NCBI GenBank assembly: GCA_018335675.1
Contig: JAGXRQ010000059.1
Location: 1 to 64,000, forward strand
Direction of reading: 5' to 3'
Origin: Bacteroidota bacterium
GTDB lineage: Bacteria > Bacteroidota > Bacteroidia > Bacteroidales > UBA7960
Length of the DNA stretch: 64,000 nt
Made by a program: the position numbers and the translations under genes. Positions 1 to 64,000 of the stretch are shown in pieces; positions within the stretch are counted from its first letter, which is position 1; the number at the start of each line of letters is the position of its first letter. The notes beneath the pieces are model-generated. The model worked only from the letters and a program-made list of their open reading frames with translations, had not been told where the DNA came from and ran no database searches.

Positions 1-2
1 GA

Positions 3-302
3 CAAAATAAAACAATCAAACATAAGTCTATATTGGCTAAGGAACACATAAGCAAGGAAAATAACAATATCCACCTTCAACATGTAAACAACCTTCATGC
101 TCAACTGCGTAAATTCCTAAGACCATTTAATGGTGTAAGTTCAAAATATCTACAAAACTATCTAAACTGGTTTGCATATAAAGATAAACTATATGGAACG
201 AAGTCAACCATTAAACAATGGTTCTACGCAATTCTTGCTACGCCATACGCATATGAGCTGTTTTTGCAATTTAAAGATAATGCTGTTAATATTAGAACTT
301 AG
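3..302 (+). mobile_element. C-terminal remnant of an IS1595/ISXO2-like transposase
   Basis: The frame is open from the left edge of the window to a TAG at 302, so the upstream part lies outside. The visible residues contain HVNNLHAQLRKF and FNGVSSKYLQNYLNW, which resemble the conserved end of IS1595-family (ISXO2-like) transposases, where a His-rich strand is followed by an F-x-G-V-x-x-K-Y-L-x-N-Y-L-x-W block. The DDE residues that would prove activity are not in the window. The ORF track start at 33 is a TTG inside this longer frame and is probably not a real start. The last few codons overlap sequence that reads as TsaC in another frame, so the element boundary falls between about 275 and 303. 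I could not find a terminal inverted repeat. The family call is from memory and moderately confident. Confidence 0.6.
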
Positions 303-678
303 CCAGAAATATGTAAAAGAAGTTCCAGAAGTTGCCTTTGATCTTGTCAATAATATTCACGAACCTCTTACGATAATTTACGAAAATGCCCGTAATGTTG
401 CCAAGCATGTAGCTGCTGAAGATAAGTCTATTGCTATAAGAATACCTAGTGATGAGTTTTGTAGCACCCTCTTAAATAAGTTTGGCAAGCCAATTACTTC
501 TTCATCTGCAAATGTAAGTGGTGCACCAAGTCCACTGTATTATAGCCAAATTGATGATCAAATTAAAAATGCTGTGGATTATATTGTTCCAATAAATCAA
601 TTTGTCCTTAGCCGTCCAAAAGCATCCACAATTATAAGAATTACAGAAAACAAAGAAATTAAAGTACTTAGGAGTTAG
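280..678 (+). pseudogene. tsaC: 5'-truncated L-threonylcarbamoyladenylate synthase (TsaC/Sua5)
   Basis: The frame reads as the C-terminal two thirds of the Sua5/YciO/YrdC domain, which makes the threonylcarbamoyl-AMP used for tRNA t6A37 modification. Visible family features are YVKEVPEVAFDLV, the PLTIIY strand, AAEDKSIAIRIP and the substrate-pocket motif SSSANVSGAPSP. The N-terminal third, with the usual PTDTxxG strand and the KRxxxKPL-type basic motif, is absent, and the transposase remnant sits in its place. An ATG at 280 could start a 132-residue product, but that product would lack the ATP and bicarbonate site. t6A synthesis is normally essential, so an intact copy should exist elsewhere unless this is an assembly join. 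Family assignment is fairly secure; non-function is inferred. Confidence 0.72.
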
Positions 679-706
679 TAATAGCAAAAATTTTTCTTAC
701 TTCATT

Positions 707-2125
707 TTGAAAAAATATCTTTCACACCCATTGTTCGAAATTATATCTGAAGCTGCATCAGAGTTGAATGTTAAGGTATATGTAATTGGTGGATGGGTTA
801 GGGATTTATTTCTTAAAAGAGATTCCAAAGATATTGACATCGTAGTCGTTGGAAACGGAATTCAGCTGGCAGAAAATCTTAAAAACAAATTTCCAAGCAA
901 GCATAAGCTTTCAGTTTTTAAAAACTTTGGAACGGCTATGCTTAAGTGGGATGAATGGGAAATTGAATTTGTGGGCGCAAGAAAAGAGTCTTACAGACAA
1001 GAGTCGAGAAAGCCTATTGTTGAAAATGCCAGCCTTGAAGAAGATATTAGCAGGAGAGATTTCACAATCAATACTTTGGCTATCAGTCTGAATAAAGATA
1101 GTTATGGCAAACTGCTTGATGTATACTGCGGTGTTGAGGATATAAACAAGAAAGTATTAAAAACTCCTCTGGATCCTGATATTACTTTTTCCGACGACCC
1201 ACTTAGAATGCTCAGGGCAGTAAGATTTGCCTCTCAACTTAGCTTCTCCATCGATAATAAATCTTTGAAAGCTATTAAGCGCAATGCTGAGCGAATTAAA
1301 ATTGTGGCAATGGAGAGAGTTATGGATGAATTTAACAAAATTATGTTGTCGGAAAAACCATCTATTGGACTAAAATTACTTAGAAATACAGGGCTGCTTA
1401 AACATTTCTTCCCCGAATTGGATAAATTACACGGAATAGATAGCGTTAACGGTAAAGCTCACAAAGATAATTTTTTACATACACTAAAGGTGCTTGATAA
1501 TCTGTCTGAATTGTCAGACGACTTATGGATTAGATGGGCGGCTCTTTTGCATGATATTGCAAAACCCGATACTAAAAAATTTGATAATGAAGTTGGTTGG
1601 TCTTTCCATGGGCATGAGTACCTGGGGCATTTAATGGTTGAAAAAATATTCAGAAACTTGAAATTGCCCCTTAATGAGAAAATGAAATATGTGCAGAAAC
1701 TTGTGCTTCTTCATTTAAGGCCAATTGCACTTAGCGAAAGTGATGTTACTGATTCTGCTGTCAGACGATTGCTTTTTGAAGCGGGTGACGATATCGACGA
1801 TCTTATGATGTTGTGCGAAGCTGATATTACTTCCGCAAATCCACTGAAAGTAAAGAAATACCTTAAGAATTTCGAGCAAGTTCGATTGAAACTTAAAGAA
1901 ATTGAAGAAAAAGATAAAATCCGAAATTGGCAACCTCCGATTTCAGGAGAGGATATTATGTCAGCATTTAATGTAGGTCCTTCTAGGGAAGTAGGTATGA
2001 TAAAAAAAGCTATTAGGGAAGCAATTTTGGATGGGAAAATTCTTAATAGCCGCAAGGATGCGCTTGAGTTTATGTTTCAGGAAGGCGAAAAATTAGGACT
2101 TACAAGAGCCGAAAATTCACATTAA
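707..2125 (+). CDS. cca: CCA tRNA nucleotidyltransferase with HD domain
   Basis: A 472-residue class II nucleotidyltransferase of the poly(A) polymerase/CCA-adding family, which adds or repairs the tRNA 3' CCA end without a template. The head domain has the signature GGWVRDLFL (about residues 28-36) followed by the metal-binding DIDIVV pair. The RRDFTINTLA motif and the DDPLRMLRAVRF helix of the neck follow. The C-terminal half carries an HD domain with HTLKVLDNL and LLHDIAKP, as in Bacteroidota homologues. The start is TTG at 707, because no in-frame ATG or GTG lies nearby; an ATT at 704 is the only other option. It lies 28 bp after the broken tsaC, another tRNA-modification gene. Some homologues only add A or CC, and sequence alone cannot settle this. 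Confidence 0.93.
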   Translation: MKKYLSHPLFEIISEAASELNVKVYVIGGWVRDLFLKRDSKDIDIVVVGNGIQLAENLKNKFPSKHKLSVFKNFGTAMLKWDEWEIEFVGARKESYRQESRKPIVENASLEEDISRRDFTINTLAISLNKDSYGKLLDVYCGVEDINKKVLKTPLDPDITFSDDPLRMLRAVRFASQLSFSIDNKSLKAIKRNAERIKIVAMERVMDEFNKIMLSEKPSIGLKLLRNTGLLKHFFPELDKLHGIDSVNGKAHKDNFLHTLKVLDNLSELSDDLWIRWAALLHDIAKPDTKKFDNEVGWSFHGHEYLGHLMVEKIFRNLKLPLNEKMKYVQKLVLLHLRPIALSESDVTDSAVRRLLFEAGDDIDDLMMLCEADITSANPLKVKKYLKNFEQVRLKLKEIEEKDKIRNWQPPISGEDIMSAFNVGPSREVGMIKKAIREAILDGKILNSRKDALEFMFQEGEKLGLTRAENSH

Positions 2126-2129
2126 TAAT

Positions 2130-2137
2130 TAACTTTG
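2130..2137 (+). promoter_or_regulatory. Bacteroidota -7 box (TAACTTTG) ahead of the 2168 gene
   Basis: TAACTTTG matches the Bacteroidota -7 consensus TAnnTTTG exactly and lies 30 bp before the next ATG, just after the cca stop. No TTG is present at the expected -33 distance. It suggests that the overlapping cluster of the pRiA4b-like gene, miaA and the secreted protein has its own transcription start near 2144. Confidence 0.45.
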
Positions 2138-2167
2138 CCTTAATCAATAATTGCTTAAAAATTTAAT

Positions 2168-2851
2168 ATGCACGCCTACAGATTTTTAATTCGATTTGAA
2201 GAGCTTTCTGACTTTAGCAGAGAGATTGATGTTCTTGCCGACCAGACTTTTGAAGACTTCTATAACGCATTAGCGACAAATTTAAAACTCGAGGATTCTA
2301 AATATGTAGTCTTCTATATTTGTGATCATAACTTTAGAAAAAAGACTGAAATTCCAAGAGAAGAGGCTTTTGCATCACCAAAGAAAAAAGTTAATAACGA
2401 TGATGATAATACTTCTACAGATAATGCAAAAATTATTCTGATGAAGAATGCCTATCTTAATGAATATATCGATGATCCGCACCAACGACTTATTATTGTT
2501 TATGATAAAATTAGTCAATGGACTTTTTATATCGAAATGACTAAGATATTGCAAGCTCAAGATAAAGTAAAGTACCCGGCCATTATTAAATCTGAAGGCG
2601 AAACCCCACGAGAACTCGTTCCTATAAAGATTATTGCTCCTGTTATAGAAGATAATGATGATTCTGTTTTTGTTGATGAAGATTCTGATGATGTTGATGA
2701 TGGAACATCCTATAACAATGAGGACATAGCTGAAATGGAAACCGACGAGTCGGGCGTAGTGGAAGTTGAAGATGAACCTTCTGAAGAAGAAGTGGATGAG
2801 CCTGATTTTTCTGAAGACTTTTCCGAAGACTTTGATGAAGAAAAATTCTGA
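2168..2851 (+). CDS. pRiA4b ORF3-like (IS1096 TnpR-like) domain protein with acidic tail
   Basis: A 227-residue protein. The N-terminal part (about 1-160) reads as the Bacteroidota branch of the plasmid pRiA4b ORF3-like domain: YRFLIRFEELSDFSREI, then TFEDFYNAL, then FYICDHNFRKKTEI and DDPHQRLIIVYD. The molecular role of this domain is not established. The last 70 or so residues are strongly acidic (runs of Asp and Glu such as DEDSDDVDDG and SEEEVDEPDFSEDF), so the tail is probably disordered. The acidic 3' end overlaps the miaA start by 17 bp, implying translational coupling. There is no signal peptide and the protein should be cytoplasmic. Despite the family name it shows no sign of being mobile here; it sits among housekeeping genes. 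Confidence 0.7.
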   Translation: MHAYRFLIRFEELSDFSREIDVLADQTFEDFYNALATNLKLEDSKYVVFYICDHNFRKKTEIPREEAFASPKKKVNNDDDNTSTDNAKIILMKNAYLNEYIDDPHQRLIIVYDKISQWTFYIEMTKILQAQDKVKYPAIIKSEGETPRELVPIKIIAPVIEDNDDSVFVDEDSDDVDDGTSYNNEDIAEMETDESGVVEVEDEPSEEEVDEPDFSEDFSEDFDEEKF

Positions 2852-3743
2852 CAAAACTCTTATTGTGCTGACTGGCCCAACGGCTGTCGGTAAAACTGAC
2901 CTAAGTATTCAGATTGCTCAAATGCTTGGTGTTCCAATCATATCTGCTGATTCAAGGCAGTTTTATAATGATTTAAAAATAGGCGTTGCCACACCTTCTC
3001 AAAATCAACTTGAAATTGTTAAGCATTTTTTTATTGGGCATCTTTCCATAGGCGATTATTATAACGTATCTATGTTTGAAAATCAAGCTCTACAAGTATT
3101 AGATTCTATTTTTGAAAACTCTGATTATGCATTAGTTACAGGTGGGTCGGGCTTATATTTGGATGCTTTGTGTTATGGAATTGATGATCGTCCTGATGTG
3201 AATGATGATGTTAGAAATGAATTGAAATTATTTTATAAAGAAAATGGAATACAGGGATTAAGGCTGAAATTGAAATCTATCGACCCGGAGTTCTATAAAG
3301 AAGTTGATATAGCAAACCCTAACCGAATGATACGTGCAATTGAAGTTTTTCTTACAACAGGGGAAAAGTTTTCATCCCTTAGAAAAAAAACATCAAAAAA
3401 AAGAAACTTCACAACTAAAATGATAATTCTTGAAAGAGAAAGGGCCGAAATATTCAATCGTATTAATGACAGAGTAGATGTTATGATACAGCAAGGTCTT
3501 ATTGAGGAGGCATTAAGTGTAATTAAGTATAGAAACACAAATGCTCTTAATACCGTTGGATATAAGGAAATATATGACTGGATTGATAATAAATGCTCTC
3601 TTATTCAAGCAATTGAGAAAATAAAAACAAATACTAGACGTTACGCAAAAAGGCAAATCACTTGGTTTAAAAAATATGCTGATGCAAAATGGATTAACCC
3701 TGATAACTTTGAAGCCATTAAGTTTTTTATTTATGAGAAGTAA
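2835..3743 (+). CDS. miaA: tRNA dimethylallyltransferase
   Basis: A 302-residue enzyme that transfers a dimethylallyl group to N6 of A37 in tRNAs reading UNN codons. The P-loop GPTAVGKTDL is near residues 12-21, the family motif SADSRQFY follows near residue 35, and GGSGLYLDAL near residue 100. The C-terminal part has the tRNA-binding NTVGYKEI segment and the RRYAKRQITWF helix. The ORF track start at 2766 adds 23 residues that overlap the acidic tail of the previous gene and match nothing in MiaA. The ATG at 2835, giving MKKNSDKTLIVLTGP, fits the family. It overlaps the upstream stop by 17 bp, and its own stop overlaps the next gene by 11 bp. Confidence 0.96.
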   Translation: MKKNSDKTLIVLTGPTAVGKTDLSIQIAQMLGVPIISADSRQFYNDLKIGVATPSQNQLEIVKHFFIGHLSIGDYYNVSMFENQALQVLDSIFENSDYALVTGGSGLYLDALCYGIDDRPDVNDDVRNELKLFYKENGIQGLRLKLKSIDPEFYKEVDIANPNRMIRAIEVFLTTGEKFSSLRKKTSKKRNFTTKMIILERERAEIFNRINDRVDVMIQQGLIEEALSVIKYRNTNALNTVGYKEIYDWIDNKCSLIQAIEKIKTNTRRYAKRQITWFKKYADAKWINPDNFEAIKFFIYEK

Positions 3744-4899
3744 CAGAAATTTTGGATTTAATGGATTGAACAGACTCTGTTTGTTTCTAATATTTTCATT
3801 ATCAATATCACTTGTTTATTCAACTGATATTGAAAGAAAAATAGAAAAGTCGGAAAAGTTCGCCCAGAAATATATAAAGTACTATAGCGAGAATAAAGCA
3901 GACTCACTTGCAATTCTGCTTAGAAGTTGGGAAATAGAAACTGGAATGAATGAGGCATTGTTTAGGGCTTATGCTTTATTCCTTGCTGATAAAAATCAGT
4001 TCCCCGGCACTTTGCTCCCATTTGGATTGTTAGAATATGCTACTGCTTGGGAAATTAGACATGGCCTTTTATTTAAAAATGAAAAAGACGATTTTTTCTA
4101 TACTCATCCTGAGTATTTTAGCTATATTCTAATTGGTGGAGAATTTGATAGGTTTACAATAGATGCTTCAAGAAGACTTATCAGCAAAATGGAAAAAGGA
4201 AGCCTTTCGCATTCTTTTATTTCTCTCTATGCAGGAGATATTGAGGATTTTTTCAAATCATTACCTAATGGAGCTCACGAGAATACCTTGTTAGGTGTTG
4301 AATATAAAGAGAAATATCAGAAGCTATTAAAAATGCCTGAAACTCACCTTGCAATAAATATTGGTGGCTGGTTTAATCAAGGGAATCTGAATAATTTAGG
4401 AACCAGACCATCATTAGGTATTGCCGTCGGGAGGTGGTATCCGAGGTTTAGGGCTGATTTAGCTTTTGATGTGAGATTTTTTGACACAAACAAAACTATT
4501 CAAATAGCTCTTACGGATACAATTATGCTAGAAGTAGGAAACTTTATGGGAGCAAGAATTGCTTTTGAAGGTGCCTATTCAATAATTAAAGCTAAACCCT
4601 ATAATGTTGATATATTTATTGGTGCTGGATATGAATGGTTTGAAATGTTCAAATCATGGCAAGACAGAAGAGGCGATGTATTCAGCTCTCCTTCATTATC
4701 TATGGGGTTAACATGTAGATATTTTTTCCCAAACAGATCTCATGTCGGGATTTCTTCAGCATATCATTTGCTATGGTTTGATAATCCGGGTGGAACTCCT
4801 CTTGATGGCAACGCAATTACTGTATCTCTACAAATAGGAATTTTGGAAAATCCTCGGAAAAAGGTTGGATTAAACCGTTTTGGGATTAATTACTGGTAA
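3733..4899 (+). CDS. Secreted protein of unknown function, probable outer-membrane barrel at C-terminus
   Basis: I do not recognise this 388-residue protein. The start is set at the ATG at 3733, which overlaps the miaA stop by 11 bp. It gives a basic N-terminus, a hydrophobic stretch (LCLFLIFSLSISLVYS) and a likely signal peptidase site. Residues about 30-200 look helical and charged. From about residue 210 to the end the sequence alternates aromatic and polar residues in glycine-rich strands (INIGGWFNQGNL, LGIAVGRWYPRFRADLAF, IFIGAGYEWFEM), as in small outer-membrane beta-barrels. It is the last gene of the overlapping miaA cluster and ends 1 bp before a convergent gene. Outer-membrane location is inferred. 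Confidence 0.55.
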   Translation: MRSNRNFGFNGLNRLCLFLIFSLSISLVYSTDIERKIEKSEKFAQKYIKYYSENKADSLAILLRSWEIETGMNEALFRAYALFLADKNQFPGTLLPFGLLEYATAWEIRHGLLFKNEKDDFFYTHPEYFSYILIGGEFDRFTIDASRRLISKMEKGSLSHSFISLYAGDIEDFFKSLPNGAHENTLLGVEYKEKYQKLLKMPETHLAINIGGWFNQGNLNNLGTRPSLGIAVGRWYPRFRADLAFDVRFFDTNKTIQIALTDTIMLEVGNFMGARIAFEGAYSIIKAKPYNVDIFIGAGYEWFEMFKSWQDRRGDVFSSPSLSMGLTCRYFFPNRSHVGISSAYHLLWFDNPGGTPLDGNAITVSLQIGILENPRKKVGLNRFGINYW

Positions 4900-4900
4900 T

Positions 4901-5881
4901 TTATTTTGGAACTAGCCCAAATCTTTGATTTTTGTAGTCAATAACTATAGTGTAATCAAAGAAAAATGCGTATGAAATTGTTCCTGATATTCTTTTTCCG
5001 TCAAACCTTGTCTTTTCTCTGTCAACAAAGTATACATTTTGCCTGTTTAACTTAAAAGTTTCAAAGTAAACGTCTTCGTATGTATAAGTGCCTGATACTA
5101 TTTCAATTTTATTGAAATCTGAAAAAACAAGTAAGCTGTCTTTTGTGTGAATATTAGACTTTATTCTATTAAATAGCTTTTCATTATATACCTCTAAAAC
5201 AGGAGTAGAGTCACCACTTAACCAAAACCAATATTTTTTATTTCTTATTTTTATTGGAATAGTAATATATCCCATTACAAATTGAAGTTTTGTATAAATA
5301 CCTCTATTCAGATAACCTTCCGGGATAGCATCTGAATATCCAATCCTACGATTTGGGAAATCTATAAAGAGTACTTTTTTGCTAAATAAAACCGGACTAA
5401 TAGTTCCGCCAACATTTATGGCATGGGCATTTTGGCCGGTAGCTCTTGGATCTGTGACAACCTTAAATGCTGCCAACCCATAGTTCAATCGTGAATCACC
5501 AAGCTTTATCTCAATTCCAGGAAAATGTTCAATTACTGATCTGCCTGCAGATTGGCGCCTGACAATTTTTTGTTCGAATGCAGGGTAATGCCATATCATT
5601 GCATCTTTTGTCTTGTTGTATATTGTGTTCTCAGTTGCCATTAGACGGAAATATAATGGAAATGGAGCAGGAAGACCTTCAAATCTGACATCAACTAACA
5701 TATGAGCCTTCTCCACATTTAAATTGAAGTAATCAGGGTTGGCAAGCCATTCAAATTCAAACCAATTTATTTTACTTCCGTCAACTGCTACAGTGTCTTT
5801 TTTAATGCTAATGCTGAGGCATTCATTACTTTGTAATGAAAACAGGTACAACATATGTAAAAGTATCACTGCATTTTTCAT
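4901..5881 (-). CDS. Secreted protein resembling retropepsin-like aspartyl proteases, active site altered
   Basis: A 326-residue protein with an N-terminal hydrophobic signal (MKNAVILLHMLYLFSLQSN). The layout recalls the two-lobed, secreted, retropepsin-like proteins of Bacteroidota. The first half ends with a strand pair closing on VLFIDFPNRRIGYSD. The second half has FWLSGDSTPVLEVYN where a D-T-G-S catalytic loop would be expected, and it ends with RISGTISY then TIVIDYKNQRFGLVPK, like the GxxGxxxLxxFxVxIDYxxxxL end of that fold. The canonical DTG is not present in either half, so it may be a non-catalytic binding protein, or the resemblance may be accidental. It is transcribed alone, convergent with the gene before it. 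Confidence 0.4.
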   Translation of the reverse strand: MKNAVILLHMLYLFSLQSNECLSISIKKDTVAVDGSKINWFEFEWLANPDYFNLNVEKAHMLVDVRFEGLPAPFPLYFRLMATENTIYNKTKDAMIWHYPAFEQKIVRRQSAGRSVIEHFPGIEIKLGDSRLNYGLAAFKVVTDPRATGQNAHAINVGGTISPVLFSKKVLFIDFPNRRIGYSDAIPEGYLNRGIYTKLQFVMGYITIPIKIRNKKYWFWLSGDSTPVLEVYNEKLFNRIKSNIHTKDSLLVFSDFNKIEIVSGTYTYEDVYFETFKLNRQNVYFVDREKTRFDGKRISGTISYAFFFDYTIVIDYKNQRFGLVPK

Positions 5882-5959
5882 TCTTCAAACTTAATATAAA
5901 TTATGCTAAATGAATTAAGTAGTTATACGGATGATGATTTAAACTATTAAAACTGTAAA

Positions 5960-5992
5960 TTTGACTTCCAATAAACATAATTGTTAACTTTA
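5960..5992 (+). promoter_or_regulatory. Candidate promoter of pgpH
   Basis: TTTG at 5960-5963 is followed after 21 bp by TAACTTTA at 5985-5992. This fits the Bacteroidota TTTG-N17-23-TAnnTTTG pattern with one mismatch and would start transcription about 20 bp before the ATG at 6019. The TTTG is itself part of an alternative exact -7 box, TAAATTTG, at 5956. Confidence 0.45.
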
Positions 5993-6018
5993 CAAGTGTT
6001 TAAAGAAATAGGATATTT

Positions 6019-8094
6019 ATGAATAAAATGATTAAAAACCTTGAGAGTAGATTGCCACTTATTTATAAAGCCTCTTTATTTGTTTTGAGCGTTGTGCTAA
6101 TAGTTTTTTTATTCCCACGTCAGGCTAGTTTTAAATATGAATTTACACAAGGAAGACCTTGGCTTGATGAGGACCTGATTGCCCCATTCGACTTTGCAAT
6201 TCAAAAATCTCCTGATGAGATAAAAAAAGAGGAAACTGATGTGATGGCTGGATTTATCCCTTTCTTTACATTCGATTCAGACGTTTTTGCCAATGTTGTT
6301 GAATATTCTATGATTGATTTAAATGAAAAATGGGAAAAACGGTCATTAATTGATGATTTTTCTGAATATAACAAGGCGTATAATGAGAAGTTTCTTAAAC
6401 AAATATTAGATTCAATATATTCTAAAGGCATAATTTTTATTGATGAAAGTTTTGAAAAACAATATAAGGAAACTTCTTTAAGGCTCATAAAAGGTCAAGT
6501 TGCAGAAACTAGAGAAACATCAGATTTTTATACAATCATTGAAGCTTACGAATATATCAGGAAATCTATTGGTAATTCTAATGGGGTTGCGAAAAAACTT
6601 ATTAAGGAAATTCTCGAGAAAAAAATTACTCATAATGTTTTTTATAATGATGAGTTTACCCAAAAAGCAAAGCAGACTGCTTTAGATAATATTTCGCCTA
6701 CAAGAGGAATGATACAGCAAGGAGAGAGAATCATATCTAAAGGAGAACTTATTACCGCTGAGAAATTTAGAATATTGGATTCATATAGGTCGGAATATAA
6801 CAAACAAACAGGCGATTCTGTCTGGTTTGCATATCTTCTTGCAGGTCAGGTTATGCTTGTTAGTTTTGCTATGATAGTTCTAGCTTTATTCCTTAAAACT
6901 TTCAGGAGGGATGTGTTTGCAAATAATAGAAAAGTAATTCTTATTCTTCTAACGGTTTGTATAATGGTTTTCTTTACAAGCCTTACTTTAAACTATGATA
7001 TTAAATTATTAAACATCGTGCCTGTTTGCCTTGTGCCAATTATTACAAGGGCTTTTTTTGATAATAGACTCGCTTTACATGTTCATATTATCACAATTAT
7101 TCTTATAGGGTTTTTAGTTCCTAGAAGCTTTGAGTTCGTTTTTATGCAATTTATAGCAGGTATTATTGCTATATTAAGCCTAGTAAGTCTTAGAAAAAGA
7201 GTGCAATTGTTTATTGCCGTAGGTTGGATAATTCTTTCCTATTCTGCAATATATTTTGGATTAAACTTACTGCAGGGCAATCAGCCTTCAGATATGGATA
7301 TTATGGTATTTGCTCGTTTTGGAATTAGCGGGATTCTTACTCTTTTTGCATATCCCTTAATATTTTTGCTTGAGAAATTATTCGGATTGAATACAGATTT
7401 TTCTCTTCTCGAACTATCAGATATTAATTCTCCTTTATTGAGAGATATGAGTCTGAAAGCCCCTGGTACATTTCAACATTCCTTGCAGGTTGCTAATTTA
7501 GCAGAGGAGGCAATATTTAAAATTGGCGGAAATAGCTTGCTTGTTAGAACCGGAGCATTATATCATGATATTGGTAAAATGGAAAGCCCTCTGTATTTTA
7601 CCGAAAACCAACATTCCGAATATAATCCACATGATGAGCTTACTAACGAAGAAAGTGCAGAAATAATTATTGGCCATGTAATCGATGGTATTGAAAAAGC
7701 CAGAAAGCATAATCTGCCCGAATATATTATTGATTTTATTCGCACCCATCATGGTACTTCAACAGCTAGATATTTTTATTCAAAGGAATTAATAAGCAAT
7801 CCTGATAAGGAGGTGTCAAAACAACCTTTTTTATATTCAGGGCCCTGTCCATATGACAGAGAAACAGCTGTATTAATGATGGCAGATGCTGTTGAGGCTG
7901 CATCAAGATCGTTGAAAAACCCCGATGAAGCAAGTATAGAAGAGCTTGTTGAGCAAATAATTGATGGGCAAGTCAACGACAAACAGTTTGCAAATGCTAA
8001 TATTACTTTCAGAGATATTACAAAGATTAAGGATATATTCAAACGTCGATTGATGAATATTTTCCATGTAAGAATATCTTATCCTTCAATGTAG
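6019..8094 (+). CDS. pgpH: 7TM-HD membrane phosphohydrolase, c-di-AMP phosphodiesterase
   Basis: A 691-residue membrane protein of the PgpH family, which hydrolyses cyclic di-AMP. One membrane segment near residues 15-33 is followed by a long extracytoplasmic 7TMR-HDED region up to about 265. Seven hydrophobic segments (about 270-460) come next, then a cytoplasmic HD domain. HD motifs visible are the metal-ligand His487 in FQHSLQVANLAEEA, the His516-Asp517 pair in LYHDIGKM, then GHVIDGIEKA and RTHHGT, and the late Asp in MMADAVEAASRS. All expected residues are present and the length is normal. Its 3' end overlaps the convergent wbqC-like gene by 16 bp. Regulation of osmolyte balance or envelope stress is the usual role, inferred here. 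Confidence 0.92.
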   Translation: MNKMIKNLESRLPLIYKASLFVLSVVLIVFLFPRQASFKYEFTQGRPWLDEDLIAPFDFAIQKSPDEIKKEETDVMAGFIPFFTFDSDVFANVVEYSMIDLNEKWEKRSLIDDFSEYNKAYNEKFLKQILDSIYSKGIIFIDESFEKQYKETSLRLIKGQVAETRETSDFYTIIEAYEYIRKSIGNSNGVAKKLIKEILEKKITHNVFYNDEFTQKAKQTALDNISPTRGMIQQGERIISKGELITAEKFRILDSYRSEYNKQTGDSVWFAYLLAGQVMLVSFAMIVLALFLKTFRRDVFANNRKVILILLTVCIMVFFTSLTLNYDIKLLNIVPVCLVPIITRAFFDNRLALHVHIITIILIGFLVPRSFEFVFMQFIAGIIAILSLVSLRKRVQLFIAVGWIILSYSAIYFGLNLLQGNQPSDMDIMVFARFGISGILTLFAYPLIFLLEKLFGLNTDFSLLELSDINSPLLRDMSLKAPGTFQHSLQVANLAEEAIFKIGGNSLLVRTGALYHDIGKMESPLYFTENQHSEYNPHDELTNEESAEIIIGHVIDGIEKARKHNLPEYIIDFIRTHHGTSTARYFYSKELISNPDKEVSKQPFLYSGPCPYDRETAVLMMADAVEAASRSLKNPDEASIEELVEQIIDGQVNDKQFANANITFRDITKIKDIFKRRLMNIFHVRISYPSM

Positions 8095-8705
8095 CTATTT
8101 AAATCTGGTCCAAGATTAAAGACCAAATCAAGTAATGATAAGTTGGGAATAAATCCGTATCTATCGCTGAATGCTTGAAAATATTCAGGGAATTTAACTT
8201 GGATATCTCTTTCTTTGTTTTTAGGACTTAGTGTAAATCTGTAGTCAGTATTATAGTTTGTTTTAAATTCTGTTGTATAATTGATGTTTTTTTCAATCCC
8301 AAATTCCTTAAGCACTCTTTTCAATAACTCTGTATTCCATTCTATTAATAAGCCATTATATTGATTTTTATATAGTGGCTCAAAAAGTTCATTATAGTGC
8401 ATAAAATATGGAGTTTTATAATAGGCAGATTCAATTGCACGCCAATGATTGATTTGCCACCTTAGTGATGAGTCAGTTAATACTTCAGAAGTTTTTGTTT
8501 TATTTCCAAATGGTTTCTTTACAGGTATAATAAGATCTAGTTTTCCATTTGCTGTAAGGATTGTGCACCTGTTTCTCCAAGTTTGCTTCTGGTAAGTTTC
8601 GAAAAACTCAATTAATATATTGTCGCTTTTGCCTATATAATATAGATACTCTGCTGATGGAAGGTAGGCTGTCGAAAATACTGATTGTATTGCTTCTTCG
8701 ACCAT
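8079..8705 (-). CDS. WbqC family protein
   Basis: A 208-residue WbqC-like protein. Family features are the early STAYLPSAEYLYYI segment, FETYQKQTWRNRCTI, ILTANGKLDLIIPV and HWRAIESAYYKTPYF. WbqC-family proteins are found in O-antigen and surface-glycan clusters and are described as conserved hypothetical or transferase-like; the reaction is not established. No signal peptide is visible. The gene starts 1 bp from the rsmG stop, so the two are probably co-transcribed. Its stop overlaps pgpH in opposite orientation. The start ATG at 8705 gives MVEEAIQSVFS. Confidence 0.82.
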   Translation of the reverse strand: MVEEAIQSVFSTAYLPSAEYLYYIGKSDNILIEFFETYQKQTWRNRCTILTANGKLDLIIPVKKPFGNKTKTSEVLTDSSLRWQINHWRAIESAYYKTPYFMHYNELFEPLYKNQYNGLLIEWNTELLKRVLKEFGIEKNINYTTEFKTNYNTDYRFTLSPKNKERDIQVKFPEYFQAFSDRYGFIPNLSLLDLVFNLGPDLNSYIEG

Positions 8706-8706
8706 A

Positions 8707-9339
8707 TTATTGCTTTTTATTATGGAATAAGTGAACCAATAATTTGGTTTGAAAGAATTCTTCAGTAAATACTTCAGATAATCTGATTATTTTACTGTGT
8801 TTTTTAAATGGTTGAATTTCAGCATCAATGTCGCCTCCCTTAAGGTATAATATCCCATTTGGAAAATCATTTATTGATTTATTACTTATCTTGTTTCCCA
8901 TCCAACCATAAAATTCAGTCATGTTTGTCACTGCTCTACTCATAATAAAATCAAATTTTTTTTCAATTGTTTCAGCACGGATGTTTAATGCCTCAACATT
9001 TTTAAGTCCTAATTCTTCAGCAACAGCATTCACAACCTTAATCTTTTTTCCAATAGAATCAACCAGTGTAAATTTGCATTCTGGGAAAACAATAGCCAAC
9101 GGAATTCCTGGAAATCCTCCTCCAGTACCCACGTCTAAAATTTCACTTCCTTCCTTGAATTTAAAATAATGTGCTATAGTTAGTGAGTGTAAAACATGGT
9201 GTAAATAAAAATTATCCATGTCTTTACGACTTATTACATTAATCTTACTGTTCCAATCAATATATAATGCCTTCAAGCTATTGAGTTGCTCAACTTGAAT
9301 GCTACTTAGATTAGGAAAATATTTACTGACTTCTTTCAT
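8707..9339 (-). CDS. rsmG: 16S rRNA (guanine527-N7)-methyltransferase
   Basis: A 210-residue RsmG (GidB) enzyme that methylates G527 of 16S rRNA using SAM. The class I methyltransferase motif is ILDVGTGGGFPGIPLA. It is followed by FTLVDSIGKKIKVV (adenosine-binding acid) and FDFIMSRAVTNMTEF. The N-terminal NVISRKDMDNFYLHHVLHS block is also diagnostic. The ORF track begins at 9417, but the extra 26 residues (MKWNKALILTSK...) are absent from the family and would overlap a candidate promoter at 9391-9417, so I use the ATG at 9339 (MKEVSKYF). Confidence 0.95.
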   Translation of the reverse strand: MKEVSKYFPNLSSIQVEQLNSLKALYIDWNSKINVISRKDMDNFYLHHVLHSLTIAHYFKFKEGSEILDVGTGGGFPGIPLAIVFPECKFTLVDSIGKKIKVVNAVAEELGLKNVEALNIRAETIEKKFDFIMSRAVTNMTEFYGWMGNKISNKSINDFPNGILYLKGGDIDAEIQPFKKHSKIIRLSEVFTEEFFQTKLLVHLFHNKKQ

Positions 9340-9390
9340 ATTCAGCAATTCCTTTATTTTTTTTCTTTTTAATAGTTGTATTTTTGAAGT

Positions 9391-9417
9391 CAAAATTAAA
9401 GCTTTATTCCATTTCAA
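9391..9417 (-). promoter_or_regulatory. Candidate promoter of rsmG
   Basis: On the minus strand TTG (9415-9417) is followed by 16 bp and TAATTTTG (9391-9398), an exact TAnnTTTG -7 box. Transcription would start near 9384, leaving about 45 nt before the ATG at 9339. This supports the short rsmG start. Confidence 0.5.
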
Positions 9418-9470
9418 TTGGAAATATAATTTAGTCGAGTGCGTTTTTTATTGAAATAATACCATATATA

Positions 9471-10403
9471 ATGAGAAAATCTGTTATTACATTAATTTCT
9501 TTTCTGTTTATAATTCATTCATTAAATGCTCAACCTCGCATATCTTTAAATCAATATATAGACACTTATAAAAGTGTTGCTATGGAAGAAATGCGAATTT
9601 ATGGAATTCCTGCGAGTATAAAGCTAGCTCAAGGGATTCTTGAGTCTGGCTTTGGGAATAGCGACTTGGCAGTGAAAGCAAAAAATCACTTTGGAGTAAA
9701 GTGCTCGGGATGGCAAGGCAAAACTTATCTAAAAGACGATGATGCAAAGGATGAGTGTTTCAGGGCTTATGATGATCCCCGACAGTCGTGGAGAGACCAC
9801 TCGGAATTTATTAAAAACCGAGAGAGATATGCATCTTTATTCAATCTTAAAAAAGATGATTATAAAGGATGGGCCAGAGGATTGCAGAGAGCGGGATATG
9901 CTACTAACCCAAATTATTCAAACTTGCTGATTAGAATTATTGAAGAGAACAAACTTTATGAATATGATAAACAGGTGTTGTCTGGTGCAAAGGTTGATGT
10001 GAAAGAAAATGGTAAAACCCCAATAGTGACAAAAGACCCAGATGATTTTTCTACGGTATCAATTAGTAGGGAAGTTTTGCTTAATAATAACATCCGATAT
10101 ATTGTTGCTGAAAGGGGAGATACTCCTAAAAAAATTGCCGACGAATTTAATATGAGAGAATGGCAGATATATAAATACAATGAGTTTGAAAAGAATGTAG
10201 TTATAACTCCAGGACAAATTGTTTATTTGCAACCGAAGAAAAGAAAGGCAGAAGTTAGCACTCACTCTGTAATGCAAGGGGAAAGCATTCATGATATTTC
10301 TCAGAAATACGGTGTAAAAACAAAGTATATCTATAAAAGGAATGACCTGAACCCTGGAGATGAACCCAAAGCAGGAGATGTGATTAAGCTTAGAAGGAGA
10401 TAA
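9471..10403 (+). CDS. Secreted glucosaminidase (GH73/FlgJ-like) with two LysM domains
   Basis: A 310-residue peptidoglycan hydrolase. The signal peptide is MRKSVITLISFLFIIHSLNAQ. Residues about 25-165 form a mannosyl-glycoprotein endo-beta-N-acetylglucosaminidase-like domain with YGIPASIKLAQGILESGFGNS, whose Glu after GIL is the likely acid catalyst. It continues with KNHFGVKCSGWQGKTY and AYDDPRQSWRDHSEFI. Two LysM peptidoglycan-binding repeats follow: RYIVAERGDTPKKIADEFN (about 205-250) and HSVMQGESIHDISQKYGVK (about 262-306). It acts in the periplasm or at the outer membrane during wall remodelling. The gene stands alone, 5 bp from a convergent TPR gene. Confidence 0.92.
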   Translation: MRKSVITLISFLFIIHSLNAQPRISLNQYIDTYKSVAMEEMRIYGIPASIKLAQGILESGFGNSDLAVKAKNHFGVKCSGWQGKTYLKDDDAKDECFRAYDDPRQSWRDHSEFIKNRERYASLFNLKKDDYKGWARGLQRAGYATNPNYSNLLIRIIEENKLYEYDKQVLSGAKVDVKENGKTPIVTKDPDDFSTVSISREVLLNNNIRYIVAERGDTPKKIADEFNMREWQIYKYNEFEKNVVITPGQIVYLQPKKRKAEVSTHSVMQGESIHDISQKYGVKTKYIYKRNDLNPGDEPKAGDVIKLRRR

Positions 10404-10408
10404 CTAAA

Positions 10409-10930
10409 TTATTCACCGCAATGAATACGAATATGAATATGAGCTTCTTCAAAGCCCAATTCATAAGCTTTTCTTAGGTCATTACATCCTGCTCTAGCTT
10501 GACGGTTTTTTATTCTGGCTTGCCCTCTGTTAAAGTATGCTTCAGCATAATCAGGTTGAAGAGTTATAGCCCTGTTATAATCTGCTATTTCACTACTCGC
10601 TGAATACTTAAGGCGATATTTGGTGTAAGCTCTCCAAAAATATACTTCAGCATCATTTGCATATACCCTAATAGAGAGATCAAAATCCTTCTTTGCATCT
10701 TTGTAATTTCCTAGTTGAAAATTGCAAAATCCTCTTCCAAAATATGCCTTATATAAAACTTCAAAATCCGGTTGAAGCCTTATACAACTCGAGAAATCAT
10801 CAATTGCACCTCTATAATCATTAAGTTCCAATTTTGAATTTGCTCTACGGGCAAAATCAGCCGCTGACTGCGAATATGTATATGCAGAAATCAAAACCAT
10901 CACAAATAAAACTAATATTTTTTTGAACAT
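10409..10930 (-). CDS. Exported TPR protein
   Basis: A 173-residue protein with a signal peptide (MFKKILVLFVMVLISAYTYSQ) and about four tetratricopeptide repeats with the usual 34-residue spacing: NDYRGAIDDFSSCIRLQPDF, GNYKDAKKDFDLSI, ASSEIADYNRAITLQPDYAEAYFNRGQARI and a final ARAGCNDLRKAYELG. It probably acts as a periplasmic protein-interaction module. No specific function can be assigned. It is the last gene of a minus-strand block after comEC, but a 97-bp gap and its own -7 box suggest separate transcription. Confidence 0.82.
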   Translation of the reverse strand: MFKKILVLFVMVLISAYTYSQSAADFARRANSKLELNDYRGAIDDFSSCIRLQPDFEVLYKAYFGRGFCNFQLGNYKDAKKDFDLSIRVYANDAEVYFWRAYTKYRLKYSASSEIADYNRAITLQPDYAEAYFNRGQARIKNRQARAGCNDLRKAYELGFEEAHIHIRIHCGE

Positions 10931-10987
10931 ATCAGGGTGTTTTTTAGGTTATGCTAAACATTAAATAAAAACCATACCAACAATCAA

Positions 10988-10995
10988 CAAAGGTA
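10988..10995 (-). promoter_or_regulatory. Bacteroidota -7 box (TACCTTTG) for the TPR gene
   Basis: Read on the minus strand this is TACCTTTG, an exact match to TAnnTTTG, 58 bp before the TPR gene start. No TTG is seen at the usual -33 distance. Confidence 0.4.
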
Positions 10996-11027
10996 ATAAT
11001 TTTTGGAAAATAATTGATTTTTATATT

Positions 11028-13142
11028 CTACAACATTGCCGAATATGCTCCATGCGTGATAACCGACCAAAATATTATATCATTTTTGTTGCTTTCTTCC
11101 TCCCATTTTTTCGCAGTAAAACGGTTGTTGGATGAATCTAAAATTATAACCTTAGGTTTTAGCTTTTTTATTATTATATCCGGTTTTGCGTTAGGGTTTT
11201 GCGATATTATTAGATAATCTACTTCAATTTCATTTTTAAATAAAATATTATGACTGTTTTTGTTTAAAAAAAATATCTTTCTGCCTTCGAAATCCATAAA
11301 GTTTCTGCTTATAGCCCAGTTATCATTAATTTTTGTGTCAGGTGAATTTATATCGTAAATATCATAATTGTATAATGATCCATTAGTTAGCCGATTACCT
11401 TTTAAATGGAAGTCTAATCTATTAAAATCTAATTTTAAATAATCTGCAGTTATAAATAGTCGGTGGTCGCCTGAAACAAAGTCTATTGCTGTAGTTTTCG
11501 AAACATTATAAACTATGAACTGCTTTTGAGATGTTATTTTTATGGTTCTATAACTAAATGAGCTTAGTAGCAATAGTGAAAAAATTAAAGCTGGCTTTAG
11601 TAGGCTTTTCTTGAGGAATAAAAATGTTAAGCATAACAAAATAGTTACTGCACTTATAATTATCATTTCGAACGAATTTATGTATATGTTGGTGCTAACT
11701 GAACCCGGCAACGATTCTATCCATAAAACAGACTCATTTAGAGCTGTGATAATTTTGGACAAAATACTTCCTAGTAATTCTGAAACTGTGCTTATTGGTG
11801 AAGCAATAATTGTTAAAAGCGCAATGTATATTATTACACTGGATAAAGGAATTACGATAAGGTTTGTAAGTATAAAATAGTTTGGAAATTGATTGAAGTA
11901 ATAGAGTCCAATTGGTCCGGTGGCTATTTGGGCAGCTATTGATACTGATATTATTCCCCAAGCTTTGTCGATAAGAAAATTCTTAAAGATTATTTTTTTA
12001 TAAAGAATGGGCTGTATGAAAACAATACCTATCACTGCGATATATGAAAGCTGAAATCCAATCATTTTTATTATATATGGATTTATGGCTGTGAGAAATA
12101 TTGCTGATGCAGCCAAAGTATTATAAATGTTAGTCGACCGATTGAAACTCTGGCTAAAAGCAACAAATGTAAACATTGTAGATGCTCTTTGTACGGAGGG
12201 AGAAAACCCTGTTATTGCAGCATAACACCAAATTAGAATAACTATAAACAATACTTTTATTATATAGCCATACTTTATCCTTTTTAAAAATCCTAAAATT
12301 GCATTGAGGATTAAAAAGATTATTCCAACATGAAGTCCGGATACACATAAGATGTGCATTGCACCTGCACCTGCGAAACCTTGCATAAGTTCATTATCTA
12401 AGTCTTCCTTTACTCCAAAAACTAATGCTGATGCAACCGCATATTCTCGGCCTTCGATATTATTTTCACTAAGAATTTTTAATGCTTTATCTCTTATTTC
12501 GCTGGCTTTCAGTTTTATAAAGTTCCCATTTCGGAATCCGCTATATATCCATTCACCAGATTTGAAATATGCTTGGTGGTAAATATTGTTGTTTGCAAGA
12601 AAGTTTTTATAGTTAAACTCATTTGGGTTTTTTGGAGCTGATACCTCATTAAACCTATTTTCTATAATAATCAAATCTCCATATTTCAGGTTCAACGCAA
12701 TTGAGTCTTTTTCCAAATAAACAATGACTTTTCCTGTTGTGTTTATTATAGAATCTTTATTGATTATAGTTGTTACAATTCCATTTACCTGATAGCTGTT
12801 TGCCTTCTCGGAAATAGGCTCACTAATTTCAACAATTGCATATCCTGTGGTATCATCGAATTTGCTGAAATGATTTGCCCACTTTAGCTGATTATTATCT
12901 TGTGAGATTTTTATTCCAAAGAAGAAAAGACATAAATATACAATCAATCCAAATATCCACCTTTGGCTATAGTTTGCCGAAAAGAATATGGTATGTATTA
13001 TAACGTAAAATGTTGAAGGACTTATAAAAGCCCAGAATAGTATATCGTTGATGTTAAGGTCAAACCCAATTGCAACAACAATCCCCGCAAAAAAGGGAAT
13101 CAATAGTCTTACCATTGGAATTTGCGCCAGTTGAATTTTCAT
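11028..13142 (-). CDS. comEC: ComEC/Rec2-family DNA uptake channel protein
   Basis: A 704-residue polytopic membrane protein. The N-terminal segments are followed by a DUF4131-type periplasmic domain (about 60-190; GYAIVEISEPISE, GDLIIIENRF, NPNEFNYKNFLANNNIYHQAYF). The competence core then has LMQGFAGAGAMHILCVSGLHVGIIF and TGFSPSVQRASTMF, both diagnostic of ComEC. The C-terminal soluble part is short (about 550-704) and lacks a clear metallo-beta-lactamase HxHxDH motif, as in many Bacteroidota ComEC proteins. It would carry single-stranded DNA across the inner membrane. It lies 25 bp downstream of the spoIID-like gene in the same direction. Confidence 0.9.
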   Translation of the reverse strand: MKIQLAQIPMVRLLIPFFAGIVVAIGFDLNINDILFWAFISPSTFYVIIHTIFFSANYSQRWIFGLIVYLCLFFFGIKISQDNNQLKWANHFSKFDDTTGYAIVEISEPISEKANSYQVNGIVTTIINKDSIINTTGKVIVYLEKDSIALNLKYGDLIIIENRFNEVSAPKNPNEFNYKNFLANNNIYHQAYFKSGEWIYSGFRNGNFIKLKASEIRDKALKILSENNIEGREYAVASALVFGVKEDLDNELMQGFAGAGAMHILCVSGLHVGIIFLILNAILGFLKRIKYGYIIKVLFIVILIWCYAAITGFSPSVQRASTMFTFVAFSQSFNRSTNIYNTLAASAIFLTAINPYIIKMIGFQLSYIAVIGIVFIQPILYKKIIFKNFLIDKAWGIISVSIAAQIATGPIGLYYFNQFPNYFILTNLIVIPLSSVIIYIALLTIIASPISTVSELLGSILSKIITALNESVLWIESLPGSVSTNIYINSFEMIIISAVTILLCLTFLFLKKSLLKPALIFSLLLLSSFSYRTIKITSQKQFIVYNVSKTTAIDFVSGDHRLFITADYLKLDFNRLDFHLKGNRLTNGSLYNYDIYDINSPDTKINDNWAISRNFMDFEGRKIFFLNKNSHNILFKNEIEVDYLIISQNPNAKPDIIIKKLKPKVIILDSSNNRFTAKKWEEESNKNDIIFWSVITHGAYSAML

Positions 13143-13167
13143 AGGCGCAAAATTGGTAAAAAATTAT

Positions 13168-14346
13168 TTAATTTGCAAAAAAATCATCTATAACGACTAA
13201 TTCAATATTTTTGTAGTAATATTTTATGATGTATTCTTTTGAAAAGCCATATTGAGCCATCTTCATTGCTCCTTCCTGGCAAAGCCCAACGCCATGCCCA
13301 AAGCCTCTTCCTCTGAATATTATGGTATCGTTTTCAGTTGTAATGGAAAAGAAAGTTGACCGCAATTTGAAGTTTTCCCTTATTTGCCTTAAGTGGATTT
13401 TTTTATTTTCATCTAGGTGTAATTTCCTGTTATCCTGAGTAAATGTCAAAATATGATTTTTTTCAGATGCAGAAAGTTTTATCTTATATGTAGATTCTAC
13501 AAATCTTAAAAGATCATTAATACTTATTTTCATTTCCCACCTTGCTCCAGGGCTATTTAAACAAAACGTGTCTTTAACACTTCTTAAATATGGCAATGCT
13601 TGAGGCCAGATATCTTCAGAATTTATAGTTTCACCCCCGCAATTTGCATGATATACAGTGTTTACGGGTTGAGAGTTATTGTCTATAATAATAGTTCCTC
13701 TGGAATCATTTACTGCTTCAATAATTGGATTATAGCCTGTTCTACCATAATATGCCTGACAATGAACCTGGTCACAAAGATTATGGCCTTGTGCCTCGTG
13801 TCTGTTAATGTTTTTAAAAGCATAAGTTCTTGCAATCGTGGCCTGAACCTGATAGTAAACCGCATGTCTTAAAAATCCTGATTCTGATTGCACTACTCCG
13901 GCTATATATTTCTCAAGTGCCACAATATTAATGATTTTAAGCTTTCCATCAGCGACAGTAATGACAAAATCATCATCGTACATGCGAAAAGCCAGATCGG
14001 GCTCAATTGGATTTAAAAGCATTATATTATTAAACGCACCACCAAGAATTAAAACTTTGCTTACTTCTTGAATAATAGTATCTCGTCTGATGATAAGAAT
14101 TTTGCTGTCTTTTGCTCTTAGTTTTATGCTAGCAAACTTTCTTACACTTAGTAATGGCTCATTTGTTTCATTGTCAGAGTATATGAGATATCTGCCTTCT
14201 AAACTTGTTAAGTTAATTTCGTTTATTTCACTTCCTGAAAATATCCTAATATCTATTTTTGATGGCAAGGAAAGATTTGTATTTCCTTTTGCTATTAATG
14301 GAAAGGAAATAATAACTATAATTATAAAACGATAGAAATTATTCAT
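13168..14346 (-). CDS. SpoIID/LytB domain protein, probable secreted amidase-enhancer or glycan-strand hydrolase
   Basis: A 392-residue secreted protein. It has a signal peptide (FYRFIIIVIISFPLIAKG) and a SpoIID/LytB domain from about 130 to the end. Family marks are IVALEKYIAGVVQSESG, YYQVQATIARTYAFKNI, NSRGTIIIDNNSQPVNTVYHANCGGET and the end motif FRGRGFGHGVGLCQEGAMKMAQYG. In Bacillus, SpoIID is a lytic transglycosylase acting on denuded glycan strands; the Bacteroidota relatives are not well studied, so the reaction is inferred. The start overlaps the lpxB stop by 8 bp, implying coupling. Confidence 0.86.
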   Translation of the reverse strand: MNNFYRFIIIVIISFPLIAKGNTNLSLPSKIDIRIFSGSEINEINLTSLEGRYLIYSDNETNEPLLSVRKFASIKLRAKDSKILIIRRDTIIQEVSKVLILGGAFNNIMLLNPIEPDLAFRMYDDDFVITVADGKLKIINIVALEKYIAGVVQSESGFLRHAVYYQVQATIARTYAFKNINRHEAQGHNLCDQVHCQAYYGRTGYNPIIEAVNDSRGTIIIDNNSQPVNTVYHANCGGETINSEDIWPQALPYLRSVKDTFCLNSPGARWEMKISINDLLRFVESTYKIKLSASEKNHILTFTQDNRKLHLDENKKIHLRQIRENFKLRSTFFSITTENDTIIFRGRGFGHGVGLCQEGAMKMAQYGFSKEYIIKYYYKNIELVVIDDFFAN

Positions 14347-15463
14347 GTGTGGTTAAAAAGTTTTTAATTATTTCTGCAGCTTTTTGAGAAGCTCCAATTC
14401 CACCAAGCTTTTGTTTAAGAATCTTATACTCATCTATAATGGTGTTTCTGTATTCTTTGTTATTTAGCAATTCAGATAATTCAGTTGTTAGGTTTTTATT
14501 GTTAAAGTCGTTTTGTATTAATTCTTTCACAACGTGTTTATCCATTATAAGATTAACAAGGGATATATAATTAATCTTTACGAGTTTTTTTGCTATATGA
14601 TATGATAGTTTTCCTCCTTTGTAGCATACCACTTGAGGTGTACCTATAAGAGCAGTTTCAAGTGTTGCTGTTCCTGAAACCACAATAGCGGCTTCGCTGT
14701 GTTTTAATAATTCGTAAGTCTTGTCGAAAATTATTTTAATTTCTGAATCAATTAAAAATCTTTGATACAACTCAATTGGTTGAGATGACATTCCGGCAAC
14801 AACAAACTGGTAATCTGCAAATTTACTTGCAGTTTCAGTCATAATTTTTAACATTTTTGTTATTTCCTGCTTTCTGCTGCCAGGTAAAATTGCTACAATG
14901 GGTTTATTATTAAGGATATTAATCTTAATGAAATCATTTTTATTGGTTTCGAAGAAATCGTTGTTTAATGCATCTAACAAAGGATGACCAACAAAATCTG
15001 CATTAAAGTCGAATTTTGCATAAAAGTCTTTTTCAAAAGGAAGAATAACAAGCATTTTGTCAACACAATTCTTGATTTTGTGCACTCTGGATTGTTTCCA
15101 AGCCCAAATTTGAGGTGAGATATAATATATTACTTTAATTCCGTTTTCTTTTGCAAATTTTGCCATCCTTAAATTAAAGCCGGGATAGTCAATCAATATT
15201 AATACATCAGGCTTGTATTGTATAATGTCATTTTTGCAGATTGAAAAATTTCTAAGAATAGTTCTAATGTTTAGCAAGACTTCCAAAAACCCCATAAAAG
15301 CTAGTTCTTTAATGTGCTTAACAGGTTTTCCGCCAATCACAGACATCTTATCGCCTCCCCAGAATCTGAAATTTGCATTTTTGTCAATAGCAGCAATTTG
15401 CTTCATTAAGTTAGACCCGTGTAAATCTCCCGATGCCTCGCCTGCTATTAGATAATACTTCAT
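14339..15463 (-). CDS. lpxB: Lipid-A-disaccharide synthase
   Basis: A 374-residue glycosyltransferase (GT19) that joins UDP-2,3-diacylglucosamine and lipid X to make the lipid A disaccharide on the inner membrane. Diagnostic segments are the N-terminal YYLIAGEASGDLHGSNLM, the internal LIDYPGFNLRMAKFA and YYISPQIWAWKQSRVHKI, then DFVGHPLLD and AILPGSRKQEI. The C-terminal donor pocket is IVVSGTATLETALIGTPQVVCYK. Length and motifs are normal. It overlaps the spoIID-like gene by 8 bp and lies in a minus-strand block with surE, an arrangement common in Bacteroidota. Confidence 0.97.
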   Translation of the reverse strand: MKYYLIAGEASGDLHGSNLMKQIAAIDKNANFRFWGGDKMSVIGGKPVKHIKELAFMGFLEVLLNIRTILRNFSICKNDIIQYKPDVLILIDYPGFNLRMAKFAKENGIKVIYYISPQIWAWKQSRVHKIKNCVDKMLVILPFEKDFYAKFDFNADFVGHPLLDALNNDFFETNKNDFIKINILNNKPIVAILPGSRKQEITKMLKIMTETASKFADYQFVVAGMSSQPIELYQRFLIDSEIKIIFDKTYELLKHSEAAIVVSGTATLETALIGTPQVVCYKGGKLSYHIAKKLVKINYISLVNLIMDKHVVKELIQNDFNNKNLTTELSELLNNKEYRNTIIDEYKILKQKLGGIGASQKAAEIIKNFLTTHE

Positions 15464-15509
15464 TGCTTATTTTTGGAGTTTTTGTTGTTTTACCAAGGTT
15501 GATAATTTC

Positions 15510-15800
15510 CTACAAGAATAGAATGAAAAATAATATTGCATAAATAATTGTAGCTCCCAAAATACCTCTGCCAGTTTTGTCATATTTTTTGTTTACCATA
15601 TAAATCCTAAAAGGAAGCATATTAGTAAAAATAGAAATAAGCAGAATATTTGATAATTTAAAATATTTTCCGGCAGATGTTATTGCATTTGTATTGTCTA
15701 TGCCTGAAATTCCAAGTATAAGATAAACAAGTCCGAATGCTGCTGCAGGTAAAATAATTCCGATAATGGCACCTAATACCCATGAGTCTTTGTTAAACAT
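15510..15800 (-). CDS. Small integral membrane protein
   Basis: A 96-residue protein with three hydrophobic segments (about 8-30, 46-64 and 78-96) and a short basic loop (YMVNKKYDKTGRG). Its start overlaps the surE stop by 8 bp, and lpxB begins 46 bp after its stop. Small membrane proteins at this surE-lpxB position occur in other Bacteroidota, but I know of no function. The tight coupling and intact hydrophobic pattern make it a likely real gene rather than a chance ORF. Confidence 0.7.
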   Translation of the reverse strand: MFNKDSWVLGAIIGIILPAAAFGLVYLILGISGIDNTNAITSAGKYFKLSNILLISIFTNMLPFRIYMVNKKYDKTGRGILGATIIYAILFFILFL

Positions 15801-16563
15801 TAAACCTCCAATTTTTTAATTCAGGAATAAAATTGTGTGCTGTAAAATCAAATTGAACTGGGACAACAGAAATGAAGTTATTTTGCAGTGCCCATTCATC
15901 AGTATCTTTGCTATTTTCATGTACTTTAAATTCTCCTGAGAGCCAATAATAATCAACACCTCTGGGGTCTCTTCTATGATCGAATACTTCTTCCCAATTA
16001 CCTCTGGCCTGCCTACATATTTTAACTCCTTTTAGCTCTGATTCAACTACAGCCGGAATATTCACATTAAGGCAGCAACCTTGAGGCAATCCTTTCTCAA
16101 GAACATTGGCTGCAATTTGTTTAATGTATTTTTTGGCAGCTAAAAAATTTGCTTCAAAACTGAAATCCATTAAAGAGAATCCAATTGAAGGGATGCTTTC
16201 CATTGCACCTTCAATAGCAGCCGACATAGTGCCACTGTATATTACATTTATCGATGCATTTGAACCATGATTAATTCCGCTCACAATTAAGTCGGGTTTC
16301 TTATGTAAGACTTTGTTTACCGCAATCTTGACACAATCTACAGGAGTTCCGCTACAACTGTATTCAGGGTATTCTCCGTCGGCACTTATTTTTTTCAGTC
16401 TTAATGGTGATGAAATGGTTACTGCATGCCCCATGCCACTCTGAGGTTTATCAGGCGCAACAACTACAATGTCTCCTAGTTCAATCATAAATGATATCAA
16501 GTGCCTAATTCCAGGAGCCATTATGCCATCATCATTGGTTATTAAAATTACCGGTTTATGCAT
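15793..16563 (-). CDS. surE: 5'/3'-nucleotidase SurE
   Basis: A 256-residue metal-dependent nucleoside monophosphate phosphatase. The N-terminal motif ILITNDDGIMAPGI has the metal-binding DD pair. It is followed by VVAPDKPQSGMGHAVTI, then YSCSGTPVDCVKIA and LIVSGINHGSNASINVIYSGTMSAAIEGA, all hallmarks of SurE. It acts in the cytoplasm in nucleotide salvage or stationary-phase survival. It is the head of the surE, membrane protein, lpxB, spoIID-like, comEC series and starts 51 bp downstream of the DUF502 gene. Confidence 0.96.
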   Translation of the reverse strand: MHKPVILITNDDGIMAPGIRHLISFMIELGDIVVVAPDKPQSGMGHAVTISSPLRLKKISADGEYPEYSCSGTPVDCVKIAVNKVLHKKPDLIVSGINHGSNASINVIYSGTMSAAIEGAMESIPSIGFSLMDFSFEANFLAAKKYIKQIAANVLEKGLPQGCCLNVNIPAVVESELKGVKICRQARGNWEEVFDHRRDPRGVDYYWLSGEFKVHENSKDTDEWALQNNFISVVPVQFDFTAHNFIPELKNWRFNV

Positions 16564-16614
16564 TTTTAAAATTTTGGCAAAGCTATTAAGAAATTGTCAA
16601 TTGCTTTATAAATA

Positions 16615-17190
16615 TTATACTTTAGTTACTCCTCCTGATACAATAAATTTCATGACTTCTGTTGAAGGAGCATTTATCGGAATCACATTCTCTGCTGCTA
16701 CAAGAAATAGGTTGCCGGAGAAATTGTAAGAATGTGGAAGATATACCGCAACCATATCTGCTCCAACTCCAATTGCTGATAAGTCTCTTTCAGTTACAAA
16801 CCCTAATTTGTATAGCTTGTTGTCTCTGTTGATGATAACCATTACGGGCTCAGTAAATTTTTTCTTCTGCCCAACAAAAGCAGACATCAAGTCTTTAATT
16901 GACGAATAAAGCATCTTTACTATTGGCATCTGATCCAAAATCTTATTCCACAAATATGACAATGGAGTTTTAATTAGAAATGAACCAAAAAATCCAATTA
17001 AAGTTATTCCCACAAGAATAATCAATAATCCAAGGCCAGGAATGTTAAACGGCAGCAAGCCATCAATAAAGTCTAGTGCAGCGTATATAGCATACAATGT
17101 TATGCTAATAGGTGCAACGTAAAGAAACCCCTGAAGAAAATAGTAAAAAATCCTTCTAAATGGATTTTTCTTTTTATTGATCTGTTCCAT
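16615..17190 (-). CDS. DUF502 family membrane protein
   Basis: A 191-residue DUF502 protein. Two membrane segments lie near residues 15-35 and 50-75. They are followed by the family stretch LSYLWNKILDQMPIVKMLYSSIKDLMSAFV and a soluble C-terminal part with PVMVIINRDNKLYKLGFVTE, VAVYLPHSYNFSGNLFLV and the closing STEVMKFIVSGGVTK. The family occurs widely in bacteria and plants without an established biochemical role. No partner is evident beyond the downstream surE block. Confidence 0.9.
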   Translation of the reverse strand: MEQINKKKNPFRRIFYYFLQGFLYVAPISITLYAIYAALDFIDGLLPFNIPGLGLLIILVGITLIGFFGSFLIKTPLSYLWNKILDQMPIVKMLYSSIKDLMSAFVGQKKKFTEPVMVIINRDNKLYKLGFVTERDLSAIGVGADMVAVYLPHSYNFSGNLFLVAAENVIPINAPSTEVMKFIVSGGVTKV

Positions 17191-17206
17191 AATCTTTTGT
17201 TTTTTG

Positions 17207-17214
17207 CAAAATTA
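17207..17214 (-). promoter_or_regulatory. Candidate -7 box (TAATTTTG) for the DUF502-surE-lpxB block
   Basis: On the minus strand TAATTTTG matches TAnnTTTG and lies 17 bp before the DUF502 ATG at 17190. No TTG occurs at the usual -33 spacing, so support is partial. Confidence 0.35.
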
Positions 17215-17329
17215 CCTTAAAAAATGTTTAAATGGCTATTTGTTTTAATACGACAAAATGTCAGAATAAAGAAAATGGTTTATAATTTGATGCAATCTTG
17301 CGCGTTACTAACCTTAAATAATATGTAAT

Positions 17330-18013
17330 ATGGGAATCGGAATTTATGTAATTTTTGGAGTTTTTGTGCTGATTAGCTATATAGTATCTAGCATTTTAAA
17401 ATCAAAGTTTTCTAAATATTCAAAAGAGCCTTTGCGCTCGGGACTTTCCGGTAAGGAAGTTGCTGAAAAAATGCTTATCGAAAATGGGATTACAAACGTT
17501 AAAGTAATAAGTACTCCGGGTCGTCTTACCGATCACTATAATCCACTCGATAAAACTGTAAATCTTAGTAGAGAGGTTTATAATGGGAGAAGTATAGCTG
17601 CTGCAGCTGTGGCTGCTCATGAATGTGGACACGCAGTTCAGCATGCAAAAGCTTATTCTTTTTTGAAAATGCGTTCATCTCTTGTTCCAATTGTAAGCTT
17701 TAGTTCTAAGTATATGCAATGGATACTTCTAATTGGAATTCTAACTATAGAGTCGTTTCCTCAAATACTATTTGCTGGAATCATAATGTTTGCTGCAACA
17801 ACATTGTTTAGCTTTATTACACTGCCTGTTGAATTTAATGCAACAAAGAGGGCATTAGTTTGGCTCGAAAATACTGGATTAACAACGGGCAAAGAGCACT
17901 ATTATGCAAAAGATGCCTTAAAATGGGCCGCTACAACATATGTAGTCGCTGCGCTTGGCTCTTTGGCAACACTGCTTTATTATGTCTGGATATTTTTGGG
18001 AAGGAGAGATTAG
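17330..18013 (+). CDS. YugP-type membrane zinc metallopeptidase
   Basis: A 227-residue neutral zinc metallopeptidase of the YugP family (DUF2362). An N-terminal membrane segment (IYVIFGVFVLISYIVSSIL) precedes the active site AAVAAHECGHAVQHA, which contains HExxH. Three further hydrophobic segments follow (about 120-140, 145-170 and 200-222). The third ligand is probably the Glu in LPVEFNATKRA. The substrate is unknown; the family is predicted to degrade or process membrane proteins. The last 4 bp overlap the maf stop on the other strand. A weak TTTG/TAACCTTA pair precedes the gene. Confidence 0.9.
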   Translation: MGIGIYVIFGVFVLISYIVSSILKSKFSKYSKEPLRSGLSGKEVAEKMLIENGITNVKVISTPGRLTDHYNPLDKTVNLSREVYNGRSIAAAAVAAHECGHAVQHAKAYSFLKMRSSLVPIVSFSSKYMQWILLIGILTIESFPQILFAGIIMFAATTLFSFITLPVEFNATKRALVWLENTGLTTGKEHYYAKDALKWAATTYVVAALGSLATLLYYVWIFLGRRD

Positions 18014-18612
18014 GAAATAGTCTTCACAAAATCCTTCAATGCTGAGTATACTTTATGAATAGGTAGTCCCATTACATTGAAGAAAGAACCTTCAATACTT
18101 TCAATGCCAATAAATCCGAGCCATTCCTGAATGCCGTATGAGCCGGCCTTGTCGAATGGCTTGTATTTATTAATGTAATAAATAATTTCTTCTTCTTCGA
18201 ATGGCATAAACCTGACAAGAGACCTGTCGTAAAACTCTTTATGAAAATTGTTCCCAATAATGCAAACTCCGGTGAACACTTCGTGAGTTCTTCCAGATAA
18301 GTATTTCAGCATCTCGATTGCTTCTTGTTCATTGCCGGGCTTATTAATGATTTTTCCATCAATTACTACAATTGTATCAGCAGTAATAACAATGGTTTTG
18401 TCATTTTCCAATTCTTTGGCAAACATTTCAGCTTTCGACTTACTGAGTGAGATTACAATTTCATCCGGCCTTCGATTATTACAAAAATCTTCATTGGTTT
18501 CCTTTACCAAAACTCTGAAAGGAATACCTGATTCTTCCAAAAGCCATTTCCTTCTTGGCGACCTTGAGCCAAGAATTATATCAAAATCTTTTAAAACTTC
18601 AAAAAAATGCAT
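18010..18612 (-). CDS. maf: Maf family nucleotide pyrophosphatase
   Basis: A 200-residue Maf/YhdE-like enzyme, which hydrolyses non-canonical or pyrimidine nucleoside triphosphates to monophosphates. Motifs are ILGSRSPRRKWLLEESG at the N-terminus (the SxSPRR substrate loop), then TADTIVVIDGKIINKP with the catalytic Asp, LSGRTHEVFTGV, and DKAGSYGIQEWLGFIGIESIEGSFFNVMGLP near the end. It lies 2 bp from the prenyltransferase gene, probably as one transcript. Whether it prefers dTTP/UTP or m7GTP cannot be settled by eye. Confidence 0.93.
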   Translation of the reverse strand: MHFFEVLKDFDIILGSRSPRRKWLLEESGIPFRVLVKETNEDFCNNRRPDEIVISLSKSKAEMFAKELENDKTIVITADTIVVIDGKIINKPGNEQEAIEMLKYLSGRTHEVFTGVCIIGNNFHKEFYDRSLVRFMPFEEEEIIYYINKYKPFDKAGSYGIQEWLGFIGIESIEGSFFNVMGLPIHKVYSALKDFVKTIS

Positions 18613-18614
18613 TA

Positions 18615-19583
18615 CTAGGTTAAATAGAAATACAACAGAAACATTGAAAAGATACCGGTTATCATAATAAACTTAGCCAATCTGCTAAGTACTTGGTAGT
18701 CAGTTTTTTCTTTTGCAATATGGACCTTATTGATTAGCAATATAAGCGGTATCTGCACAGTTAATAATACGTATGCAAATAGCAAATTAAACTGATATTG
18801 AGATCCAAATAATTCAAAATCAAGCATTACTAATTGAAAATATCCGGTAAAGGCAATTATTACAATTGCAAGGAATATAAGTAAATTTTTACAAGTTCTT
18901 ACTCCTGAAACAATAGGAATTGTTCTACATCCTGTTTTAGCGTCTCCCTTAATATCTTCGATATCCTTAATGATTTCCCTAAGAAGTGTAGTAAGGAATG
19001 CAAACAACGCAAATATTTTCACAAAATCATCAACAACCAATACATTAACATTAATTGGAACTTCACTAAAATTGGCAAGTGCATTATATTCAAAAATCCA
19101 AACAATGGCAATTACAAATGCTGCCAAAATACTAATCATGAAATTTCCAATAAAGTACTTTCTTTTATACCTTATAGAATAAAGCCACAAAATAATAATA
19201 ATTGCAATAAAAATAAATGATAGTGACCAATTTCCAACTTTATAGGATAGATAGAATCCTAGTAAAATAGCTATTATATTGAGAACTATATGTGAAGAGA
19301 TGGCTGCACGCCTGGAAAGTGCTTTTCCGAGTATAATTTTATGGGGTTTATTGATTCTGTCAGTTTTAATGTCAAAGTAATCATTAATTGCATATCCTGC
19401 AGCGCTTGTTATAACAGTAGCCAATACTAATATGCCAAAATCAATATCTGAAAGTGCAAGATCATAGTCGAACATTAAAAGCAATGGCTTAACTACGCAA
19501 TACCTGAATAACCCTTGTATAAGAATAAGGATTAAAAGATTTTGCCATCTAAAAAGCTTAAGGTAAGCTAACATATTATTCAA
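18615..19583 (-). CDS. UbiA family prenyltransferase, geranylgeranylglycerol-phosphate geranylgeranyltransferase-like
   Basis: A 322-residue polytopic membrane enzyme of the UbiA superfamily with about eight or nine hydrophobic segments. The first Asp-rich motif is AINDYFDIKTDRINKPHK and the second is DIEDIKGDAKTGCRTIPI, the magnesium-prenyl diphosphate pair of the family. In Bacteroidota this subgroup is usually annotated as GGGP geranylgeranyltransferase by analogy with archaeal lipid synthesis, but the true acceptor has rarely been shown. It lies between kdsC (6 bp) and maf (2 bp). Family secure, substrate uncertain. Confidence 0.85.
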   Translation of the reverse strand: MNNMLAYLKLFRWQNLLILILIQGLFRYCVVKPLLLMFDYDLALSDIDFGILVLATVITSAAGYAINDYFDIKTDRINKPHKIILGKALSRRAAISSHIVLNIIAILLGFYLSYKVGNWSLSFIFIAIIIILWLYSIRYKRKYFIGNFMISILAAFVIAIVWIFEYNALANFSEVPINVNVLVVDDFVKIFALFAFLTTLLREIIKDIEDIKGDAKTGCRTIPIVSGVRTCKNLLIFLAIVIIAFTGYFQLVMLDFELFGSQYQFNLLFAYVLLTVQIPLILLINKVHIAKEKTDYQVLSRLAKFIMITGIFSMFLLYFYLT

Positions 19584-19589
19584 ATTTTA

Positions 19590-20111
19590 TTACCATGAAA
19601 ACCCATCTTCATCAAACCAAGTATTGTGTACCTTCATAACTTGCTCTAAAACGTCTCTAACACAGCCCTTTCCTCCATCATAAAGAGAAATATATTGGCA
19701 TATTTTTTTTATTTCTTCTGCTGCATCAGCCGGACAAGCTGCTACTCCAACTTCTCTCATAATCTTATAATCAGGAATGTCATCTCCCATATATAAGATA
19801 GAGTCTTTATTTAAATTGAGCTCTTTAACTAATTCGTGAAAGAGCTCGAGCTTATTATTTACACCAATATAAACATTCTCAACTCCTAATGCAGTAAATC
19901 TATTCTTTACCAACTCTGATCGTCCACCTGTAATTATAATTATTCTGTATCCTTTTTTTACTGCAAGCTGAAGAGCATATCCATCTTTTACGTTCATTGT
20001 CCTGAGCATATCGCCATCAGGGCTTAAAATAACAATTCCATCAGTCATTACTCCATCAACGTCAAATATAAACGTTTTAATCGATAATAGCAATTTTTTA
20101 TAGTTGGTCAT
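19590..20111 (-). CDS. kdsC: 3-deoxy-D-manno-octulosonate-8-phosphate phosphatase (KdsC-like HAD)
   Basis: A 173-residue cap-less HAD phosphatase of the KdsC type, releasing Kdo from Kdo-8-phosphate for LPS inner core synthesis. Motif I is FIFDVDGVMTDG, motif II is IIIITGGRSE, the Lys of motif III lies in GVNNKLELF, and motif IV is YMGDDIPDYKIM. The closing VLEQVMKVHNTW resembles KdsC ends. The adjacent genes are not LPS genes, but lpxB is 4 kb away. A related role on another sugar phosphate is possible. Confidence 0.9.
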   Translation of the reverse strand: MTNYKKLLLSIKTFIFDVDGVMTDGIVILSPDGDMLRTMNVKDGYALQLAVKKGYRIIIITGGRSELVKNRFTALGVENVYIGVNNKLELFHELVKELNLNKDSILYMGDDIPDYKIMREVGVAACPADAAEEIKKICQYISLYDGGKGCVRDVLEQVMKVHNTWFDEDGFSW

Positions 20112-20127
20112 AGACTGATGCCTGAAT

Positions 20128-20913
20128 TTATTTTCTTTTTTGTTCCTTTTGAATGCTTTGGGTCATAAAAGTATAAATTTTTTGATAATCCTCAAAGCTT
20201 TTAAGTTTATCTAAATGTTTAGTTATTGTTAATTTATCATTTCTAACTGCAGGTCCTGTTTGAGCCATCTTAGGAGAGAGGGATTCGATTTTTCTTGCAG
20301 TTTCCTGGATTAGTGGCTTGAGAATATCAAATGGTATTTCTTCATGAGATAAGATATCTTCAGCGATACTATACATATGGTTTGAGAAATTACAAGCGAA
20401 TACAGCAGCAAGATGCAATTGTCTTCTTTGTTTAAAGTCAATTTTGTATATATTTTTGCTTATCCCACTTGCGAGTTGAATTAATAACTCAGTATTTTCA
20501 TTTGTACTGGCTTCAATGCAGAATGGAATATTTTCATATTCCAATGAAATATTCTTAGTAAATGTTTGCAATGGGTAAAACACTCCGTAATTAACTGTTA
20601 TTTCTTTTAGAACATCCATGGATACACTGCCACTTGTATGAGCAAGAAGTTTGTTTTTGAAAGGAAATATTTCAGCTATCTCCTTAATAGAATCATCTGG
20701 TACGGCAATCAAGTAAAGGTCTGCATTGTCAGAAACTTCATGAATTTTTGAGGTAAATTGGCAGTTACATATCTCTCCTAATGTTTGAGCTGAGGTTACA
20801 GATTTGCTAATTACCTGAATAATTTTTTTATTGCTTTGCAATAGAGCTCTTGCTAAATGTGTTGCTACATTTCCTGCGCCAATAATTATAATATTATCAA
20901 TGGCTTTTGTCAT
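20128..20913 (-). CDS. Rossmann-like and DUF2520 domain protein
   Basis: A 261-residue protein with an N-terminal NAD(P)-binding fold, IIIIGAGNVATHLARALL, then YLIAVPDDSIKEIAE and LLAHTSGSVSMDVLK. A DUF2520 helical domain follows with NYGVFYPLQTFTK and RRQLHLAAVFACNFSNHMY. The architecture resembles pyrroline-5-carboxylate reductase or ketopantoate reductase, but the substrate is unknown. Its start overlaps the ccmF/ccsA stop by 4 bp, and kdsC lies 16 bp downstream, so these are co-transcribed. Confidence 0.88.
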   Translation of the reverse strand: MTKAIDNIIIIGAGNVATHLARALLQSNKKIIQVISKSVTSAQTLGEICNCQFTSKIHEVSDNADLYLIAVPDDSIKEIAEIFPFKNKLLAHTSGSVSMDVLKEITVNYGVFYPLQTFTKNISLEYENIPFCIEASTNENTELLIQLASGISKNIYKIDFKQRRQLHLAAVFACNFSNHMYSIAEDILSHEEIPFDILKPLIQETARKIESLSPKMAQTGPAVRNDKLTITKHLDKLKSFEDYQKIYTFMTQSIQKEQKRK

Positions 20914-23300
20914 TGATTAATATTTTTGTATTGTTTCCACCTTTTTCTCATAGCAACAAAAATACCGCTAAGCATTATTATAAGGCTTAGCCACAGAATA
21001 TTTATGAATGGAAATAGTATTGTTTTAACAATTATAAACTCTTCTCTTTCTTGTAGAACTTCTATGTGAATGTGGTAAGGTTTTTCAGAAATACTCGATA
21101 ACCTTACTACTATTCCCAAGTCTTTTGCTAAGTCATCTTGATAAACCACATCTCCATTTATAATTTGATATTTGGGAGATAGGTTATAAATCTGTCCGAA
21201 ATGAGTTATTAGGCTTAAATGTGCAGTTACAATAATATTATTAGTTGCTGTATTTTCATCAATACTTGTTTTAATCTCCACAAATACAAGCTTATTATTA
21301 TTTACCAGAATAGTGTCTTTTAGTGCTATTTCTGATTTATTTATAAGTTCTAATGATTCCCTGTTTTTATCTTTTTCAACTTCGGCAAATGTTACGTATG
21401 TAAAAATGTCTTTAAAAAGATAAATCTTGGAATAAGGCTCAAATACATTACCCATTTTTTCATTTATCAAAATAGATGGGTAACTTGAGAATGCTTTGTA
21501 ATAGTTTCCTTCTTTGTTTTTTTTCAGGAAGTCAATTGTATAAATAATTCTTTCACCCTTAATCTCTTTGTTTTTGTATACCAGATAATAATTTCCCATT
21601 GGAAGAATTTCATCTTTTATTAAAAGCAGATTCTCTTGTTCGGAGAAATTTCCTCCTAACGAAAACCCACTTGTATTTTTGCTGATAACTTCCTTTTTCG
21701 AAAATGTTAAGATAATTGCAGCCAAAAACAAAGCAAATCCCAAATGACTTATTGCTGCTCCGGTTGAAATATGTAATTGTTTAAATCTGAAGATATTATC
21801 TAACGAACTAAACAATGCATAATAAGCAAACAATAGCATTATTTGATATAAGATGTTATTAATAGGATAGAAAATGAGAGTAATAATTAGTGCTGTAGCT
21901 GAAATTATAATTGCAAACCAGGAAGATTTAAAGAATTCTTTGATTTTGTTCTTACCCCATTTTAGATAATTCCCTATTCCGAGCATTAACGCAACAATAA
22001 TTGCAAAGGGTGTTTGCCATTTGTTATAATGAGCTACAACATCAGTAGGTGGAGCAAAATTAGCGCCTGAGATTTTGTTTATAACAGGTAATGAAGTTGT
22101 AAATATTATTTGAAAAGCAGCAAGTACGATAATAAGTGAAGCTATGAACAGCCAGAATTCTTTTGAAAACAGGTCCTTATTTGCATCTGATGGCAATTTC
22201 CCTATGTTTTTCAATAAGAAAAAAGCCGCAAAAGCTATAAAAGACAAAATGTAAATAAGAATGTGCAATCCCATGCCGTCATTTCCGAAAGAGTGCACAG
22301 ATGTTTCCGCGAGAATGCCACTTCTGGTAAGGAAAGTGGAATAAATCACAAACACAAATGAAAGTATTGTAAAAATAAATACTGGTAAATAAGTATTCTT
22401 GTTCTTTTTAGCAATAACCATAAGATGTAGAGACACTAACAGAATTAACCATGGTACAAGAGAAGCATTTTCCACTGGGTCCCACGCCCAAAAACCTCCA
22501 AATGTGAGGGATTCGTATGCCCAAACACCGCCAAGTATTAACCCGGCCCCAAGAAACAAAATAGCAGATAAAGTCCAGGGTAGGGCAGGCCTTATCCATT
22601 CGTGATAATGTTTTTTCCACATTCCTGCTATTGCATAAGCAAAAGGTAATAATGCAGCTGCAAAACCAATAAATAAAACAGGTGGGTGCGACATCATCCA
22701 AAAGTTTCTTAGCAAAGGATTTAATCCGTTTCCATCTGTAATTAGTTTTAAATATTCAGGATTTGAAAAAAACGGATTGCCAATATTTTCTGAGGCTTCT
22801 CTCAACAATAAAAAAGGGCTCATCCCAATATCAAACCCGCCAATAGAAATTCCAAGTATCATAGAAATCATAAATACTTGAGATAAACTTAGCACAAGCA
22901 TAACTTCATTTTTGAAATTACCTTCAAAGCGTATTATGAGAAATCCGAAAATAGCCTGACAAATAGTCCAGAAAAGAAGACTTCCTTCCTGTCCTGCCCA
23001 GAAGCCTGCAATAAGATATTCCGCCCCGAGATTGTTTTCTGCATGAATCCATACATATTTATATTCGTAGTATCTGTTGAGCAGTAAAAACATTAAAAGA
23101 GCTCCTGAGAATAATAGAGAAAGACTATGTAATACAAAAACATAATCAGCACGTTTGTCCCACTTATTTAAACCTGATTTATTTCTTGAAGCAAAAATGT
23201 AGAAAACTACAGATAATATTGCACTTAAAAACGCAACAAAGATAAAGCTTTTGCCTGCAATGCCAGGAAGAAGATGCTCTCCGATATAACTTATTTCCAT
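20910..23300 (-). CDS. ccsA: Cytochrome c biogenesis protein, CcmF/CcsA type
   Basis: A 796-residue membrane protein with about 14 or more hydrophobic segments, of the haem-handling CcmF/CcsA superfamily. The WWD-type motif is ESLTFGGFWAWDPVENASLVPW. Conserved His residues occur in MMSHPPVLFIGF and ETSVHSFGNDGMGLH. The long periplasmic region (about 540-765) separates the last two membrane helices, as in CcmF. It would present haem for attachment to apocytochrome c. No other ccm genes are in the window. Bacteroidota annotations use either name. It is followed closely by DUF2520 and kdsC. Confidence 0.92.
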   Translation of the reverse strand: MEISYIGEHLLPGIAGKSFIFVAFLSAILSVVFYIFASRNKSGLNKWDKRADYVFVLHSLSLLFSGALLMFLLLNRYYEYKYVWIHAENNLGAEYLIAGFWAGQEGSLLFWTICQAIFGFLIIRFEGNFKNEVMLVLSLSQVFMISMILGISIGGFDIGMSPFLLLREASENIGNPFFSNPEYLKLITDGNGLNPLLRNFWMMSHPPVLFIGFAAALLPFAYAIAGMWKKHYHEWIRPALPWTLSAILFLGAGLILGGVWAYESLTFGGFWAWDPVENASLVPWLILLVSLHLMVIAKKNKNTYLPVFIFTILSFVFVIYSTFLTRSGILAETSVHSFGNDGMGLHILIYILSFIAFAAFFLLKNIGKLPSDANKDLFSKEFWLFIASLIIVLAAFQIIFTTSLPVINKISGANFAPPTDVVAHYNKWQTPFAIIVALMLGIGNYLKWGKNKIKEFFKSSWFAIIISATALIITLIFYPINNILYQIMLLFAYYALFSSLDNIFRFKQLHISTGAAISHLGFALFLAAIILTFSKKEVISKNTSGFSLGGNFSEQENLLLIKDEILPMGNYYLVYKNKEIKGERIIYTIDFLKKNKEGNYYKAFSSYPSILINEKMGNVFEPYSKIYLFKDIFTYVTFAEVEKDKNRESLELINKSEIALKDTILVNNNKLVFVEIKTSIDENTATNNIIVTAHLSLITHFGQIYNLSPKYQIINGDVVYQDDLAKDLGIVVRLSSISEKPYHIHIEVLQEREEFIIVKTILFPFINILWLSLIIMLSGIFVAMRKRWKQYKNINQ

Positions 23301-23314
23301 ATAAAATGGTTATT

Positions 23315-24793
23315 TTAGAATGACCAGCCATGGAATGGCTTTCCTGGGTCTGTTTTTTTACGGTATCCAAATACCCAGTTTATGCCAAAATGAATATTTG
23401 CTGTTTGAACTGTATGTGGTTGCAATGCAGGAAAAATATTGTCGGCTACTAAATATAGTTGAAATGGATAAAGGTTAAGATGCATTCCAAACCCAATGTT
23501 CATATAATTATAATTCATGTAACTGTATGCGAGTGTAAATCCAACCGGTTTTATTGGCTGAATATTATATGCTAATGTAAATGCAGGATATAATTTACTT
23601 TCAAAAAAATTGCCTCTGGCTAAAAAACTAAAATTGTGTTTTTCAGTTAAAATATATTTTGCTGAAAGAAAAATTTTAGGTGACATAAAAATTGAATATG
23701 AGTTTTGAGAGTATTCAATGTCAAGGTTCTCCAATGCCTGATCAATAGGATCAACTGGCTCATCTCCATTGTCATCAATTGGTTCTACAAATCCGGCTAG
23801 TGCAAACAAGTTGCCGATATCAATTCCATCATACATAACCTCTCCTGTAACTCTTTGGTTTTCAACGTTTGATTTCCAGCCAATAAAACCAAGATCAATA
23901 ACACTTAAAGCTAGTGTTATTTTCTCATCATAATGATAAATGATTCCAAGATCACCGGCAAGTCCAAAATTGCTAAAATTTACCAGATATTCAACCGGAT
24001 CAAAAACAAATTCATCTCCATTCTCACTTTCATTTTCATCATCATCGCCTCCCAATTCTATTGGGCCTATTTCCATTGGTAAAGATGTGTTAATAGTTGC
24101 GTCTGTGTATAATGTTAGAGCAAATGTTTCAGGATTTGTGTTGAATCTAAAATCATTCGACTTCATGTATGCATTTGCATGTCCGAACAAAATCTTTACT
24201 TTTCCTCCAATGTTAATCTTATCATTCAAAATTCTTGAATACCCTAAGCCTGCTTCACTGTAGTGCATAATATTCAATCCCAGACCTTTAAAATTTGCAT
24301 CTCCATGATCGGTGTTTTCAACGAAATAATTATTTCCCTCAAGTGCTAATAAGAAAAAGTCTTTAGGGTAACCCATTTGGGCTGAAATTTTTTCTGAAAA
24401 GTTAAAGTGGAAATAGTTCTTTTCTTTAAACCTGAAACCAAATGCTAATGCTTCAATTTGTGCGTCGGCGTATACCAAATTTTTATTTTTAAGCTTTGAG
24501 AGAAAATTTGGTTCGTCCCAATATGGATTATTGTTTTCATCCATTCTAAGTAAATCTGATATTTTGAAACCTGAATTGCCGAATCCACCGTATATGCTAG
24601 ATGTACCGGGCATGCCTATATACCAGTTTGCATCAGTTTGGTGGGCTGGGTTACTATAAACGTATTGTGGAATTCCTTGCATCCAATAAATAGTATTGTA
24701 TTGCTGTCCATTTGATTGTGCTGCAAATAACAACAGTAATACAAATGAAACAATAAAACGGAATTGGATTTTATATGAATTGTGTGTTGTCAT
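23315..24793 (-). CDS. DUF5723 family outer-membrane protein
   Basis: A 492-residue protein with a signal peptide ending near SNGQQYNTIYWMQGIPQ. The N-terminal YSNPAHQ segment and the repeated amphipathic strands (YFHFNFSEKISAQMGYP, LGYSRILNDKINIGGKVKI, FGLAGDLGIIYHYDEKITLALSVIDLGFIGWK) fit the DUF5723 group, whose members look like PorP/SprF-type outer-membrane barrels. An acidic insert (GGDDDENESENGDEF) sits near residue 245. A role in T9SS or motility has been suggested for PorP/SprF proteins, not shown for this family. It lies just upstream of ccmF/ccsA on the minus strand. Confidence 0.78.
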   Translation of the reverse strand: MTTHNSYKIQFRFIVSFVLLLLFAAQSNGQQYNTIYWMQGIPQYVYSNPAHQTDANWYIGMPGTSSIYGGFGNSGFKISDLLRMDENNNPYWDEPNFLSKLKNKNLVYADAQIEALAFGFRFKEKNYFHFNFSEKISAQMGYPKDFFLLALEGNNYFVENTDHGDANFKGLGLNIMHYSEAGLGYSRILNDKINIGGKVKILFGHANAYMKSNDFRFNTNPETFALTLYTDATINTSLPMEIGPIELGGDDDENESENGDEFVFDPVEYLVNFSNFGLAGDLGIIYHYDEKITLALSVIDLGFIGWKSNVENQRVTGEVMYDGIDIGNLFALAGFVEPIDDNGDEPVDPIDQALENLDIEYSQNSYSIFMSPKIFLSAKYILTEKHNFSFLARGNFFESKLYPAFTLAYNIQPIKPVGFTLAYSYMNYNYMNIGFGMHLNLYPFQLYLVADNIFPALQPHTVQTANIHFGINWVFGYRKKTDPGKPFHGWSF

Positions 24794-24829
24794 AACTTTT
24801 ATTTTTCTGTCAGAATATTCAACTAATTT

Positions 24830-26419
24830 TTACTCTTCACTTCCAAAATTAATTACTTGCTTTATGCCGGCTTTAACTCCCACATAAACATTTAATTCAT
24901 TATGAGAGAATATTTTAATGTTTCTTTGGCCGTCGCCATAAGATGTTACTTTGGCTCTGAAAACAAGATGTGCCACATTTTTAATCTCTTCTAATTCCTC
25001 TTTTTCAATTCTAATTGAAGTTGTTGATTTTTTCTCACTTAAAACATTTCCGTCAAAATCAACTTCTGCCGCTAAAATCAAAGCCTGATCACCTCTTAAT
25101 ATTGTTTTTAGGAAATTATAATCTGCATCAAATGCATCCATTTGCAGGAAAGATGTTACAGGAATGCTGTTAACAGTGTTAATTACAAGTTCAAGATATT
25201 CAATGTTGTCAACTTCTGGTAATGCAAAGTCCATAGTGTCTCTAAATCCTGCAAGCCTTAACCAGCCATGAAGTGGAAGATTAACTGTTACCCCAACTCT
25301 GAACTGACTGTTTTTTCTAACATGGTTTAGTTGTGTATTCCCATCGGGGTTTGTTTCTCCTCTAATATCATAAGATACAGTCTTTGGCATAATAGCAATT
25401 ACATCATGAATATTAGAATTTGTCTTATTAATTTCATATTCAGTTTTGACAACAGTACCTGCATTCATAATTGTTGGAGCATTAATTCTCCATGGATTGT
25501 CAGGGATAGGATTCCCTGTTACATCAACCTTATTCTCGTCATATGATGAAAAAAATGCATCAAAATGAATGTCGATAGGAATACCATATGAGTTTTCTGC
25601 TTCTAATTCAATAGTAGGATCTTCGAAAAATATTTCACCATCTACAACATTCTTGAAAAATCCAAGATCAACATCATCACTGCCTAAAGAAAATGATCTT
25701 TGCTTCATATAGCCCTGCAGTTCAAAATAATCAAGGTTAGAAAAGCTCTGTGATATATTTATTGTATATGGTGGGCTTGAGGGCGCTCCTGAAATTACTG
25801 TAACTTCCACCTGAACTGTAAGTGTTTGATTTACAGCAAAATTCAATGTTTTGTTAGCAAGGTTTACTTGTGCTGATTGAGCGAGTTGAGTGGTAAAAGA
25901 AATAGGATTTCCAGTGCCGTCATCCGAGTTTAAGATAGTAATGTCAAATTGTAATTGAACTCCTTCTAATACAAGTTGTGGCGCAAGAGCCGAGAAATTC
26001 ATCAGGCCACTTGTGAAGATTATCTTTCTAATATCTTCATCTTCCTGTGGATTAAAAGATATTTGTTGGAAAAAGGTAGCTTTACTTCTATTTGCTCCAT
26101 TAAAAGTTAAATCATAATTGAATGACTGATTTGAAATGCTGTATTCTTCTCCTCCGGTAACAGAATATAATTCTCCTTGGTATATAAGCCATACTAAGTC
26201 GTCATTGTCAATGAATACTGTTTGGTCTTCGCTGTCGATGAACAAGCTGTTAATGTTCATTTTTGACTTTAAAAGTGGAAGTATCCACTCTGATGAATAT
26301 TCATATTCAGGAAGTTCTTCCATATCTAAATAGCTGTAATCACAGCCACTCCAAAACGGAATTAGTAAAATAAAAACAATTAGTTTTTTTACTATTCCTT
26401 TTAATTTGATTGCTTTCAT
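24830..26419 (-). CDS. Predicted lipoprotein of unknown function, beta-rich
   Basis: A 529-residue protein. I use the ATG at 26419 (MKAIKLKGIVKK), because it gives a typical lipoprotein signal with the lipobox FWSGCDY, and because the upstream 21 codons of the ORF track run towards a candidate -7 box. The mature part is rich in short alternating strands and Asn/Asp/Thr (INISQSFSNLDYFELQGYM, DIHFDAFFSSYDENKVDVTG), suggesting beta-sandwich domains. It is probably anchored to the outer membrane. It lies 36 bp upstream of the DUF5723 barrel gene, so the two may form a surface pair. No family recognised. Confidence 0.65.
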   Translation of the reverse strand: MKAIKLKGIVKKLIVFILLIPFWSGCDYSYLDMEELPEYEYSSEWILPLLKSKMNINSLFIDSEDQTVFIDNDDLVWLIYQGELYSVTGGEEYSISNQSFNYDLTFNGANRSKATFFQQISFNPQEDEDIRKIIFTSGLMNFSALAPQLVLEGVQLQFDITILNSDDGTGNPISFTTQLAQSAQVNLANKTLNFAVNQTLTVQVEVTVISGAPSSPPYTINISQSFSNLDYFELQGYMKQRSFSLGSDDVDLGFFKNVVDGEIFFEDPTIELEAENSYGIPIDIHFDAFFSSYDENKVDVTGNPIPDNPWRINAPTIMNAGTVVKTEYEINKTNSNIHDVIAIMPKTVSYDIRGETNPDGNTQLNHVRKNSQFRVGVTVNLPLHGWLRLAGFRDTMDFALPEVDNIEYLELVINTVNSIPVTSFLQMDAFDADYNFLKTILRGDQALILAAEVDFDGNVLSEKKSTTSIRIEKEELEEIKNVAHLVFRAKVTSYGDGQRNIKIFSHNELNVYVGVKAGIKQVINFGSEE

Positions 26420-26479
26420 AATCGTATTTTGTGTTGTGAGTTTCTTATGCGAAAAACAAATAAATAGTAAGTTGCCTAG

Positions 26480-26487
26480 CAAAATTA
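26480..26487 (-). promoter_or_regulatory. Candidate -7 box (TAATTTTG) for the lipoprotein-DUF5723 pair
   Basis: TAATTTTG on the minus strand lies about 60 bp before the ATG at 26419 and matches TAnnTTTG. It sits only 25 bp from the previous gene's stop, and a TTG at -33 spacing is missing. Confidence 0.3.
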
Positions 26488-26511
26488 TTAAAAATCACTC
26501 AAGTTTTAGAA

Positions 26512-29244
26512 TTATTTTTCATATACTTTGAGATAATTCTTGTGTGCTGAAATAATTTTAATTTTATTCTCTATCTTATAATCTTCTAGTATAATCTGAC
26601 TATCACTCTCAAAACTATAGTCATTTTCTATATAGCCATTTTTGTTAATCAGAACAACCTGGCTGTTATCTATATCAACAATTTGTATGTAATTCTCTTC
26701 ATCTATGGTTATTATATTTCCCAAAACAATGTTTTTGGATGTTGATATTTGCTTATTTATATATTCTTCTCCCTTAATATCGAAAACGTACAAATTCCCA
26801 TTATCTAAAAATATTATGTCTTTTTCGTCGTGATTCCTGAAATTACTAAATGTAAAGCAATGATTGTTGGATAATTTTATAAAAGATGAAACTTCAGTCT
26901 TATCATTTAAATAAATCCTTATTATTTCCCCATTAATTCTCGACGTAATAAAAAAAGGTGTCTCATTATCATATCCTAAATAAATATTTGACTTTGAAGA
27001 TGTGACTATATTTTTGGGAATATTTATTCTACTTATTCCTCTTCTGTCGGATGCATAAATATTACCGGATTTATCTTTAACGAAAATGTAATCTTTTCCG
27101 TCAATTTTTAAATGTTGTAGCGAAGTTAAAACCGTATCATTTGTTTTTATTTCTGTCCACCCATCTATTGACCTACCTGTTATATTGAAATTGTAAATCC
27201 TCTTGTTTTCTGCAGGTATAATTATTCTATAATTTTTATTGTTATCATAATCAAAAACAGCTAGTCCTGCTGAGGCTGTATTCTTTAATCTTATCGGATA
27301 TCCACTAACATATTGTCCGTTGCGATCTAAAAGGTGTATGAAATTTCTTGTATTAAAAATATATTGGTACCGGTTGTTTTTGTAAATATCTACCTGTATA
27401 ATATCCGACATTATAGGTCCTGATATCTTTTGTTTCCAAAGAATAACACCTTGATCGTTAATTAAATAAAGGTTGTTAAGTTTGTCTTGTAAAATAATTT
27501 CCTTGCTTCCATCAATATGATTATTAACTAAATAGGGTCCTTTGTGAATAATTGTATCAAGTTTAAGTTCCCAGTATCCCGATTTTGGTTTTTTATATTC
27601 ATTTTTCCCTGTAATGGAAATAACATTATAAAATAAGCCATCTCTATGCTGAAGTATTTCTATGCCAACGTTTCCATAAGCCGAAAGTTCATCTTTATTT
27701 TTGTTTAAGAAATCAAAAGCATTACTTGATAGTGTTTCTTTATCAAATCCTTCAGGGAAAGCAGAATAGAAGAAATAATTTGAATTCTTATGAAATGAAT
27801 TAAGAGAAGACGAGAAATTTGGCTGAGTTTTTATGCTTTTTTGCTGTTTAATTGAATTTAAGATATAAATAAGGCCTGTGCTGTCATTAGTTGCAATTAA
27901 CAAACTGTCATTTATTGCTACATACTCGAAACTCATTGATAATAATCCGCCTGAGATTACTTGTAAAAGCATATTATCTTCTGAAAGGCTGTAAATTGAA
28001 GTGCCTGAGTCATTATTAATATCAGTATAATCAATATTCTCTTGTGTAATTTGAAGATTTGTTCTTTCAGTCAGAATAGAATCAACAAAATCATCAGAAT
28101 TTTTAATTTTAATGATTGAGAACCAGAAGTTTTCATTAATATTTCTACTAACCAGTCCTAAAGCTAGAAAACCATCAATATAGTTTTGAATTTCAGAACT
28201 TTTTATAGAATACTTATCATCGTGAATACTTACATTTTTCAAATAATCAAAGTAATAATCGCTGCCGGAAAAATATGACTTAAGCTTCTCAGTCATAGAA
28301 GCCATATTCTTTATTCCGACCACATTCAATAATATTGTTCCCTCAGGGATAATGCTAAAAACCCCTTCATCAAAAGATGCTTGATTTTGTATTGAAGATA
28401 AAAAGCAGTTGCCCGAAACACTTTGGGACAGATACCCATTTAGCATTATTTGATTATCTAAAGAGATTATATCATAAGCACCCCAGTTTGCAATATTTGA
28501 AAATACTCCCAACGGCAATGTCCTTTCTTTAAAAGCATCATTGTCATAAGAACTTAACTTTCTATAATCAATAAAAATGTTATTATTTTGAATGCCTGCG
28601 GTTCTACGAATTTTTTTAAACTCCTCATCTTTGTCAATGCTTCTTTCAGTAGAGAAGTTTGTTATACTTTGCTCAATGATTTGTTTGTTTTTGCTTATTA
28701 AAAGGCTTCCTTTGAAGTATGTCCAGCTTATTTTTTCTTCGCTGTTGTTTGGTTCTGATGTGATTATTTCGCTGTCAAGAAAAATAAGTGATTCTGTTTT
28801 TTTAGATTTTAATAATATTTCTAATGCTTGACTAATGCTCTCAAAGTCAATCCTCTTACTAAATCTGAATTGAAACAAGTAATGTTGTTTTTCTTGTCTA
28901 TGATGAATTGAAATGAGACATTGGCTCGCAATAATTTCATTATAAAGATTTGGTTTTAATATTTTTAATGAATCTATGCCTGAATGAAAATAGTCAGGTA
29001 TTTGCCCTAAAATCGATTTGATAGCGGGTTCAGCGAAAAAATCATTTGCAAATAATTCATTAAGTATATTGTCTGTTTCTTTAATGTGAATAATTACGGC
29101 TGCGTCTGAGGCGACAAAGCTATACATATCAATAGAAGAGTCGAATGACCTTTTCTGCAATTCAAGTAAAGCATACCAAATACCTGCAATGGCCAAAACT
29201 ACCACCAGAATAATTATAATAAATGCTTTACCGGTTTTTTCCAT
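26512..29244 (-). CDS. DUF3352-like membrane-anchored protein with beta-propeller C-terminus
   Basis: A 910-residue protein. One membrane segment near the N-terminus (AFIIIILVVVLAIAGIWYALL) anchors a long exported part. Residues about 35-560 recall DUF3352 (SFVASDAAVIIHIKE, repeated ELFANDFFAEP-like blocks and FWFSIIKIKNSDDFVDS). From about 580 on, the sequence repeats units like LYLINDQGVILWKQKISGP, YIFNTRNFIHLLDRNGQYVSGYPI and GLAVFDYDNNKNYRIIIPAENKRIY, which fit propeller blades of the PQQ/VCBS type. The function is unknown. It follows the MgtC gene by 12 bp and may share its transcript. Confidence 0.7.
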   Translation of the reverse strand: MEKTGKAFIIIILVVVLAIAGIWYALLELQKRSFDSSIDMYSFVASDAAVIIHIKETDNILNELFANDFFAEPAIKSILGQIPDYFHSGIDSLKILKPNLYNEIIASQCLISIHHRQEKQHYLFQFRFSKRIDFESISQALEILLKSKKTESLIFLDSEIITSEPNNSEEKISWTYFKGSLLISKNKQIIEQSITNFSTERSIDKDEEFKKIRRTAGIQNNNIFIDYRKLSSYDNDAFKERTLPLGVFSNIANWGAYDIISLDNQIMLNGYLSQSVSGNCFLSSIQNQASFDEGVFSIIPEGTILLNVVGIKNMASMTEKLKSYFSGSDYYFDYLKNVSIHDDKYSIKSSEIQNYIDGFLALGLVSRNINENFWFSIIKIKNSDDFVDSILTERTNLQITQENIDYTDINNDSGTSIYSLSEDNMLLQVISGGLLSMSFEYVAINDSLLIATNDSTGLIYILNSIKQQKSIKTQPNFSSSLNSFHKNSNYFFYSAFPEGFDKETLSSNAFDFLNKNKDELSAYGNVGIEILQHRDGLFYNVISITGKNEYKKPKSGYWELKLDTIIHKGPYLVNNHIDGSKEIILQDKLNNLYLINDQGVILWKQKISGPIMSDIIQVDIYKNNRYQYIFNTRNFIHLLDRNGQYVSGYPIRLKNTASAGLAVFDYDNNKNYRIIIPAENKRIYNFNITGRSIDGWTEIKTNDTVLTSLQHLKIDGKDYIFVKDKSGNIYASDRRGISRINIPKNIVTSSKSNIYLGYDNETPFFITSRINGEIIRIYLNDKTEVSSFIKLSNNHCFTFSNFRNHDEKDIIFLDNGNLYVFDIKGEEYINKQISTSKNIVLGNIITIDEENYIQIVDIDNSQVVLINKNGYIENDYSFESDSQIILEDYKIENKIKIISAHKNYLKVYEK

Positions 29245-29256
29245 ATTCAGGATTAG

Positions 29257-30534
29257 TTATAACAAGAAGAAAAGCAAAACAACATTAGCAACTATAATTA
29301 TTAGCATTCCAATAACCACGTTTTTTCTAAGATTTGGGCCGGCAATAACAGATGCATAAATTGTTTTTATGATGTTATTACTTATCACCGATTGCATAGT
29401 TGAAAGAGCAATAAGATTTAAATCTACGTTAAACTTTCCTTGAAAAAGGTTTAATAAAAACGGGTCAATATCCGACACACCAACAATCCAAGATAATATA
29501 TTTAACCCCTGGATACCAAACCATTCAATTACGAAATATGTTATAAAAGAAAACGAGACAAACAGCAAAGTAAAAATAAGAGCAACTTTAAATTCGAGTG
29601 GGTTCTTGTCGACTCCAATGCCTGATTCTATTACATTTTTAAACCTTTTATTTCTGAAATAGATAAGTCCGGCAGCAGCAATTGAAACAAATATCATAAT
29701 AATAAAGTAAGGCATAAGATGTGTTGCCAAAGCTCTGTTGAAGATAAACATTAGAATTAGTATCCTAAAGTACATCATTGCCATAGATAGGATAATCCCA
29801 ATTGCAAATGGAGTTGCATTATTGTCGGCATCTCTGCCTTTTTTTGCAAGAATTATAGTTGTTGCAGTGCTGCTGTATAACCCGCCTAGCAATGCAGAGA
29901 CTGTGATTCCTGAATTAATAAAAACAAATTTTCTTAATAAATAACTGAAGTATGAAATACCCGAAATTACTACAACGGCAATCCAAATATTAAATGGCGT
30001 TATTTCTAGAAAAGGTACTATAGATTCAATCGGAATAATAGGAAGAATCACTCCTGCAATTGCCAAAAACTTTGCTAGAGTAATAAACTCATCTTTGTCA
30101 AATTTTCTCGATATTTCAACAAATGACTTTTTCGATTCAGTGAAAAATAAAACGGTAACAACCACAAGAATTGTAAACCATGGTGGTTGGGTTAAAACTA
30201 GTAAAGGAATGCAATAAGTAATCAGAGCTACTATTAATGTTGTGAAACCAAAATTTTCCTTGTCTTGAGTCTTTCGATAATAATATATCCCAAGAAAAAT
30301 TGAAACAATCAATCCTCCTCCTAGATATGGAACAAGAGTTTCAGGATTGGCCATAAAAAGAATGTAACCCAAAATTCCAATGAATGTGAGTGTTCTGTCT
30401 GAACCAAATAGTTTTTCGATTGTGCCTTCTTTCTCTGAATATAGCCTTCTTACAGTCATACCTATAATCAGAGAGTAAAGAGTAACTAACAAAAAATCTA
30501 TGAGTTTTTGAGGAATAAATTCAAAATAGTCCAT
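29257..30534 (-). CDS. MgtC/SapB-DUF4010 family membrane protein
   Basis: A 425-residue protein with about 12 hydrophobic segments. The N-terminal 130 residues have the MgtC/SapB feel (LIIGMTVRRLYSEKEG, GSDRTLTFIGILGYIL), and the rest is DUF4010 (ISYFSYLLRKFVFINSGITVSALLGGLYSSTATTIILAKKGRDA, FQGKFNVDLNLIALSTMQSVISNNIIKTIYA). The glycine-serine-threonine run LGGLYSSTATT is typical of DUF4010. It may be a transporter or a regulator of ion balance; no substrate is known. It lies 21 bp after the T9SS subtilase gene. Confidence 0.88.
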   Translation of the reverse strand: MDYFEFIPQKLIDFLLVTLYSLIIGMTVRRLYSEKEGTIEKLFGSDRTLTFIGILGYILFMANPETLVPYLGGGLIVSIFLGIYYYRKTQDKENFGFTTLIVALITYCIPLLVLTQPPWFTILVVVTVLFFTESKKSFVEISRKFDKDEFITLAKFLAIAGVILPIIPIESIVPFLEITPFNIWIAVVVISGISYFSYLLRKFVFINSGITVSALLGGLYSSTATTIILAKKGRDADNNATPFAIGIILSMAMMYFRILILMFIFNRALATHLMPYFIIMIFVSIAAAGLIYFRNKRFKNVIESGIGVDKNPLEFKVALIFTLLFVSFSFITYFVIEWFGIQGLNILSWIVGVSDIDPFLLNLFQGKFNVDLNLIALSTMQSVISNNIIKTIYASVIAGPNLRKNVVIGMLIIIVANVVLLFFLL

Positions 30535-30555
30535 TTACAAATTTTGTTTAGAATG

Positions 30556-33414
30556 TCAAAGCTTAATAATCTTAATGGTTTGTACGTTTTCTCCGGTATA
30601 AAGTTGCATCAGGTATGTGCCTTGCGACCATTTGGAAGCATCAACGTTAAAAGAATAATTCCCAATATTTAGTAGTTCCGGATTGCTTTTATAAACTAGG
30701 CTTCCGTGAATATCAGTAATTGTTATTCCAAGGGTAATTTGGTTATAAACAAGGAAATCAAAGCTGAATATATTCGAGGCGAAAGGATTTCTGTTTATTA
30801 TAATCTTGTATGGATTTTGTGAATTTGTCTCAGAAACATAGTTATCATCGTCATCGTCATCATCATCGTCATCGTCTGTATTGCCTGTGTATTTTGCTTT
30901 TGCGCTTATAGCACTTTGCTTCAGGTCAGTTAAATGGTCTCCAACTAGTAAAGCAAATGCGATTTTAAGTGTATCATTATGGTTTAAAATAAATGGACCA
31001 CTTCCCAATAAAGTACTGATATCATTATTTGTATCGAAGAGCCCTGCTGAGTTGCGATTAGATTTTAAGGCTGTATATTTTTCAAAACTTGTAAAACCAT
31101 CCGATATTTTCAAACTTCCACCATAGCCTTGATTATCAAAGGCGTAATGTTTAGGTGCATAATCAGATAAGAGGCTAATACCTGTATAATATCCACCTGA
31201 AGTTGAGTATGCATACCCCAAGTTATTGTCAATATCAAAAGAAGCTCTGTGAGACTTATTATCCTGTATTATCCAGTCGGCAAAAAATCCGGTATATAAT
31301 GATGAGTATTGCTCTCCGCTGTTATTTATAATATCATATTCCAAAATTAAATATTTATTGTCGGGCGCTTCATCCCATGCCTTTATGGTGTAGTCAATCT
31401 TTAAGTTCATTTTAAATGCACCGGCATTATCATCATTAAAGCTCCCCCTTATTTCAAGGTGAGAATTCTCAGGATCATTAATAAATTCAGCATTCGTTAT
31501 TGATTTAAAAAACTGATTAAATGTTCCTTCAGTTGCTCCATAAATATTATCTACTACTTTGGATGTTGAGTTTCCTATAATTAAACCAGCACATTTAATT
31601 AGCGATCTGTTATATAAACTATACTTTAAGCCTAATCCTTGATTAAAATTAGGGTAATTATATCCTATTGTTCCTTTTGATGTAACTGTTGTGCTAATTG
31701 TATTCGGGAAAATATTTATATAATCTATGTTGAAAACAATAGAAAAAGTTTCTCTGCCTGCGTATTCACCGTTATTATAAAAGGTTATAATAAAATCGGC
31801 TTTATTGCTTGGGGGGTAATTGTTAAGTAGCTTTATAACAAATGGATTTTCAAGATTGTTTATTATTTCATTATTTGGAGCTGTGCCGAGGTTTATTTCT
31901 TGGGTTATAATGTCAATATATTGAGAATTTGTTTGCAAAATGGCAGTTACATTATCAACAGTAGAAAGGATATTTCTAAAAAATGCTGAAAGATTTACTG
32001 TTTCTCCGGGCTGTATCTTCGAGTAAAATTCTTCTGTGTGTTCAAGTGCTATTAATTCAATGTATGGGTTATCTGTTTCTGTAAGTGCTCTGAAAATATT
32101 TAATCTGCCCGTTCCTAAAAGCCCTTGAAAACTATTATTTTCTGAAATATCATATATGTTGTCTGCTGTAACTTTTAATTGTGCAGCGATTTGTTTTGCA
32201 TTATAATTTGGGAAATGACTTCGTAATAATGCAGCAGCTCCTGCAACAATTGGTGCAGCGAAAGAAGTTCCTGAGCCCGGATTATAACTGGAGTTTGGCC
32301 ATGTAGTAAGCCCCCCTGTTCCCGGCGCTGAGATGTCAATTGTTATTCCATAGCTAGAGCCCGACCATTTTACATCATTGATGTCGGTTGCAGCTACGCT
32401 TATTGTATTATTATATGCCGCAGGATATATTGGTATTTGATTGTTTGAATTACCTGCAGCAGCAATAACAACAATATCTCTGTTTATAGCAGCATAATTA
32501 ATAATATCTTGTCCAAATTGCCCTGCACCTAAAACTCCTCCCCACGAAAGATTCATAACCGTAGCGCCTCTATCTGCTGCATAAACAATGCCCTCGTATG
32601 CCATTGTAAGCCTTCCGGATTCATTGTCAATTTTAACTGGAAGTATTTTTGAATTGAAACCAACTCCGGCAATGCCGGTATTATTATCAGCGGTTGCGCC
32701 TGCATATCCACATACAAGCACTCCATGTGAATTGGCGTTGTATTGAGGGTTATTATCTCCTTCTCCAAGGTCCCACCCTTGAAAATTGTCAATATATCCA
32801 TCGTTGTCAGAATCATAGCCGTTGATAGGATCATTGTAATTATATTTGATGCTGTTGATTAAATCGGGATGCGTCAAATCTGTACCTGTATCAATAATCG
32901 CTATAATCTGGTTTGTATCTCCTCTTGTAATGCCCCATGCTAAGTATGCCTGAATGTTGTTCAAATAATATTGACTTGGTGCAAGTGGGTCGTTGGGAGT
33001 GTATGAAAAAAGCTCAGGAATGTAATATTTCTCAGCGTATTCTACAACTCCGCTTTGATACAATAATTGGATAATGTAATCTAAATCTTCATTTTCATCA
33101 ACAATTAATTCATGTATCAAACTTAAATCAACAAGTTTCTGTCCATTTGAGTTATACTTGTAAGATGGAGAATTGTGTGACGGGAATTTTCTGTCAATTT
33201 TATAATCAATTTGCTTAAGATATTCCTGAACAACAATAATTCCTTGTTTCTCCTCATTTTTCAGAACAGAATCCTCTTCAATTAGCTTGAAAATAATCTT
33301 TCCTCTCACATAATCTTGAGAATAAGACCATGTTGTCGCAATAAGTAATAAAAAGGATATTGCAAAATTTTTGCATATTCCCGAGATATTTACGAAATTT
33401 CTACGATAAATCAT
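30556..33414 (-). CDS. Secreted S8 subtilisin-like serine protease with T9SS C-terminal domain
   Basis: A 952-residue secreted protease. A signal segment (FAISFLLLIATTWSYSQ) precedes a likely propeptide (about 35-140). The catalytic triad is visible: Asp175 in IIAIIDTGTDLTHPD, His230 in NSHGVLVCGY and Ser384 in GTSFAAPIVAGAAAL. A long beta-rich region (about 450-855) comes next, then an acidic linker of about 11 consecutive Asp residues after TGNT. The final 80 or so residues form a type IX sorting domain (FASNIFSFDFLVYNQ, then ITDIHGSLVYKS, ending WSQGTYLMQLYTGENVQTIKIIKL). It should be exported by T9SS and attached or released at the surface. Confidence 0.93.
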   Translation of the reverse strand: MIYRRNFVNISGICKNFAISFLLLIATTWSYSQDYVRGKIIFKLIEEDSVLKNEEKQGIIVVQEYLKQIDYKIDRKFPSHNSPSYKYNSNGQKLVDLSLIHELIVDENEDLDYIIQLLYQSGVVEYAEKYYIPELFSYTPNDPLAPSQYYLNNIQAYLAWGITRGDTNQIIAIIDTGTDLTHPDLINSIKYNYNDPINGYDSDNDGYIDNFQGWDLGEGDNNPQYNANSHGVLVCGYAGATADNNTGIAGVGFNSKILPVKIDNESGRLTMAYEGIVYAADRGATVMNLSWGGVLGAGQFGQDIINYAAINRDIVVIAAAGNSNNQIPIYPAAYNNTISVAATDINDVKWSGSSYGITIDISAPGTGGLTTWPNSSYNPGSGTSFAAPIVAGAAALLRSHFPNYNAKQIAAQLKVTADNIYDISENNSFQGLLGTGRLNIFRALTETDNPYIELIALEHTEEFYSKIQPGETVNLSAFFRNILSTVDNVTAILQTNSQYIDIITQEINLGTAPNNEIINNLENPFVIKLLNNYPPSNKADFIITFYNNGEYAGRETFSIVFNIDYINIFPNTISTTVTSKGTIGYNYPNFNQGLGLKYSLYNRSLIKCAGLIIGNSTSKVVDNIYGATEGTFNQFFKSITNAEFINDPENSHLEIRGSFNDDNAGAFKMNLKIDYTIKAWDEAPDNKYLILEYDIINNSGEQYSSLYTGFFADWIIQDNKSHRASFDIDNNLGYAYSTSGGYYTGISLLSDYAPKHYAFDNQGYGGSLKISDGFTSFEKYTALKSNRNSAGLFDTNNDISTLLGSGPFILNHNDTLKIAFALLVGDHLTDLKQSAISAKAKYTGNTDDDDDDDDDDDNYVSETNSQNPYKIIINRNPFASNIFSFDFLVYNQITLGITITDIHGSLVYKSNPELLNIGNYSFNVDASKWSQGTYLMQLYTGENVQTIKIIKL

Positions 33415-33585
33415 CTTTTTGCCATTGAAAGTTCCGTAAAGTTACAAAGAAAGTAGCTTTGAAAAATGAAAAAAATCGATTCACCTTTTACATAGGCTTT
33501 GAATAGCTTGTCAAAAGGCTTTAAAACTATGGGAATTCCACTAGCAGTCGGTATGATAGTTTTGATCAAACCTATATTTTAATGC

Positions 33586-34905
33586 CTATTTTCCCCCAAA
33601 ATGCTCATTAAACTTTTTCAATCGGTATTCTAAATCTGGAAATTGTTCTCTGCTTACAAGAGAAACACAAGCTCTCAGTCCTTCAAGTCTTTCGCTGCCT
33701 GTTATTGCCAGCGATATTGCGCTTATACCGTAATAGATTAGCTTTTCAATAAGTTCTTCGCCAGTAAATCCGGGATAAGATATAGTGAAATAAAAGCCGT
33801 CTGCAAGTGGGAGGTCTTCATCTTTGTCATAAACAAGACTAAAGCCATTGTCTAGAAATAATTTTTTCATGATTTTGGCTTTTTCACCATAGTCTTTTAC
33901 AGCACTCAGAAAGTCATACTCGCCGTCGTTTATTGCTTTCAGCATTGCTGCCAGAGCATATTGGGCTGAATGGCTGGTTCCGGAACTTAATGCATATACA
34001 GTTCCGAAAATCATTGCTCTACCAAAAAGGTCTGAGCCATAATACCTGAGAAGGTCAGGGGCTTTTGTTTCAAAAAGCTTATCCGACAATACCATCATCC
34101 CGATTCTTTGTCCGGCATAACTGAAAACCTTTGAGCTTGAAATGAAAAGTATGTAATTGTCGGTATATTTGGTTACTGATGGTTGAAATGGGGGTACTCC
34201 CGGTTTTGAAAGGTCGATTCTGAAATCCATCGCAAAATATGCAAGGTCTTCCATTACGACCACATTATACTTGGTTGCCAATTCTCCAATTATTTTCAAC
34301 TCTGTTTCAGTGAAGCAGATCCAGCTTGGATTATTAGGGTTTGAATATAACAATCCGGCAATATTGCCTTTTGAAAGATGCTCTTCCAACTTAGCTTTTA
34401 GTTTTTCGCCTCTGTAATTATATACATCAAAACTTTCAAACGGAACACCTAAAACCTTGCATTGCATTTTATGTACTGGAAATCCGGGATCAATAAAAAG
34501 AATAGTTTCTTTTCCTTTATACATTCTGCTAAGGGTTGTAAATGCCGCAAAGCTACCTTGCATTGATCCAACGGTAGGAATACAACCAACCGGATTTACA
34601 TCTGCATCCATAAAAAGCTTAACAAAACGCGATATTTCAGTCTTTAAAGGTTTAATACCGTCAATGTCGGGATATATTGCCGCTACTCCATTTTTTAATG
34701 CTTCAATTTCAGCGTCAACTCCAATCTGGCAGGGTGGTAGCCCGGGGATACCCATCTCCATACGTATATATTTTGTGCCGGTAGCCTGCTCGATATTGTC
34801 AACCAGACGTTTAATTTCTCTGATAGAGGCTTTGCCAACACTTGATAGTTTTAATAAATCAATTTGCTCGTTTACCTTTTCGAATGGGATGGGGGTATCT
34901 TTCAT
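33586..34905 (-). CDS. PLP-dependent aminotransferase, class I/II
   Basis: A 439-residue fold type I aminotransferase. Marks are IRMEMGIPGLPPCQIG near the start, PTVGSMQGSFAAF, the cofactor-contacting LYSNPNNPSWICF, the Asp in VVMEDLAYFAMDF, and the PLP-binding Lys in SSSKVFSYAGQRIGMM. The amino donor cannot be inferred; the layout is that of the aspartate or aromatic aminotransferase group. It is a single gene between the subtilase and an S9 peptidase. The 171-bp gap on its downstream side (33415-33585) holds a weak AAAACTAT/ATAGTTTT inverted repeat and no gene. Confidence 0.9.
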   Translation of the reverse strand: MKDTPIPFEKVNEQIDLLKLSSVGKASIREIKRLVDNIEQATGTKYIRMEMGIPGLPPCQIGVDAEIEALKNGVAAIYPDIDGIKPLKTEISRFVKLFMDADVNPVGCIPTVGSMQGSFAAFTTLSRMYKGKETILFIDPGFPVHKMQCKVLGVPFESFDVYNYRGEKLKAKLEEHLSKGNIAGLLYSNPNNPSWICFTETELKIIGELATKYNVVVMEDLAYFAMDFRIDLSKPGVPPFQPSVTKYTDNYILFISSSKVFSYAGQRIGMMVLSDKLFETKAPDLLRYYGSDLFGRAMIFGTVYALSSGTSHSAQYALAAMLKAINDGEYDFLSAVKDYGEKAKIMKKLFLDNGFSLVYDKDEDLPLADGFYFTISYPGFTGEELIEKLIYYGISAISLAITGSERLEGLRACVSLVSREQFPDLEYRLKKFNEHFGGK

Positions 34906-35133
34906 ATTTAGTGGAGTTTATGTGTTAATATTTAACTAATTACAGCTTGTTGAAATCGCATTGCAAAATAGTAAAATTCCTATTCATAAAAAAAAATTAT
35001 CAAAAATATTTTGGCAATTGAGCATTAGAATTATTTAACAAGACTGCAGCCGTAAAAATATTAATTTTACAGGAAAGAGTTTATTATTAGTCCTGATAAA
35101 ACATTTATTGTATAAATTCTATAAATCGCAAAA

Positions 35134-37548
35134 ATGAGAAAGACAATCATTTTCTTAATCGCTGTAATAAATTTTGGTGTTCTAATTTCCCAGCAAACAG
35201 GCAAATATATGTTTCCTCCTCAGGAAATAATTGATTTGGTTGATGCACCTGTTACACCTACAATGCGAATAAGCCCAGACGGAAAGAAGATATTATTCCT
35301 TGAAAATCCCGGACTTACTTCACTTGAGGATTTGGCTGAGGAAGAGTTACGATTAGCTGGCATTAGAATAAATCCAAAAACCAACGGCCCAAGTCGATCA
35401 AGATATAGCACAGGATTATCTTTTGCAGATATTGATGGCACAAATCTGTTAATGGTCAACGGTCTGCCTTTGTCTCCAAAGATTACAAACGTTCAGTGGT
35501 CGCCTGATGCTTCTAAAATTGCGTTTACTAATACGATAGCAGATGGTATTGAACTATGGGTAGCTGATATAAAAACCGCTAATGCAAAGAAGCTTACTTC
35601 GGCAGTTGTTAACGATGTAATGGGAAATGCATATGAATGGCTGTATGATAATAAGAATATAATTTTTTTATCAAAAATTGAGACCAGAGGAATTGCCCCT
35701 AAAAGACCTTTGGTGGCTGATGCACCTGTTGTTCAGGAAAATATTGGAAGAAGAGCTGCTGTTCGCACATATCAGGATTTGATTAGGGATGTTTATGATG
35801 AAAGAATTTTCGATTATTATGCATCATCTCAATTGTGTAAGGTTGATTTGAATGGAAAAATTGTAAAAATTGGGAAGCCCGGTATAATTTGGTATTTTAA
35901 TACTTCTCCTGATGGGAAATATTTATTGGTAAATTATATAATGAAGCCTTATTCATATATAGTTCCATTTTCAAGATTTCCTCAAAGGTTTGAAATATTA
36001 GATGTTAATGGAAAATCACTTAAAGTAATTGCTGAAATCCCATTATCTGATAATATTCCTCAGGGGTTTGATGCCGTAAGAAAAGGTCCGCGATCATTTA
36101 CATGGAGATCAGATAAGCCTGCAACACTTTATTGGGTTGAAGCATTGGATGAAGGGGACCCTTCAATAGAAGCAGAGTACAGAGATCAGGTTTTCTTTGT
36201 TGAAGCTCCTTTTGTATCTGAACCGAAGAAGAGCTTAAGTTTAAAACTTAGATTTTCAGGTTTTTTGTGGGGTAGAGCCATTTTTGCAATAATAAATGAA
36301 TCTTGGAGGAAAGATCGAAGGATGTTGGTGTCTTATTTTAATCCAAACGATGAAAGTTTTACTAAATCTACAATATTCGATTATTCCACAGAGGATAGAT
36401 ATAATCACCCCGGAAGTATTCAGACGATAATTAATAAATATGGACAAAGAGTAGTTCAATTCGACAATACTAGCAGAAGGCTTTATCTTGCCGGGCAAGG
36501 AGCATCACCCGAAGGAAATATGCCATTTATTGACAGGTATGATCTTAGAACGGGCAAAATTGAGCGTTTATGGCAATCCGAAGCACCGTATTACGAATAT
36601 TCTGTAAACTTATTGGATGCTGATAAAGGTTTAGTGATAACAAGAAGGGAATCTCAGGAAGAACATCCTAACTTCTATCTGAGAAATATTTATGATGGAA
36701 CAATAAAGCGTATATCTGATTATCCTGAACCTTTTTCTCGGTTGAGACAGATTGAGAAACAGTTAATTCAATATCAGCGGGAAGATGGAGTTTCATTATC
36801 AGGTACTTTATATTTGCCTGAAGGCTTTGTTGTAGGCAAGGATAATCCTTTGCCCACAATTCTTTGGGCTTATCCGAGAGAGTTTATTAGTTCAGATGCA
36901 GCAGGCCAGGTTAGTGGGTCGCCTTATACATATAATAGGGTAGGAGCAAGCTCTATAGTAATGTTGGTTACACAGGGTTATGCTATTCTTGACAATGCAT
37001 CATTCCCAATAGTTGGAGAGACAGAATCAGAACCTAACGATACATTTATTGAGCAGCTTGTTGCAAATGCGAAAGCTGCGATTGATAAACTGGTTGAGAT
37101 GGGTGTTACAGACTCCAAGAAAGTTGGTGTGTCAGGGCATTCATATGGCGCATTTATGACAGCCAATCTTCTTTCACATTCCGACCTTTTTGCTGCCGGC
37201 GTAGCCAGAAGTGGAGCTTACAACAGAACTCTTACTCCTTTCGGATTCCAGTCGGAAGAAAGAACATTTTGGCAAGCTCCTGAATTATATCATAGGATGT
37301 CTCCATTTTCTAGTGCAGATAAAATGAAAACACCTCTGTTACTTATTCATGGCGCTGAGGATAACAATTCCGGTACATTTCCAGTTCAGAGCGAAAGATA
37401 TTATGATGCTCTAAGAGGCTTGGGAGCTACAGTAAGGCTTGTAATGCTGCCTCACGAGAGTCATGGGTACGTTGCTCGAGAATCTATTTTGCACATGCAT
37501 TGGGAAACTTTGCATTGGTTTGATAAGTATTTGAAGGAGAAGGAATAA
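35134..37548 (+). CDS. Secreted S9 family peptidase, glutamyl endopeptidase-like
   Basis: An 804-residue prolyl-oligopeptidase-family protein with a signal peptide (MRKTIIFLIAVINFGVLISQ). An N-terminal beta-propeller (about 40-560) shows TolB-like repeats such as MRISPDGKKILFLENP, NVQWSPDASKIAFTN and TSPDGKYLLVNY. The C-terminal alpha/beta hydrolase has Ser670 in GVSGHSYGAFMTANLL, Asp743 in LIHGAEDNNSGTFPVQ and His777 in LPHESHGYVARES. The GHSYGAFM nucleophile elbow and HESHGY ending match the S9D (glutamyl endopeptidase) group more than DPP4. It probably breaks down peptides in the periplasm. Confidence 0.92.
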   Translation: MRKTIIFLIAVINFGVLISQQTGKYMFPPQEIIDLVDAPVTPTMRISPDGKKILFLENPGLTSLEDLAEEELRLAGIRINPKTNGPSRSRYSTGLSFADIDGTNLLMVNGLPLSPKITNVQWSPDASKIAFTNTIADGIELWVADIKTANAKKLTSAVVNDVMGNAYEWLYDNKNIIFLSKIETRGIAPKRPLVADAPVVQENIGRRAAVRTYQDLIRDVYDERIFDYYASSQLCKVDLNGKIVKIGKPGIIWYFNTSPDGKYLLVNYIMKPYSYIVPFSRFPQRFEILDVNGKSLKVIAEIPLSDNIPQGFDAVRKGPRSFTWRSDKPATLYWVEALDEGDPSIEAEYRDQVFFVEAPFVSEPKKSLSLKLRFSGFLWGRAIFAIINESWRKDRRMLVSYFNPNDESFTKSTIFDYSTEDRYNHPGSIQTIINKYGQRVVQFDNTSRRLYLAGQGASPEGNMPFIDRYDLRTGKIERLWQSEAPYYEYSVNLLDADKGLVITRRESQEEHPNFYLRNIYDGTIKRISDYPEPFSRLRQIEKQLIQYQREDGVSLSGTLYLPEGFVVGKDNPLPTILWAYPREFISSDAAGQVSGSPYTYNRVGASSIVMLVTQGYAILDNASFPIVGETESEPNDTFIEQLVANAKAAIDKLVEMGVTDSKKVGVSGHSYGAFMTANLLSHSDLFAAGVARSGAYNRTLTPFGFQSEERTFWQAPELYHRMSPFSSADKMKTPLLLIHGAEDNNSGTFPVQSERYYDALRGLGATVRLVMLPHESHGYVARESILHMHWETLHWFDKYLKEKE

Positions 37549-37550
37549 AA

Positions 37551-37576
37551 AGAGGTGAGCCTTTCGACTCACCTCT
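37551..37576. terminator. Bidirectional terminator-like hairpin
   Basis: AGAGGTGAG and CTCACCTCT form a perfect 9-bp stem around an 8-nt loop, in the 53-bp gap between the S9 peptidase stop and the convergent CsgG-like gene. On the minus strand the hairpin is followed by TTTTATT, so it suits termination of the leftward gene best. It also lies 2 bp after the rightward stop. Confidence 0.75.
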
Positions 37577-37601
37577 GCAAACAACATCAATCAACTAAAA
37601 A

Positions 37602-38717
37602 TTATTTGCTATCAAATTTTGGAATTTTAGCCACATTAAAACCAACCATTAATCCAATCATTGAACCATCTTTGTTTGGGGAGTAATACACATTTACCGG
37701 AACATTAAGATATCCAGACCTGAAAGTTTTTCCAAGGGCGAATATCATACCGCTTGATACATCAAGTTTACCCCTTGAGTCTAGTCCTTTGAATGTTTGA
37801 ATATTACTATCGTATGGCAATGTGTTTGCTAGCTGCCAATTGCCATTTCCGTCATAATATCCATAAGCAGTTTTTGTAAGTCTAATAACAGGTCCTAAAC
37901 CTATTTCAAATCCTGATTTATTAAACCTAAATCCAAGTAAAGTGCTTACAGAAGGAACCACAACTCCCGACTCCATGCCGGTAATCGCCGGGATAAACTC
38001 AAGCAATGCCTGAAAATCACCTGAACTTAAGAATTGTTGTTCAAACTGATATCCGATAACACTATTAACAGCATACATATCAAAACCACCTTGAGCTAAG
38101 GGTGCTTGCAATCTGTTTGCATGTCTGCCCCAATAGTGAGTTGCTCCAACTCTCGGACCGCTTAATTTCACAGTGGTTTTAGATGTAATTATAGGCTGAT
38201 CATAATTTACAAGTAAATCTACCAATAATTTATCATTTTCAATTCCTACAATATTATTAATTGACAATCTCATCATTGTTTGAATTTGATCTTGCTGATT
38301 GATAAACTCCATAACATCCGTTTTTTCAATTTTTTCTCCTTTAACATCAATCAGCCTAAAAATTACAATTATTTTTCCACCGTATCTTTCAACACTTCCT
38401 GTAAGCATTTTATCTGCGTTCAATAATTTACCTGCCATCACTTGGCAATTCATTCCATAACAATCTTCAACTTGAATTCCTTCTTTTTTTATTATGTTTG
38501 AAAGGTCATATCTGTCCATTACTTCATATACATTTGTTTTTTCAAGTTCAAGTAATACAATATTCCTAATAACTTCTTTGTCGATAGACAGATCTTTTGA
38601 GTCGATTCCTGTAACAGCGATTTTTTGTTTTCTTTGAGAAAACCCTGCTTCTGTTGAAAAAAGCATAATAAGAGTTAAACCGAATAATTTTCCTAAAATT
38701 TTTGTTTTTGTTTTCAT
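37602..38717 (-). CDS. Exported protein with CsgG/TolB-like N-domain and barrel-like C-terminus
   Basis: A 371-residue protein. I start at the ATG at 38717 (MKTKTKILGKLFGLTLIMLFS), which gives a signal peptide ending near EAGFSQ; the longer ORF track start lies beside a -7 box. Residues about 30-160 recall the CsgG-like or TolB-like fold (KIAVTGIDSKDLSIDKEVIRNIVLLELEKTNVYEVMDRYDL, ADKMLTGSVERYGGKIIVIFRLID). The C-terminal half has glycine-rich amphipathic strands (VSTLLGFRFNKSGFEIGLGPVIRL, SSGMIFALGKTF, SMIGLMVGFNVAKI), probably an outer-membrane barrel. The fusion is suggestive of an envelope assembly factor, but the role is unknown. Confidence 0.62.
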   Translation of the reverse strand: MKTKTKILGKLFGLTLIMLFSTEAGFSQRKQKIAVTGIDSKDLSIDKEVIRNIVLLELEKTNVYEVMDRYDLSNIIKKEGIQVEDCYGMNCQVMAGKLLNADKMLTGSVERYGGKIIVIFRLIDVKGEKIEKTDVMEFINQQDQIQTMMRLSINNIVGIENDKLLVDLLVNYDQPIITSKTTVKLSGPRVGATHYWGRHANRLQAPLAQGGFDMYAVNSVIGYQFEQQFLSSGDFQALLEFIPAITGMESGVVVPSVSTLLGFRFNKSGFEIGLGPVIRLTKTAYGYYDGNGNWQLANTLPYDSNIQTFKGLDSRGKLDVSSGMIFALGKTFRSGYLNVPVNVYYSPNKDGSMIGLMVGFNVAKIPKFDSK

Positions 38718-38744
38718 CTTTTTTTGTTTTAAAGGTTTACGAGG

Positions 38745-38752
38745 CAAAATTA
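38745..38752 (-). promoter_or_regulatory. Candidate -7 box (TAATTTTG) for the CsgG-like gene
   Basis: TAATTTTG on the minus strand lies 27 bp before the ATG at 38717. It partly overlaps the longer ORF track start at 38747, which argues for the shorter start. No -33 TTG is visible. Confidence 0.4.
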
Positions 38753-38887
38753 CTTCGGCAGTTTGTCTTATTAAAACGGACTTTTAACCCTGCAAATAAA
38801 AGTTTAGTAATCTTCGAGAAAGATTTGACGATTTAAAGCGCTTAGTTTCAAAAAAACTTACACAATAGAATCCTCAGTCTTCGTTTT

Positions 38888-38921
38888 TTGCGAAAAACAA
38901 TAAAAATTTCTGTTACTTTTG
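38888..38921 (+). promoter_or_regulatory. Candidate promoter of the HTH regulator gene
   Basis: TTG at 38888-38890 is followed by 23 bp and TACTTTTG at 38914-38921, an exact TAnnTTTG. The spacing is at the long end of the Bacteroidota range. Transcription would begin about 13 nt before the ATG at 38941. Confidence 0.5.
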
Positions 38922-38940
38922 CAAAAAATGCAAATAATAT

Positions 38941-39972
38941 ATGAAAATTGTTGACCCAAAAGATATTCAAATTCAATTCCTGAACAGGATAAATGACTTG
39001 ATACCAAAGGAAACTTCGCTTGTAGTGGTATTGTCAGATTTGCTAGAAATTAGCAATGACAGTGCATACAGAAGAATGAGAGGGGAAACAATGCTAACTA
39101 TTGAAGAAATTGTTACACTATGTGATAGTTTTAATATATCATTTGATGCATTTAGCCGAAAAGAAACTGGATTAGTTACATTTAGATATAAGTTAATTGA
39201 GCCTCAGAAAGAAAATCTTTTGGAATACATGAAAGGAATTCTTTCAGATATGAAGACCATCGCTAACTGCAAAAACAGTAATATTATATATGCTTGCAGC
39301 GATATACCTGTTTTCTATCATTATGATTATCCCGAAACAGCCGCTTTTAAGCTTTTTTATTGGATGAAATCGATAATGAATATACCTGAGCTTGAAAAGG
39401 CAAAATATAATCCCGAATTAATAGACCCTGAGTTATTTGAAGTAACTAAGAATATTATTTCACTCTATAAACAAATTCCATCAATAGAAATTTGGACAGA
39501 CCTTACTATTCATAGTACAATAAAACAAATTGAGTATTACTGGGAAGCGGGAGTGTTTGAAAACGTTGAGGATGCGATAATAATTTGTGATGGACTTCAT
39601 AAGTTAATTGCAGATATACAGGATAAGGCTGAAAAGACTGTTAAATATGAAGATGGTAAGATTCCTGAAGGTATGCCGGAAAAAAATTACGAATTATATC
39701 ATAGCGATATACAAATTATAAATAATAGTGTATTAGTAAATCTTGACCAGACTAAAGCTGTTTATTTATCACATTTTAGTTTTTATACAATGTCGACTAT
39801 GAATGACATTTATAACGAGAAGACAGCAGCTTGGCTGAATTCTTTGATAAAACGATCTGTTTTAATAAGTGGTGTTGCTGAAAAACAGAGGTATCAGTTT
39901 TTCAAAAGAATGTTTCAATTACTTGATGATTTGAAAAACAAAATTACACAATCAGCCTCAAACCAAGAATAA
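38941..39972 (+). CDS. Helix-turn-helix transcriptional regulator with unknown C-terminal domain
   Basis: A 343-residue protein. The first 75 residues look like an XRE-type HTH: LVVVLSDLLEISNDSAYRRMRGETMLTIEEIVTLCDSFNIS, where the helix-turn-helix lies around SNDSAYRRMRGE. The rest (about 80-340) has no recognised domain. It is helical and charged and contains several aromatic clusters (SDIPVFYHYDYP, LFYWMKSI, HFSFYTMSTM). Similar long HTH proteins occur in Bacteroidota as orphan regulators. No ligand or target can be named. It has its own promoter and ends 8 bp before the convergent porin-like gene. Confidence 0.75.
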   Translation: MKIVDPKDIQIQFLNRINDLIPKETSLVVVLSDLLEISNDSAYRRMRGETMLTIEEIVTLCDSFNISFDAFSRKETGLVTFRYKLIEPQKENLLEYMKGILSDMKTIANCKNSNIIYACSDIPVFYHYDYPETAAFKLFYWMKSIMNIPELEKAKYNPELIDPELFEVTKNIISLYKQIPSIEIWTDLTIHSTIKQIEYYWEAGVFENVEDAIIICDGLHKLIADIQDKAEKTVKYEDGKIPEGMPEKNYELYHSDIQIINNSVLVNLDQTKAVYLSHFSFYTMSTMNDIYNEKTAAWLNSLIKRSVLISGVAEKQRYQFFKRMFQLLDDLKNKITQSASNQE

Positions 39973-39980
39973 TCTTATTT

Positions 39981-41234
39981 CTAAAAGAAGTAAAAAGCTG
40001 TAAATAGTAGTCTTATATTGCTAACTTCTTTAGTGTCATGCACAATTGCTCTGTTGTCTGGGGTTCCATAAGCGGCAGCAGTGTATTCAAGTTCTGTGGA
40101 AAATTGCATTTTACCTGAAATAAATGAAATATGAGGAGAGACTCTATATAAGTATTTAATGTTGTGTCCTCTGCCATAAATCTTCCCTTCCACAAAATCA
40201 GAAGCTCCAAAATTTCGGGAATATCCTAAAAATAAACCTGATTGAATTTGTTTACCGTACACAATATTCCACCACATTGAGAGATGGTTTAGAGGAGTAT
40301 AAGTAACATATTTGTCAATCGGATTGACTGTGCTTTCAGCATAGCCTCCCATCATTAGATGTTCGCTTAAATTTTGCCCGTATATAGCTTTTGTTTTTAT
40401 GTCGAGTTTATCTTTATGGTATCTTAAATAGCCCATGAAAGCGTATGTGCCTATATTAGCAGCAGTTTTATACAAACTGTCTGTGGCCAACCTTGGTCTT
40501 AATAATTTATAATCAGCAGCAATACCTGCAGTTGTGTTTTCTCTCAAATGAAACATCTGCAAATGAAAATTTGGCATACCACTATTTCTTATATAATCAG
40601 GGGATACACCAATCGGGCCATCATTTGAATTATCTCTTTGCGCAATAGCTGCCGCAAGAATACGAAGAGTTCCTTCTTTGTATGTCAGACTAACTTGTGG
40701 ATTTCGGATAAATGGCTGAAAAGGGGCTCCGGTGTTAAGAGAAATGACTGTTGGCACTGCTTCTGTAGCAAACATTGGATGCCACCATTGACCTAAAAGT
40801 AGATCAAATTTCTCCCATTCTAGTTTCATATATGCGTGCCTAAGCCTGAAGCCATTTATGTCGGCGTTAGTAACACCGGAAAAGTCGGCTTCAATTAATC
40901 CTGATGTTTTAGCGTTAAATGCATCAGGACCTTTAATAACGCCTGCAATTCTACTTGTAATTGCTGAGAAATTGAAAGAAGGATCTCCGTAGATATCGAA
41001 TCCGTTTACATCTGGAAATTCATTTCTAGGATATAACAAGAAAAGATCTTCTCTGGCAGCCACAACAGAACGGCTATCATACCAGTAATCAGATTTTACA
41101 AATCCTTTAAGTTTAAAGAAAGATTCAGATTCCTGTTTTTTTTCTTCATTGTCATTCGCTGGCTCTTCTGAGAAAGCATAGCTAATCTCACAAAACATGA
41201 GAATCAATAAGCCGAATATTAATTTACTTTTCAT
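39981..41234 (-). CDS. Porin-like outer-membrane beta-barrel protein
   Basis: A 417-residue protein. The ATG at 41234 (MKSKLIFGLLILMFCEISYAFS) gives a signal peptide. The 34 codons upstream of it in the ORF track are translated from a hexamer repeat (VEVEVEVEF...) and are not part of the protein. The mature protein has a short charged leader (ENDNEEKKQESES-like), then FFKLKGFVKSDYWYDSR and repeated amphipathic strands (GFRLRHAYMKLEWEKFDLLLGQWWHPMF, TAGIAADYKLLRP, MQFSTELEYTAAAYG). The GFVKSDYWYD and LLGQxWHP patterns recall DcaP-like porins. It may serve solute uptake with the adjacent SSS symporter. Substrate unknown. Confidence 0.8.
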   Translation of the reverse strand: MKSKLIFGLLILMFCEISYAFSEEPANDNEEKKQESESFFKLKGFVKSDYWYDSRSVVAAREDLFLLYPRNEFPDVNGFDIYGDPSFNFSAITSRIAGVIKGPDAFNAKTSGLIEADFSGVTNADINGFRLRHAYMKLEWEKFDLLLGQWWHPMFATEAVPTVISLNTGAPFQPFIRNPQVSLTYKEGTLRILAAAIAQRDNSNDGPIGVSPDYIRNSGMPNFHLQMFHLRENTTAGIAADYKLLRPRLATDSLYKTAANIGTYAFMGYLRYHKDKLDIKTKAIYGQNLSEHLMMGGYAESTVNPIDKYVTYTPLNHLSMWWNIVYGKQIQSGLFLGYSRNFGASDFVEGKIYGRGHNIKYLYRVSPHISFISGKMQFSTELEYTAAAYGTPDNRAIVHDTKEVSNIRLLFTAFYFF

Positions 41235-41251
41235 AACATATGTATTAATTA

Positions 41252-41293
41252 CTTCAACCTTAATCTTAAACTCAACCTCAACCTCAACTTCAA
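41252..41293. repeat. Hexamer tandem array (NCTYAA)7
   Basis: Seven consecutive 6-bp units run from 41252: CTTCAA, CCTTAA, TCTTAA, ACTCAA, CCTCAA, CCTCAA, CTTCAA. Six is a multiple of three, so the minus strand stays open and would encode Val-Glu repeats, which is why the ORF track extended the porin gene upstream. Confidence 0.85.
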
Positions 41294-41324
41294 CCTTCTT
41301 ACATCCCAGAATTCTTTTTTTAAC

Positions 41325-41351
41325 CATATAAGGCATATAAGGTCATATAAG
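41325..41351. repeat. CATATAAGG repeat, three copies
   Basis: CATATAAGG at 41325, CATATAAGGT at 41334 and CATATAAG at 41344 form a 9-10-bp tandem series 31 bp after the hexamer array, in the same intergenic gap. Confidence 0.8.
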
Positions 41352-41365
41352 AAAATTATCCTCAA

Positions 41366-41397
41366 CCTAATACCTGACACCCGACACCTGAAACCTA
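41366..41397. repeat. Short GGTRTYR heptamer array at the 3' end of the symporter gene
   Basis: Read on the plus strand the units are TAATACC, TGACACC, CGACACC and TGAAACC, that is GGTTTCA-GGTGTCG-GGTGTCA-GGTATTA on the minus strand. The symporter TAG stop (41395-41397) borders the array, its last base forming the first base of the first GGTTTCA unit. Confidence 0.85.
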
Positions 41398-42900
41398 TTT
41401 CCCTCTCACCATCCTCACCACAAAACTAACCACTAAGTTCAACTTTGAAGCTATTTTTGAGGTCAAAGGTTCTATCGCCTTAACAACAAAACTAACTACC
41501 GGATTCAAACCTAGCGATACGAACATTCCAATAGTACCGGCTTGAGGAGAAGGCATTCCATCAATATATAAATATAGACAAATGCCTAATCCTACGACTC
41601 CGGAAGTGATTGCTCCGATTTTGTTTACATTCTTACTTAACAATCCCCAAATAAATGGCCCAAGGAAAAATGACCCTATTGCGCCCCATGAAATTCCCAA
41701 TATTGCAACGATATGATCTAAATTTAAATATGCCAGAGCTATTGATAGGAAAATAAAAACCGCACTCATAATTCTCATTAGAAGGGTAAGTCTTTTATCG
41801 GTAACATTTTTATTTATAAATCCACCATAAAAGTCTTTGACAAGTGTAGAGCTTGAAACCAACACCAGAGCTGCCAGAGTTGACATTGAAGCAGATAGAA
41901 TTAGCAATAATATTATGACGTTTAAAGAAGTTGGAACTACATTTACTAATAATTCAGGCATTAAAATATCATAAATAGGCTTACCTGCTTCATTGAAAGC
42001 TGCAGGAGTATTTTTCGGAGATAAAAATACCTGAGAAGTGGAACCAATGAAATATGCAACACCTCCGATAATAATAGCAAATATTGTTGAAGCAAACATT
42101 CCTTGTTTTACAGTTTTCTTGTCTTTTATTGCAAAAAACTTTTGCATAAGTTGCGGCATTGCGAAAGGCGCCATACTAGTTAATAAAACCAGAGCAAGTA
42201 AAGACCACCAACCCGGAGGGCCAATGGCGCTGATAAGCTTTGGGTTGATTTCTTGCAGATCTGCAGCAATCTTAGGAATTCCACCACCAACTTTTACTGT
42301 ACTAAAGAAAAGAATTATTACGCTAACAACCATAATCATCCCGAATATCATATCAATCATGGCCATTGATTTATAACCGCCCAAAACAAGGTAAACAGAT
42401 GTAAAAACACCCATAGCCACTAATGCATGCCAATATTCAATCTCAAAATTGGAAGTAAATAAATACGATAATCCCATAAATACAGCAGCAGTGTATGGAA
42501 TCATAAACACAAAGATTACAATGCTAGCAAGCAGTTTGAACAGATTAGAATCGTATCGTTTTTGCAAAAATTCCGGAAGAGTTGTTACATTATATTTTGC
42601 AGCAGCTTCTTTTACTCTCCAGCCAATCACCCACCAAACCAGCAAAACGCCTACTAAAGCATTAAATAAAGCTATCCATAATCCCGAAAAACCAAAATTC
42701 CAACCAATATTACCGGCAAATCCAATAAACAAAACAGCACTAAAATATGCGGTGCCATATGAAAATGCACTCATCCAGGGACCAACATTTCCGCCCCCAA
42801 GAAAGAAATCGTTGAAAGATTTTGTGGCTCTTAAGCCTTTTATGCCGATGAAAACAATCATCAAGGCGTAGAGAATTAGTACTATTATTTTTATGTCCAT
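41395..42900 (-). CDS. Sodium:solute symporter family transporter
   Basis: A 501-residue SSS-family protein with about 13 membrane segments. Typical marks are FFLGGGNVGPWMSAFSYGTAYFSAV near the N-terminus, TLPEFLQKRYDSN, the long helix VSVIILFFSTVKVGGG, PFAMPQLMQKFFAIKD, and VNVVPTSLNVIILLLILSASMSTLAALVLVSSSTL, which contains the Na+ site serines. It could carry a monocarboxylate, proline or pantothenate-like solute; the substrate is not deducible. Repeat arrays lie on both sides: its stop touches the 41366 array, and the 88-bp gap upstream is filled by another. The upstream gene is an ADP-forming acyl-CoA synthetase, so an organic acid is a reasonable guess. Confidence 0.92.
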   Translation of the reverse strand: MDIKIIVLILYALMIVFIGIKGLRATKSFNDFFLGGGNVGPWMSAFSYGTAYFSAVLFIGFAGNIGWNFGFSGLWIALFNALVGVLLVWWVIGWRVKEAAAKYNVTTLPEFLQKRYDSNLFKLLASIVIFVFMIPYTAAVFMGLSYLFTSNFEIEYWHALVAMGVFTSVYLVLGGYKSMAMIDMIFGMIMVVSVIILFFSTVKVGGGIPKIAADLQEINPKLISAIGPPGWWSLLALVLLTSMAPFAMPQLMQKFFAIKDKKTVKQGMFASTIFAIIIGGVAYFIGSTSQVFLSPKNTPAAFNEAGKPIYDILMPELLVNVVPTSLNVIILLLILSASMSTLAALVLVSSSTLVKDFYGGFINKNVTDKRLTLLMRIMSAVFIFLSIALAYLNLDHIVAILGISWGAIGSFFLGPFIWGLLSKNVNKIGAITSGVVGLGICLYLYIDGMPSPQAGTIGMFVSLGLNPVVSFVVKAIEPLTSKIASKLNLVVSFVVRMVRGK

Positions 42901-42906
42901 TTTTTA

Positions 42907-42994
42907 GGTATTAGGTATTAGGTATCGGGTATCGGGTATTAGGTTTTGGGTTTTTAACTTTTAGTTTTTAGTTTTTAGTTTTTAACTTTTAACT
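42907..42994. repeat. Compound heptamer array: GGTATYR units then TTTTTAG units
   Basis: Units from 42907 are GGTATTA, GGTATTA, GGTATCG, GGTATCG, GGTATTA, GGTTTTG. They are followed by ACTTTTA and three GTTTTTA copies (42964-42984), then another ACTTTTA. The array fills nearly the whole gap between the acyl-CoA synthetase and the symporter. The synthetase TAA stop (complement of 42989-42991) lies inside the ACTTTTAACTT part. Confidence 0.9.
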
Positions 42995-45046
42995 TCCTAC
43001 TCTAATCCTTGCATCTACAGCCACAACCATATCTTCTTTTCCAAGCAATGGGTTTAGATCCATTTCCATTATTTCAGGAGCTGCATTGAGTAGTGCGGAA
43101 AGTCTTACCAAGACATCTGCGAAAATATTCTCATTAATCCCTTTTTGACCTCTTACGCCTTGAATAATTTTATAACCCTTTAAATTGCGAATCATAGACA
43201 AAGCATCATCATTGCTGATAGGAGAGAGGCGTGTTGAAACATCTTTTAAAACTTCAATAAAAATCCCGCCCATCCCGCATAGAATCATATGTCCGAATTT
43301 TTCTTCATATTTTGCACCCGCAAAAAGCTCAGTGCCGGAAAGCATTGGTTGTATTAATACGGCCGTGGTGTCTTTGATTTTAATCATTCTTTCAAATTCA
43401 GCTTTAACACTTTCAGCGTTCTTAACATTTAACACAACACCACCAACATCAGATTTATGAACGGGTCCAACTACTTTCATTACAACAGGATAGCCTAATC
43501 TTTCAGCAGCATCAATAGCATCTTCCAGTCTGCTTGCAACAGCCTCGCCTGCTCTTGGTATTCCGGCAGCATCCAGCAAGCCCTGTATAGCTTTAGGTTC
43601 AAGGTATCCATCTTTTGAGCTTTCAATTATCTCGCGAATCTTTGCTTTGTCAACTTTCGGAAGTTCTATTTTTTCAGGACTTGGAGCAGGAGTGTGATAA
43701 ACTCTTGCCAGTGCATTTCCTAGTGTAACTTCGTCGGGGAAAATTATTCTACCTTTTTCAATAAATGCATTTATTTCCTCTTTTGCAGTCAAAATACTAG
43801 GCAAAACAGGATAAACAGGTTTTTTACATTCCTTCATTTTTTTATCCAGAACATCATAAACATCGAAAACAGGGAATAATCCTGGTGTGCCGAATATTAC
43901 GGCCATCCCATCAATCTCATCAAACTTATTATCTACAAAATCAATAATTTTTCCTAGCTGTTCCGCATTGCCCGTTGCCAGAAAATCAATAGGATTTGCA
44001 ACTGACGAACCCGGGAAAAGATGAGTGAGAAGTTCTTTACTTGCCGGATTGTCGATATGAGGAACATTCATTCCACCATTTGATAAAGCGTCGGTAAGCA
44101 TAACCGCCGGACCGCCTGCGTGAGTTATTATTGCAATATTTTTACCTTTCAATTCAGGATGTAGGAAAACAGAAGCTACGGCAATAAGGTCTTCGCGACC
44201 ATAACATCTAACAATTCCTGCCTTGCGGAAAAGAGCATCTACAGCTACATCCGGACTGGCAAGTGCACCTGTATGCGACGACGCTGCGCGGCTGCCTGCA
44301 TCTGAGCTACCTGCTTTAACTGCAGCAATTTTACACCCTTTGCGAATAAGAGATGAAGCATGTTTTAGCAACATTTGAGGTTTAGCAACAGTCTCGATAT
44401 AAAGCAACTTAACTCTGGAACTTCTTTCAGGGTCAAAACTTTCATCTAAATATTTAAGAACTTCCTCAACTCCCATTTGGGCGCTGTTGCCCACTGAGAA
44501 AACATTAGCGAATGTCAGGCCTTTTGGAATTCCGGCTTCCATAATAAAGCATGCAGTAGCTCCGGAGCCTGAAATAAAATCGCAACCCTTTTCAGTAAGC
44601 TTTGGAATAGGGTAGGTGAAAATGCTATGGTGGTTTGGCGTAAGAATTCCAACGCAGTTTGGACCAATAAGAGAGCCATTTACACTATTAATAGTATCAA
44701 CAATTTGTTTTTCAAGTTTTGCGCCTTCTTCGCTCTCTTCACTGAATCCTGCTGAAAGAATAATAAATGCACGAGTATTTTTTTGTTTTGTGAGCAGCTC
44801 AACTGTTTCAGGTATAAATCGTGCAGCAATTGCAATTACAGCAAGATCAACTTCCGGCAAATCAGCAGGATTGCTGTAACTTTTAATGCCTTGAACTTCA
44901 CTTTCCTTCAAATTTGTCACATAAACATCACCTTTGAAATTACCGTCAATGATGTTTTTGAGGATTTTACCGCCCGGTTTTGTTACGTCGTTTGAACCGC
45001 CAATTACAACAATACTTTTTGGATTTATAAGTTGCTGATTTATCAT
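42989..45046 (-). CDS. Acetate-CoA ligase (ADP-forming), fused alpha-beta subunits
   Basis: A 685-residue ADP-forming acyl-CoA synthetase, which converts acyl-CoA, ADP and phosphate to the free acid, CoA and ATP. Domains in order: CoA-binding (about 5-125, VVIGGSNDVTKPGGKILKNI), a succinyl-CoA-ligase-like domain with LIGPNCVGIL and the phosphohistidine region SSHTGALASPDVAVDAL, a second flavodoxin-like domain (NIAIITHAGGPAVMLTDAL), and a C-terminal ATP-grasp domain (about 460-685, YPVVMKVVGPVHKSDVGGVVLNV, MDLNPLL). Subunits are fused in the order seen in archaeal and bacterial Acd-type enzymes. It can give substrate-level ATP from acetyl-CoA or other acyl-CoA in fermentation. Confidence 0.9.
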   Translation of the reverse strand: MINQQLINPKSIVVIGGSNDVTKPGGKILKNIIDGNFKGDVYVTNLKESEVQGIKSYSNPADLPEVDLAVIAIAARFIPETVELLTKQKNTRAFIILSAGFSEESEEGAKLEKQIVDTINSVNGSLIGPNCVGILTPNHHSIFTYPIPKLTEKGCDFISGSGATACFIMEAGIPKGLTFANVFSVGNSAQMGVEEVLKYLDESFDPERSSRVKLLYIETVAKPQMLLKHASSLIRKGCKIAAVKAGSSDAGSRAASSHTGALASPDVAVDALFRKAGIVRCYGREDLIAVASVFLHPELKGKNIAIITHAGGPAVMLTDALSNGGMNVPHIDNPASKELLTHLFPGSSVANPIDFLATGNAEQLGKIIDFVDNKFDEIDGMAVIFGTPGLFPVFDVYDVLDKKMKECKKPVYPVLPSILTAKEEINAFIEKGRIIFPDEVTLGNALARVYHTPAPSPEKIELPKVDKAKIREIIESSKDGYLEPKAIQGLLDAAGIPRAGEAVASRLEDAIDAAERLGYPVVMKVVGPVHKSDVGGVVLNVKNAESVKAEFERMIKIKDTTAVLIQPMLSGTELFAGAKYEEKFGHMILCGMGGIFIEVLKDVSTRLSPISNDDALSMIRNLKGYKIIQGVRGQKGINENIFADVLVRLSALLNAAPEIMEMDLNPLLGKEDMVVAVDARIRVGS

Positions 45047-45195
45047 GATTTATAAATTTGGTTTTTGCAAAAATGGTATTAGAAAAATTTTCGCTAATGT
45101 ATAAAAAATCTTATGTTTTTAATTGGTTTTGTTGATTTTTATTATGATTTTGAAATGCAAGAAATGGATAGCTATATTTGATTCGCTTTTTTTAT

Positions 45196-45349
45196 CCACG
45201 CAAAATACGCAAAGTTAAAAACATGCAAAAATCGCTAAGACTTATGACTATGATTATTCAGGTTTTGATATATTACAATAATTTACAATACACATCTTGT
45301 TAATTGGTTTGGTGATATTTTGCGTTTATATTTTGCGTATTTTGCGTGG
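45196..45349. repeat. 18-bp perfect inverted repeat flanking 118 bp, MITE-like
   Basis: CCACGCAAAATACGCAAA (45196-45213) is exactly reverse-complementary to TTTGCGTATTTTGCGTGG (45332-45349). The 118 bp between them hold no ORF. The whole lies in the 360-bp gap between the acyl-CoA synthetase start and nth, where I see no gene. It could be a small non-autonomous mobile element or a very long hairpin. No target-site duplication is evident around the ends. Confidence 0.7.
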
Positions 45350-45406
45350 AACTTTTAAATTAATGCACGAATTTCTTATTTATGATTTTATAAATTATAT
45401 CTACAT

Positions 45407-46048
45407 ATGACTAAAGCACAGCGTTTCAAATATATTCTGGATTATTTCTCCAAAAACCAACCGGTTGCTGAAACCGAATTGAGATATAAAGATCCTTACC
45501 AGTTGATTGTTGCAGTGATTTTGTCTGCTCAATGCACAGATAAGCGAGTAAATATTATTACTCCACCTTTTTTTGAAAGATTTCCTATTGCAGAAGCACT
45601 TGCGGTTGCATCTCAGGATGAAGTTTTTGAATACATTAAAACTTGTTCATATCCTAACAGCAAAGCAAAAAATCTTTTAGGAATGGCGAAAAAGCTGACA
45701 GAAGAATTCAAAGGAATTGTTCCGGACGATGTAAGTGAGCTTATGAAGTTACCCGGAGTAGGTAGGAAAACGGCCAATGTTATAGCTTCTGTAGTTTACA
45801 ATAAGCCAACTTTAGCTGTTGATACTCATGTTTTCAGAGTTTCTGCAAGATTAGGACTTACTGCCAATGCAAAAACCCCATTTGAGACAGAAAAACAGCT
45901 TTTAAAATACATTCCCGAAAATCAGGTTTCAATAGCACACCATTTGCTGATACTGCACGGAAGATATATTTGTGTAGCACGTAAGCCAAAGTGTGGGGAG
46001 TGTCCGTTTGTGGAGGTTTGTAGGTATTATGAGGGTATAAGGGTATAA
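45407..46048 (+). CDS. nth: Endonuclease III (DNA glycosylase/AP lyase)
   Basis: A 213-residue base-excision repair enzyme removing oxidised pyrimidines. The helix-hairpin-helix motif is LMKLPGVGRKTANVIAS, with the catalytic Lys in GRKTAN, and the Asp lies in LAVDTHVFRV. The C-terminal 4Fe-4S cluster motif is C-x6-C-x2-C-x5-C (CVARKPKCGECPFVEVC). The last residues (YEGIRV) and the TAA stop are encoded by the first two GGGTATAA octamers of a tandem array, so the original C-terminus may have been altered after the cluster. All catalytic parts are intact. Confidence 0.95.
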   Translation: MTKAQRFKYILDYFSKNQPVAETELRYKDPYQLIVAVILSAQCTDKRVNIITPPFFERFPIAEALAVASQDEVFEYIKTCSYPNSKAKNLLGMAKKLTEEFKGIVPDDVSELMKLPGVGRKTANVIASVVYNKPTLAVDTHVFRVSARLGLTANAKTPFETEKQLLKYIPENQVSIAHHLLILHGRYICVARKPKCGECPFVEVCRYYEGIRV

Positions 46049-46088
46049 GGGTATAAGGGTATAAGGGTATAAGGGTATAAGGGTATAG
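46033..46088. repeat. GGGTATAA octamer array, six units plus a partial seventh
   Basis: GGGTATAA occurs six times without change from 46033 to 46080, followed by GGGTATAGG. The nth stop codon (46046-46048) is the TAA of the second unit. Eight is not a multiple of three, and each unit carries TAA, so the array soon closes the plus frames. Confidence 0.95.
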
Positions 46089-46093
46089 GTTAA

Positions 46094-46117
46094 TGTGCAA
46101 ATATGCCAATGTGCCAA
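46094..46117. repeat. TGTGCCAA octamer array, three units
   Basis: TGTGCAAA, TATGCCAA and TGTGCCAA follow one another at 46094-46117, just after the GGGTATAA array and 15 bp before the hairpin element. Confidence 0.8.
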
Positions 46118-46132
46118 TGAGATTTGAGCGTA

Positions 46133-46154
46133 ATTCCGACCGTGAGGGAGGGAT
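46133..46154 (+). repeat. 22-nt hairpin element (copy A): GUGA loop with tandem G.A mismatches
   Basis: The plus strand reads ATTCC-GA-CC-GTGA-GG-GA-GGGAT. ATTCC pairs with GGGAT (one G.T), the opposed GA/GA steps form tandem G.A mismatches, CC pairs with GG, and the loop is GTGA (GNRA type). ATCCCGTT continues as in the copy at 62513. The two copies differ by a compensatory pair, so the structure is probably conserved. Confidence 0.7.
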
Positions 46155-46176
46155 CCCGTTGTTCCATGCACCCGTC

Positions 46177-46216
46177 ATCCCGACCGGCCTGTACTGAGCG
46201 AAGTCGAAGTTGGGAT
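46177..46216. repeat. Palindromic intergenic element, 8-bp stem
   Basis: ATCCCGAC (46177-46184) pairs with GTTGGGAT (46209-46216), with one G.T pair. The loop contains TACTGAGCGAAGTCGAAG, a motif I recall from intergenic repeats in many bacterial genomes. It lies between copy A of the 22-nt hairpin and the 35-bp units. Confidence 0.6.
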
Positions 46217-46245
46217 CTTCCGGAAAAAGAGCATTAAACCTGAAG

Positions 46246-46397
46246 CTGGAAATCCCTATCGGGAGTTTCCAGTTCTAGCGTGAGGAACTTCCAGCTTCAG
46301 CGCTAGCGGAACTGGAAGCTTCCAATGAGAGAGTCCCGAACCGGAATTGGAAGCTTCCGACGAAAAAGCACCGAACCCGAAGCTGGAAACTTCAGGG
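46246..46397. repeat. Complex repeat: hairpins and 35-36-bp tandem units with GGAAGCTTCC
   Basis: CTGGAAA (46246) pairs with TTTCCAG (46266-46272) around CCC-TATC-GGG. GTTC and GAAC flank TAGCGTGAG next. From 46308 two tandem units of 35 and 36 bp (GGAAYTGGAAGCTTCC..., ...CCGAACC) and a partial third (GAAGCTGGAAACTTCAGGG) repeat. The ORF track start for bcp at 46347 lies inside these units and is not a real start. The gap 46049-46487 holds no gene. Confidence 0.75.
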
Positions 46398-46487
46398 TTT
46401 TTAAATAACCCCTTTGAACATCATAATACCTCTTTTGTTATAATTGTAAAATCAACAATAAAAAAAAAGCATCAAAACTATAAAAAC

Positions 46488-46943
46488 ATGACACAATTAA
46501 AAATTGGAGATAAAGCCCCTGAATTTTCAGGGAAAGACCAAAACGGAAATCTTATTTCACTTAAAGATTTTAAAGGGAAGAAGGTTGTTATATACTTTTA
46601 TCCAAAGGATAACACTCCGGGCTGTTCTGCTCAGGCCTGTAATTTAAGAGATAACTATGATAGCTTGATGAAGCAGGGATATGTTATTATTGGTGTTAGT
46701 AAAGACAGTCAGAAATCTCATCAAAAATTTATTGAGAAATTTGATTTACCATTTCCGCTTATTGCTGATGAGGATAAAGTGATTCTGAATCAGTTTGGTG
46801 TTTGGGGTCCAAAGAAATTTATGGGAAGGGTTAGTGATGGAATTCATAGGACAACATTTGTTATTGATGAGAAAGGAATGATTTCTGAAATAATTCAGAA
46901 GGTTGATACTGAGGAGCATACAAGTCAGATTCTGAAAAATTAG
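46488..46943 (+). CDS. bcp: Thiol peroxidase, Bcp/PrxQ type
   Basis: A 151-residue atypical 2-Cys peroxiredoxin reducing H2O2 and organic hydroperoxides with thioredoxin. KIGDKAPEFSGKDQNGN opens the fold, and the peroxidatic site YPKDNTPGCSAQACNLRD shows Cys46 and the resolving Cys51 five residues on, typical of the BCP group. VIIGVSKDSQKSHQKF and GRVSDGIHRTTFVIDEKG complete the family pattern. The ORF track start at 46347 adds 47 residues from the repeat cluster; the ATG at 46488 gives the normal length. Confidence 0.95.
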   Translation: MTQLKIGDKAPEFSGKDQNGNLISLKDFKGKKVVIYFYPKDNTPGCSAQACNLRDNYDSLMKQGYVIIGVSKDSQKSHQKFIEKFDLPFPLIADEDKVILNQFGVWGPKKFMGRVSDGIHRTTFVIDEKGMISEIIQKVDTEEHTSQILKN

Positions 46944-46963
46944 AAATTAAAATCATAATGCTT

Positions 46964-46971
46964 TATCTTTG
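46964..46971 (+). promoter_or_regulatory. Candidate -7 box (TATCTTTG) for the TPR-CHAT gene
   Basis: TATCTTTG matches TAnnTTTG and lies 22 bp before the ATG at 46993. It covers the TTG start at 46969 used by the ORF track, so it supports the later ATG. No TTG is seen at -33. Confidence 0.45.
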
Positions 46972-46992
46972 GCAATAAAAAAGATAGGCAAT

Positions 46993-49893
46993 ATGAAGTC
47001 CTTGTTTATTTTAATATTGATAGCGTCATTAGGTTGTAATTTATACAGTCAGGATTGGCGCTATTTTGATTCTCTTCGTGTTGAAAGCCAGACAGTAAAG
47101 AAAGTTGACTCTGCAATTAATTATGGTGAGAAAGCTTTGGAGTTATATACATCAGCATATGGCGAGAATGATACTGTTTATGCTGGTTTGCTTCGCGTTA
47201 TGATGGATTTGCATCAAAGTGCAAAACAATTTTCTCAGGCAGAATTTTATGGAGTGAAAGAATTGAATATAAGAGAAAGAGTTGAGGGTAAATCTACTGC
47301 AAATTATATTGCCGCATGTAATAATCTTGCACTACTGTATAAGGAATTAGGCAATTATTCGCTTGCAGAACCATTATATATTGAGTTTAAAGAACTTGTC
47401 GAGAATTTATACGGAAAAGAACATGAAGAATACGCTGCATCATGCAATAATTTGGCAACTTTTTACCGAGCATTGGGAAGACTATCAGAAGCTGAGCCTT
47501 TATTGATTGAAGCCAGAGAAATTTATGAAAAGCTTTTTGGGAAAGAACATACATCTTATCTTATAATTACAAATAATCTTGGAGGATTATATAGGGCAAA
47601 AGGTAATTATGGAGCTGCGGAGGTTTGTTATACCGAAGTAAAGTCGATTAGAGAAAAACTTCTTGGTAATGAAAATATAGATTATGGGGTGAGTTGTAAC
47701 AATCTCGCTTTGTTATACAGAACAATGGGAAATTATTCAGCTGCGGAACCATTATATATAGAAACAAAAAACATTTTTGAAAAATTACTTGGCAAGCATC
47801 ATCCTTATTATCACTCAATAAATAATAATTTGGCTCTGTTATACAGAACCACAGGCAAGTATGATGAAGCAGAACCCATACTCCTGGAAGCTAAAGAGAT
47901 TTATGAAAAAATATATGGAAAAGAGCATCCAATGTACGCCCAGAGTTGCAATAATCTTGGGGTTTTCTACCGCACTGTTGGTAAATATGATGAAGCAGAG
48001 CCATTGCTGATTGAGTCACGTGAGCTTTATGCGAAAATTCTTGGCAATGAACATTATGATTATGCAAGAAGCTGTACTAATCTGGGTGAAGTATTAAGAA
48101 TCAAAGGGCGATATAAAGATGCTGAAGCGTTATTGATTGAAGCAAAAGCTATTGAAGAAATGGTGCTAGGGAAGGACCATCCTGATTATGCTCAAAGTTG
48201 TCATAACTTGGCCGTTTTGTATGATAACATTGGAGATTATAATTCTTCTAAAAATCTTTTCAATGAGAGCATTGATGTTAAAAACAAAAACATAATTAAA
48301 AACTTCACCTTCCTATCTGAAAGAGAAAAGGAAATGTACTTTAAAACGCAGTCGCCTTTTTTCTCCGATTTTTATTCATTTGCCTTCAGGAATAAAGAAA
48401 AAGATAAAACTATTACTGAACTTGTATATAATAATGTGCTGAGAACAAAAGGATTATTACTTAAATCATCTACTGCGATGAGAACAGCTATAATGAGCAG
48501 TGGAGATAGCGAGTTGATTAAACTTTACGAAAAATGGATAGAGCTTAATGTTGAGATTTCAAAGATATATTCAACAGAGGTTTCTAAAAGAAATATTGAT
48601 GTATCCATAATTGAAGAAAGGGCAAATGAAATTGAAAAAGAATTGGTGAAAAGATCTCAATCATTTAGCGATTTTGATAATTTGCAAAATATTACATGGA
48701 GAAACGTGAAGTCTGGCTTGAAGAAAGGAGAATCAGCAATTGAATTTTTGCATTTTTCACAAAGAAACAATAATGATGACGTGCAATATTATGCATTGAT
48801 AATAAAGCATAATAGCAAGTGTCCTGAAATGTTTTATTTATTTGATGAATCTGAGCTTAGAAGTATAATTGAAGAAGCATCTGTGAATAGTTTGCACAAG
48901 ATAAATTCGGTTTATGGTAAGAATGAAGAGTTTAATAATAAGCTATATAATTTGATTTGGAAGCCAATGGAATCCAAGCTAAAAGCAACAAAAAAGGTTT
49001 TTATTTCTCCATCAGGGTTGCTTCATAAAATATCTTTTGCTGCGATTGCAAAATCAGAGAATGTTTATTTATGTGATCTTTATGATTTGAATAATTTGTC
49101 AGGTACCGTTAACATTGCGTATTCAAACGAGTTTGTATTTGATAAATCTATTGAAATAAGTCTTTTTGGAGGCGTAAATTACAATTCAACCCCTAATGAT
49201 AAGGAAGTTTGGGAGTACCTTGAAGGCACAAAAAGTGAGGTTGTTAGGATTAGTGATATCTTGAGAAAAGATAATTATAATGTTAATTTTTTCTTGGAAA
49301 ATGAAGCTTCAGAAGAAAATCTTAAACAGTATTCAGGCAATATTTTACACATTGCAACACATGGATTTTTCTATCCTGATCCGGAAGAAGTAATACGCAT
49401 GAATGCTTTGGAAATAAAAAAGGGCGATGTAATGTTTAGAGGCACAAATCAAGGGTTTGGAGTGTGGACATATATGAATAGCACTAACCCGCTTATGCGC
49501 TCAGGGCTTGCTTTAGCGGGAGCAAATAGTGTATGGTCAAAACAATTGGCCGATAGTGAAAATGATGGAGTACTTACAGCACAAGAAGTAACAAATCTTG
49601 ACTTAAGTAATACAGGGCTGGTTGTTTTATCTGCTTGCGAAACCGGACTTGGAGATATAAAAGACAGCGAAGGAGTTTATGGGTTACAAAGAGCTTTCAA
49701 AATGGCCGGAGCCAAAATGATTATTATGAGTTTATGGCAGGTTCCGGATAAAGAAACTGAAGAGTTTATGACATTGTTTTATTCGAATCTTATAATGAAC
49801 AATGATGTTAAAGCCTCTTTTAACCTTACTCAGAAGGAAATGCGTAAAAAATATGATCCGTTTTATTGGGCTGCATTTGTTTTGTTGGAGTAA
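46993..49893 (+). CDS. Exported TPR-CHAT domain protein
   Basis: A 966-residue protein with a signal peptide (MKSLFILILIASLGCNLYSQ). From about residue 25 to 440 there are about nine tetratricopeptide repeats of 42-residue period (NNLALLYKELGNYSLAEPLYIE..., kinesin-light-chain style). A linker of helices follows, and the C-terminal 270 or so residues form a CHAT (caspase-like) domain. The His of the dyad is in ILHIATHGFFYPDP, and the Cys is in LVVLSACETGLGDIKDSEGV, followed by the typical LQRAFKMAGAKMIIMSLWQVPD. Both dyad residues are present. The GC in the signal (SLGC) could make it a lipoprotein. Its target is unknown. Confidence 0.9.
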   Translation: MKSLFILILIASLGCNLYSQDWRYFDSLRVESQTVKKVDSAINYGEKALELYTSAYGENDTVYAGLLRVMMDLHQSAKQFSQAEFYGVKELNIRERVEGKSTANYIAACNNLALLYKELGNYSLAEPLYIEFKELVENLYGKEHEEYAASCNNLATFYRALGRLSEAEPLLIEAREIYEKLFGKEHTSYLIITNNLGGLYRAKGNYGAAEVCYTEVKSIREKLLGNENIDYGVSCNNLALLYRTMGNYSAAEPLYIETKNIFEKLLGKHHPYYHSINNNLALLYRTTGKYDEAEPILLEAKEIYEKIYGKEHPMYAQSCNNLGVFYRTVGKYDEAEPLLIESRELYAKILGNEHYDYARSCTNLGEVLRIKGRYKDAEALLIEAKAIEEMVLGKDHPDYAQSCHNLAVLYDNIGDYNSSKNLFNESIDVKNKNIIKNFTFLSEREKEMYFKTQSPFFSDFYSFAFRNKEKDKTITELVYNNVLRTKGLLLKSSTAMRTAIMSSGDSELIKLYEKWIELNVEISKIYSTEVSKRNIDVSIIEERANEIEKELVKRSQSFSDFDNLQNITWRNVKSGLKKGESAIEFLHFSQRNNNDDVQYYALIIKHNSKCPEMFYLFDESELRSIIEEASVNSLHKINSVYGKNEEFNNKLYNLIWKPMESKLKATKKVFISPSGLLHKISFAAIAKSENVYLCDLYDLNNLSGTVNIAYSNEFVFDKSIEISLFGGVNYNSTPNDKEVWEYLEGTKSEVVRISDILRKDNYNVNFFLENEASEENLKQYSGNILHIATHGFFYPDPEEVIRMNALEIKKGDVMFRGTNQGFGVWTYMNSTNPLMRSGLALAGANSVWSKQLADSENDGVLTAQEVTNLDLSNTGLVVLSACETGLGDIKDSEGVYGLQRAFKMAGAKMIIMSLWQVPDKETEEFMTLFYSNLIMNNDVKASFNLTQKEMRKKYDPFYWAAFVLLE

Positions 49894-49984
49894 TCTGTTT
49901 TGATTGTTAAATAATTTACTTTTGGGAAAAAATTTATTTTTCATAGTGATTTAATGAATTAACTTTATGAAAATTTTCGAGATA

Positions 49985-50016
49985 TTGTTTTTGAATAAAA
50001 AATAATATTAATTTTG
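49985..50016 (+). promoter_or_regulatory. Candidate promoter of recA
   Basis: TTG at 49985-49987 is followed by 21 bp and TAATTTTG at 50009-50016, an exact TAnnTTTG. Transcription would start near 50023, giving a leader of about 47 nt. I saw no clear LexA-type palindrome beside it. Confidence 0.6.
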
Positions 50017-50069
50017 AGCCGCAAAATATATAGACAAATACTTAAACTAAATAGATAAAAATTTGAATT

Positions 50070-51092
50070 ATGAGTAAAGAAAAAGAAAAAGCATCGAATG
50101 TGAATGCGGAAAAGATGAAAGCCCTTCAGCTTACTATGGATAAAATCGAGAAGTCGTATGGTAAAGGTTCAATTATGAAGCTGGGAGATTCAGTTGTGGA
50201 GCCTGTAGAAAGTATATCTACCGGATCTTTATCTCTTGATATTGCATTAGGAACGGGCGGTTTGCCAAGAGGTAGAGTGGTTGAGATTTACGGACCTGAA
50301 TCGTCTGGTAAAACAACTTTGGCTATACATGCAATTGCATCTACTCAAAAAGCCGGTGGAATTGCTGCTTTCATTGATGCAGAGCATGCATTTGACAGTA
50401 CCTATGCAAAAGGGCTAGGGGTTGATATTGAAAATCTTTTAATTAGTCAGCCCGACAATGGTGAACAAGCTTTAGAAATAACTGAAAACCTTATTCGTTC
50501 AGGTGCAATCGATATTATAGTTATCGACTCTGTTGCTGCTCTTACTCCAAAGAGTGAGATTGAAGGTGAAATGGGCGATTCTAAGATGGGTTTGCAGGCA
50601 AGATTAATGTCGCAGGCACTTAGAAAACTTACAGGTACAATCAACAAAACCGGTTGTTGCTGTATTTTTATTAATCAGCTAAGAGAAAAAATCGGTGTTA
50701 TGTTTGGCAACCCTGAAACAACCACAGGCGGTAATGCACTTAAATTTTATGCTTCTGTAAGATTGGATATCCGCAGAATTTCCCAGATAAAAGAAGGAGA
50801 CCACGCAGTTGGTAACCGTACAAGGGTTAAAGTTGTTAAAAACAAACTTGCTCCACCCTTCCGTCAGGCTGAATTCGATATCATATACGGACAGGGCATT
50901 TCTAAAACAGGAGAAATAATAGACCTCGCAGTAGATCATAACATTATAAAGAAAGCCGGATCATGGTTTAGCTACGGAGAAACTAAACTTGGACAAGGCC
51001 GTGACGCAGTTAAACAGTTATTAACTGATAATATTGAACTTGCAGAAGAACTCGAACTAAAAGTTAAAGAAGTTTTAAAAGTAGTAAAGTAG
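50070..51092 (+). CDS. recA: Recombinase A
   Basis: A 340-residue RecA, the ATP-dependent strand-exchange protein of homologous recombination. Walker A is [11 protein letters not shown], and the catalytic Glu and Asp lie in [10 protein letters not shown] and [22 protein letters not shown]. Loop 2 follows [42 protein letters not shown]. Length is slightly short of E. coli RecA because the acidic tail is reduced. A strong hairpin follows the stop. Confidence 0.98.
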
Positions 51093-51109
51093 TATACCTT
51101 AGTTAAAAT

Positions 51110-51143
51110 AAGAGGCTGTTGTGTTTTATCACAACAGCCTCTT
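51110..51143. terminator. Strong terminator hairpin after recA
   Basis: AAGAGGCTGTTGTG-type sequence pairs with CACAACAGCCTCTT, giving a perfect 14-bp stem (51110-51123 with 51130-51143) and a 6-nt loop TTTTAT. On the plus strand TTCG follows. It lies 17 bp after the recA stop and 22 bp from the stop of the convergent lipoprotein, so it can serve both. Confidence 0.85.
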
Positions 51144-51165
51144 TCGTTATATCTTAATCTAAAAC

Positions 51166-51996
51166 TTAATCTAAATGATATTCGTATTCAGCAATAATTT
51201 TGTTTAAAACCATATTGCCCTGAGTATCATAACGCCTTTCTCTAATTATATGTGGGTAATTATCTGTATTGGCTTCTGCTGAGTACTTAATTGAATAGGT
51301 ATTCCAGTCAAATTCAGGATATGTGCTACATACCGCATCTAAAACAAAATTTGGATTCAGGCAAGAAATAATGCTAAACAAAGATTCAGTGTAAATATTG
51401 AAATTTCTGAAGATTCTTCTGTATGGGTTTTTTGTTTCACAAATTTTAAAATGATAATATAAAACTACCGATCCATTATTTCTGCTTATCCTTGTGATGT
51501 TTCCTCTTGAATCGTATTGAATGCCTGTTGCAATTATAACTCCATCCTTAAGAATTGAATTTAAAGTGTTGTTATCATAGGCAAAAATATAGTTTGAAAT
51601 GAGACTGCCATTGTGGAATCCTCTAATCTCCATTAAATTGTTGCCTAAAAGACTGTATTCAAATTTTTTTTCATTCTGACTTGCTCCATTCTCTGAAAAA
51701 TAAACGTGATGACTATTGTCTTTAGGAATAATCTGATATTCATAAAGAGGCTCAGTTTCATCTGATTCAGCTTGCCCGTATATTAAAGCAGAACCGGTTT
51801 CACCTCTTACATAATACTCAAGGAATGCTCCGCTCTTAACATTTTGACCGCTGAAGATATCGTATTCCCAAACAGTTAGAAATAATTTTTCCTCCGCCAG
51901 ATCTGTATCATCTGGAGGATTGATAGGGTCTTTTTCACATGAAAAAGCAAAAAACAATGATATCAAAATTACTAAGGCAACGTGAAATCTTTTCAT
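51166..51996 (-). CDS. Predicted lipoprotein of unknown function
   Basis: A 276-residue protein with a lipoprotein signal (VALVILISLFFAFSCEKDP), Cys at about 20 and a proline-rich start. The mature part has short strand repeats recalling YD-repeat wall proteins (IQYDSRGNITRISRNNGS, RRYDTQGNMVLNKIIAEYEY). It is probably attached to the outer membrane. No family recognised. It is convergent with recA across a shared hairpin. The following 324 bp (51997-52320) hold only AT-rich sequence and candidate promoter boxes. Confidence 0.68.
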   Translation of the reverse strand: MKRFHVALVILISLFFAFSCEKDPINPPDDTDLAEEKLFLTVWEYDIFSGQNVKSGAFLEYYVRGETGSALIYGQAESDETEPLYEYQIIPKDNSHHVYFSENGASQNEKKFEYSLLGNNLMEIRGFHNGSLISNYIFAYDNNTLNSILKDGVIIATGIQYDSRGNITRISRNNGSVVLYYHFKICETKNPYRRIFRNFNIYTESLFSIISCLNPNFVLDAVCSTYPEFDWNTYSIKYSAEANTDNYPHIIRERRYDTQGNMVLNKIIAEYEYHLD

Positions 51997-52199
51997 CCAG
52001 TGAAATGATTAGTTAAAAAAAATTTTGTGGCAAAGAAATATTATATTTAAACACAAGTTCAAATTTAAATAAAATTTGTTATAAAACCCAAAACCTCAAA
52101 CACTTTTTTTAAACATTTTTGTGTTTTTCTGTGTATTTGACTATTAACAAGCTGATGCAAAAGTAGTAATTTCGAATTTAAAAAAAATGATTTTTTAAT

Positions 52200-52207
52200 T
52201 ACTTTTG
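52200..52207 (+). promoter_or_regulatory. Candidate -7 box (TACTTTTG) for the S9 peptidase gene
   Basis: TACTTTTG matches TAnnTTTG and lies 121 bp before the ATG at 52321. A second, weaker box (TAATTTCG) is at 52167. The leader between them and the ATG would include the GTG at 52261, which the ORF track used. Confidence 0.35.
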
Positions 52208-52320
52208 AATTCTTATTTTATAGTGAAGAGGTTATTTTGATATAACTAAAAGACGTTACTGTGAATTTTTTAGACAAAAAACTTATTAACAATAAACATA
52301 ATCAACTTAAATCTTTAGAT

Positions 52321-54354
52321 ATGAAAAAACATTTTGACAATTTATTGATAATTGGGATAATGCTGATTTCTTTAGTTTCTCAAGCAAAAACTAAAGTTAT
52401 GACTGCTGAAACTTTATGGGAGTTTGGACGGGTTAGTGATGTACGTATTTCCCCCGATGGAAAAACTATTTTATTTGGAATTACATATTTTGATATTGAC
52501 GCAAACAGAGGCACCAGAAACCTTTATACAATGCCGGTATCAGGGGGCAAGCCTACTCAGATTACAAACACAACCATAAATGAGTTTAATGCTTTGTGGA
52601 GGCCGGATGGGAAAAAAATTGGTTTTCTTAGCAGTGAAAGCGGTAGTGTTCAGCTTTGGGAAATGAATATTGACGGAACGAACAGAGTGAAAGTATCTGA
52701 TATCCCCGGTGGAATTTCAGGTTTTAATTATTCGCCGGATATGAAGAATATTGTATTTTTCAAGAATGTAATTGTTCTTCCGGGTGTGAAAGACTTATAT
52801 CCAGACCTTCCTAAGGCTAATGCCAGAATTTATGATGATTTAATGTTTCGTCATTGGGACCACTGGACAGACAATTCTTTCAATCATGTTTTCATTGCAT
52901 CTTACAATAACAGTGTTGTTGGAGATTATTATGATATAATGGAAGGGGAGCCGTATAATTCTCCATTAAAGCCTTATGGAGGTATGGATCAAATTATTTG
53001 GAGTCCTGATGGACAAAAACTTCTTTATACCAGCAAAAAACTTTTTGGTAAAGATTATGCGGTTAGTACAAACTCTGATTTGTATTTATATGATGTAAAA
53101 TCAAAAGATACAAAAAATATAACCGAGTTTAATAAGGGGTATGATAAAAATCCTGCTTTTTCACCTGATGGAAAGTTTGTGGCATGGGAAAGTATGGAAA
53201 CTGATGGTTTTGAATCAGATAAAACCCGGATAATGATTTTGGATTTGGCAAAGGGTACTTATAAAGATTATACTAAAGAATTCGACCAAAGCTCTTCAGG
53301 ATTTGTATGGTCAGCAAAATCAGACTTTCTTTACTTCATAAGTGGTGTTAAAGCTACTCACCAGATTTATTCTTTGGAGATTAAAACCGGAAAAATAAAG
53401 CAGCTTACCCAAGGCCGCCATGATTACACTTCAATAAACCTTGCAGGAAGCAGCCTGGTTGCAACACAGATGACTATGGCTATGCCTGTTGAAATATTCA
53501 GGATAGACATAAAAACTACTTCTCAAACACAAATCAGTTTTGTAAATAAAGAAATACTTGACAATCTTAAATTAGCAAAAATTGAGGAACGTTGGGTAAA
53601 AACAACCGATAATAAAGATATGCTTGTATGGGTAATTTATCCTCCGGATTTTGACCCTGCAAAAAAATACCCTGCATTATTGTATTGTCAGGGAGGACCG
53701 CAAAGTGCTGTAAGTCAGTTTTTCTCATACAGGTGGAATTTTCAAATGATGGCAGCCAATGATTATATTATTGTTGCACCTAACCGCAGAGGGTTGCCCT
53801 CTTTTGGTCAGGAATGGAATGACCAAATAAGTAAAGATTATGGTGGCCAAAACATGAAGGATTATCTTAGTGCTATCGATGCGTTGAAGCAGGAGCCATT
53901 TGTTGATGAAAATAGATTGGGAGCAGTTGGGGCTAGCTATGGAGGTTTTTCAGTGTTTTGGTTGGCAGGGAATCATGAAAAACGATTTAAGGCATTCATT
54001 GCACATTGCGGAATGTTTAACCTTGAAAGCTGGTATGGCTCAACGGAAGAGTTGTTTTTTGCAAACCACGATATTGGAGGTGCATATTGGGAAAATCCAA
54101 AGCCAAAAAGCTATGAATTTTCACCACATCGTTTTATTGGCAATTGGGATACGCCTATTCTTGTTATACATGGTGAAAAAGATTTCAGAATCCCTTATAC
54201 TCAAGGAATGGAGGCTTTTAACGCTGCTCAATTAAAAGGTATTCCAAGCAGATTTTTGTCTTTCCCTGACGAAAATCACTGGGTGCTTCAACCTCAAAAC
54301 AGTATTCTGTGGCAAAGGGAATTTTATAGATGGCTCGATCATTGGCTGAAATAA
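52321..54354 (+). CDS. Secreted S9 family peptidase, DPP/acylaminoacyl-peptidase-like
   Basis: A 677-residue prolyl-oligopeptidase-family protein. I start at the ATG at 52321, which gives a signal peptide (MKKHFDNLLIIGIMLISLVSQAK); the GTG at 52261 would put 20 charged residues before it. The propeller part shows ISPDGKTILFGITYFD, WRPDGKKIGFLSS and FSPDGKFVAWESME. The hydrolase domain has Ser539 in GASYGGFSVFWLAG, Asp621 in VIHGEKDFRIPYTQG and His653 in FPDENHWVLQ, as in the S9C/DPP groups. It probably releases dipeptides or single residues in the periplasm. It is 2 bp from the VanY gene, suggesting co-transcription. Confidence 0.92.
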   Translation: MKKHFDNLLIIGIMLISLVSQAKTKVMTAETLWEFGRVSDVRISPDGKTILFGITYFDIDANRGTRNLYTMPVSGGKPTQITNTTINEFNALWRPDGKKIGFLSSESGSVQLWEMNIDGTNRVKVSDIPGGISGFNYSPDMKNIVFFKNVIVLPGVKDLYPDLPKANARIYDDLMFRHWDHWTDNSFNHVFIASYNNSVVGDYYDIMEGEPYNSPLKPYGGMDQIIWSPDGQKLLYTSKKLFGKDYAVSTNSDLYLYDVKSKDTKNITEFNKGYDKNPAFSPDGKFVAWESMETDGFESDKTRIMILDLAKGTYKDYTKEFDQSSSGFVWSAKSDFLYFISGVKATHQIYSLEIKTGKIKQLTQGRHDYTSINLAGSSLVATQMTMAMPVEIFRIDIKTTSQTQISFVNKEILDNLKLAKIEERWVKTTDNKDMLVWVIYPPDFDPAKKYPALLYCQGGPQSAVSQFFSYRWNFQMMAANDYIIVAPNRRGLPSFGQEWNDQISKDYGGQNMKDYLSAIDALKQEPFVDENRLGAVGASYGGFSVFWLAGNHEKRFKAFIAHCGMFNLESWYGSTEELFFANHDIGGAYWENPKPKSYEFSPHRFIGNWDTPILVIHGEKDFRIPYTQGMEAFNAAQLKGIPSRFLSFPDENHWVLQPQNSILWQREFYRWLDHWLK

Positions 54355-54356
54355 TT

Positions 54357-55217
54357 ATGTTTGAAAACAGAAAAATTAAAAAGGTGCAGCTTGTGGCAAC
54401 ATTATTAATAATTTTGTCACTGGCTGCAGTGCTTATTATAAAAAACACAAGCAATAAGGCATTAACAAACACATCAAGTTGTGACATCTCTTGCAAGGAT
54501 AAAATCTTAGATGATATATTAAATGATGACATAAATACTTCAAACATTATGACCTCCAAAGAAATTCTAATTGGCAAGATTGATTTTTCAAATGAAACTC
54601 TAGTGTTGATCCCATTGCAGTATGCAAACAGAGAAAGTATTTACATGAACAAAGAGGCTTTTGAAGCATTCCTTGAAATGTATAATGCAGCTGCAGAAGT
54701 TGGAGTAAGTTTGAAGATATTATCAGGATTCAGATCTTTTGAACATCAAAAAACTATATGGGAAAACAAATGGAATGGCAGAGTAAAACTCACGGGAAAC
54801 ATTTCTGCAACTGACATTTCTAATAAACAAAAAAGAGCACTCGAAATACTAAAATTCAGTGCTATGCCAGGCACTTCAAGGCATCATTGGGGAACAGACA
54901 TTGACTTAAACAGTTTGAATAATAGTTACTTTGAAAGCGGTGAAGGTAGAAAGGTTTATGATTGGTTGCTTCAAAATGCAGGCATTTACGGTTTTTGCAG
55001 ACCATATAATGTTAAAGGTAAAGACAGATTAGCCGGATATGAAGAGGAAAAATGGCATTGGTCGTATATGCCTGTTGCAAAAAAATATCTTTCAGACTAT
55101 ATTGAGATAATTACTTATGAAGATATTAAAGGTTTTGATGGACATGAAACGGCAGAAACAGTTCAAGTAATTGAAAAATATGTTATGAGCATAAATCCTG
55201 AATGTAAATACAAATAA
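54357..55217 (+). CDS. D-alanyl-D-alanine carboxypeptidase, VanY/M15B family
   Basis: A 286-residue membrane-anchored zinc carboxypeptidase. One N-terminal membrane segment (VQLVATLLIILSLAAVLII) precedes an exported M15B domain. The motifs are LSGFRSFEHQKTIWE, the zinc site SRHHWGTDIDLNSL (SxHxxGxxxD) and EKWHWSYM with the ExxH pair that completes the site. It would trim the terminal D-Ala of peptidoglycan pentapeptides. I chose the ATG at 54357 over 54330, because it lies 2 bp after the peptidase stop and gives the membrane segment the usual position. Confidence 0.92.
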   Translation: MFENRKIKKVQLVATLLIILSLAAVLIIKNTSNKALTNTSSCDISCKDKILDDILNDDINTSNIMTSKEILIGKIDFSNETLVLIPLQYANRESIYMNKEAFEAFLEMYNAAAEVGVSLKILSGFRSFEHQKTIWENKWNGRVKLTGNISATDISNKQKRALEILKFSAMPGTSRHHWGTDIDLNSLNNSYFESGEGRKVYDWLLQNAGIYGFCRPYNVKGKDRLAGYEEEKWHWSYMPVAKKYLSDYIEIITYEDIKGFDGHETAETVQVIEKYVMSINPECKYK

Positions 55218-55317
55218 GCATTAATATGAAACGAACATGTTTGCGAAAAAACACGAATACCAATGAAAATAGCAAACATGGAGTTCCATCCAACCACTAA
55301 AAACAAATTATTTACGG

Positions 55318-56451
55318 ATGAAACCAACACTTCCTTCATATATCAAGATAGTTGTTATTCTTATAGGAATAACCCTTGCAGTATTTCTAATGATAGAAGC
55401 AAAATCATTGCTTGTTCCTATCCTGATATCAGGATTGCTCGCGGTTTTGATTAGTCCATTTACTTCATGGTTAGAAAAGAACAAGTTCCCAAGATATTTG
55501 GCTGTTTCGTTAAGCTTAATTGCTCTTCTTGTATTGATTGGATTGCTGTTGTTTTTCTTCTATAATCAGGTTCTTAGTTTTGCAAAAGATATTTCTTTTT
55601 TAGAAAGACGAACAACCGAATTGATAAATGAGATAAATGCGCTCATCGAGAAGTACTCAGATGCGGCAATTCCACTATCAATGTCGCAAATGAAAGACGT
55701 TGTTTTTGAGTATATTACTGAAAATATGTCATCTTTAACAAGGGGTAAAATGGCTACTGCTTCTACTCTTACAATGCTGTTTATAATTCCGGTTTATATA
55801 TACCTGTTTCTTTATTACAGGCATTTTCTCATTTCATTCTTGCTTAAAGCATTTGGCGAAAATAATCACGACAGAGTAAATAATGCAGTGCACAAAATAA
55901 GGCAAGTTATAAAGAACTATGTGAAGGGAATGTTTCTGGTAATAATAATTCTTGCAATTCTAAATACTGCAACATTATATGCTTTTGGGATAAAACATGC
56001 TTTGCTGTTTGGAGTTTTTGCAGCAATGTTGAATGTAATTCCATTTTTAGGACCCATACTAGGCTCCGCATTGCCCATTGTTTATGCTCTTCTTACCAAA
56101 GACTCATTATGGTATCCAGTAGGCATTCTGATAAGTTTTTATGTAATTCAGCTTTTTGAAAGCAATTTGTTTACTCCCAAAATTGTTGGAGGCAAGGTTT
56201 CTATGAATCCGCTAATGACAATTTTTGCATTATTTATAGGAAATTTTATTTGGGGATTGGCCGGTATGATATTGTTTATACCTGGATTGGCTATTTTGAA
56301 AGTTGTTTTTGATGAAATTCCGGGCATGGAGCCGTACGGTTACTTGCTTGGAAATGTAAATGAGGAAAAGAAGGAGAAACGCCGAAGAATAGTTGAGGAG
56401 AAAATAAAACAAGTTAGCGCCAAAATTAAGAAAGCCGGTCGTAAGTCGTAA
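55318..56451 (+). CDS. AI-2E family transporter (PerM/YdiK type)
   Basis: A 377-residue membrane protein of the AI-2E transporter (UPF0118) family with seven or eight helices. Marks are the N-terminal VVILIGITLAVFLMIEAKSLLVPILISGLLAVLISPF, the amphipathic middle, RQVIKNYVKGMFLVIIILAILNTATLYAFGIKHALLFGVFAAMLNVIPFLGPILGSALP, and SNLFTPKIVGGKVSMNPLM. Members are named for autoinducer-2 export, but others move Na+/H+ or have unknown substrates, so the name is not a function. The C-terminus is very basic (EEKKEKRRRIVEEKIK). Confidence 0.9.
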   Translation: MKPTLPSYIKIVVILIGITLAVFLMIEAKSLLVPILISGLLAVLISPFTSWLEKNKFPRYLAVSLSLIALLVLIGLLLFFFYNQVLSFAKDISFLERRTTELINEINALIEKYSDAAIPLSMSQMKDVVFEYITENMSSLTRGKMATASTLTMLFIIPVYIYLFLYYRHFLISFLLKAFGENNHDRVNNAVHKIRQVIKNYVKGMFLVIIILAILNTATLYAFGIKHALLFGVFAAMLNVIPFLGPILGSALPIVYALLTKDSLWYPVGILISFYVIQLFESNLFTPKIVGGKVSMNPLMTIFALFIGNFIWGLAGMILFIPGLAILKVVFDEIPGMEPYGYLLGNVNEEKKEKRRRIVEEKIKQVSAKIKKAGRKS

Positions 56452-56476
56452 GTCTGCATTTTTATAAATTAACTCC

Positions 56477-57250
56477 TTATTCTTTATTAATATAATCTGC
56501 CGGATATTCAATTTTTTCCAAAAATAACCCACAAGCCGGCACTGAATAGCCCGCTTTTGTGCGGCTTTTGGCTTTTATGATGTGGTCGAAATCCGATATA
56601 GAGATTTTTCCCAAACCTACATCCACCAATGTTCCGACTATCGCTCTTACCATATTTCTCAGAAATCTGTCTGCTGTAATTTTGAATATCAGTAAATGTT
56701 CATCTTTTATCCATTCTGCCGAAATAATTTTGCAGTTGTTGGTTTTGGTTTGTGTGTTTGATTTTGAGAAACTTGTAAAATCAGTATGTTTGAATAATAA
56801 TTTTGTTGCTGCCTGCATTTTCTCTATATCAAGAGGTCTGTTATTTATCCACGCTCTGCCTTGTAAGAAGGGGTCTTTTTTAGTGCTTATTTGATAATGG
56901 TAAGTTCGGCTTATTGCATCAAAACGTGCGTGAGCATCATTTTTTACAGAGAAGATTTCATGAATTGCAATGTCTTTTGGTAGAATACTGTTGAGTTTGA
57001 AAACAAGATTTTTTTTCGCAATTTTTTCAGGTGAAAGTTTTGTGTCAAAATGAGCAAAGTATTCACGCGCATGAACTCCTGTATCTGTTCTGCCGGCACC
57101 TGTCAAATTTACATCTTCTCTTAAGATAGTATTTAGAGCCTCTTCCAAAGTTTCCTGAACCGTAACATCTCCCGGCTGCTTTTGCCAGCCATGGTAGTTA
57201 GTTCCGTCGTAGGAGAGCTTTATAAAGTATCTATGATTCAAAATAACCAT
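56477..57250 (-). CDS. truA: tRNA pseudouridine(38-40) synthase
   Basis: A 257-residue TruA, which isomerises U38, U39 and U40 in the anticodon stem-loop of many tRNAs. The catalytic Asp lies in GAGRTDTGVHAREYFAHF. NYHGWQKQ and the ARFDAISRTYHYQI and FLRNMVRAIVGTLVDVG segments are diagnostic. The length is normal and the start ATG at 57250 is preceded by a good minus-strand promoter. Confidence 0.97.
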   Translation of the reverse strand: MVILNHRYFIKLSYDGTNYHGWQKQPGDVTVQETLEEALNTILREDVNLTGAGRTDTGVHAREYFAHFDTKLSPEKIAKKNLVFKLNSILPKDIAIHEIFSVKNDAHARFDAISRTYHYQISTKKDPFLQGRAWINNRPLDIEKMQAATKLLFKHTDFTSFSKSNTQTKTNNCKIISAEWIKDEHLLIFKITADRFLRNMVRAIVGTLVDVGLGKISISDFDHIIKAKSRTKAGYSVPACGLFLEKIEYPADYINKE

Positions 57251-57263
57251 TTTATCATTTCAG

Positions 57264-57292
57264 CAAAAATACAATTTTATATTGCACTACAA
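57264..57292 (-). promoter_or_regulatory. Candidate promoter of truA
   Basis: On the minus strand TTG (57290-57292) is followed by 18 bp and TATTTTTG (57264-57271), an exact TAnnTTTG. Transcription would begin a few bases before the truA ATG at 57250. It lies back to back with the kinase promoter. Confidence 0.55.
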
Positions 57293-57315
57293 ATTAAAGA
57301 TAATTCTTAATTTTA
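57282..57315 (+). promoter_or_regulatory. Candidate promoter of the histidine kinase gene
   Basis: TTG at 57282-57284 is followed by 23 bp and TAATTTTA (57308-57315), one mismatch from TAnnTTTG. It would start transcription about 22 nt before the GTG at 57344 and overlaps the truA promoter on the other strand. Confidence 0.4.
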
Positions 57316-57343
57316 CTGCTATTATTGAAATTCTGATTATCCT

Positions 57344-59431
57344 GTGAAAAGATTTTATATTCCCATAAGACTTCGTTTATATTTGCCTGTAAGCTTTATT
57401 ATTACGGTTATTGTAATTGTTATAACTGTTTTTTTTGTGAATAAGTCAATTAACATAATTGAATCCCAAATACTTAATAATCTCGAACTTGAAGTTCAAA
57501 CAATTGAGAAAATGTTTGAGCGCGAAGCTGCATTTAAACTTGAGAAGGTTAAATCAAATCTTAAAGTCGCCTCGGCAGTTTTTAATAGTAGTGATTTTAG
57601 AATTGGGAATGAAGTGCATGATGTGGATGTAAAGAATCAAATTTCAGGTGAATCTCACAAAACAAAACTAAGAAACTGGAAAATTGCGAATAGAGAGCTT
57701 TTTGGTGATGAAGTTTTTGTAGATAGTTTGAAGAATTTGTTTGGAGGAACCATAACCATTTTTCAAAAGATAGACAGTGGCTTTGTCAGAATGTCAACTA
57801 ACGTCCTAACTGCTGAAAATATTAGGGCTGTAGGAACATATATTCCGATGAACTCTCCTGTGATTAAAGAAGTTCTCTCCGGAGAAACTTACTTTGGGCG
57901 GGCTTTTGTTGTTAACGACTGGTATATTACAGCATACCAACCTATATACGTAAGCAATGAAATTGTTGGAATTTTATATGTTGGCGATAAGGAAAAAGAT
58001 CTTGAAGATCTTAAAACCATTTTGCAAAATCTTCAAATAGGAAAAAGCGGATATCCTTTTGTATTTAATAAGGATGGCTATTTATTAATTCATCCTGAAA
58101 GGGAAGGGGAGTTTTGGGGCGATAGTACTTTGTTTCTAAAAGTTAAAGAGATGAAGAATGGACATTTGAAGTATGAATATCAGGGTGAAAATAAAACAAT
58201 GTCGTTCGTGTATTTTGAGCCTTTTGAGATTTATATAGCCGCAGCAGTATTCGATAAATTTGAAACTTATGAGTTAAGAAGAGATACGATTTTTGGAGCA
58301 GTTATAACAGGTGTGTTGTCATTGCTTATTTTATTGGGTTTTATTTATTATTTTACATCAGATCGCATCTATAGGTTTTTTACAGAATTACAGCAGTCAC
58401 AGAAAAAGTTAGATACAGTTAGTCGAGCTTTGGAAGAGTCAGAAGAAAGGTTTAAGAAGCTTTTCGATAGTACTGGAGACGATATATTTGTTACAGATAT
58501 TAATGAGAATATTGTTGAGGTTAATAATGCAGCATGCGAAACACTTGGCTATTCAAAGGATGAGCTTCTAGGGATGAAGATTACTGAAATCAAATCAGAA
58601 AAAGTAAAAGACAAGGTAGCTGAAAACAGGAAAATCATTTACGAGAAGGGTAGTCATTCTTTTGAATCAGAGCATGTTACAAAGAGTGGCGAAATAATTC
58701 AGGTTGAGTTTACAAGCAGGGTGGTTAGTTATGGCGCCGACAAACTTATTCTTAGCGTTGTAAGAAATATTAGCAGTAGGGTTGAGTCTGAAAGGTTGAT
58801 TTTGAGTGCAATAATTCGCGGGGAGGAGAGAGAAAGAGAGAGATTCGCTAAAGAAATGCACGATGGATTAGGGCCATTGCTTTCTACAATAAAATTATAC
58901 GTAAATGAACTTGATTCTTTTTCAATGTCTGAAACGGAAAGAAAAGAGCTTATCAATCACTGCAACGAATTGTTAGACGATGCTGTAAATTCAACAAGGA
59001 CTATCTCCAACAACCTGATGCCAACAGTAATTCATTCATATGGATTGGTTAAGGCAGTTCAGGCTTTTTGTGATAAAGTAAATAAAACAAATCAACTGAA
59101 AATTGCTTTTGAGACCGAAAACATTGAAGAAAGGCTGGAAAGCGATCTTGAATTGATATTTTTTAGAGTTATCAGTGAGCTTATAAATAACACAATCAAG
59201 CATGCTCAGGCGAAAAATATTTATATCATGCTTATCAAATATGAAACTCGGCTGGTTTTATATTTTAAAGATGATGGAGTTGGTTTTGTTGTTGATGAAA
59301 TTGTTAATTCGGAGAACAAGGGGATGGGGTTGAAAAATATAATTAGCAGAGTAAAATCAATAAACGGAAAGTATAATTTTTATAGTTCACCGAGTGCGGG
59401 ATTTACTCTGAAAATTGAGATAACTATTTAA
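57344..59431 (+). CDS. Cache-PAS sensor histidine kinase, NarL/HisKA_3 type
   Basis: A 695-residue membrane sensor. Two membrane segments (about 12-32 and 313-335) bracket an extracytoplasmic Cache-like domain with TIFQKIDSGFVRMSTNVL, YFGRAFVVNDWYITAYQPIY and GKSGYPFVFNKDGYLLIHP. A PAS domain follows (about 370-485; LFDSTGDDIFVTDINENIVEVNNAAC). The kinase part is HisKA_3 with the phospho-His in AKEMHDGLGPLLSTI, then a HATPase with ELINNTIKHAQAKNI, DDGVGFVV and GMGLKNI. It starts with GTG and ends 2 bp before the possible TTG start of the partner regulator. Signal unknown. Confidence 0.93.
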   Translation: MKRFYIPIRLRLYLPVSFIITVIVIVITVFFVNKSINIIESQILNNLELEVQTIEKMFEREAAFKLEKVKSNLKVASAVFNSSDFRIGNEVHDVDVKNQISGESHKTKLRNWKIANRELFGDEVFVDSLKNLFGGTITIFQKIDSGFVRMSTNVLTAENIRAVGTYIPMNSPVIKEVLSGETYFGRAFVVNDWYITAYQPIYVSNEIVGILYVGDKEKDLEDLKTILQNLQIGKSGYPFVFNKDGYLLIHPEREGEFWGDSTLFLKVKEMKNGHLKYEYQGENKTMSFVYFEPFEIYIAAAVFDKFETYELRRDTIFGAVITGVLSLLILLGFIYYFTSDRIYRFFTELQQSQKKLDTVSRALEESEERFKKLFDSTGDDIFVTDINENIVEVNNAACETLGYSKDELLGMKITEIKSEKVKDKVAENRKIIYEKGSHSFESEHVTKSGEIIQVEFTSRVVSYGADKLILSVVRNISSRVESERLILSAIIRGEERERERFAKEMHDGLGPLLSTIKLYVNELDSFSMSETERKELINHCNELLDDAVNSTRTISNNLMPTVIHSYGLVKAVQAFCDKVNKTNQLKIAFETENIEERLESDLELIFFRVISELINNTIKHAQAKNIYIMLIKYETRLVLYFKDDGVGFVVDEIVNSENKGMGLKNIISRVKSINGKYNFYSSPSAGFTLKIEITI

Positions 59432-59442
59432 TTTTGACAGTT

Positions 59443-60093
59443 ATGAGTGGTAATAAAATAAAAGTTTTTATTGTGGATGACCATGAGATATTCAGAAATG
59501 GGTTGAAAATGGTTTTAGGCAAACTTAAATATGTTGAGCTTGCAGGTGAAGCAGAAAATGGCAAAGAGTTTATAGATAATCTATGCGAAACATTGCCCGA
59601 TATAGTTTTGATGGACATCGAGATGCCTATACTTAATGGAATTGAAGCATCCAAAGCTGCATTGAAGCTTCATCCAAAGTTGAAAATTATTGCCCTAACA
59701 ATGTTTGGAGATGATGAATATATTCAGAGCATGATGGATGTTGGTGCTAAAGGGTTTCTTATGAAAAACATCAATAAAGAAACTCTGGATAAAGCCATTC
59801 TTACAGTAAATAATGGAGGAAATTATTACTCAGAAGAATTATTCGAGTTTTTTACAAAACAGTTTTCTAAAGAGAAAGAATCGCCAGAGTCAGAATTAGA
59901 TCTTACAAGAAGAGAAAAAGAAATTTTACAGCTACTTTGCGAAGGTTTGAGTAATAAGGAAATTGCTGATGCTCTTTTTATTAGCGAAAGAACAGTACTT
60001 GGTCATAAAACAAACCTTTTGACTAAAACGAATACCAAGAATTCATTGAGCTTGATGGCGTTTGCTATTAAGAAGAAGTTGGTGGTTATTTAG
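59443..60093 (+). CDS. Response regulator, NarL/LuxR family
   Basis: A 216-residue response regulator. The receiver domain has KVFIVDDHEIFRNG, the phospho-acceptor Asp in DIVLMDIEMPILNGIEAS, the Thr in IIALTMFGDD and the Lys in GAKGFLMKNI. A LuxR-type HTH follows (LTRREKEILQLLCEGLSNKEIADALFISERTVLGHKTNL). I use the ATG at 59443; a TTG at 59434 would add three residues. It is the partner of the adjacent kinase. The stop codon TAG at 60091 ends in the first base of a heptamer array. Confidence 0.95.
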   Translation: MSGNKIKVFIVDDHEIFRNGLKMVLGKLKYVELAGEAENGKEFIDNLCETLPDIVLMDIEMPILNGIEASKAALKLHPKLKIIALTMFGDDEYIQSMMDVGAKGFLMKNINKETLDKAILTVNNGGNYYSEELFEFFTKQFSKEKESPESELDLTRREKEILQLLCEGLSNKEIADALFISERTVLGHKTNLLTKTNTKNSLSLMAFAIKKKLVVI

Positions 60094-60144
60094 GTATTAG
60101 GTATTAGGTATTGGGTATTGGGTATCTGGTGTCGGGTATTAGGT
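60093..60144. repeat. GGTRTYR heptamer array between convergent genes
   Basis: Seven units run without gaps from 60093: GGTATTA, GGTATTA, GGTATTG, GGTATTG, GGTATCT, GGTGTCG, GGTATTA. The regulator stop (TAG) overlaps the first base, and the hydE stop (TAA on the minus strand, 60139-60141) falls in the last unit. The two genes therefore both end in the same array. Confidence 0.95.
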
Positions 60145-61215
60145 TGTTCTTCCTAGAAATCTTTTAGAATCGCCCCATTCTCCGTAGCCGATTTCAGCTC
60201 CGGCGAGTTTGATTCGGCCTTCTATGCAGTTTGCGCAGTCTTCGGAACTTTCGTCTGTGCAAGGTTTATTCTCGTATAATTTGTAACTGTCGCGGTAAAT
60301 TCCGGGTGTTATATTCGGCATAAGGATGTTGGCGCCAATGCGTATGGCTTTTTCTCTTCCAATTTTATCAATTGCTTGCAAGGCAGTAGTGGCGGCAATA
60401 TTAATATCTTGCATCATTATTCTTAAAATTGCAACCATCTTTAAGGCCAACCTGAATCTTTCCTCTAAAGGAATTAGGTTGTTTCTTTCTGAATATAAAG
60501 GAGTATCAGCATGTTCAATGTATGGTCCCATTCCACACATATCAATATCCTTTTCCTTCATAAATAATAAATCATCAGCCAGATGCTCTACGGTTTGGAA
60601 AGGTAGTCCTATCATTACTCCCGTTCCAATCTGGAAACCAACTTTTCTCAGTAAGGATAGGCATTCAAGTCTTTTTTCAAAACTGTGATTGTTATCATTG
60701 GGATGCAATTTTGCATAAAGCTCTTTATTTGATGCCTCAATACGGAGCAGATATCTGTGAGCCCCTGCGTTATACCATCTTTGATAAACGTCCTCTGTCT
60801 GTTCGCCACAGGAAAGCGTAATTCCTAATTTTCCTCCTGAAAGTTCTTTTATCTGTTTAACAAGATTTTCGATTCTATCAGAATTATTTGAGCTTTGAAT
60901 TTCGCCCGACTGTATTACAACTGAGCCATAGTTGCTTTTTAATGCAAACTTTGCAGCTTCAATAACTTCATTATCACTTACATTATATCTTTCAACTTTT
61001 TTATTATCTCTCCTAATGCCGCAGTAGTAACAGTTTTTCGAGCAAATATTTGATAATTCTATTAACCCTCTTAGATAAACTTTGTTTCCAACATTATCAT
61101 TCTTAACTTGGGATGACTTCTCAAACAATAACCTTAGATCATCACCTTCTGCTAAAAGCAGTTTAACAATATCCTGCTTATTCAAGTTATCTTTATTTAA
61201 GATATGACTAATCAT
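60139..61215 (-). CDS. hydE: [FeFe] hydrogenase H-cluster maturase HydE (radical SAM)
   Basis: A 358-residue radical SAM enzyme that helps build the diiron subsite of the H-cluster. The SAM cluster Cys58, Cys62 and Cys65 are in CSKNCYYCG. ASNKELYAKLHPN, GVMIGLPFQTVEHLADDL and DMCGMGPYIEHADTPL fit HydE. Near the end, C-x7-C-x2-C (CTDESSEDCANC) is the optional second cluster of this family. I use the ATG at 61215 (MISHIL), which overlaps the hydF stop by 8 bp; the ORF track start at 61263 would be inside hydF. Its stop lies in a heptamer array. Confidence 0.95.
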   Translation of the reverse strand: MISHILNKDNLNKQDIVKLLLAEGDDLRLLFEKSSQVKNDNVGNKVYLRGLIELSNICSKNCYYCGIRRDNKKVERYNVSDNEVIEAAKFALKSNYGSVVIQSGEIQSSNNSDRIENLVKQIKELSGGKLGITLSCGEQTEDVYQRWYNAGAHRYLLRIEASNKELYAKLHPNDNNHSFEKRLECLSLLRKVGFQIGTGVMIGLPFQTVEHLADDLLFMKEKDIDMCGMGPYIEHADTPLYSERNNLIPLEERFRLALKMVAILRIMMQDINIAATTALQAIDKIGREKAIRIGANILMPNITPGIYRDSYKLYENKPCTDESSEDCANCIEGRIKLAGAEIGYGEWGDSKRFLGRTT

Positions 61216-62419
61216 TATTGTATAAAGCTTTAAAAGGTTGAGTAACTCTTTCGAAAATTCCATTTACCCATGCTATAGCCATTCCATAGTTTGTAATTGG
61301 AATATCTGCATGTTCAAATGGTTTTAAACGTGAAATGATTTGTTTACGTGTAACCATACAACCTCCGCATTGAATTACCAGAGCGTAATTATTTACCGGA
61401 TTATTAACGGCTGATAACCCCGCAACAATGTCGAATTCGAGTTTTTTTCCAGTATGTTTTTCTAGCCATTTCGGAATTTTAAACCTTCCAATATCGTCGC
61501 AACTAACATGGTGAGTGCATGATTCAAGGATAAGAACTTTATCGCCGTCTTTTAAATTATCAATTGTCGGGGTTCCTTTAAGAAATGCATCAAAATCTCC
61601 TCTTAACTTGGAGAAAACAATGCTGAAACTTGTGAGCATTATATTTTCCGGAACTATTTTAGAGACGTAATTAAACACCTGACTGTCGGTAACAACAAGT
61701 GCTGGTTTTATTCCCAACTTAAAGAAATCTTCCAACTCAGTTTCTTTTACAGAAACGCAAATACAATCATTATCCAAAACATCTCTCCAGGCCATTACCT
61801 GAGGAAGTATCATTCTTCCTTCAGGAGCTTCGGAGTCGATTGGAGTAACAAGTAATACAACGTCTTTGGGTTTAACAGTGCCTTTAAATAAAGAAGGTTT
61901 TGCATATGCTGTTTCAGGAATGCTTGTTTTAATTAATTCAACTAGTTCATTGAAATTTTCAGGTTTAACATTGCTGAAAGAGAAGGGTATCTTGCCAGTA
62001 ATTTGCTTTACATTATCAGAGAATTCTAGTTTTATAGCCTCGATATCTGATTTGTTATGCACTATTAAATATGGGATATCATAATAGTTAAATTGTTTTA
62101 CCAGATTTTCTTCAAATTCTCCGAAAATATTTGCAGCAATAAGAATTATTCCCAAATCTATTGTAGGAATTACTTGCAGTGTTTTCTCAATTCTTAGCTT
62201 GCCAAGATCTCCGCTGTCATCTATTCCGGCTGTATCAATAATAATTGCAGGACCTACACCGAAAATCTCAACTGATTTTTTAACCGGATCGGTTGTTGTT
62301 CCAGGATGGTCGGAAACAATAGCTATATTTTGCCCTGTAAGCAAATTGATGAAAGAGCTTTTACCATTGTTTCTTCTTCCAAAAATTCCGATATGTGGTT
62401 TTAAATCTTTGCCTTTCAT
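61208..62419 (-). CDS. hydF: [FeFe] hydrogenase maturation GTPase HydF
   Basis: A 403-residue HydF, the scaffold that carries the 2Fe precursor to apo-hydrogenase. The GTPase domain has GRRNNGKSSFINLLTG, HPGTTTDPV, DTAGIDDSGDLG and HNKSD. The dimerisation region follows. The C-terminal FeS site is formed by Cys and His in ESCTHHVSCDD and by CGGCMV near the end, the CxH...CxxC pattern of HydF. hydE overlaps its stop by 8 bp. A 158-bp gap with a heptamer array and hairpin lies between its start and hydG. Confidence 0.96.
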   Translation of the reverse strand: MKGKDLKPHIGIFGRRNNGKSSFINLLTGQNIAIVSDHPGTTTDPVKKSVEIFGVGPAIIIDTAGIDDSGDLGKLRIEKTLQVIPTIDLGIILIAANIFGEFEENLVKQFNYYDIPYLIVHNKSDIEAIKLEFSDNVKQITGKIPFSFSNVKPENFNELVELIKTSIPETAYAKPSLFKGTVKPKDVVLLVTPIDSEAPEGRMILPQVMAWRDVLDNDCICVSVKETELEDFFKLGIKPALVVTDSQVFNYVSKIVPENIMLTSFSIVFSKLRGDFDAFLKGTPTIDNLKDGDKVLILESCTHHVSCDDIGRFKIPKWLEKHTGKKLEFDIVAGLSAVNNPVNNYALVIQCGGCMVTRKQIISRLKPFEHADIPITNYGMAIAWVNGIFERVTQPFKALYNND

Positions 62420-62427
62420 TGAATTTA

Positions 62428-62504
62428 GGTATTAGGTGTCAGGTGTTAGGTATTAGGTGTCAGGTGTTAGGTATTAGGTGTCAGGTATCAGGTATCAGGT
62501 GTCA
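62428..62504. repeat. GGTRTYA heptamer array with 21-bp higher-order period, inside the hyd cluster
   Basis: Eleven heptamers run without gaps: GGTATTA, GGTGTCA, GGTGTTA, GGTATTA, GGTGTCA, GGTGTTA, GGTATTA, GGTGTCA, GGTATCA, GGTATCA, GGTGTCA. The first three repeat as a 21-bp block. It begins 9 bp before the hydF start on the upstream side. Confidence 0.95.
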
Positions 62505-62512
62505 GGTAGGTC

Positions 62513-62534
62513 ATTCCGAGCGTAAGCGAGGAAT
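62513..62534 (+). repeat. 22-nt hairpin element (copy B): GUAA loop with tandem G.A mismatches
   Basis: The plus strand reads ATTCC-GA-GC-GTAA-GC-GA-GGAAT. ATTCC pairs with GGAAT, GA faces GA, GC pairs with GC, and the loop is GTAA. ATCCCGTT follows as in copy A at 46133. It lies 9 bp after the heptamer array, in the gap between hydF and hydG, antisense to the hyd genes. Confidence 0.7.
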
Positions 62535-62577
62535 CCCGTTATTATTCATTCTATTTAAATTAAGCCAAACCTCATTC

Positions 62578-63999
62578 CTAAAAACATAAATCTCTTTTAC
62601 CATTTTTCAATTCTATTATCCTTTCTCTAAGTTTTGTCTTAACCTTTTCATCGGGCAAAGCTTCAATGTTCTTTTCAATAACTTTCCATCCTTTGTGAGC
62701 TGTATTTTTTGGAGCATAGTCTAAAAGATATTCAGCCAAAGTTAGAATTGCATTAGGAGAACAGAACCTCTTTATAAAACCAGGAACAGAAAACTCCATA
62801 AAGTGTTCACCTGTGCGGCCAAGACGATAGCAAGCTGTACAGAAAGATGGCAGCATATTGTGTTCAAGAAGTTCTTCAATTATTTCGTTTAAAGATCTTT
62901 CATCATTAATACGAAATTGACCTTTATTTAAATTTTGTTCAGCATTTTGAGTTTTAGAATAACTTCCAAGTTCAAGCTTTGTTCCTCCGTCTATCTGACT
63001 TACTCCATAATTGATACATTCGTTTCTAATCTCTTTTGGTTCGCGAGCGGTGAGTATCATGCCTGTGTATGGTACAGCCAGACGCAATATTGCAATCATT
63101 TTTGCAAATTCACTATCGGTAACTATGTATTTAGTCCCCATTTGTAACATTGAAGCATCTTTAATTCTTGGGAAAGAAATTGTATGTGGCCCAACATTAT
63201 AGCATGCTTCAAGGTGATTAGTATGCCTCACTAAGCCAAGAACTTCATATCTCCAATCATATAAGCCAAACAAAGCTCCAATTCCAACATCATCTAGCCC
63301 GGCCTCCTGTGCTCTGTCAAGAGATGTTAGGCGATAATTGAAATCAGCCTTTTTTCCTCTTAAATGATAAGTTTTATAAGCTTCAGGATGATAAGTTTCC
63401 TGAAAAACCTGGAAAGTACCTATTCCGGCTTCTTTAACTTTTCTAAAACCTTCAATTTTTAAGGGAGCAGCATTTATGTTTACTCTTCTTATTTCCCCAT
63501 TGCCTTTTTTTACAGAATATGCAAGCTTTGTGCAATGAGCAATGTAATCAGCATCATATTGGTCATGTTCTCCGAAAACAAGAATTAATCTCTTTTGTCC
63601 ATTATCTTCAAGTGCTTCAATTTCATGTGTAATTTCAACATCAGAAAGAGTCTTTCTCACCGCATCTTTGTTACTAGCCCTGAAACCACAATATGTGCAA
63701 TTGTTTTTACACTTATTGCCTATATACAATGGCGCAAAAAGCACTATTCTATTACCGTAAATAGTTTCTTTTAACTTTCGAGCGCCATCTTTAATCATTT
63801 CTACAAGGTCAGGATCTGTAGTATTTGTCAATGCAGCAGTTTCCTGCATGCTAAGTCTGTTTTTTGAAAGCGACTTTTCAATGATGTCTTTTATTCTGGC
63901 ACTGTCTGGTTTAGCATTATCTAAAATGTTATGAATTTCAACAGGGTCAATGAAAGGCTGCATTGGCACATCCGGGATAGAATATTGTTGTGTAATGAA
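62578..63999 (-). CDS. hydG: [FeFe] hydrogenase H-cluster maturase HydG (radical SAM), open at right edge
   Basis: A tyrosine lyase that makes the CO and CN ligands of the H-cluster. The SAM cluster motif is CKNNCTYCGF, and IYGNRIVLFAPLYIGNKC precedes it. LILVFGEHDQYDADYI, RRVNINAAPLKIEG, FQVFQETYHPEAYK and DDVGIGALFGLYDW are diagnostic. The C-terminal cluster is CTACYRLGRTGEHF followed by a third Cys 22 residues on (RFCSPNAIL). The ORF track starts at a GTG (63969), giving 463 residues. However, the frame stays open to the right edge (FITQQYSIPDV...), and HydG proteins usually have about 10 more N-terminal residues, so the true start is probably outside the window. Confidence 0.95.
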   Translation of the reverse strand, partial: FITQQYSIPDVPMQPFIDPVEIHNILDNAKPDSARIKDIIEKSLSKNRLSMQETAALTNTTDPDLVEMIKDGARKLKETIYGNRIVLFAPLYIGNKCKNNCTYCGFRASNKDAVRKTLSDVEITHEIEALEDNGQKRLILVFGEHDQYDADYIAHCTKLAYSVKKGNGEIRRVNINAAPLKIEGFRKVKEAGIGTFQVFQETYHPEAYKTYHLRGKKADFNYRLTSLDRAQEAGLDDVGIGALFGLYDWRYEVLGLVRHTNHLEACYNVGPHTISFPRIKDASMLQMGTKYIVTDSEFAKMIAILRLAVPYTGMILTAREPKEIRNECINYGVSQIDGGTKLELGSYSKTQNAEQNLNKGQFRINDERSLNEIIEELLEHNMLPSFCTACYRLGRTGEHFMEFSVPGFIKRFCSPNAILTLAEYLLDYAPKNTAHKGWKVIEKNIEALPDEKVKTKLRERIIELKNGKRDLCF

Positions 64000-64000
64000 T

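Follow-up and report, generated by a model that had tools for sequence, protein, structure and literature searches.

The window analysed here, a stretch of 64,000 nucleotides, begins at base 1 of a draft contig (C59), and its first 304 bp (1–304, forward strand, as for all window features below) form the right-hand end of an IS1595-type insertion sequence, which is cut by the end of the assembly and runs out in the terminus ...GAACTTAGCC. An open frame at 3–302 encodes the C-terminal ~99 residues of the transposase in the same direction as the gene that follows, and its stop codon falls inside the right terminal inverted repeat (282–304; reverse complement GGCTAAGTTCTAATATTAACAGC, to be compared with AGCTAAGTTCTAAATATATCAGC at the left end). 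This frame matches PF12762 (E 2.9e-4, below the whole-protein cut-off, the protein being cut), and a longer copy on contig C51 matches the IS1595 family model NF033547 (E 3.2e-13, likewise below the cut-off, most of the catalytic domain being unassembled). Comparison of all right-end copies of the element places its border exactly at 304/305. Beyond it lie the 3' two thirds of tsaC (305–678, residues ~64–187), a dead remnant without an internal stop and with an intact SxN motif (SSSANVSG); the region 271–675 aligns with PF01300 positions 44–177 at E 1.2e-24. About 66 of the 187 TsaC residues are absent from the window, in agreement with a preliminary description that read the locus as a tsaC gene deprived of its first third, either cut by an IS1595-like element or affected by an assembly join. 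A mechanical fusion frame leads from a TTG start inside the element into the remnant (172–678); it is putative and not thought to be functional.

The next gene, placed as in relatives, encodes a cca-type tRNA nucleotidyltransferase (707–2125, 472 aa) and is intact, as had already been noted. It is followed by a neighbour that relatives also keep (2168–2851) and by the next member of the conserved order, a tRNA dimethylallyltransferase gene (2766–3743) that we take to be miaA-like from sequence similarity and general knowledge. A promoter scan detected 6 sites, where 8.6 would be expected, and no terminator; it is uninformative on read-through into cca. Elsewhere in this genome (G000:C56:660–2126) lies another gene for a cca/poly(A) polymerase-like protein, distantly related and 32% identical to the product of the window's cca.

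The missing part of tsaC lies on another contig, C77 (262–429, reverse strand), flush with the left end of the element, as the preliminary description had anticipated for the case of a dead gene. This piece covers PF01300 positions 2–57 and reads MDFDFSKVIDVLNSGG...NFEMIKKY, after which the left end of the element begins. Both pieces are free of further lesions, and they are 75% (N-terminal part) and 80% (C-terminal part) identical to the TsaC of a genus-mate (G001), in which the gene is one intact frame of 193 aa. Sequence and synteny with cca both mark the split gene as an ortholog of the short threonylcarbamoyl-AMP synthase TsaC (YrdC), which it also resembles in retaining both motifs, one per half, KGR on C77 and SAN in the window. 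It differs in being split by the element and cannot be made as one protein; neither piece unites PF01300 with both KxR and SxN, the combination by which a type 1 TsaC is recognized. The last residues in the frame of the N-terminal piece are encoded by the element, and nothing suggests that this short product and that of the 172–678 frame, both mechanical, work jointly.

The two breakpoints carry an identical 9-bp sequence, AGAAATATG, at 305–313 in the window and again on C77 beside the left end of the element. With one copy of this target-site duplication retained, the reading frame runs on across the empty site (...NFEMIKKY|VKEVPEVAF). In relatives, an intact tsaC stands directly before cca, the conserved gene and miaA, and upstream of it is a gene that, from general knowledge, we take to be dapD-like. 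Here this order is divided, with the dapD-like gene on C77, separated from tsaC by one glycosyltransferase-like gene, and cca to miaA on C59; the two contigs are therefore neighbours, joined through the element. The preliminary description had also entertained a wrong join at the repeat, in which the transposon end would sit on the wrong flank and tsaC would be intact in the cell. The element is indeed a near-identical repeat found at many contig ends, where mis-joins are common in principle, but each tsaC half abuts a different end of the element, both halves point the same way, and together they share the duplication and restore the frame. On either side, the neighbouring genes agree with the syntenic block seen in relatives, and a PF01300 search found no intact short tsaC elsewhere in the genome. 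Duplication, restored frame and shared synteny point to a true insertion, and we consider an assembly error at this site extremely improbable.

Across the genome, the assembly is fragmented by 18 or more nearly identical copies of this IS1595-type element (at contig ends such as L002–L018 and L025–L040). The right end is found at 18 contig ends with 0–1 mismatches, always stopping at the same terminus before unrelated DNA, and the left end is found at 16. The near-identity of all copies indicates a recent spread of the element, and their position at contig ends explains the assembly breaks there. With the element ends fixed from the comparison of all copies, nine of the 288 possible pairings of a left with a right flank show an exact 8-bp match, whereas a control of 780 comparisons at displaced positions gave a mean of 0.006 and a maximum of 1. 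The element thus duplicates 8 bp as a rule, with 9 bp at the tsaC site; the 8-bp duplication that had been expected at tsaC is present there in this longer form and has its expected length at nine other sites. For IS1595 elements the duplication is usually 8 bp, and both target-site duplications and a zinc finger have been described (PMC8101967); in the IS1016 group, lengths of 7–9 bp have been reported (PMC12561309). Exact 8-bp duplications link nine further pairs of contigs: C84–C95, C119–C44, C69–C134, C38–C117, C28–C39, C23–C27, C38–C76, C36–C17 and C41–C145.

Membership in the IS1595 family (cf. ISApl4, PMC12561309) is supported by the transposase C-terminal match together with an N-terminal IS1/IS1595 zinc-binding domain (NF050000, 39.3 bits against a cut-off of 28, at the left end of the C49 copy). 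The element further resembles this family in a GGC... terminal repeat at one end, in its many copies, in insertions within genes and in A/T-rich duplications that measure 8 bp at nine sites and 9 bp at tsaC. The inverted repeat at its ends is imperfect and ~23 bp long. It departs from the family in its low domain scores, which reflect the incompleteness of the element, and in a left end that begins with A rather than G. The left part extends to at most 302 bp and the right part to at most 315 bp; the two do not meet, and the middle of the element is unassembled.

PF01300 occurs in five places in the genome: the window remnant, the C77 fragment, a HypF on C62, a YciO-like protein on C73 and a Sua5-like protein on C67. 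The last is a full-length Sua5 (TsaC2) with PF01300 and PF03481; it matches the threonylcarbamoyl-AMP synthase of PDB entry 6f87 at E 1.5e-74 and has all of its motifs, namely KxR (as KER), SxN (as SAN) and HY (within KSHYSP). Pathway partners are also encoded, with TsaD on C63 and a TsaB-like protein on C46. The earlier suggestion that another tsaC exists is thus borne out in the form of a complete Sua5, and not as a second intact copy of the short gene. The tsaC and sua5 genes of distant organisms are interchangeable (PMC10321239). Judged from the sequence of the C67 gene, the essential function was probably not lost, and we infer that this Sua5 carries TsaC's function in the organism. The YciO paralogue was weighed as a backup for TsaC and rejected because its catalytic motifs are lost: the C73 protein has the PF01300 domain and finds its best PDB match in E. 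coli YciO (1kk9/1k7j, E 1e-44), with KST and STSVYD in place of KxR and SxN. In vitro, YciO is slower at forming the product by more than four orders of magnitude, and in vivo it has no such function (PMC12506659).

Were C67 foreign, this backup would vanish. The draft genome, of 3.36 Mb in 150 contigs, has an estimated completeness of 97.99% and contamination of 2.69%. The composition of C67 is weakly atypical, at the edge of the range of the genome: its G+C is 0.377, where other contigs have 0.327–0.358, and its tetranucleotide profile correlates with that of the window at 0.674 (0.675–0.80 for twelve other stretches of the genome). Full-length Sua5 is moreover sporadic in the family, being found only in this genome and one other (G012) among 29 relatives. 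Taken together, these points would favour a reading in which the C67 Sua5 is a contaminant and the organism lives on damaged TsaC, through split-protein activity or the YciO paralogue. Against it, the MFS gene adjacent to sua5 has counterparts of 74% and 85% (partial) identity in two same-family genomes, a KAS III-like gene on C67 reaches 62% identity to family members, and the YciO copy has no catalytic motif. We hold contamination to be unlikely, rate this reading as a whole as quite improbable, and take C67 as native, with reserve. Two genes before sua5, the same contig carries a 1277-residue frame (L041:5367–9200) whose repeated domains resemble FISUMP/major paralogous domains, and this frame adjoins a gene with an apparent T9SS sorting tail.

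We propose, with high confidence, that a recent IS1595 insertion split tsaC and that the loss is tolerated thanks to the full-length Sua5. The multicopy element inserted recently at codon ~64 of an ancestral short tsaC, duplicating 9 bp of the target and leaving an N-terminal piece (now on C77) and a C-terminal piece (now on C59). The assembly broke at the repeated element, so that the halves came to lie at the ends of different contigs. In the cell, threonylcarbamoyl-AMP for t6A is most likely made by the C67 Sua5, which would have made TsaC redundant and its loss tolerable. We infer that no working pieces are expressed from tsaC and that the population is fixed for the insertion. In a different reading, interrupted and intact alleles were both sampled from a mixed population and TsaC is still the essential gene. 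Minority alleles are invisible in a population assembly, and short TsaC is kept in all 14 of the other named Sua5-bearing genomes examined, a small sample of genomes chosen for having Sua5; a common intact allele, on the other hand, would be expected to yield an uninterrupted contig, of which the assembly has none, and a full Sua5 is present. We judge a mixed population improbable, though less so than either contamination or a mis-join.

Beyond this genome, the nearest named Sua5 proteins are 84% identical and occur in Bacteroidales MAGs (e.g., UBA6192 and CSSed162cmA_513), and the window's cca is 66–68% identical to that of three of these Sua5-bearing MAGs, approximately the level within the organism's own family, which makes an uncultured Bacteroidales bacterium the most likely source of the window. 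KxR and SxN are both intact in the TsaC of 12 of the 14 Sua5-bearing genomes. In the other two, both Bacteroidetes MAGs, the arginine of KxR is replaced (KKC and KHH; genomes G430 and G432, loci L133 and L132, respectively). The same arginine is never replaced in seven genomes checked from the organism's own family, six of them without Sua5. Its loss in two Sua5-bearing genomes fits relaxed selection on TsaC after a gain of Sua5, although the sample is small and was selected for the presence of Sua5. A published survey describes co-occurrence of TsaC and Sua5 as rare and unstable (PMC10321239); within the Bacteroidales that have Sua5, it looks common. The present case resembles the TsaC-to-Sua5 replacement of that survey in that both types are found in one genome, Sua5 is sporadic and the resident TsaC is inactivated, and differs from it in that the inactivation is due to a recent transposon and co-occurrence seems common in these Bacteroidales. 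We raise, tentatively and as somewhat less than an even chance, the possibility that TsaC is unconstrained in Bacteroidales with Sua5 and is decaying in several lineages by different routes, with an enzyme swap in progress.

These findings explain the apparent death of an essential gene without exotic biology, and the event itself is ordinary. They also carry a caution, as an essential gene that appears truncated at the start of a draft contig may reflect a contig broken at a repeat together with a paralogue elsewhere in the genome. Until now, replacement of TsaC by Sua5 has been deduced chiefly from which species have or lack each type; the locus described here adds a recent, base-resolved loss of TsaC in a Sua5-bearing genome, and the genomes compared with it supply a set in which this replacement can be measured. 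If TsaC is indeed decaying across these lineages, the routes would include a transposon here and, in two further cases, a lost KxR arginine, and the view of TsaC/Sua5 co-occurrence as rare would be contradicted. The locus is a tidy snapshot of an essential enzyme of one type giving way to another.

Follow-up and report, generated by a model that had tools for sequence, protein, structure and literature searches.

The window, by which we mean the whole 64-kb stretch of DNA analyzed here, holds two short hairpins that raise the question of what kind of element they belong to, on which strand and in which nucleic acid their structure is maintained, and by what means the element spreads. An earlier note had described them as a 22-nt element with a GNRA loop, tandem G.A steps and compensatory changes between the two copies, and had compared them with REP-type elements moved by Y1 transposases (RAYT). 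Both hairpins are present in exactly the sequence and at the positions given there. The reading we favor, with a probability of about 0.6, is that they are copies of a non-autonomous CGTC-tagged REP-type repeat whose copying proceeds through a folded single strand of DNA and relies on an enzyme supplied from another locus. The features on which the argument draws are these:

46092..46119, + strand: AATGTGCC array upstream of copy A, found by tandem repeat detection, part of a recurring composite
46129..46132, + strand: degenerate tag of copy A, CGTA (family consensus C/T-GTC), read from the sequence
46133..46154, + strand: copy A hairpin, ATTCC-GA-CC-GTGA-GG-GA-GGGAT, with one G.T pair (covariance model 42.2 bits, E 2.4e-11)
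46155..46172, + strand: copy A tail, CCCGTTGTTCCATGCACC, a spacer type between head-to-tail units in this genome, also at loci L044, L045, L049 and L053
46173..46216, + strand: second unit in tandem with copy A, from the sequence and a pattern match
62425..62507, + strand: AGGTATC/TTAGGTGTC array adjoining copy B, found by tandem repeat detection
62509..62512, + strand: tag of copy B, GGTC, one base off the consensus, read from the sequence
62513..62534, + strand: copy B hairpin, ATTCC-GA-GC-GTAA-GC-GA-GGAAT (covariance model 49.5 bits, E 4.2e-14)
62535..62543, + strand: copy B tail, CCCGTTATT, read from the sequence

Copy A is the weaker, degenerate copy of the two, with a decayed tag and a minimum-free-energy DNA fold that differs from the hairpin, whereas copy B is predicted to fold as drawn both as DNA and as RNA. 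The unit that follows copy A starts 18 bases past its stem and consists of a CGTC tag (46173-46176) and a stem region (46177-46216) in which an 8-bp stem, ATCCCGAC/GTTGGGAT with one G.T pair, encloses a long loop; it gave no match with the covariance model. The tandem arrays that the earlier note had placed beside both copies are there, with the qualification that the array at copy A is a piece of the composite (46092-46186 of the window matches 14286-14193 of L045 at 79%) and that the type found at copy B recurs at 42904-42951 and 60090-60144, in both cases without a hairpin. A search for a third site within 3 mismatches of the pattern found none in the 64-kb window, and 100 shuffles likewise gave 0.

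Beyond the window the motif is abundant, and the claim that its structure is conserved withstood the genome-wide search, since there are more than two copies and the further ones carry matched pairs. A relaxed pattern recovers 36 copies across the genome (reversed control, 0), and a covariance model built from 25 own-genome variants returns 71 matches at E<=1 in the 3.4-Mb genome, ~62 of them at E<1e-4. When 25 own-genome variants are aligned, 97.7% of cells are paired and 32 cells are changed on both sides; the covariation score is 0.507 versus 0.205 +/- 0.025 for shuffled alignments, none of 500 shuffles reaches 0.507, and the score is at most 0.191 when the structure is slid along the alignment. 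Another alignment combines 13 own-genome loci, fetched once the model had been built, with copies from genomes G205 and G391; it has 98.2% of cells paired and scores 0.452 versus 0.151, values that lean towards the covariance model to which this alignment was fitted. In a model-free test on ~30 genomes, in which the 7-8-nt core was left free, 85 of 109 cases show a first inner pair, versus 38 +/- 4 after shuffling; the second, being almost constant there, carries no covariation information. These results support the conclusion that the stem is kept by paired changes and that the structure is conserved on one strand.

Read along the tag strand, the unit is ~30 nt in size and comprises (C/T)GTC, a variable 5-bp stem that starts with A-T, a G-A, a 2-bp inner stem and the loop, after which the return arms carry the second G-A and, in this genome, CCCGTTG comes next. 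The tandem G.A step between outer and inner stem is conserved, so that the stem is 5 bp, tandem G.A and 2 bp rather than an uninterrupted 8-9 bp. The tag is CGTC or TGTC in 44 of 46 own-genome copies, the first stem pair is A-T in 25/25 variants and the second is T-A in 21/25; longer variants with an extended inner part also exist, such as GTCATCTCGAACGGAGCGATAGCGGAGTGAGAGATC. The tail, CCC in this genome, is mostly CTC or CTT elsewhere and CCA in some relatives. Units occur singly, head-to-tail (with spacers like the copy A tail), or as inverted dimers whose tags face outward, the latter having a 22-24-nt spacer like CCGTTGWTWAGCGCTCAWCRACGG that is common to unrelated sites. Own-genome dimers are 11 HH, 9 HT and 3 TT. 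Many copies sit in composite repeats that duplicate as blocks, among them a 200-bp composite that is 100% identical at two places 7 kb apart and ends on one side at the tag. One interval between inverted dimers (C133 10829-12710), considered as a candidate for carrying a mobile gene, holds an ordinary thioredoxin-like gene.

The repeat is far from confined to this genome. Within the same phylum, taken to be Bacteroidota on the strength of a T9SS-type Por_Secre_tail domain in this genome, 119 of 396 genomes and 52 of 172 genera contain the relaxed pattern (reversed control, 0), with up to 143 copies per genome; the sample contained no close relative of the genome studied here. A pan-bacterial search with the core alone, leaving the arms and the loop base free, matches at least 15 bacterial phyla, as read from the record titles of what are mostly MAGs. 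Among the matches listed these are Bacteroidota, Acidobacteriota, Nitrospirota, Nitrospinota, Planctomycetota, Omnitrophota, Chloroflexota, Desulfobacterota, Bacillota, Fibrobacterota, Pseudomonadota (alpha), Gemmatimonadota, Patescibacteria, Verrucomicrobiota and Armatimonadota, together with one archaeal record that may be misbinned. The arms, left free in this search, are fully complementary in 84 of 100 cross-phylum cases versus 24% after shuffling, with eight different complementary arm pairs. C or T precedes GTC in 137 of 147 copies across phyla, and cross-phylum dimers are 35 HH, 10 TT and 4 HT. The hairpin is also found on viral contigs.

The loops indicate in which nucleic acid this structure is likely to be maintained. 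The earlier description as GNRA proved too narrow: the two loop ends are G..A in 25/25 own-genome variants, and the third base is a pyrimidine in 15 of them (GTTA, GTCA, GCTA) and a purine in 10. In other genomes with both inner pairs formed, GNA accounts for 29/45, and GNNA for 13/19, only 4 of those being GNRA. Loop length is 4 nt in the main type of this genome, 3 nt in most relatives and longer in some variants, and some relatives carry A..A or other loops. Minimal DNA hairpins with a GNA or GNNA loop on two G-C pairs are described in PMC4686876 as extraordinarily stable and nuclease-resistant, d(GCGAAGC) melting at 78 C. The units share the tip fold of these d(GCGNAGC)/GNNA mini-hairpins (Hirao, Yoshizawa; PMC4686876) in most cases, and in many genomes d(GCGNAGC) stands exactly at the tip. 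Such mini-hairpins are known from synthetic oligonucleotides and parts of aptamers, whereas the repeat here is a natural genomic element. The GNA/GNNA rule appears to favor DNA over RNA. We infer that selection or a copying process acts on the folded, tag-carrying single DNA strand: on that strand because it alone can form the G.A pairs, and on DNA because the loops follow the DNA mini-hairpin rule and not the RNA GNRA rule.

The foremost alternative is that the repeat acts in transcripts, as an mRNA 3' end stabilizer, an attenuator or a protein site, and that RNA structure is what is selected. Stem covariation would fit RNA as well, and only 1 of 200 shuffles outdoes the RNA fold of copy B. 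In other genomes, where ORFs were called mechanically, convergent gaps exceed divergent gaps and sense placement modestly exceeds antisense. For units between codirectional genes the tag strand is the sense strand somewhat more often, in ~36 cases versus ~22. Set against this are loops that violate the GNRA rule, the placement of copy B antisense to both neighboring genes, and the distribution in this genome, where units occupy either strand and every arrangement of neighboring genes, as often divergent as convergent (14 each) and as often sense as antisense (4 each). HH dimers, moreover, put both orientations together, and Rfam gave no match at gathering score in the window or the copies. Orientation relative to genes is weakly informative, and nearest-neighbor folding, which scores RNA better than DNA, uses parameters that are not trusted for G.A steps and GNA loops and that miss the DNA loop rule. 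On balance we consider an RNA-level element unlikely.

Among known DNA elements, the repeat is by its sequence features best placed as a variant of the CGTC-tagged REPs of Di Nocera, De Gregorio and Rocco (2013, PMC3733652). It shares with them the C/T-GTC tag adjoining a stem opened by A-T pairs, an intergenic position, heterogeneous stems with complementary changes, the predominance of HH dimers (tags outside) and the lack of a flanked transposase gene, and Bacteroidetes are among the phyla listed for them (PMC3733652). It differs, in a comparison made by description, in the conserved tandem G.A interruption where the 2013 families have 8-9-bp stems (PMC3733652). Its loop is a 3-4 nt GNA or GNNA, compared with 4-5 nt, with exceptions listed; its tail is CCC or T(C), compared with mainly CCA; and head-to-tail units are common in this genome, unlike in the 2013 CGTC REPs (PMC3733652). 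The dRS3 repeats of Neisseria (CGTC-1) belong, according to that paper, to the same super-family by tag and A-T-closed stem; their uninterrupted 8-bp stem and 4-nt loop, again by description, set them apart from the element here (PMC3733652). The difference in range, at least 15 phyla here and 5 in 2013 (PMC3733652), may be explained by the earlier screen, which kept repeats with two or more stem mismatches only as dimer partners (PMC3733652), a rule that would tend to filter out hairpins with a tandem G.A step. A literature search for the literal sequence found no paper describing it and, as far as our searches show, neither the structural definition nor the DNA-type loop rule nor the wide range has been described before.

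The comparison with REP-type elements therefore holds for the class of element, a CGTC-tagged REP that forms dimers, and fails for mobilization by RAYT/Y1. In the GTAG REPs of REPtrons, a Y1 tyrosine transposase flanked by hairpins moves them, and the repeat resembles these in its short tagged hairpin with an unpaired tag, its dimers, its intergenic position and its single-strand structure; this genome, moreover, has four Y1_Tnp genes. It differs in having C/T-GTC in place of GTAG or GTGG 5' of the hairpin and no linked Y1/RAYT gene. No hairpins were found around the four own Y1_Tnp genes, and none of 73 Y1 loci (these 4, with 29 strong Y1 and 40 RAYT-like loci from hairpin-rich genomes) has a flanking hairpin on both sides, so that the RAYT gene flanked by the same hairpin that the earlier note had suggested looking for was found in 0 of 73; three of the 69 non-own loci hold stray hairpin matches, none bracketing the gene. 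Nor does the presence of Y1 track the hairpins. A Y1 gene is present in 42 of 57 hairpin-rich genomes and absent from the other 15, compared with a presence in 42 of 65 genomes that lack the strict pattern and come mostly from the same families, and one Y1-negative hairpin-rich genome, 99% complete though flagged as 13% contaminated, has 114 copies. In other species, too, no transposase gene was linked to CGTC repeats (PMC3733652). When the nearest ORFs of ~60 Bacteroidota loci and 80 pan-bacterial loci were scanned with Pfam, no recurring recombinase or transposase appeared among the 25 most frequent families listed, and the neighbors are ordinary genes. A dedicated Y1/RAYT transposase linked to the hairpins does not appear to be the mover; a dedicated RAYT/Y1 system acting in cis is largely refuted, and mobilization by such an enzyme seems to us improbable.

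If a CGTC-tagged repeat is copied by way of a folded single strand of DNA, the events would run as follows. The tag strand would become single-stranded in replication, DNA uptake or a similar process, and the tagged hairpin would then be recognized and inserted by an enzyme encoded elsewhere, giving rise to new copies; the inverted dimers with tags outside are a REPIN-like form of the dispersed repeat. More tentatively, there may be a single ssDNA-hairpin class, defined by a tagged stem, tandem G.A and a mini-hairpin tip, that is present in most bacterial phyla and owes its movement to a widespread, possibly housekeeping enzyme so far unrecognized as its mobilizer.

Two further explanations do without such copying. 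A duplex DNA site for a chromosomal protein, like the E. coli REP/BIME sites, retained where useful, would fit the intergenic position and the clustered dimers; the arms, however, vary freely but in concert where a duplex site would keep one sequence, and the conserved GA...GA has no dyad in duplex DNA, being symmetric only in one folded strand, and we regard this explanation as very improbable. Least probable of all is an inert relic that lacks an active mechanism and whose copies multiply solely as repeat-rich intergenic DNA duplicates and recombines, as the block-wise duplication of composites might suggest, given that paired changes are retained across at least 15 phyla and that dimers at unrelated sites have a common spacer length.

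What moves the CGTC-tagged REPs has been a question since their naming in 2013. The present results provide a precise structural definition of such a repeat, link it to a fold familiar from DNA chemistry, predict its active strand, extend the range much beyond that reported earlier, and argue against a Y1 transposase as the cis-linked mover; the question of the mover thereby becomes testable.

The window holds short repeats other than the hairpin copies, and in one locus of the same genome (L044, on contig C133) several units fall within a gene. The features concerned are:

Window 42902-42992: array of the 7-bp repeat TTAGGTA/AGGTATC
Window 46238-46393: GGAAGCTTCC-rich repeat, adjoining copy A of the hairpin
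Window 60088-60144: array of the same 7-bp repeat
Window 62423-62507: array of the same 7-bp repeat
L044:6801-7009 (G000:C133): four hairpin units within the open frame of a PKD-domain gene, 1852 aa

The GGAAGCTTCC-rich repeat includes a 35-bp tandem (46307-46393) and occurs elsewhere in the genome (L054, L198), and the 7-bp arrays recur genome-wide, with the hairpin adjoining only some of them. The four units at L044 would be translated within that PKD-domain protein.

The Y1 transposase genes at L006, L007 and L008 of this genome encode the signature Y...Q..HH that characterises TnpA subclass 1.2, a subclass described as lacking REPs (PMC6006769). Repeats of their own surround these genes, and likewise the Y1 genes at L091, L094, L095, L097, L100, L105, L110, L111, L114 and L115; many are short palindromes, e.g., GCCCTACGGGC, CCGCGTAGCGGC, GAAACCACGGG and GCCCTGAAAGGGC, and they may represent REPs of subclass 1.2.

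In two other hairpin-bearing genomes, G391 and G205, tandem half-units consisting of GTCATTCCGAGC plus ~11 nt, without the return arm, lie immediately upstream of full hairpin units (L200, L201, L204). The core hairpin, searched with its stem arms unconstrained, is also present in many IMG/VR viral contigs (L326-L405), where the copies could be either prophage flanks or true phage copies.
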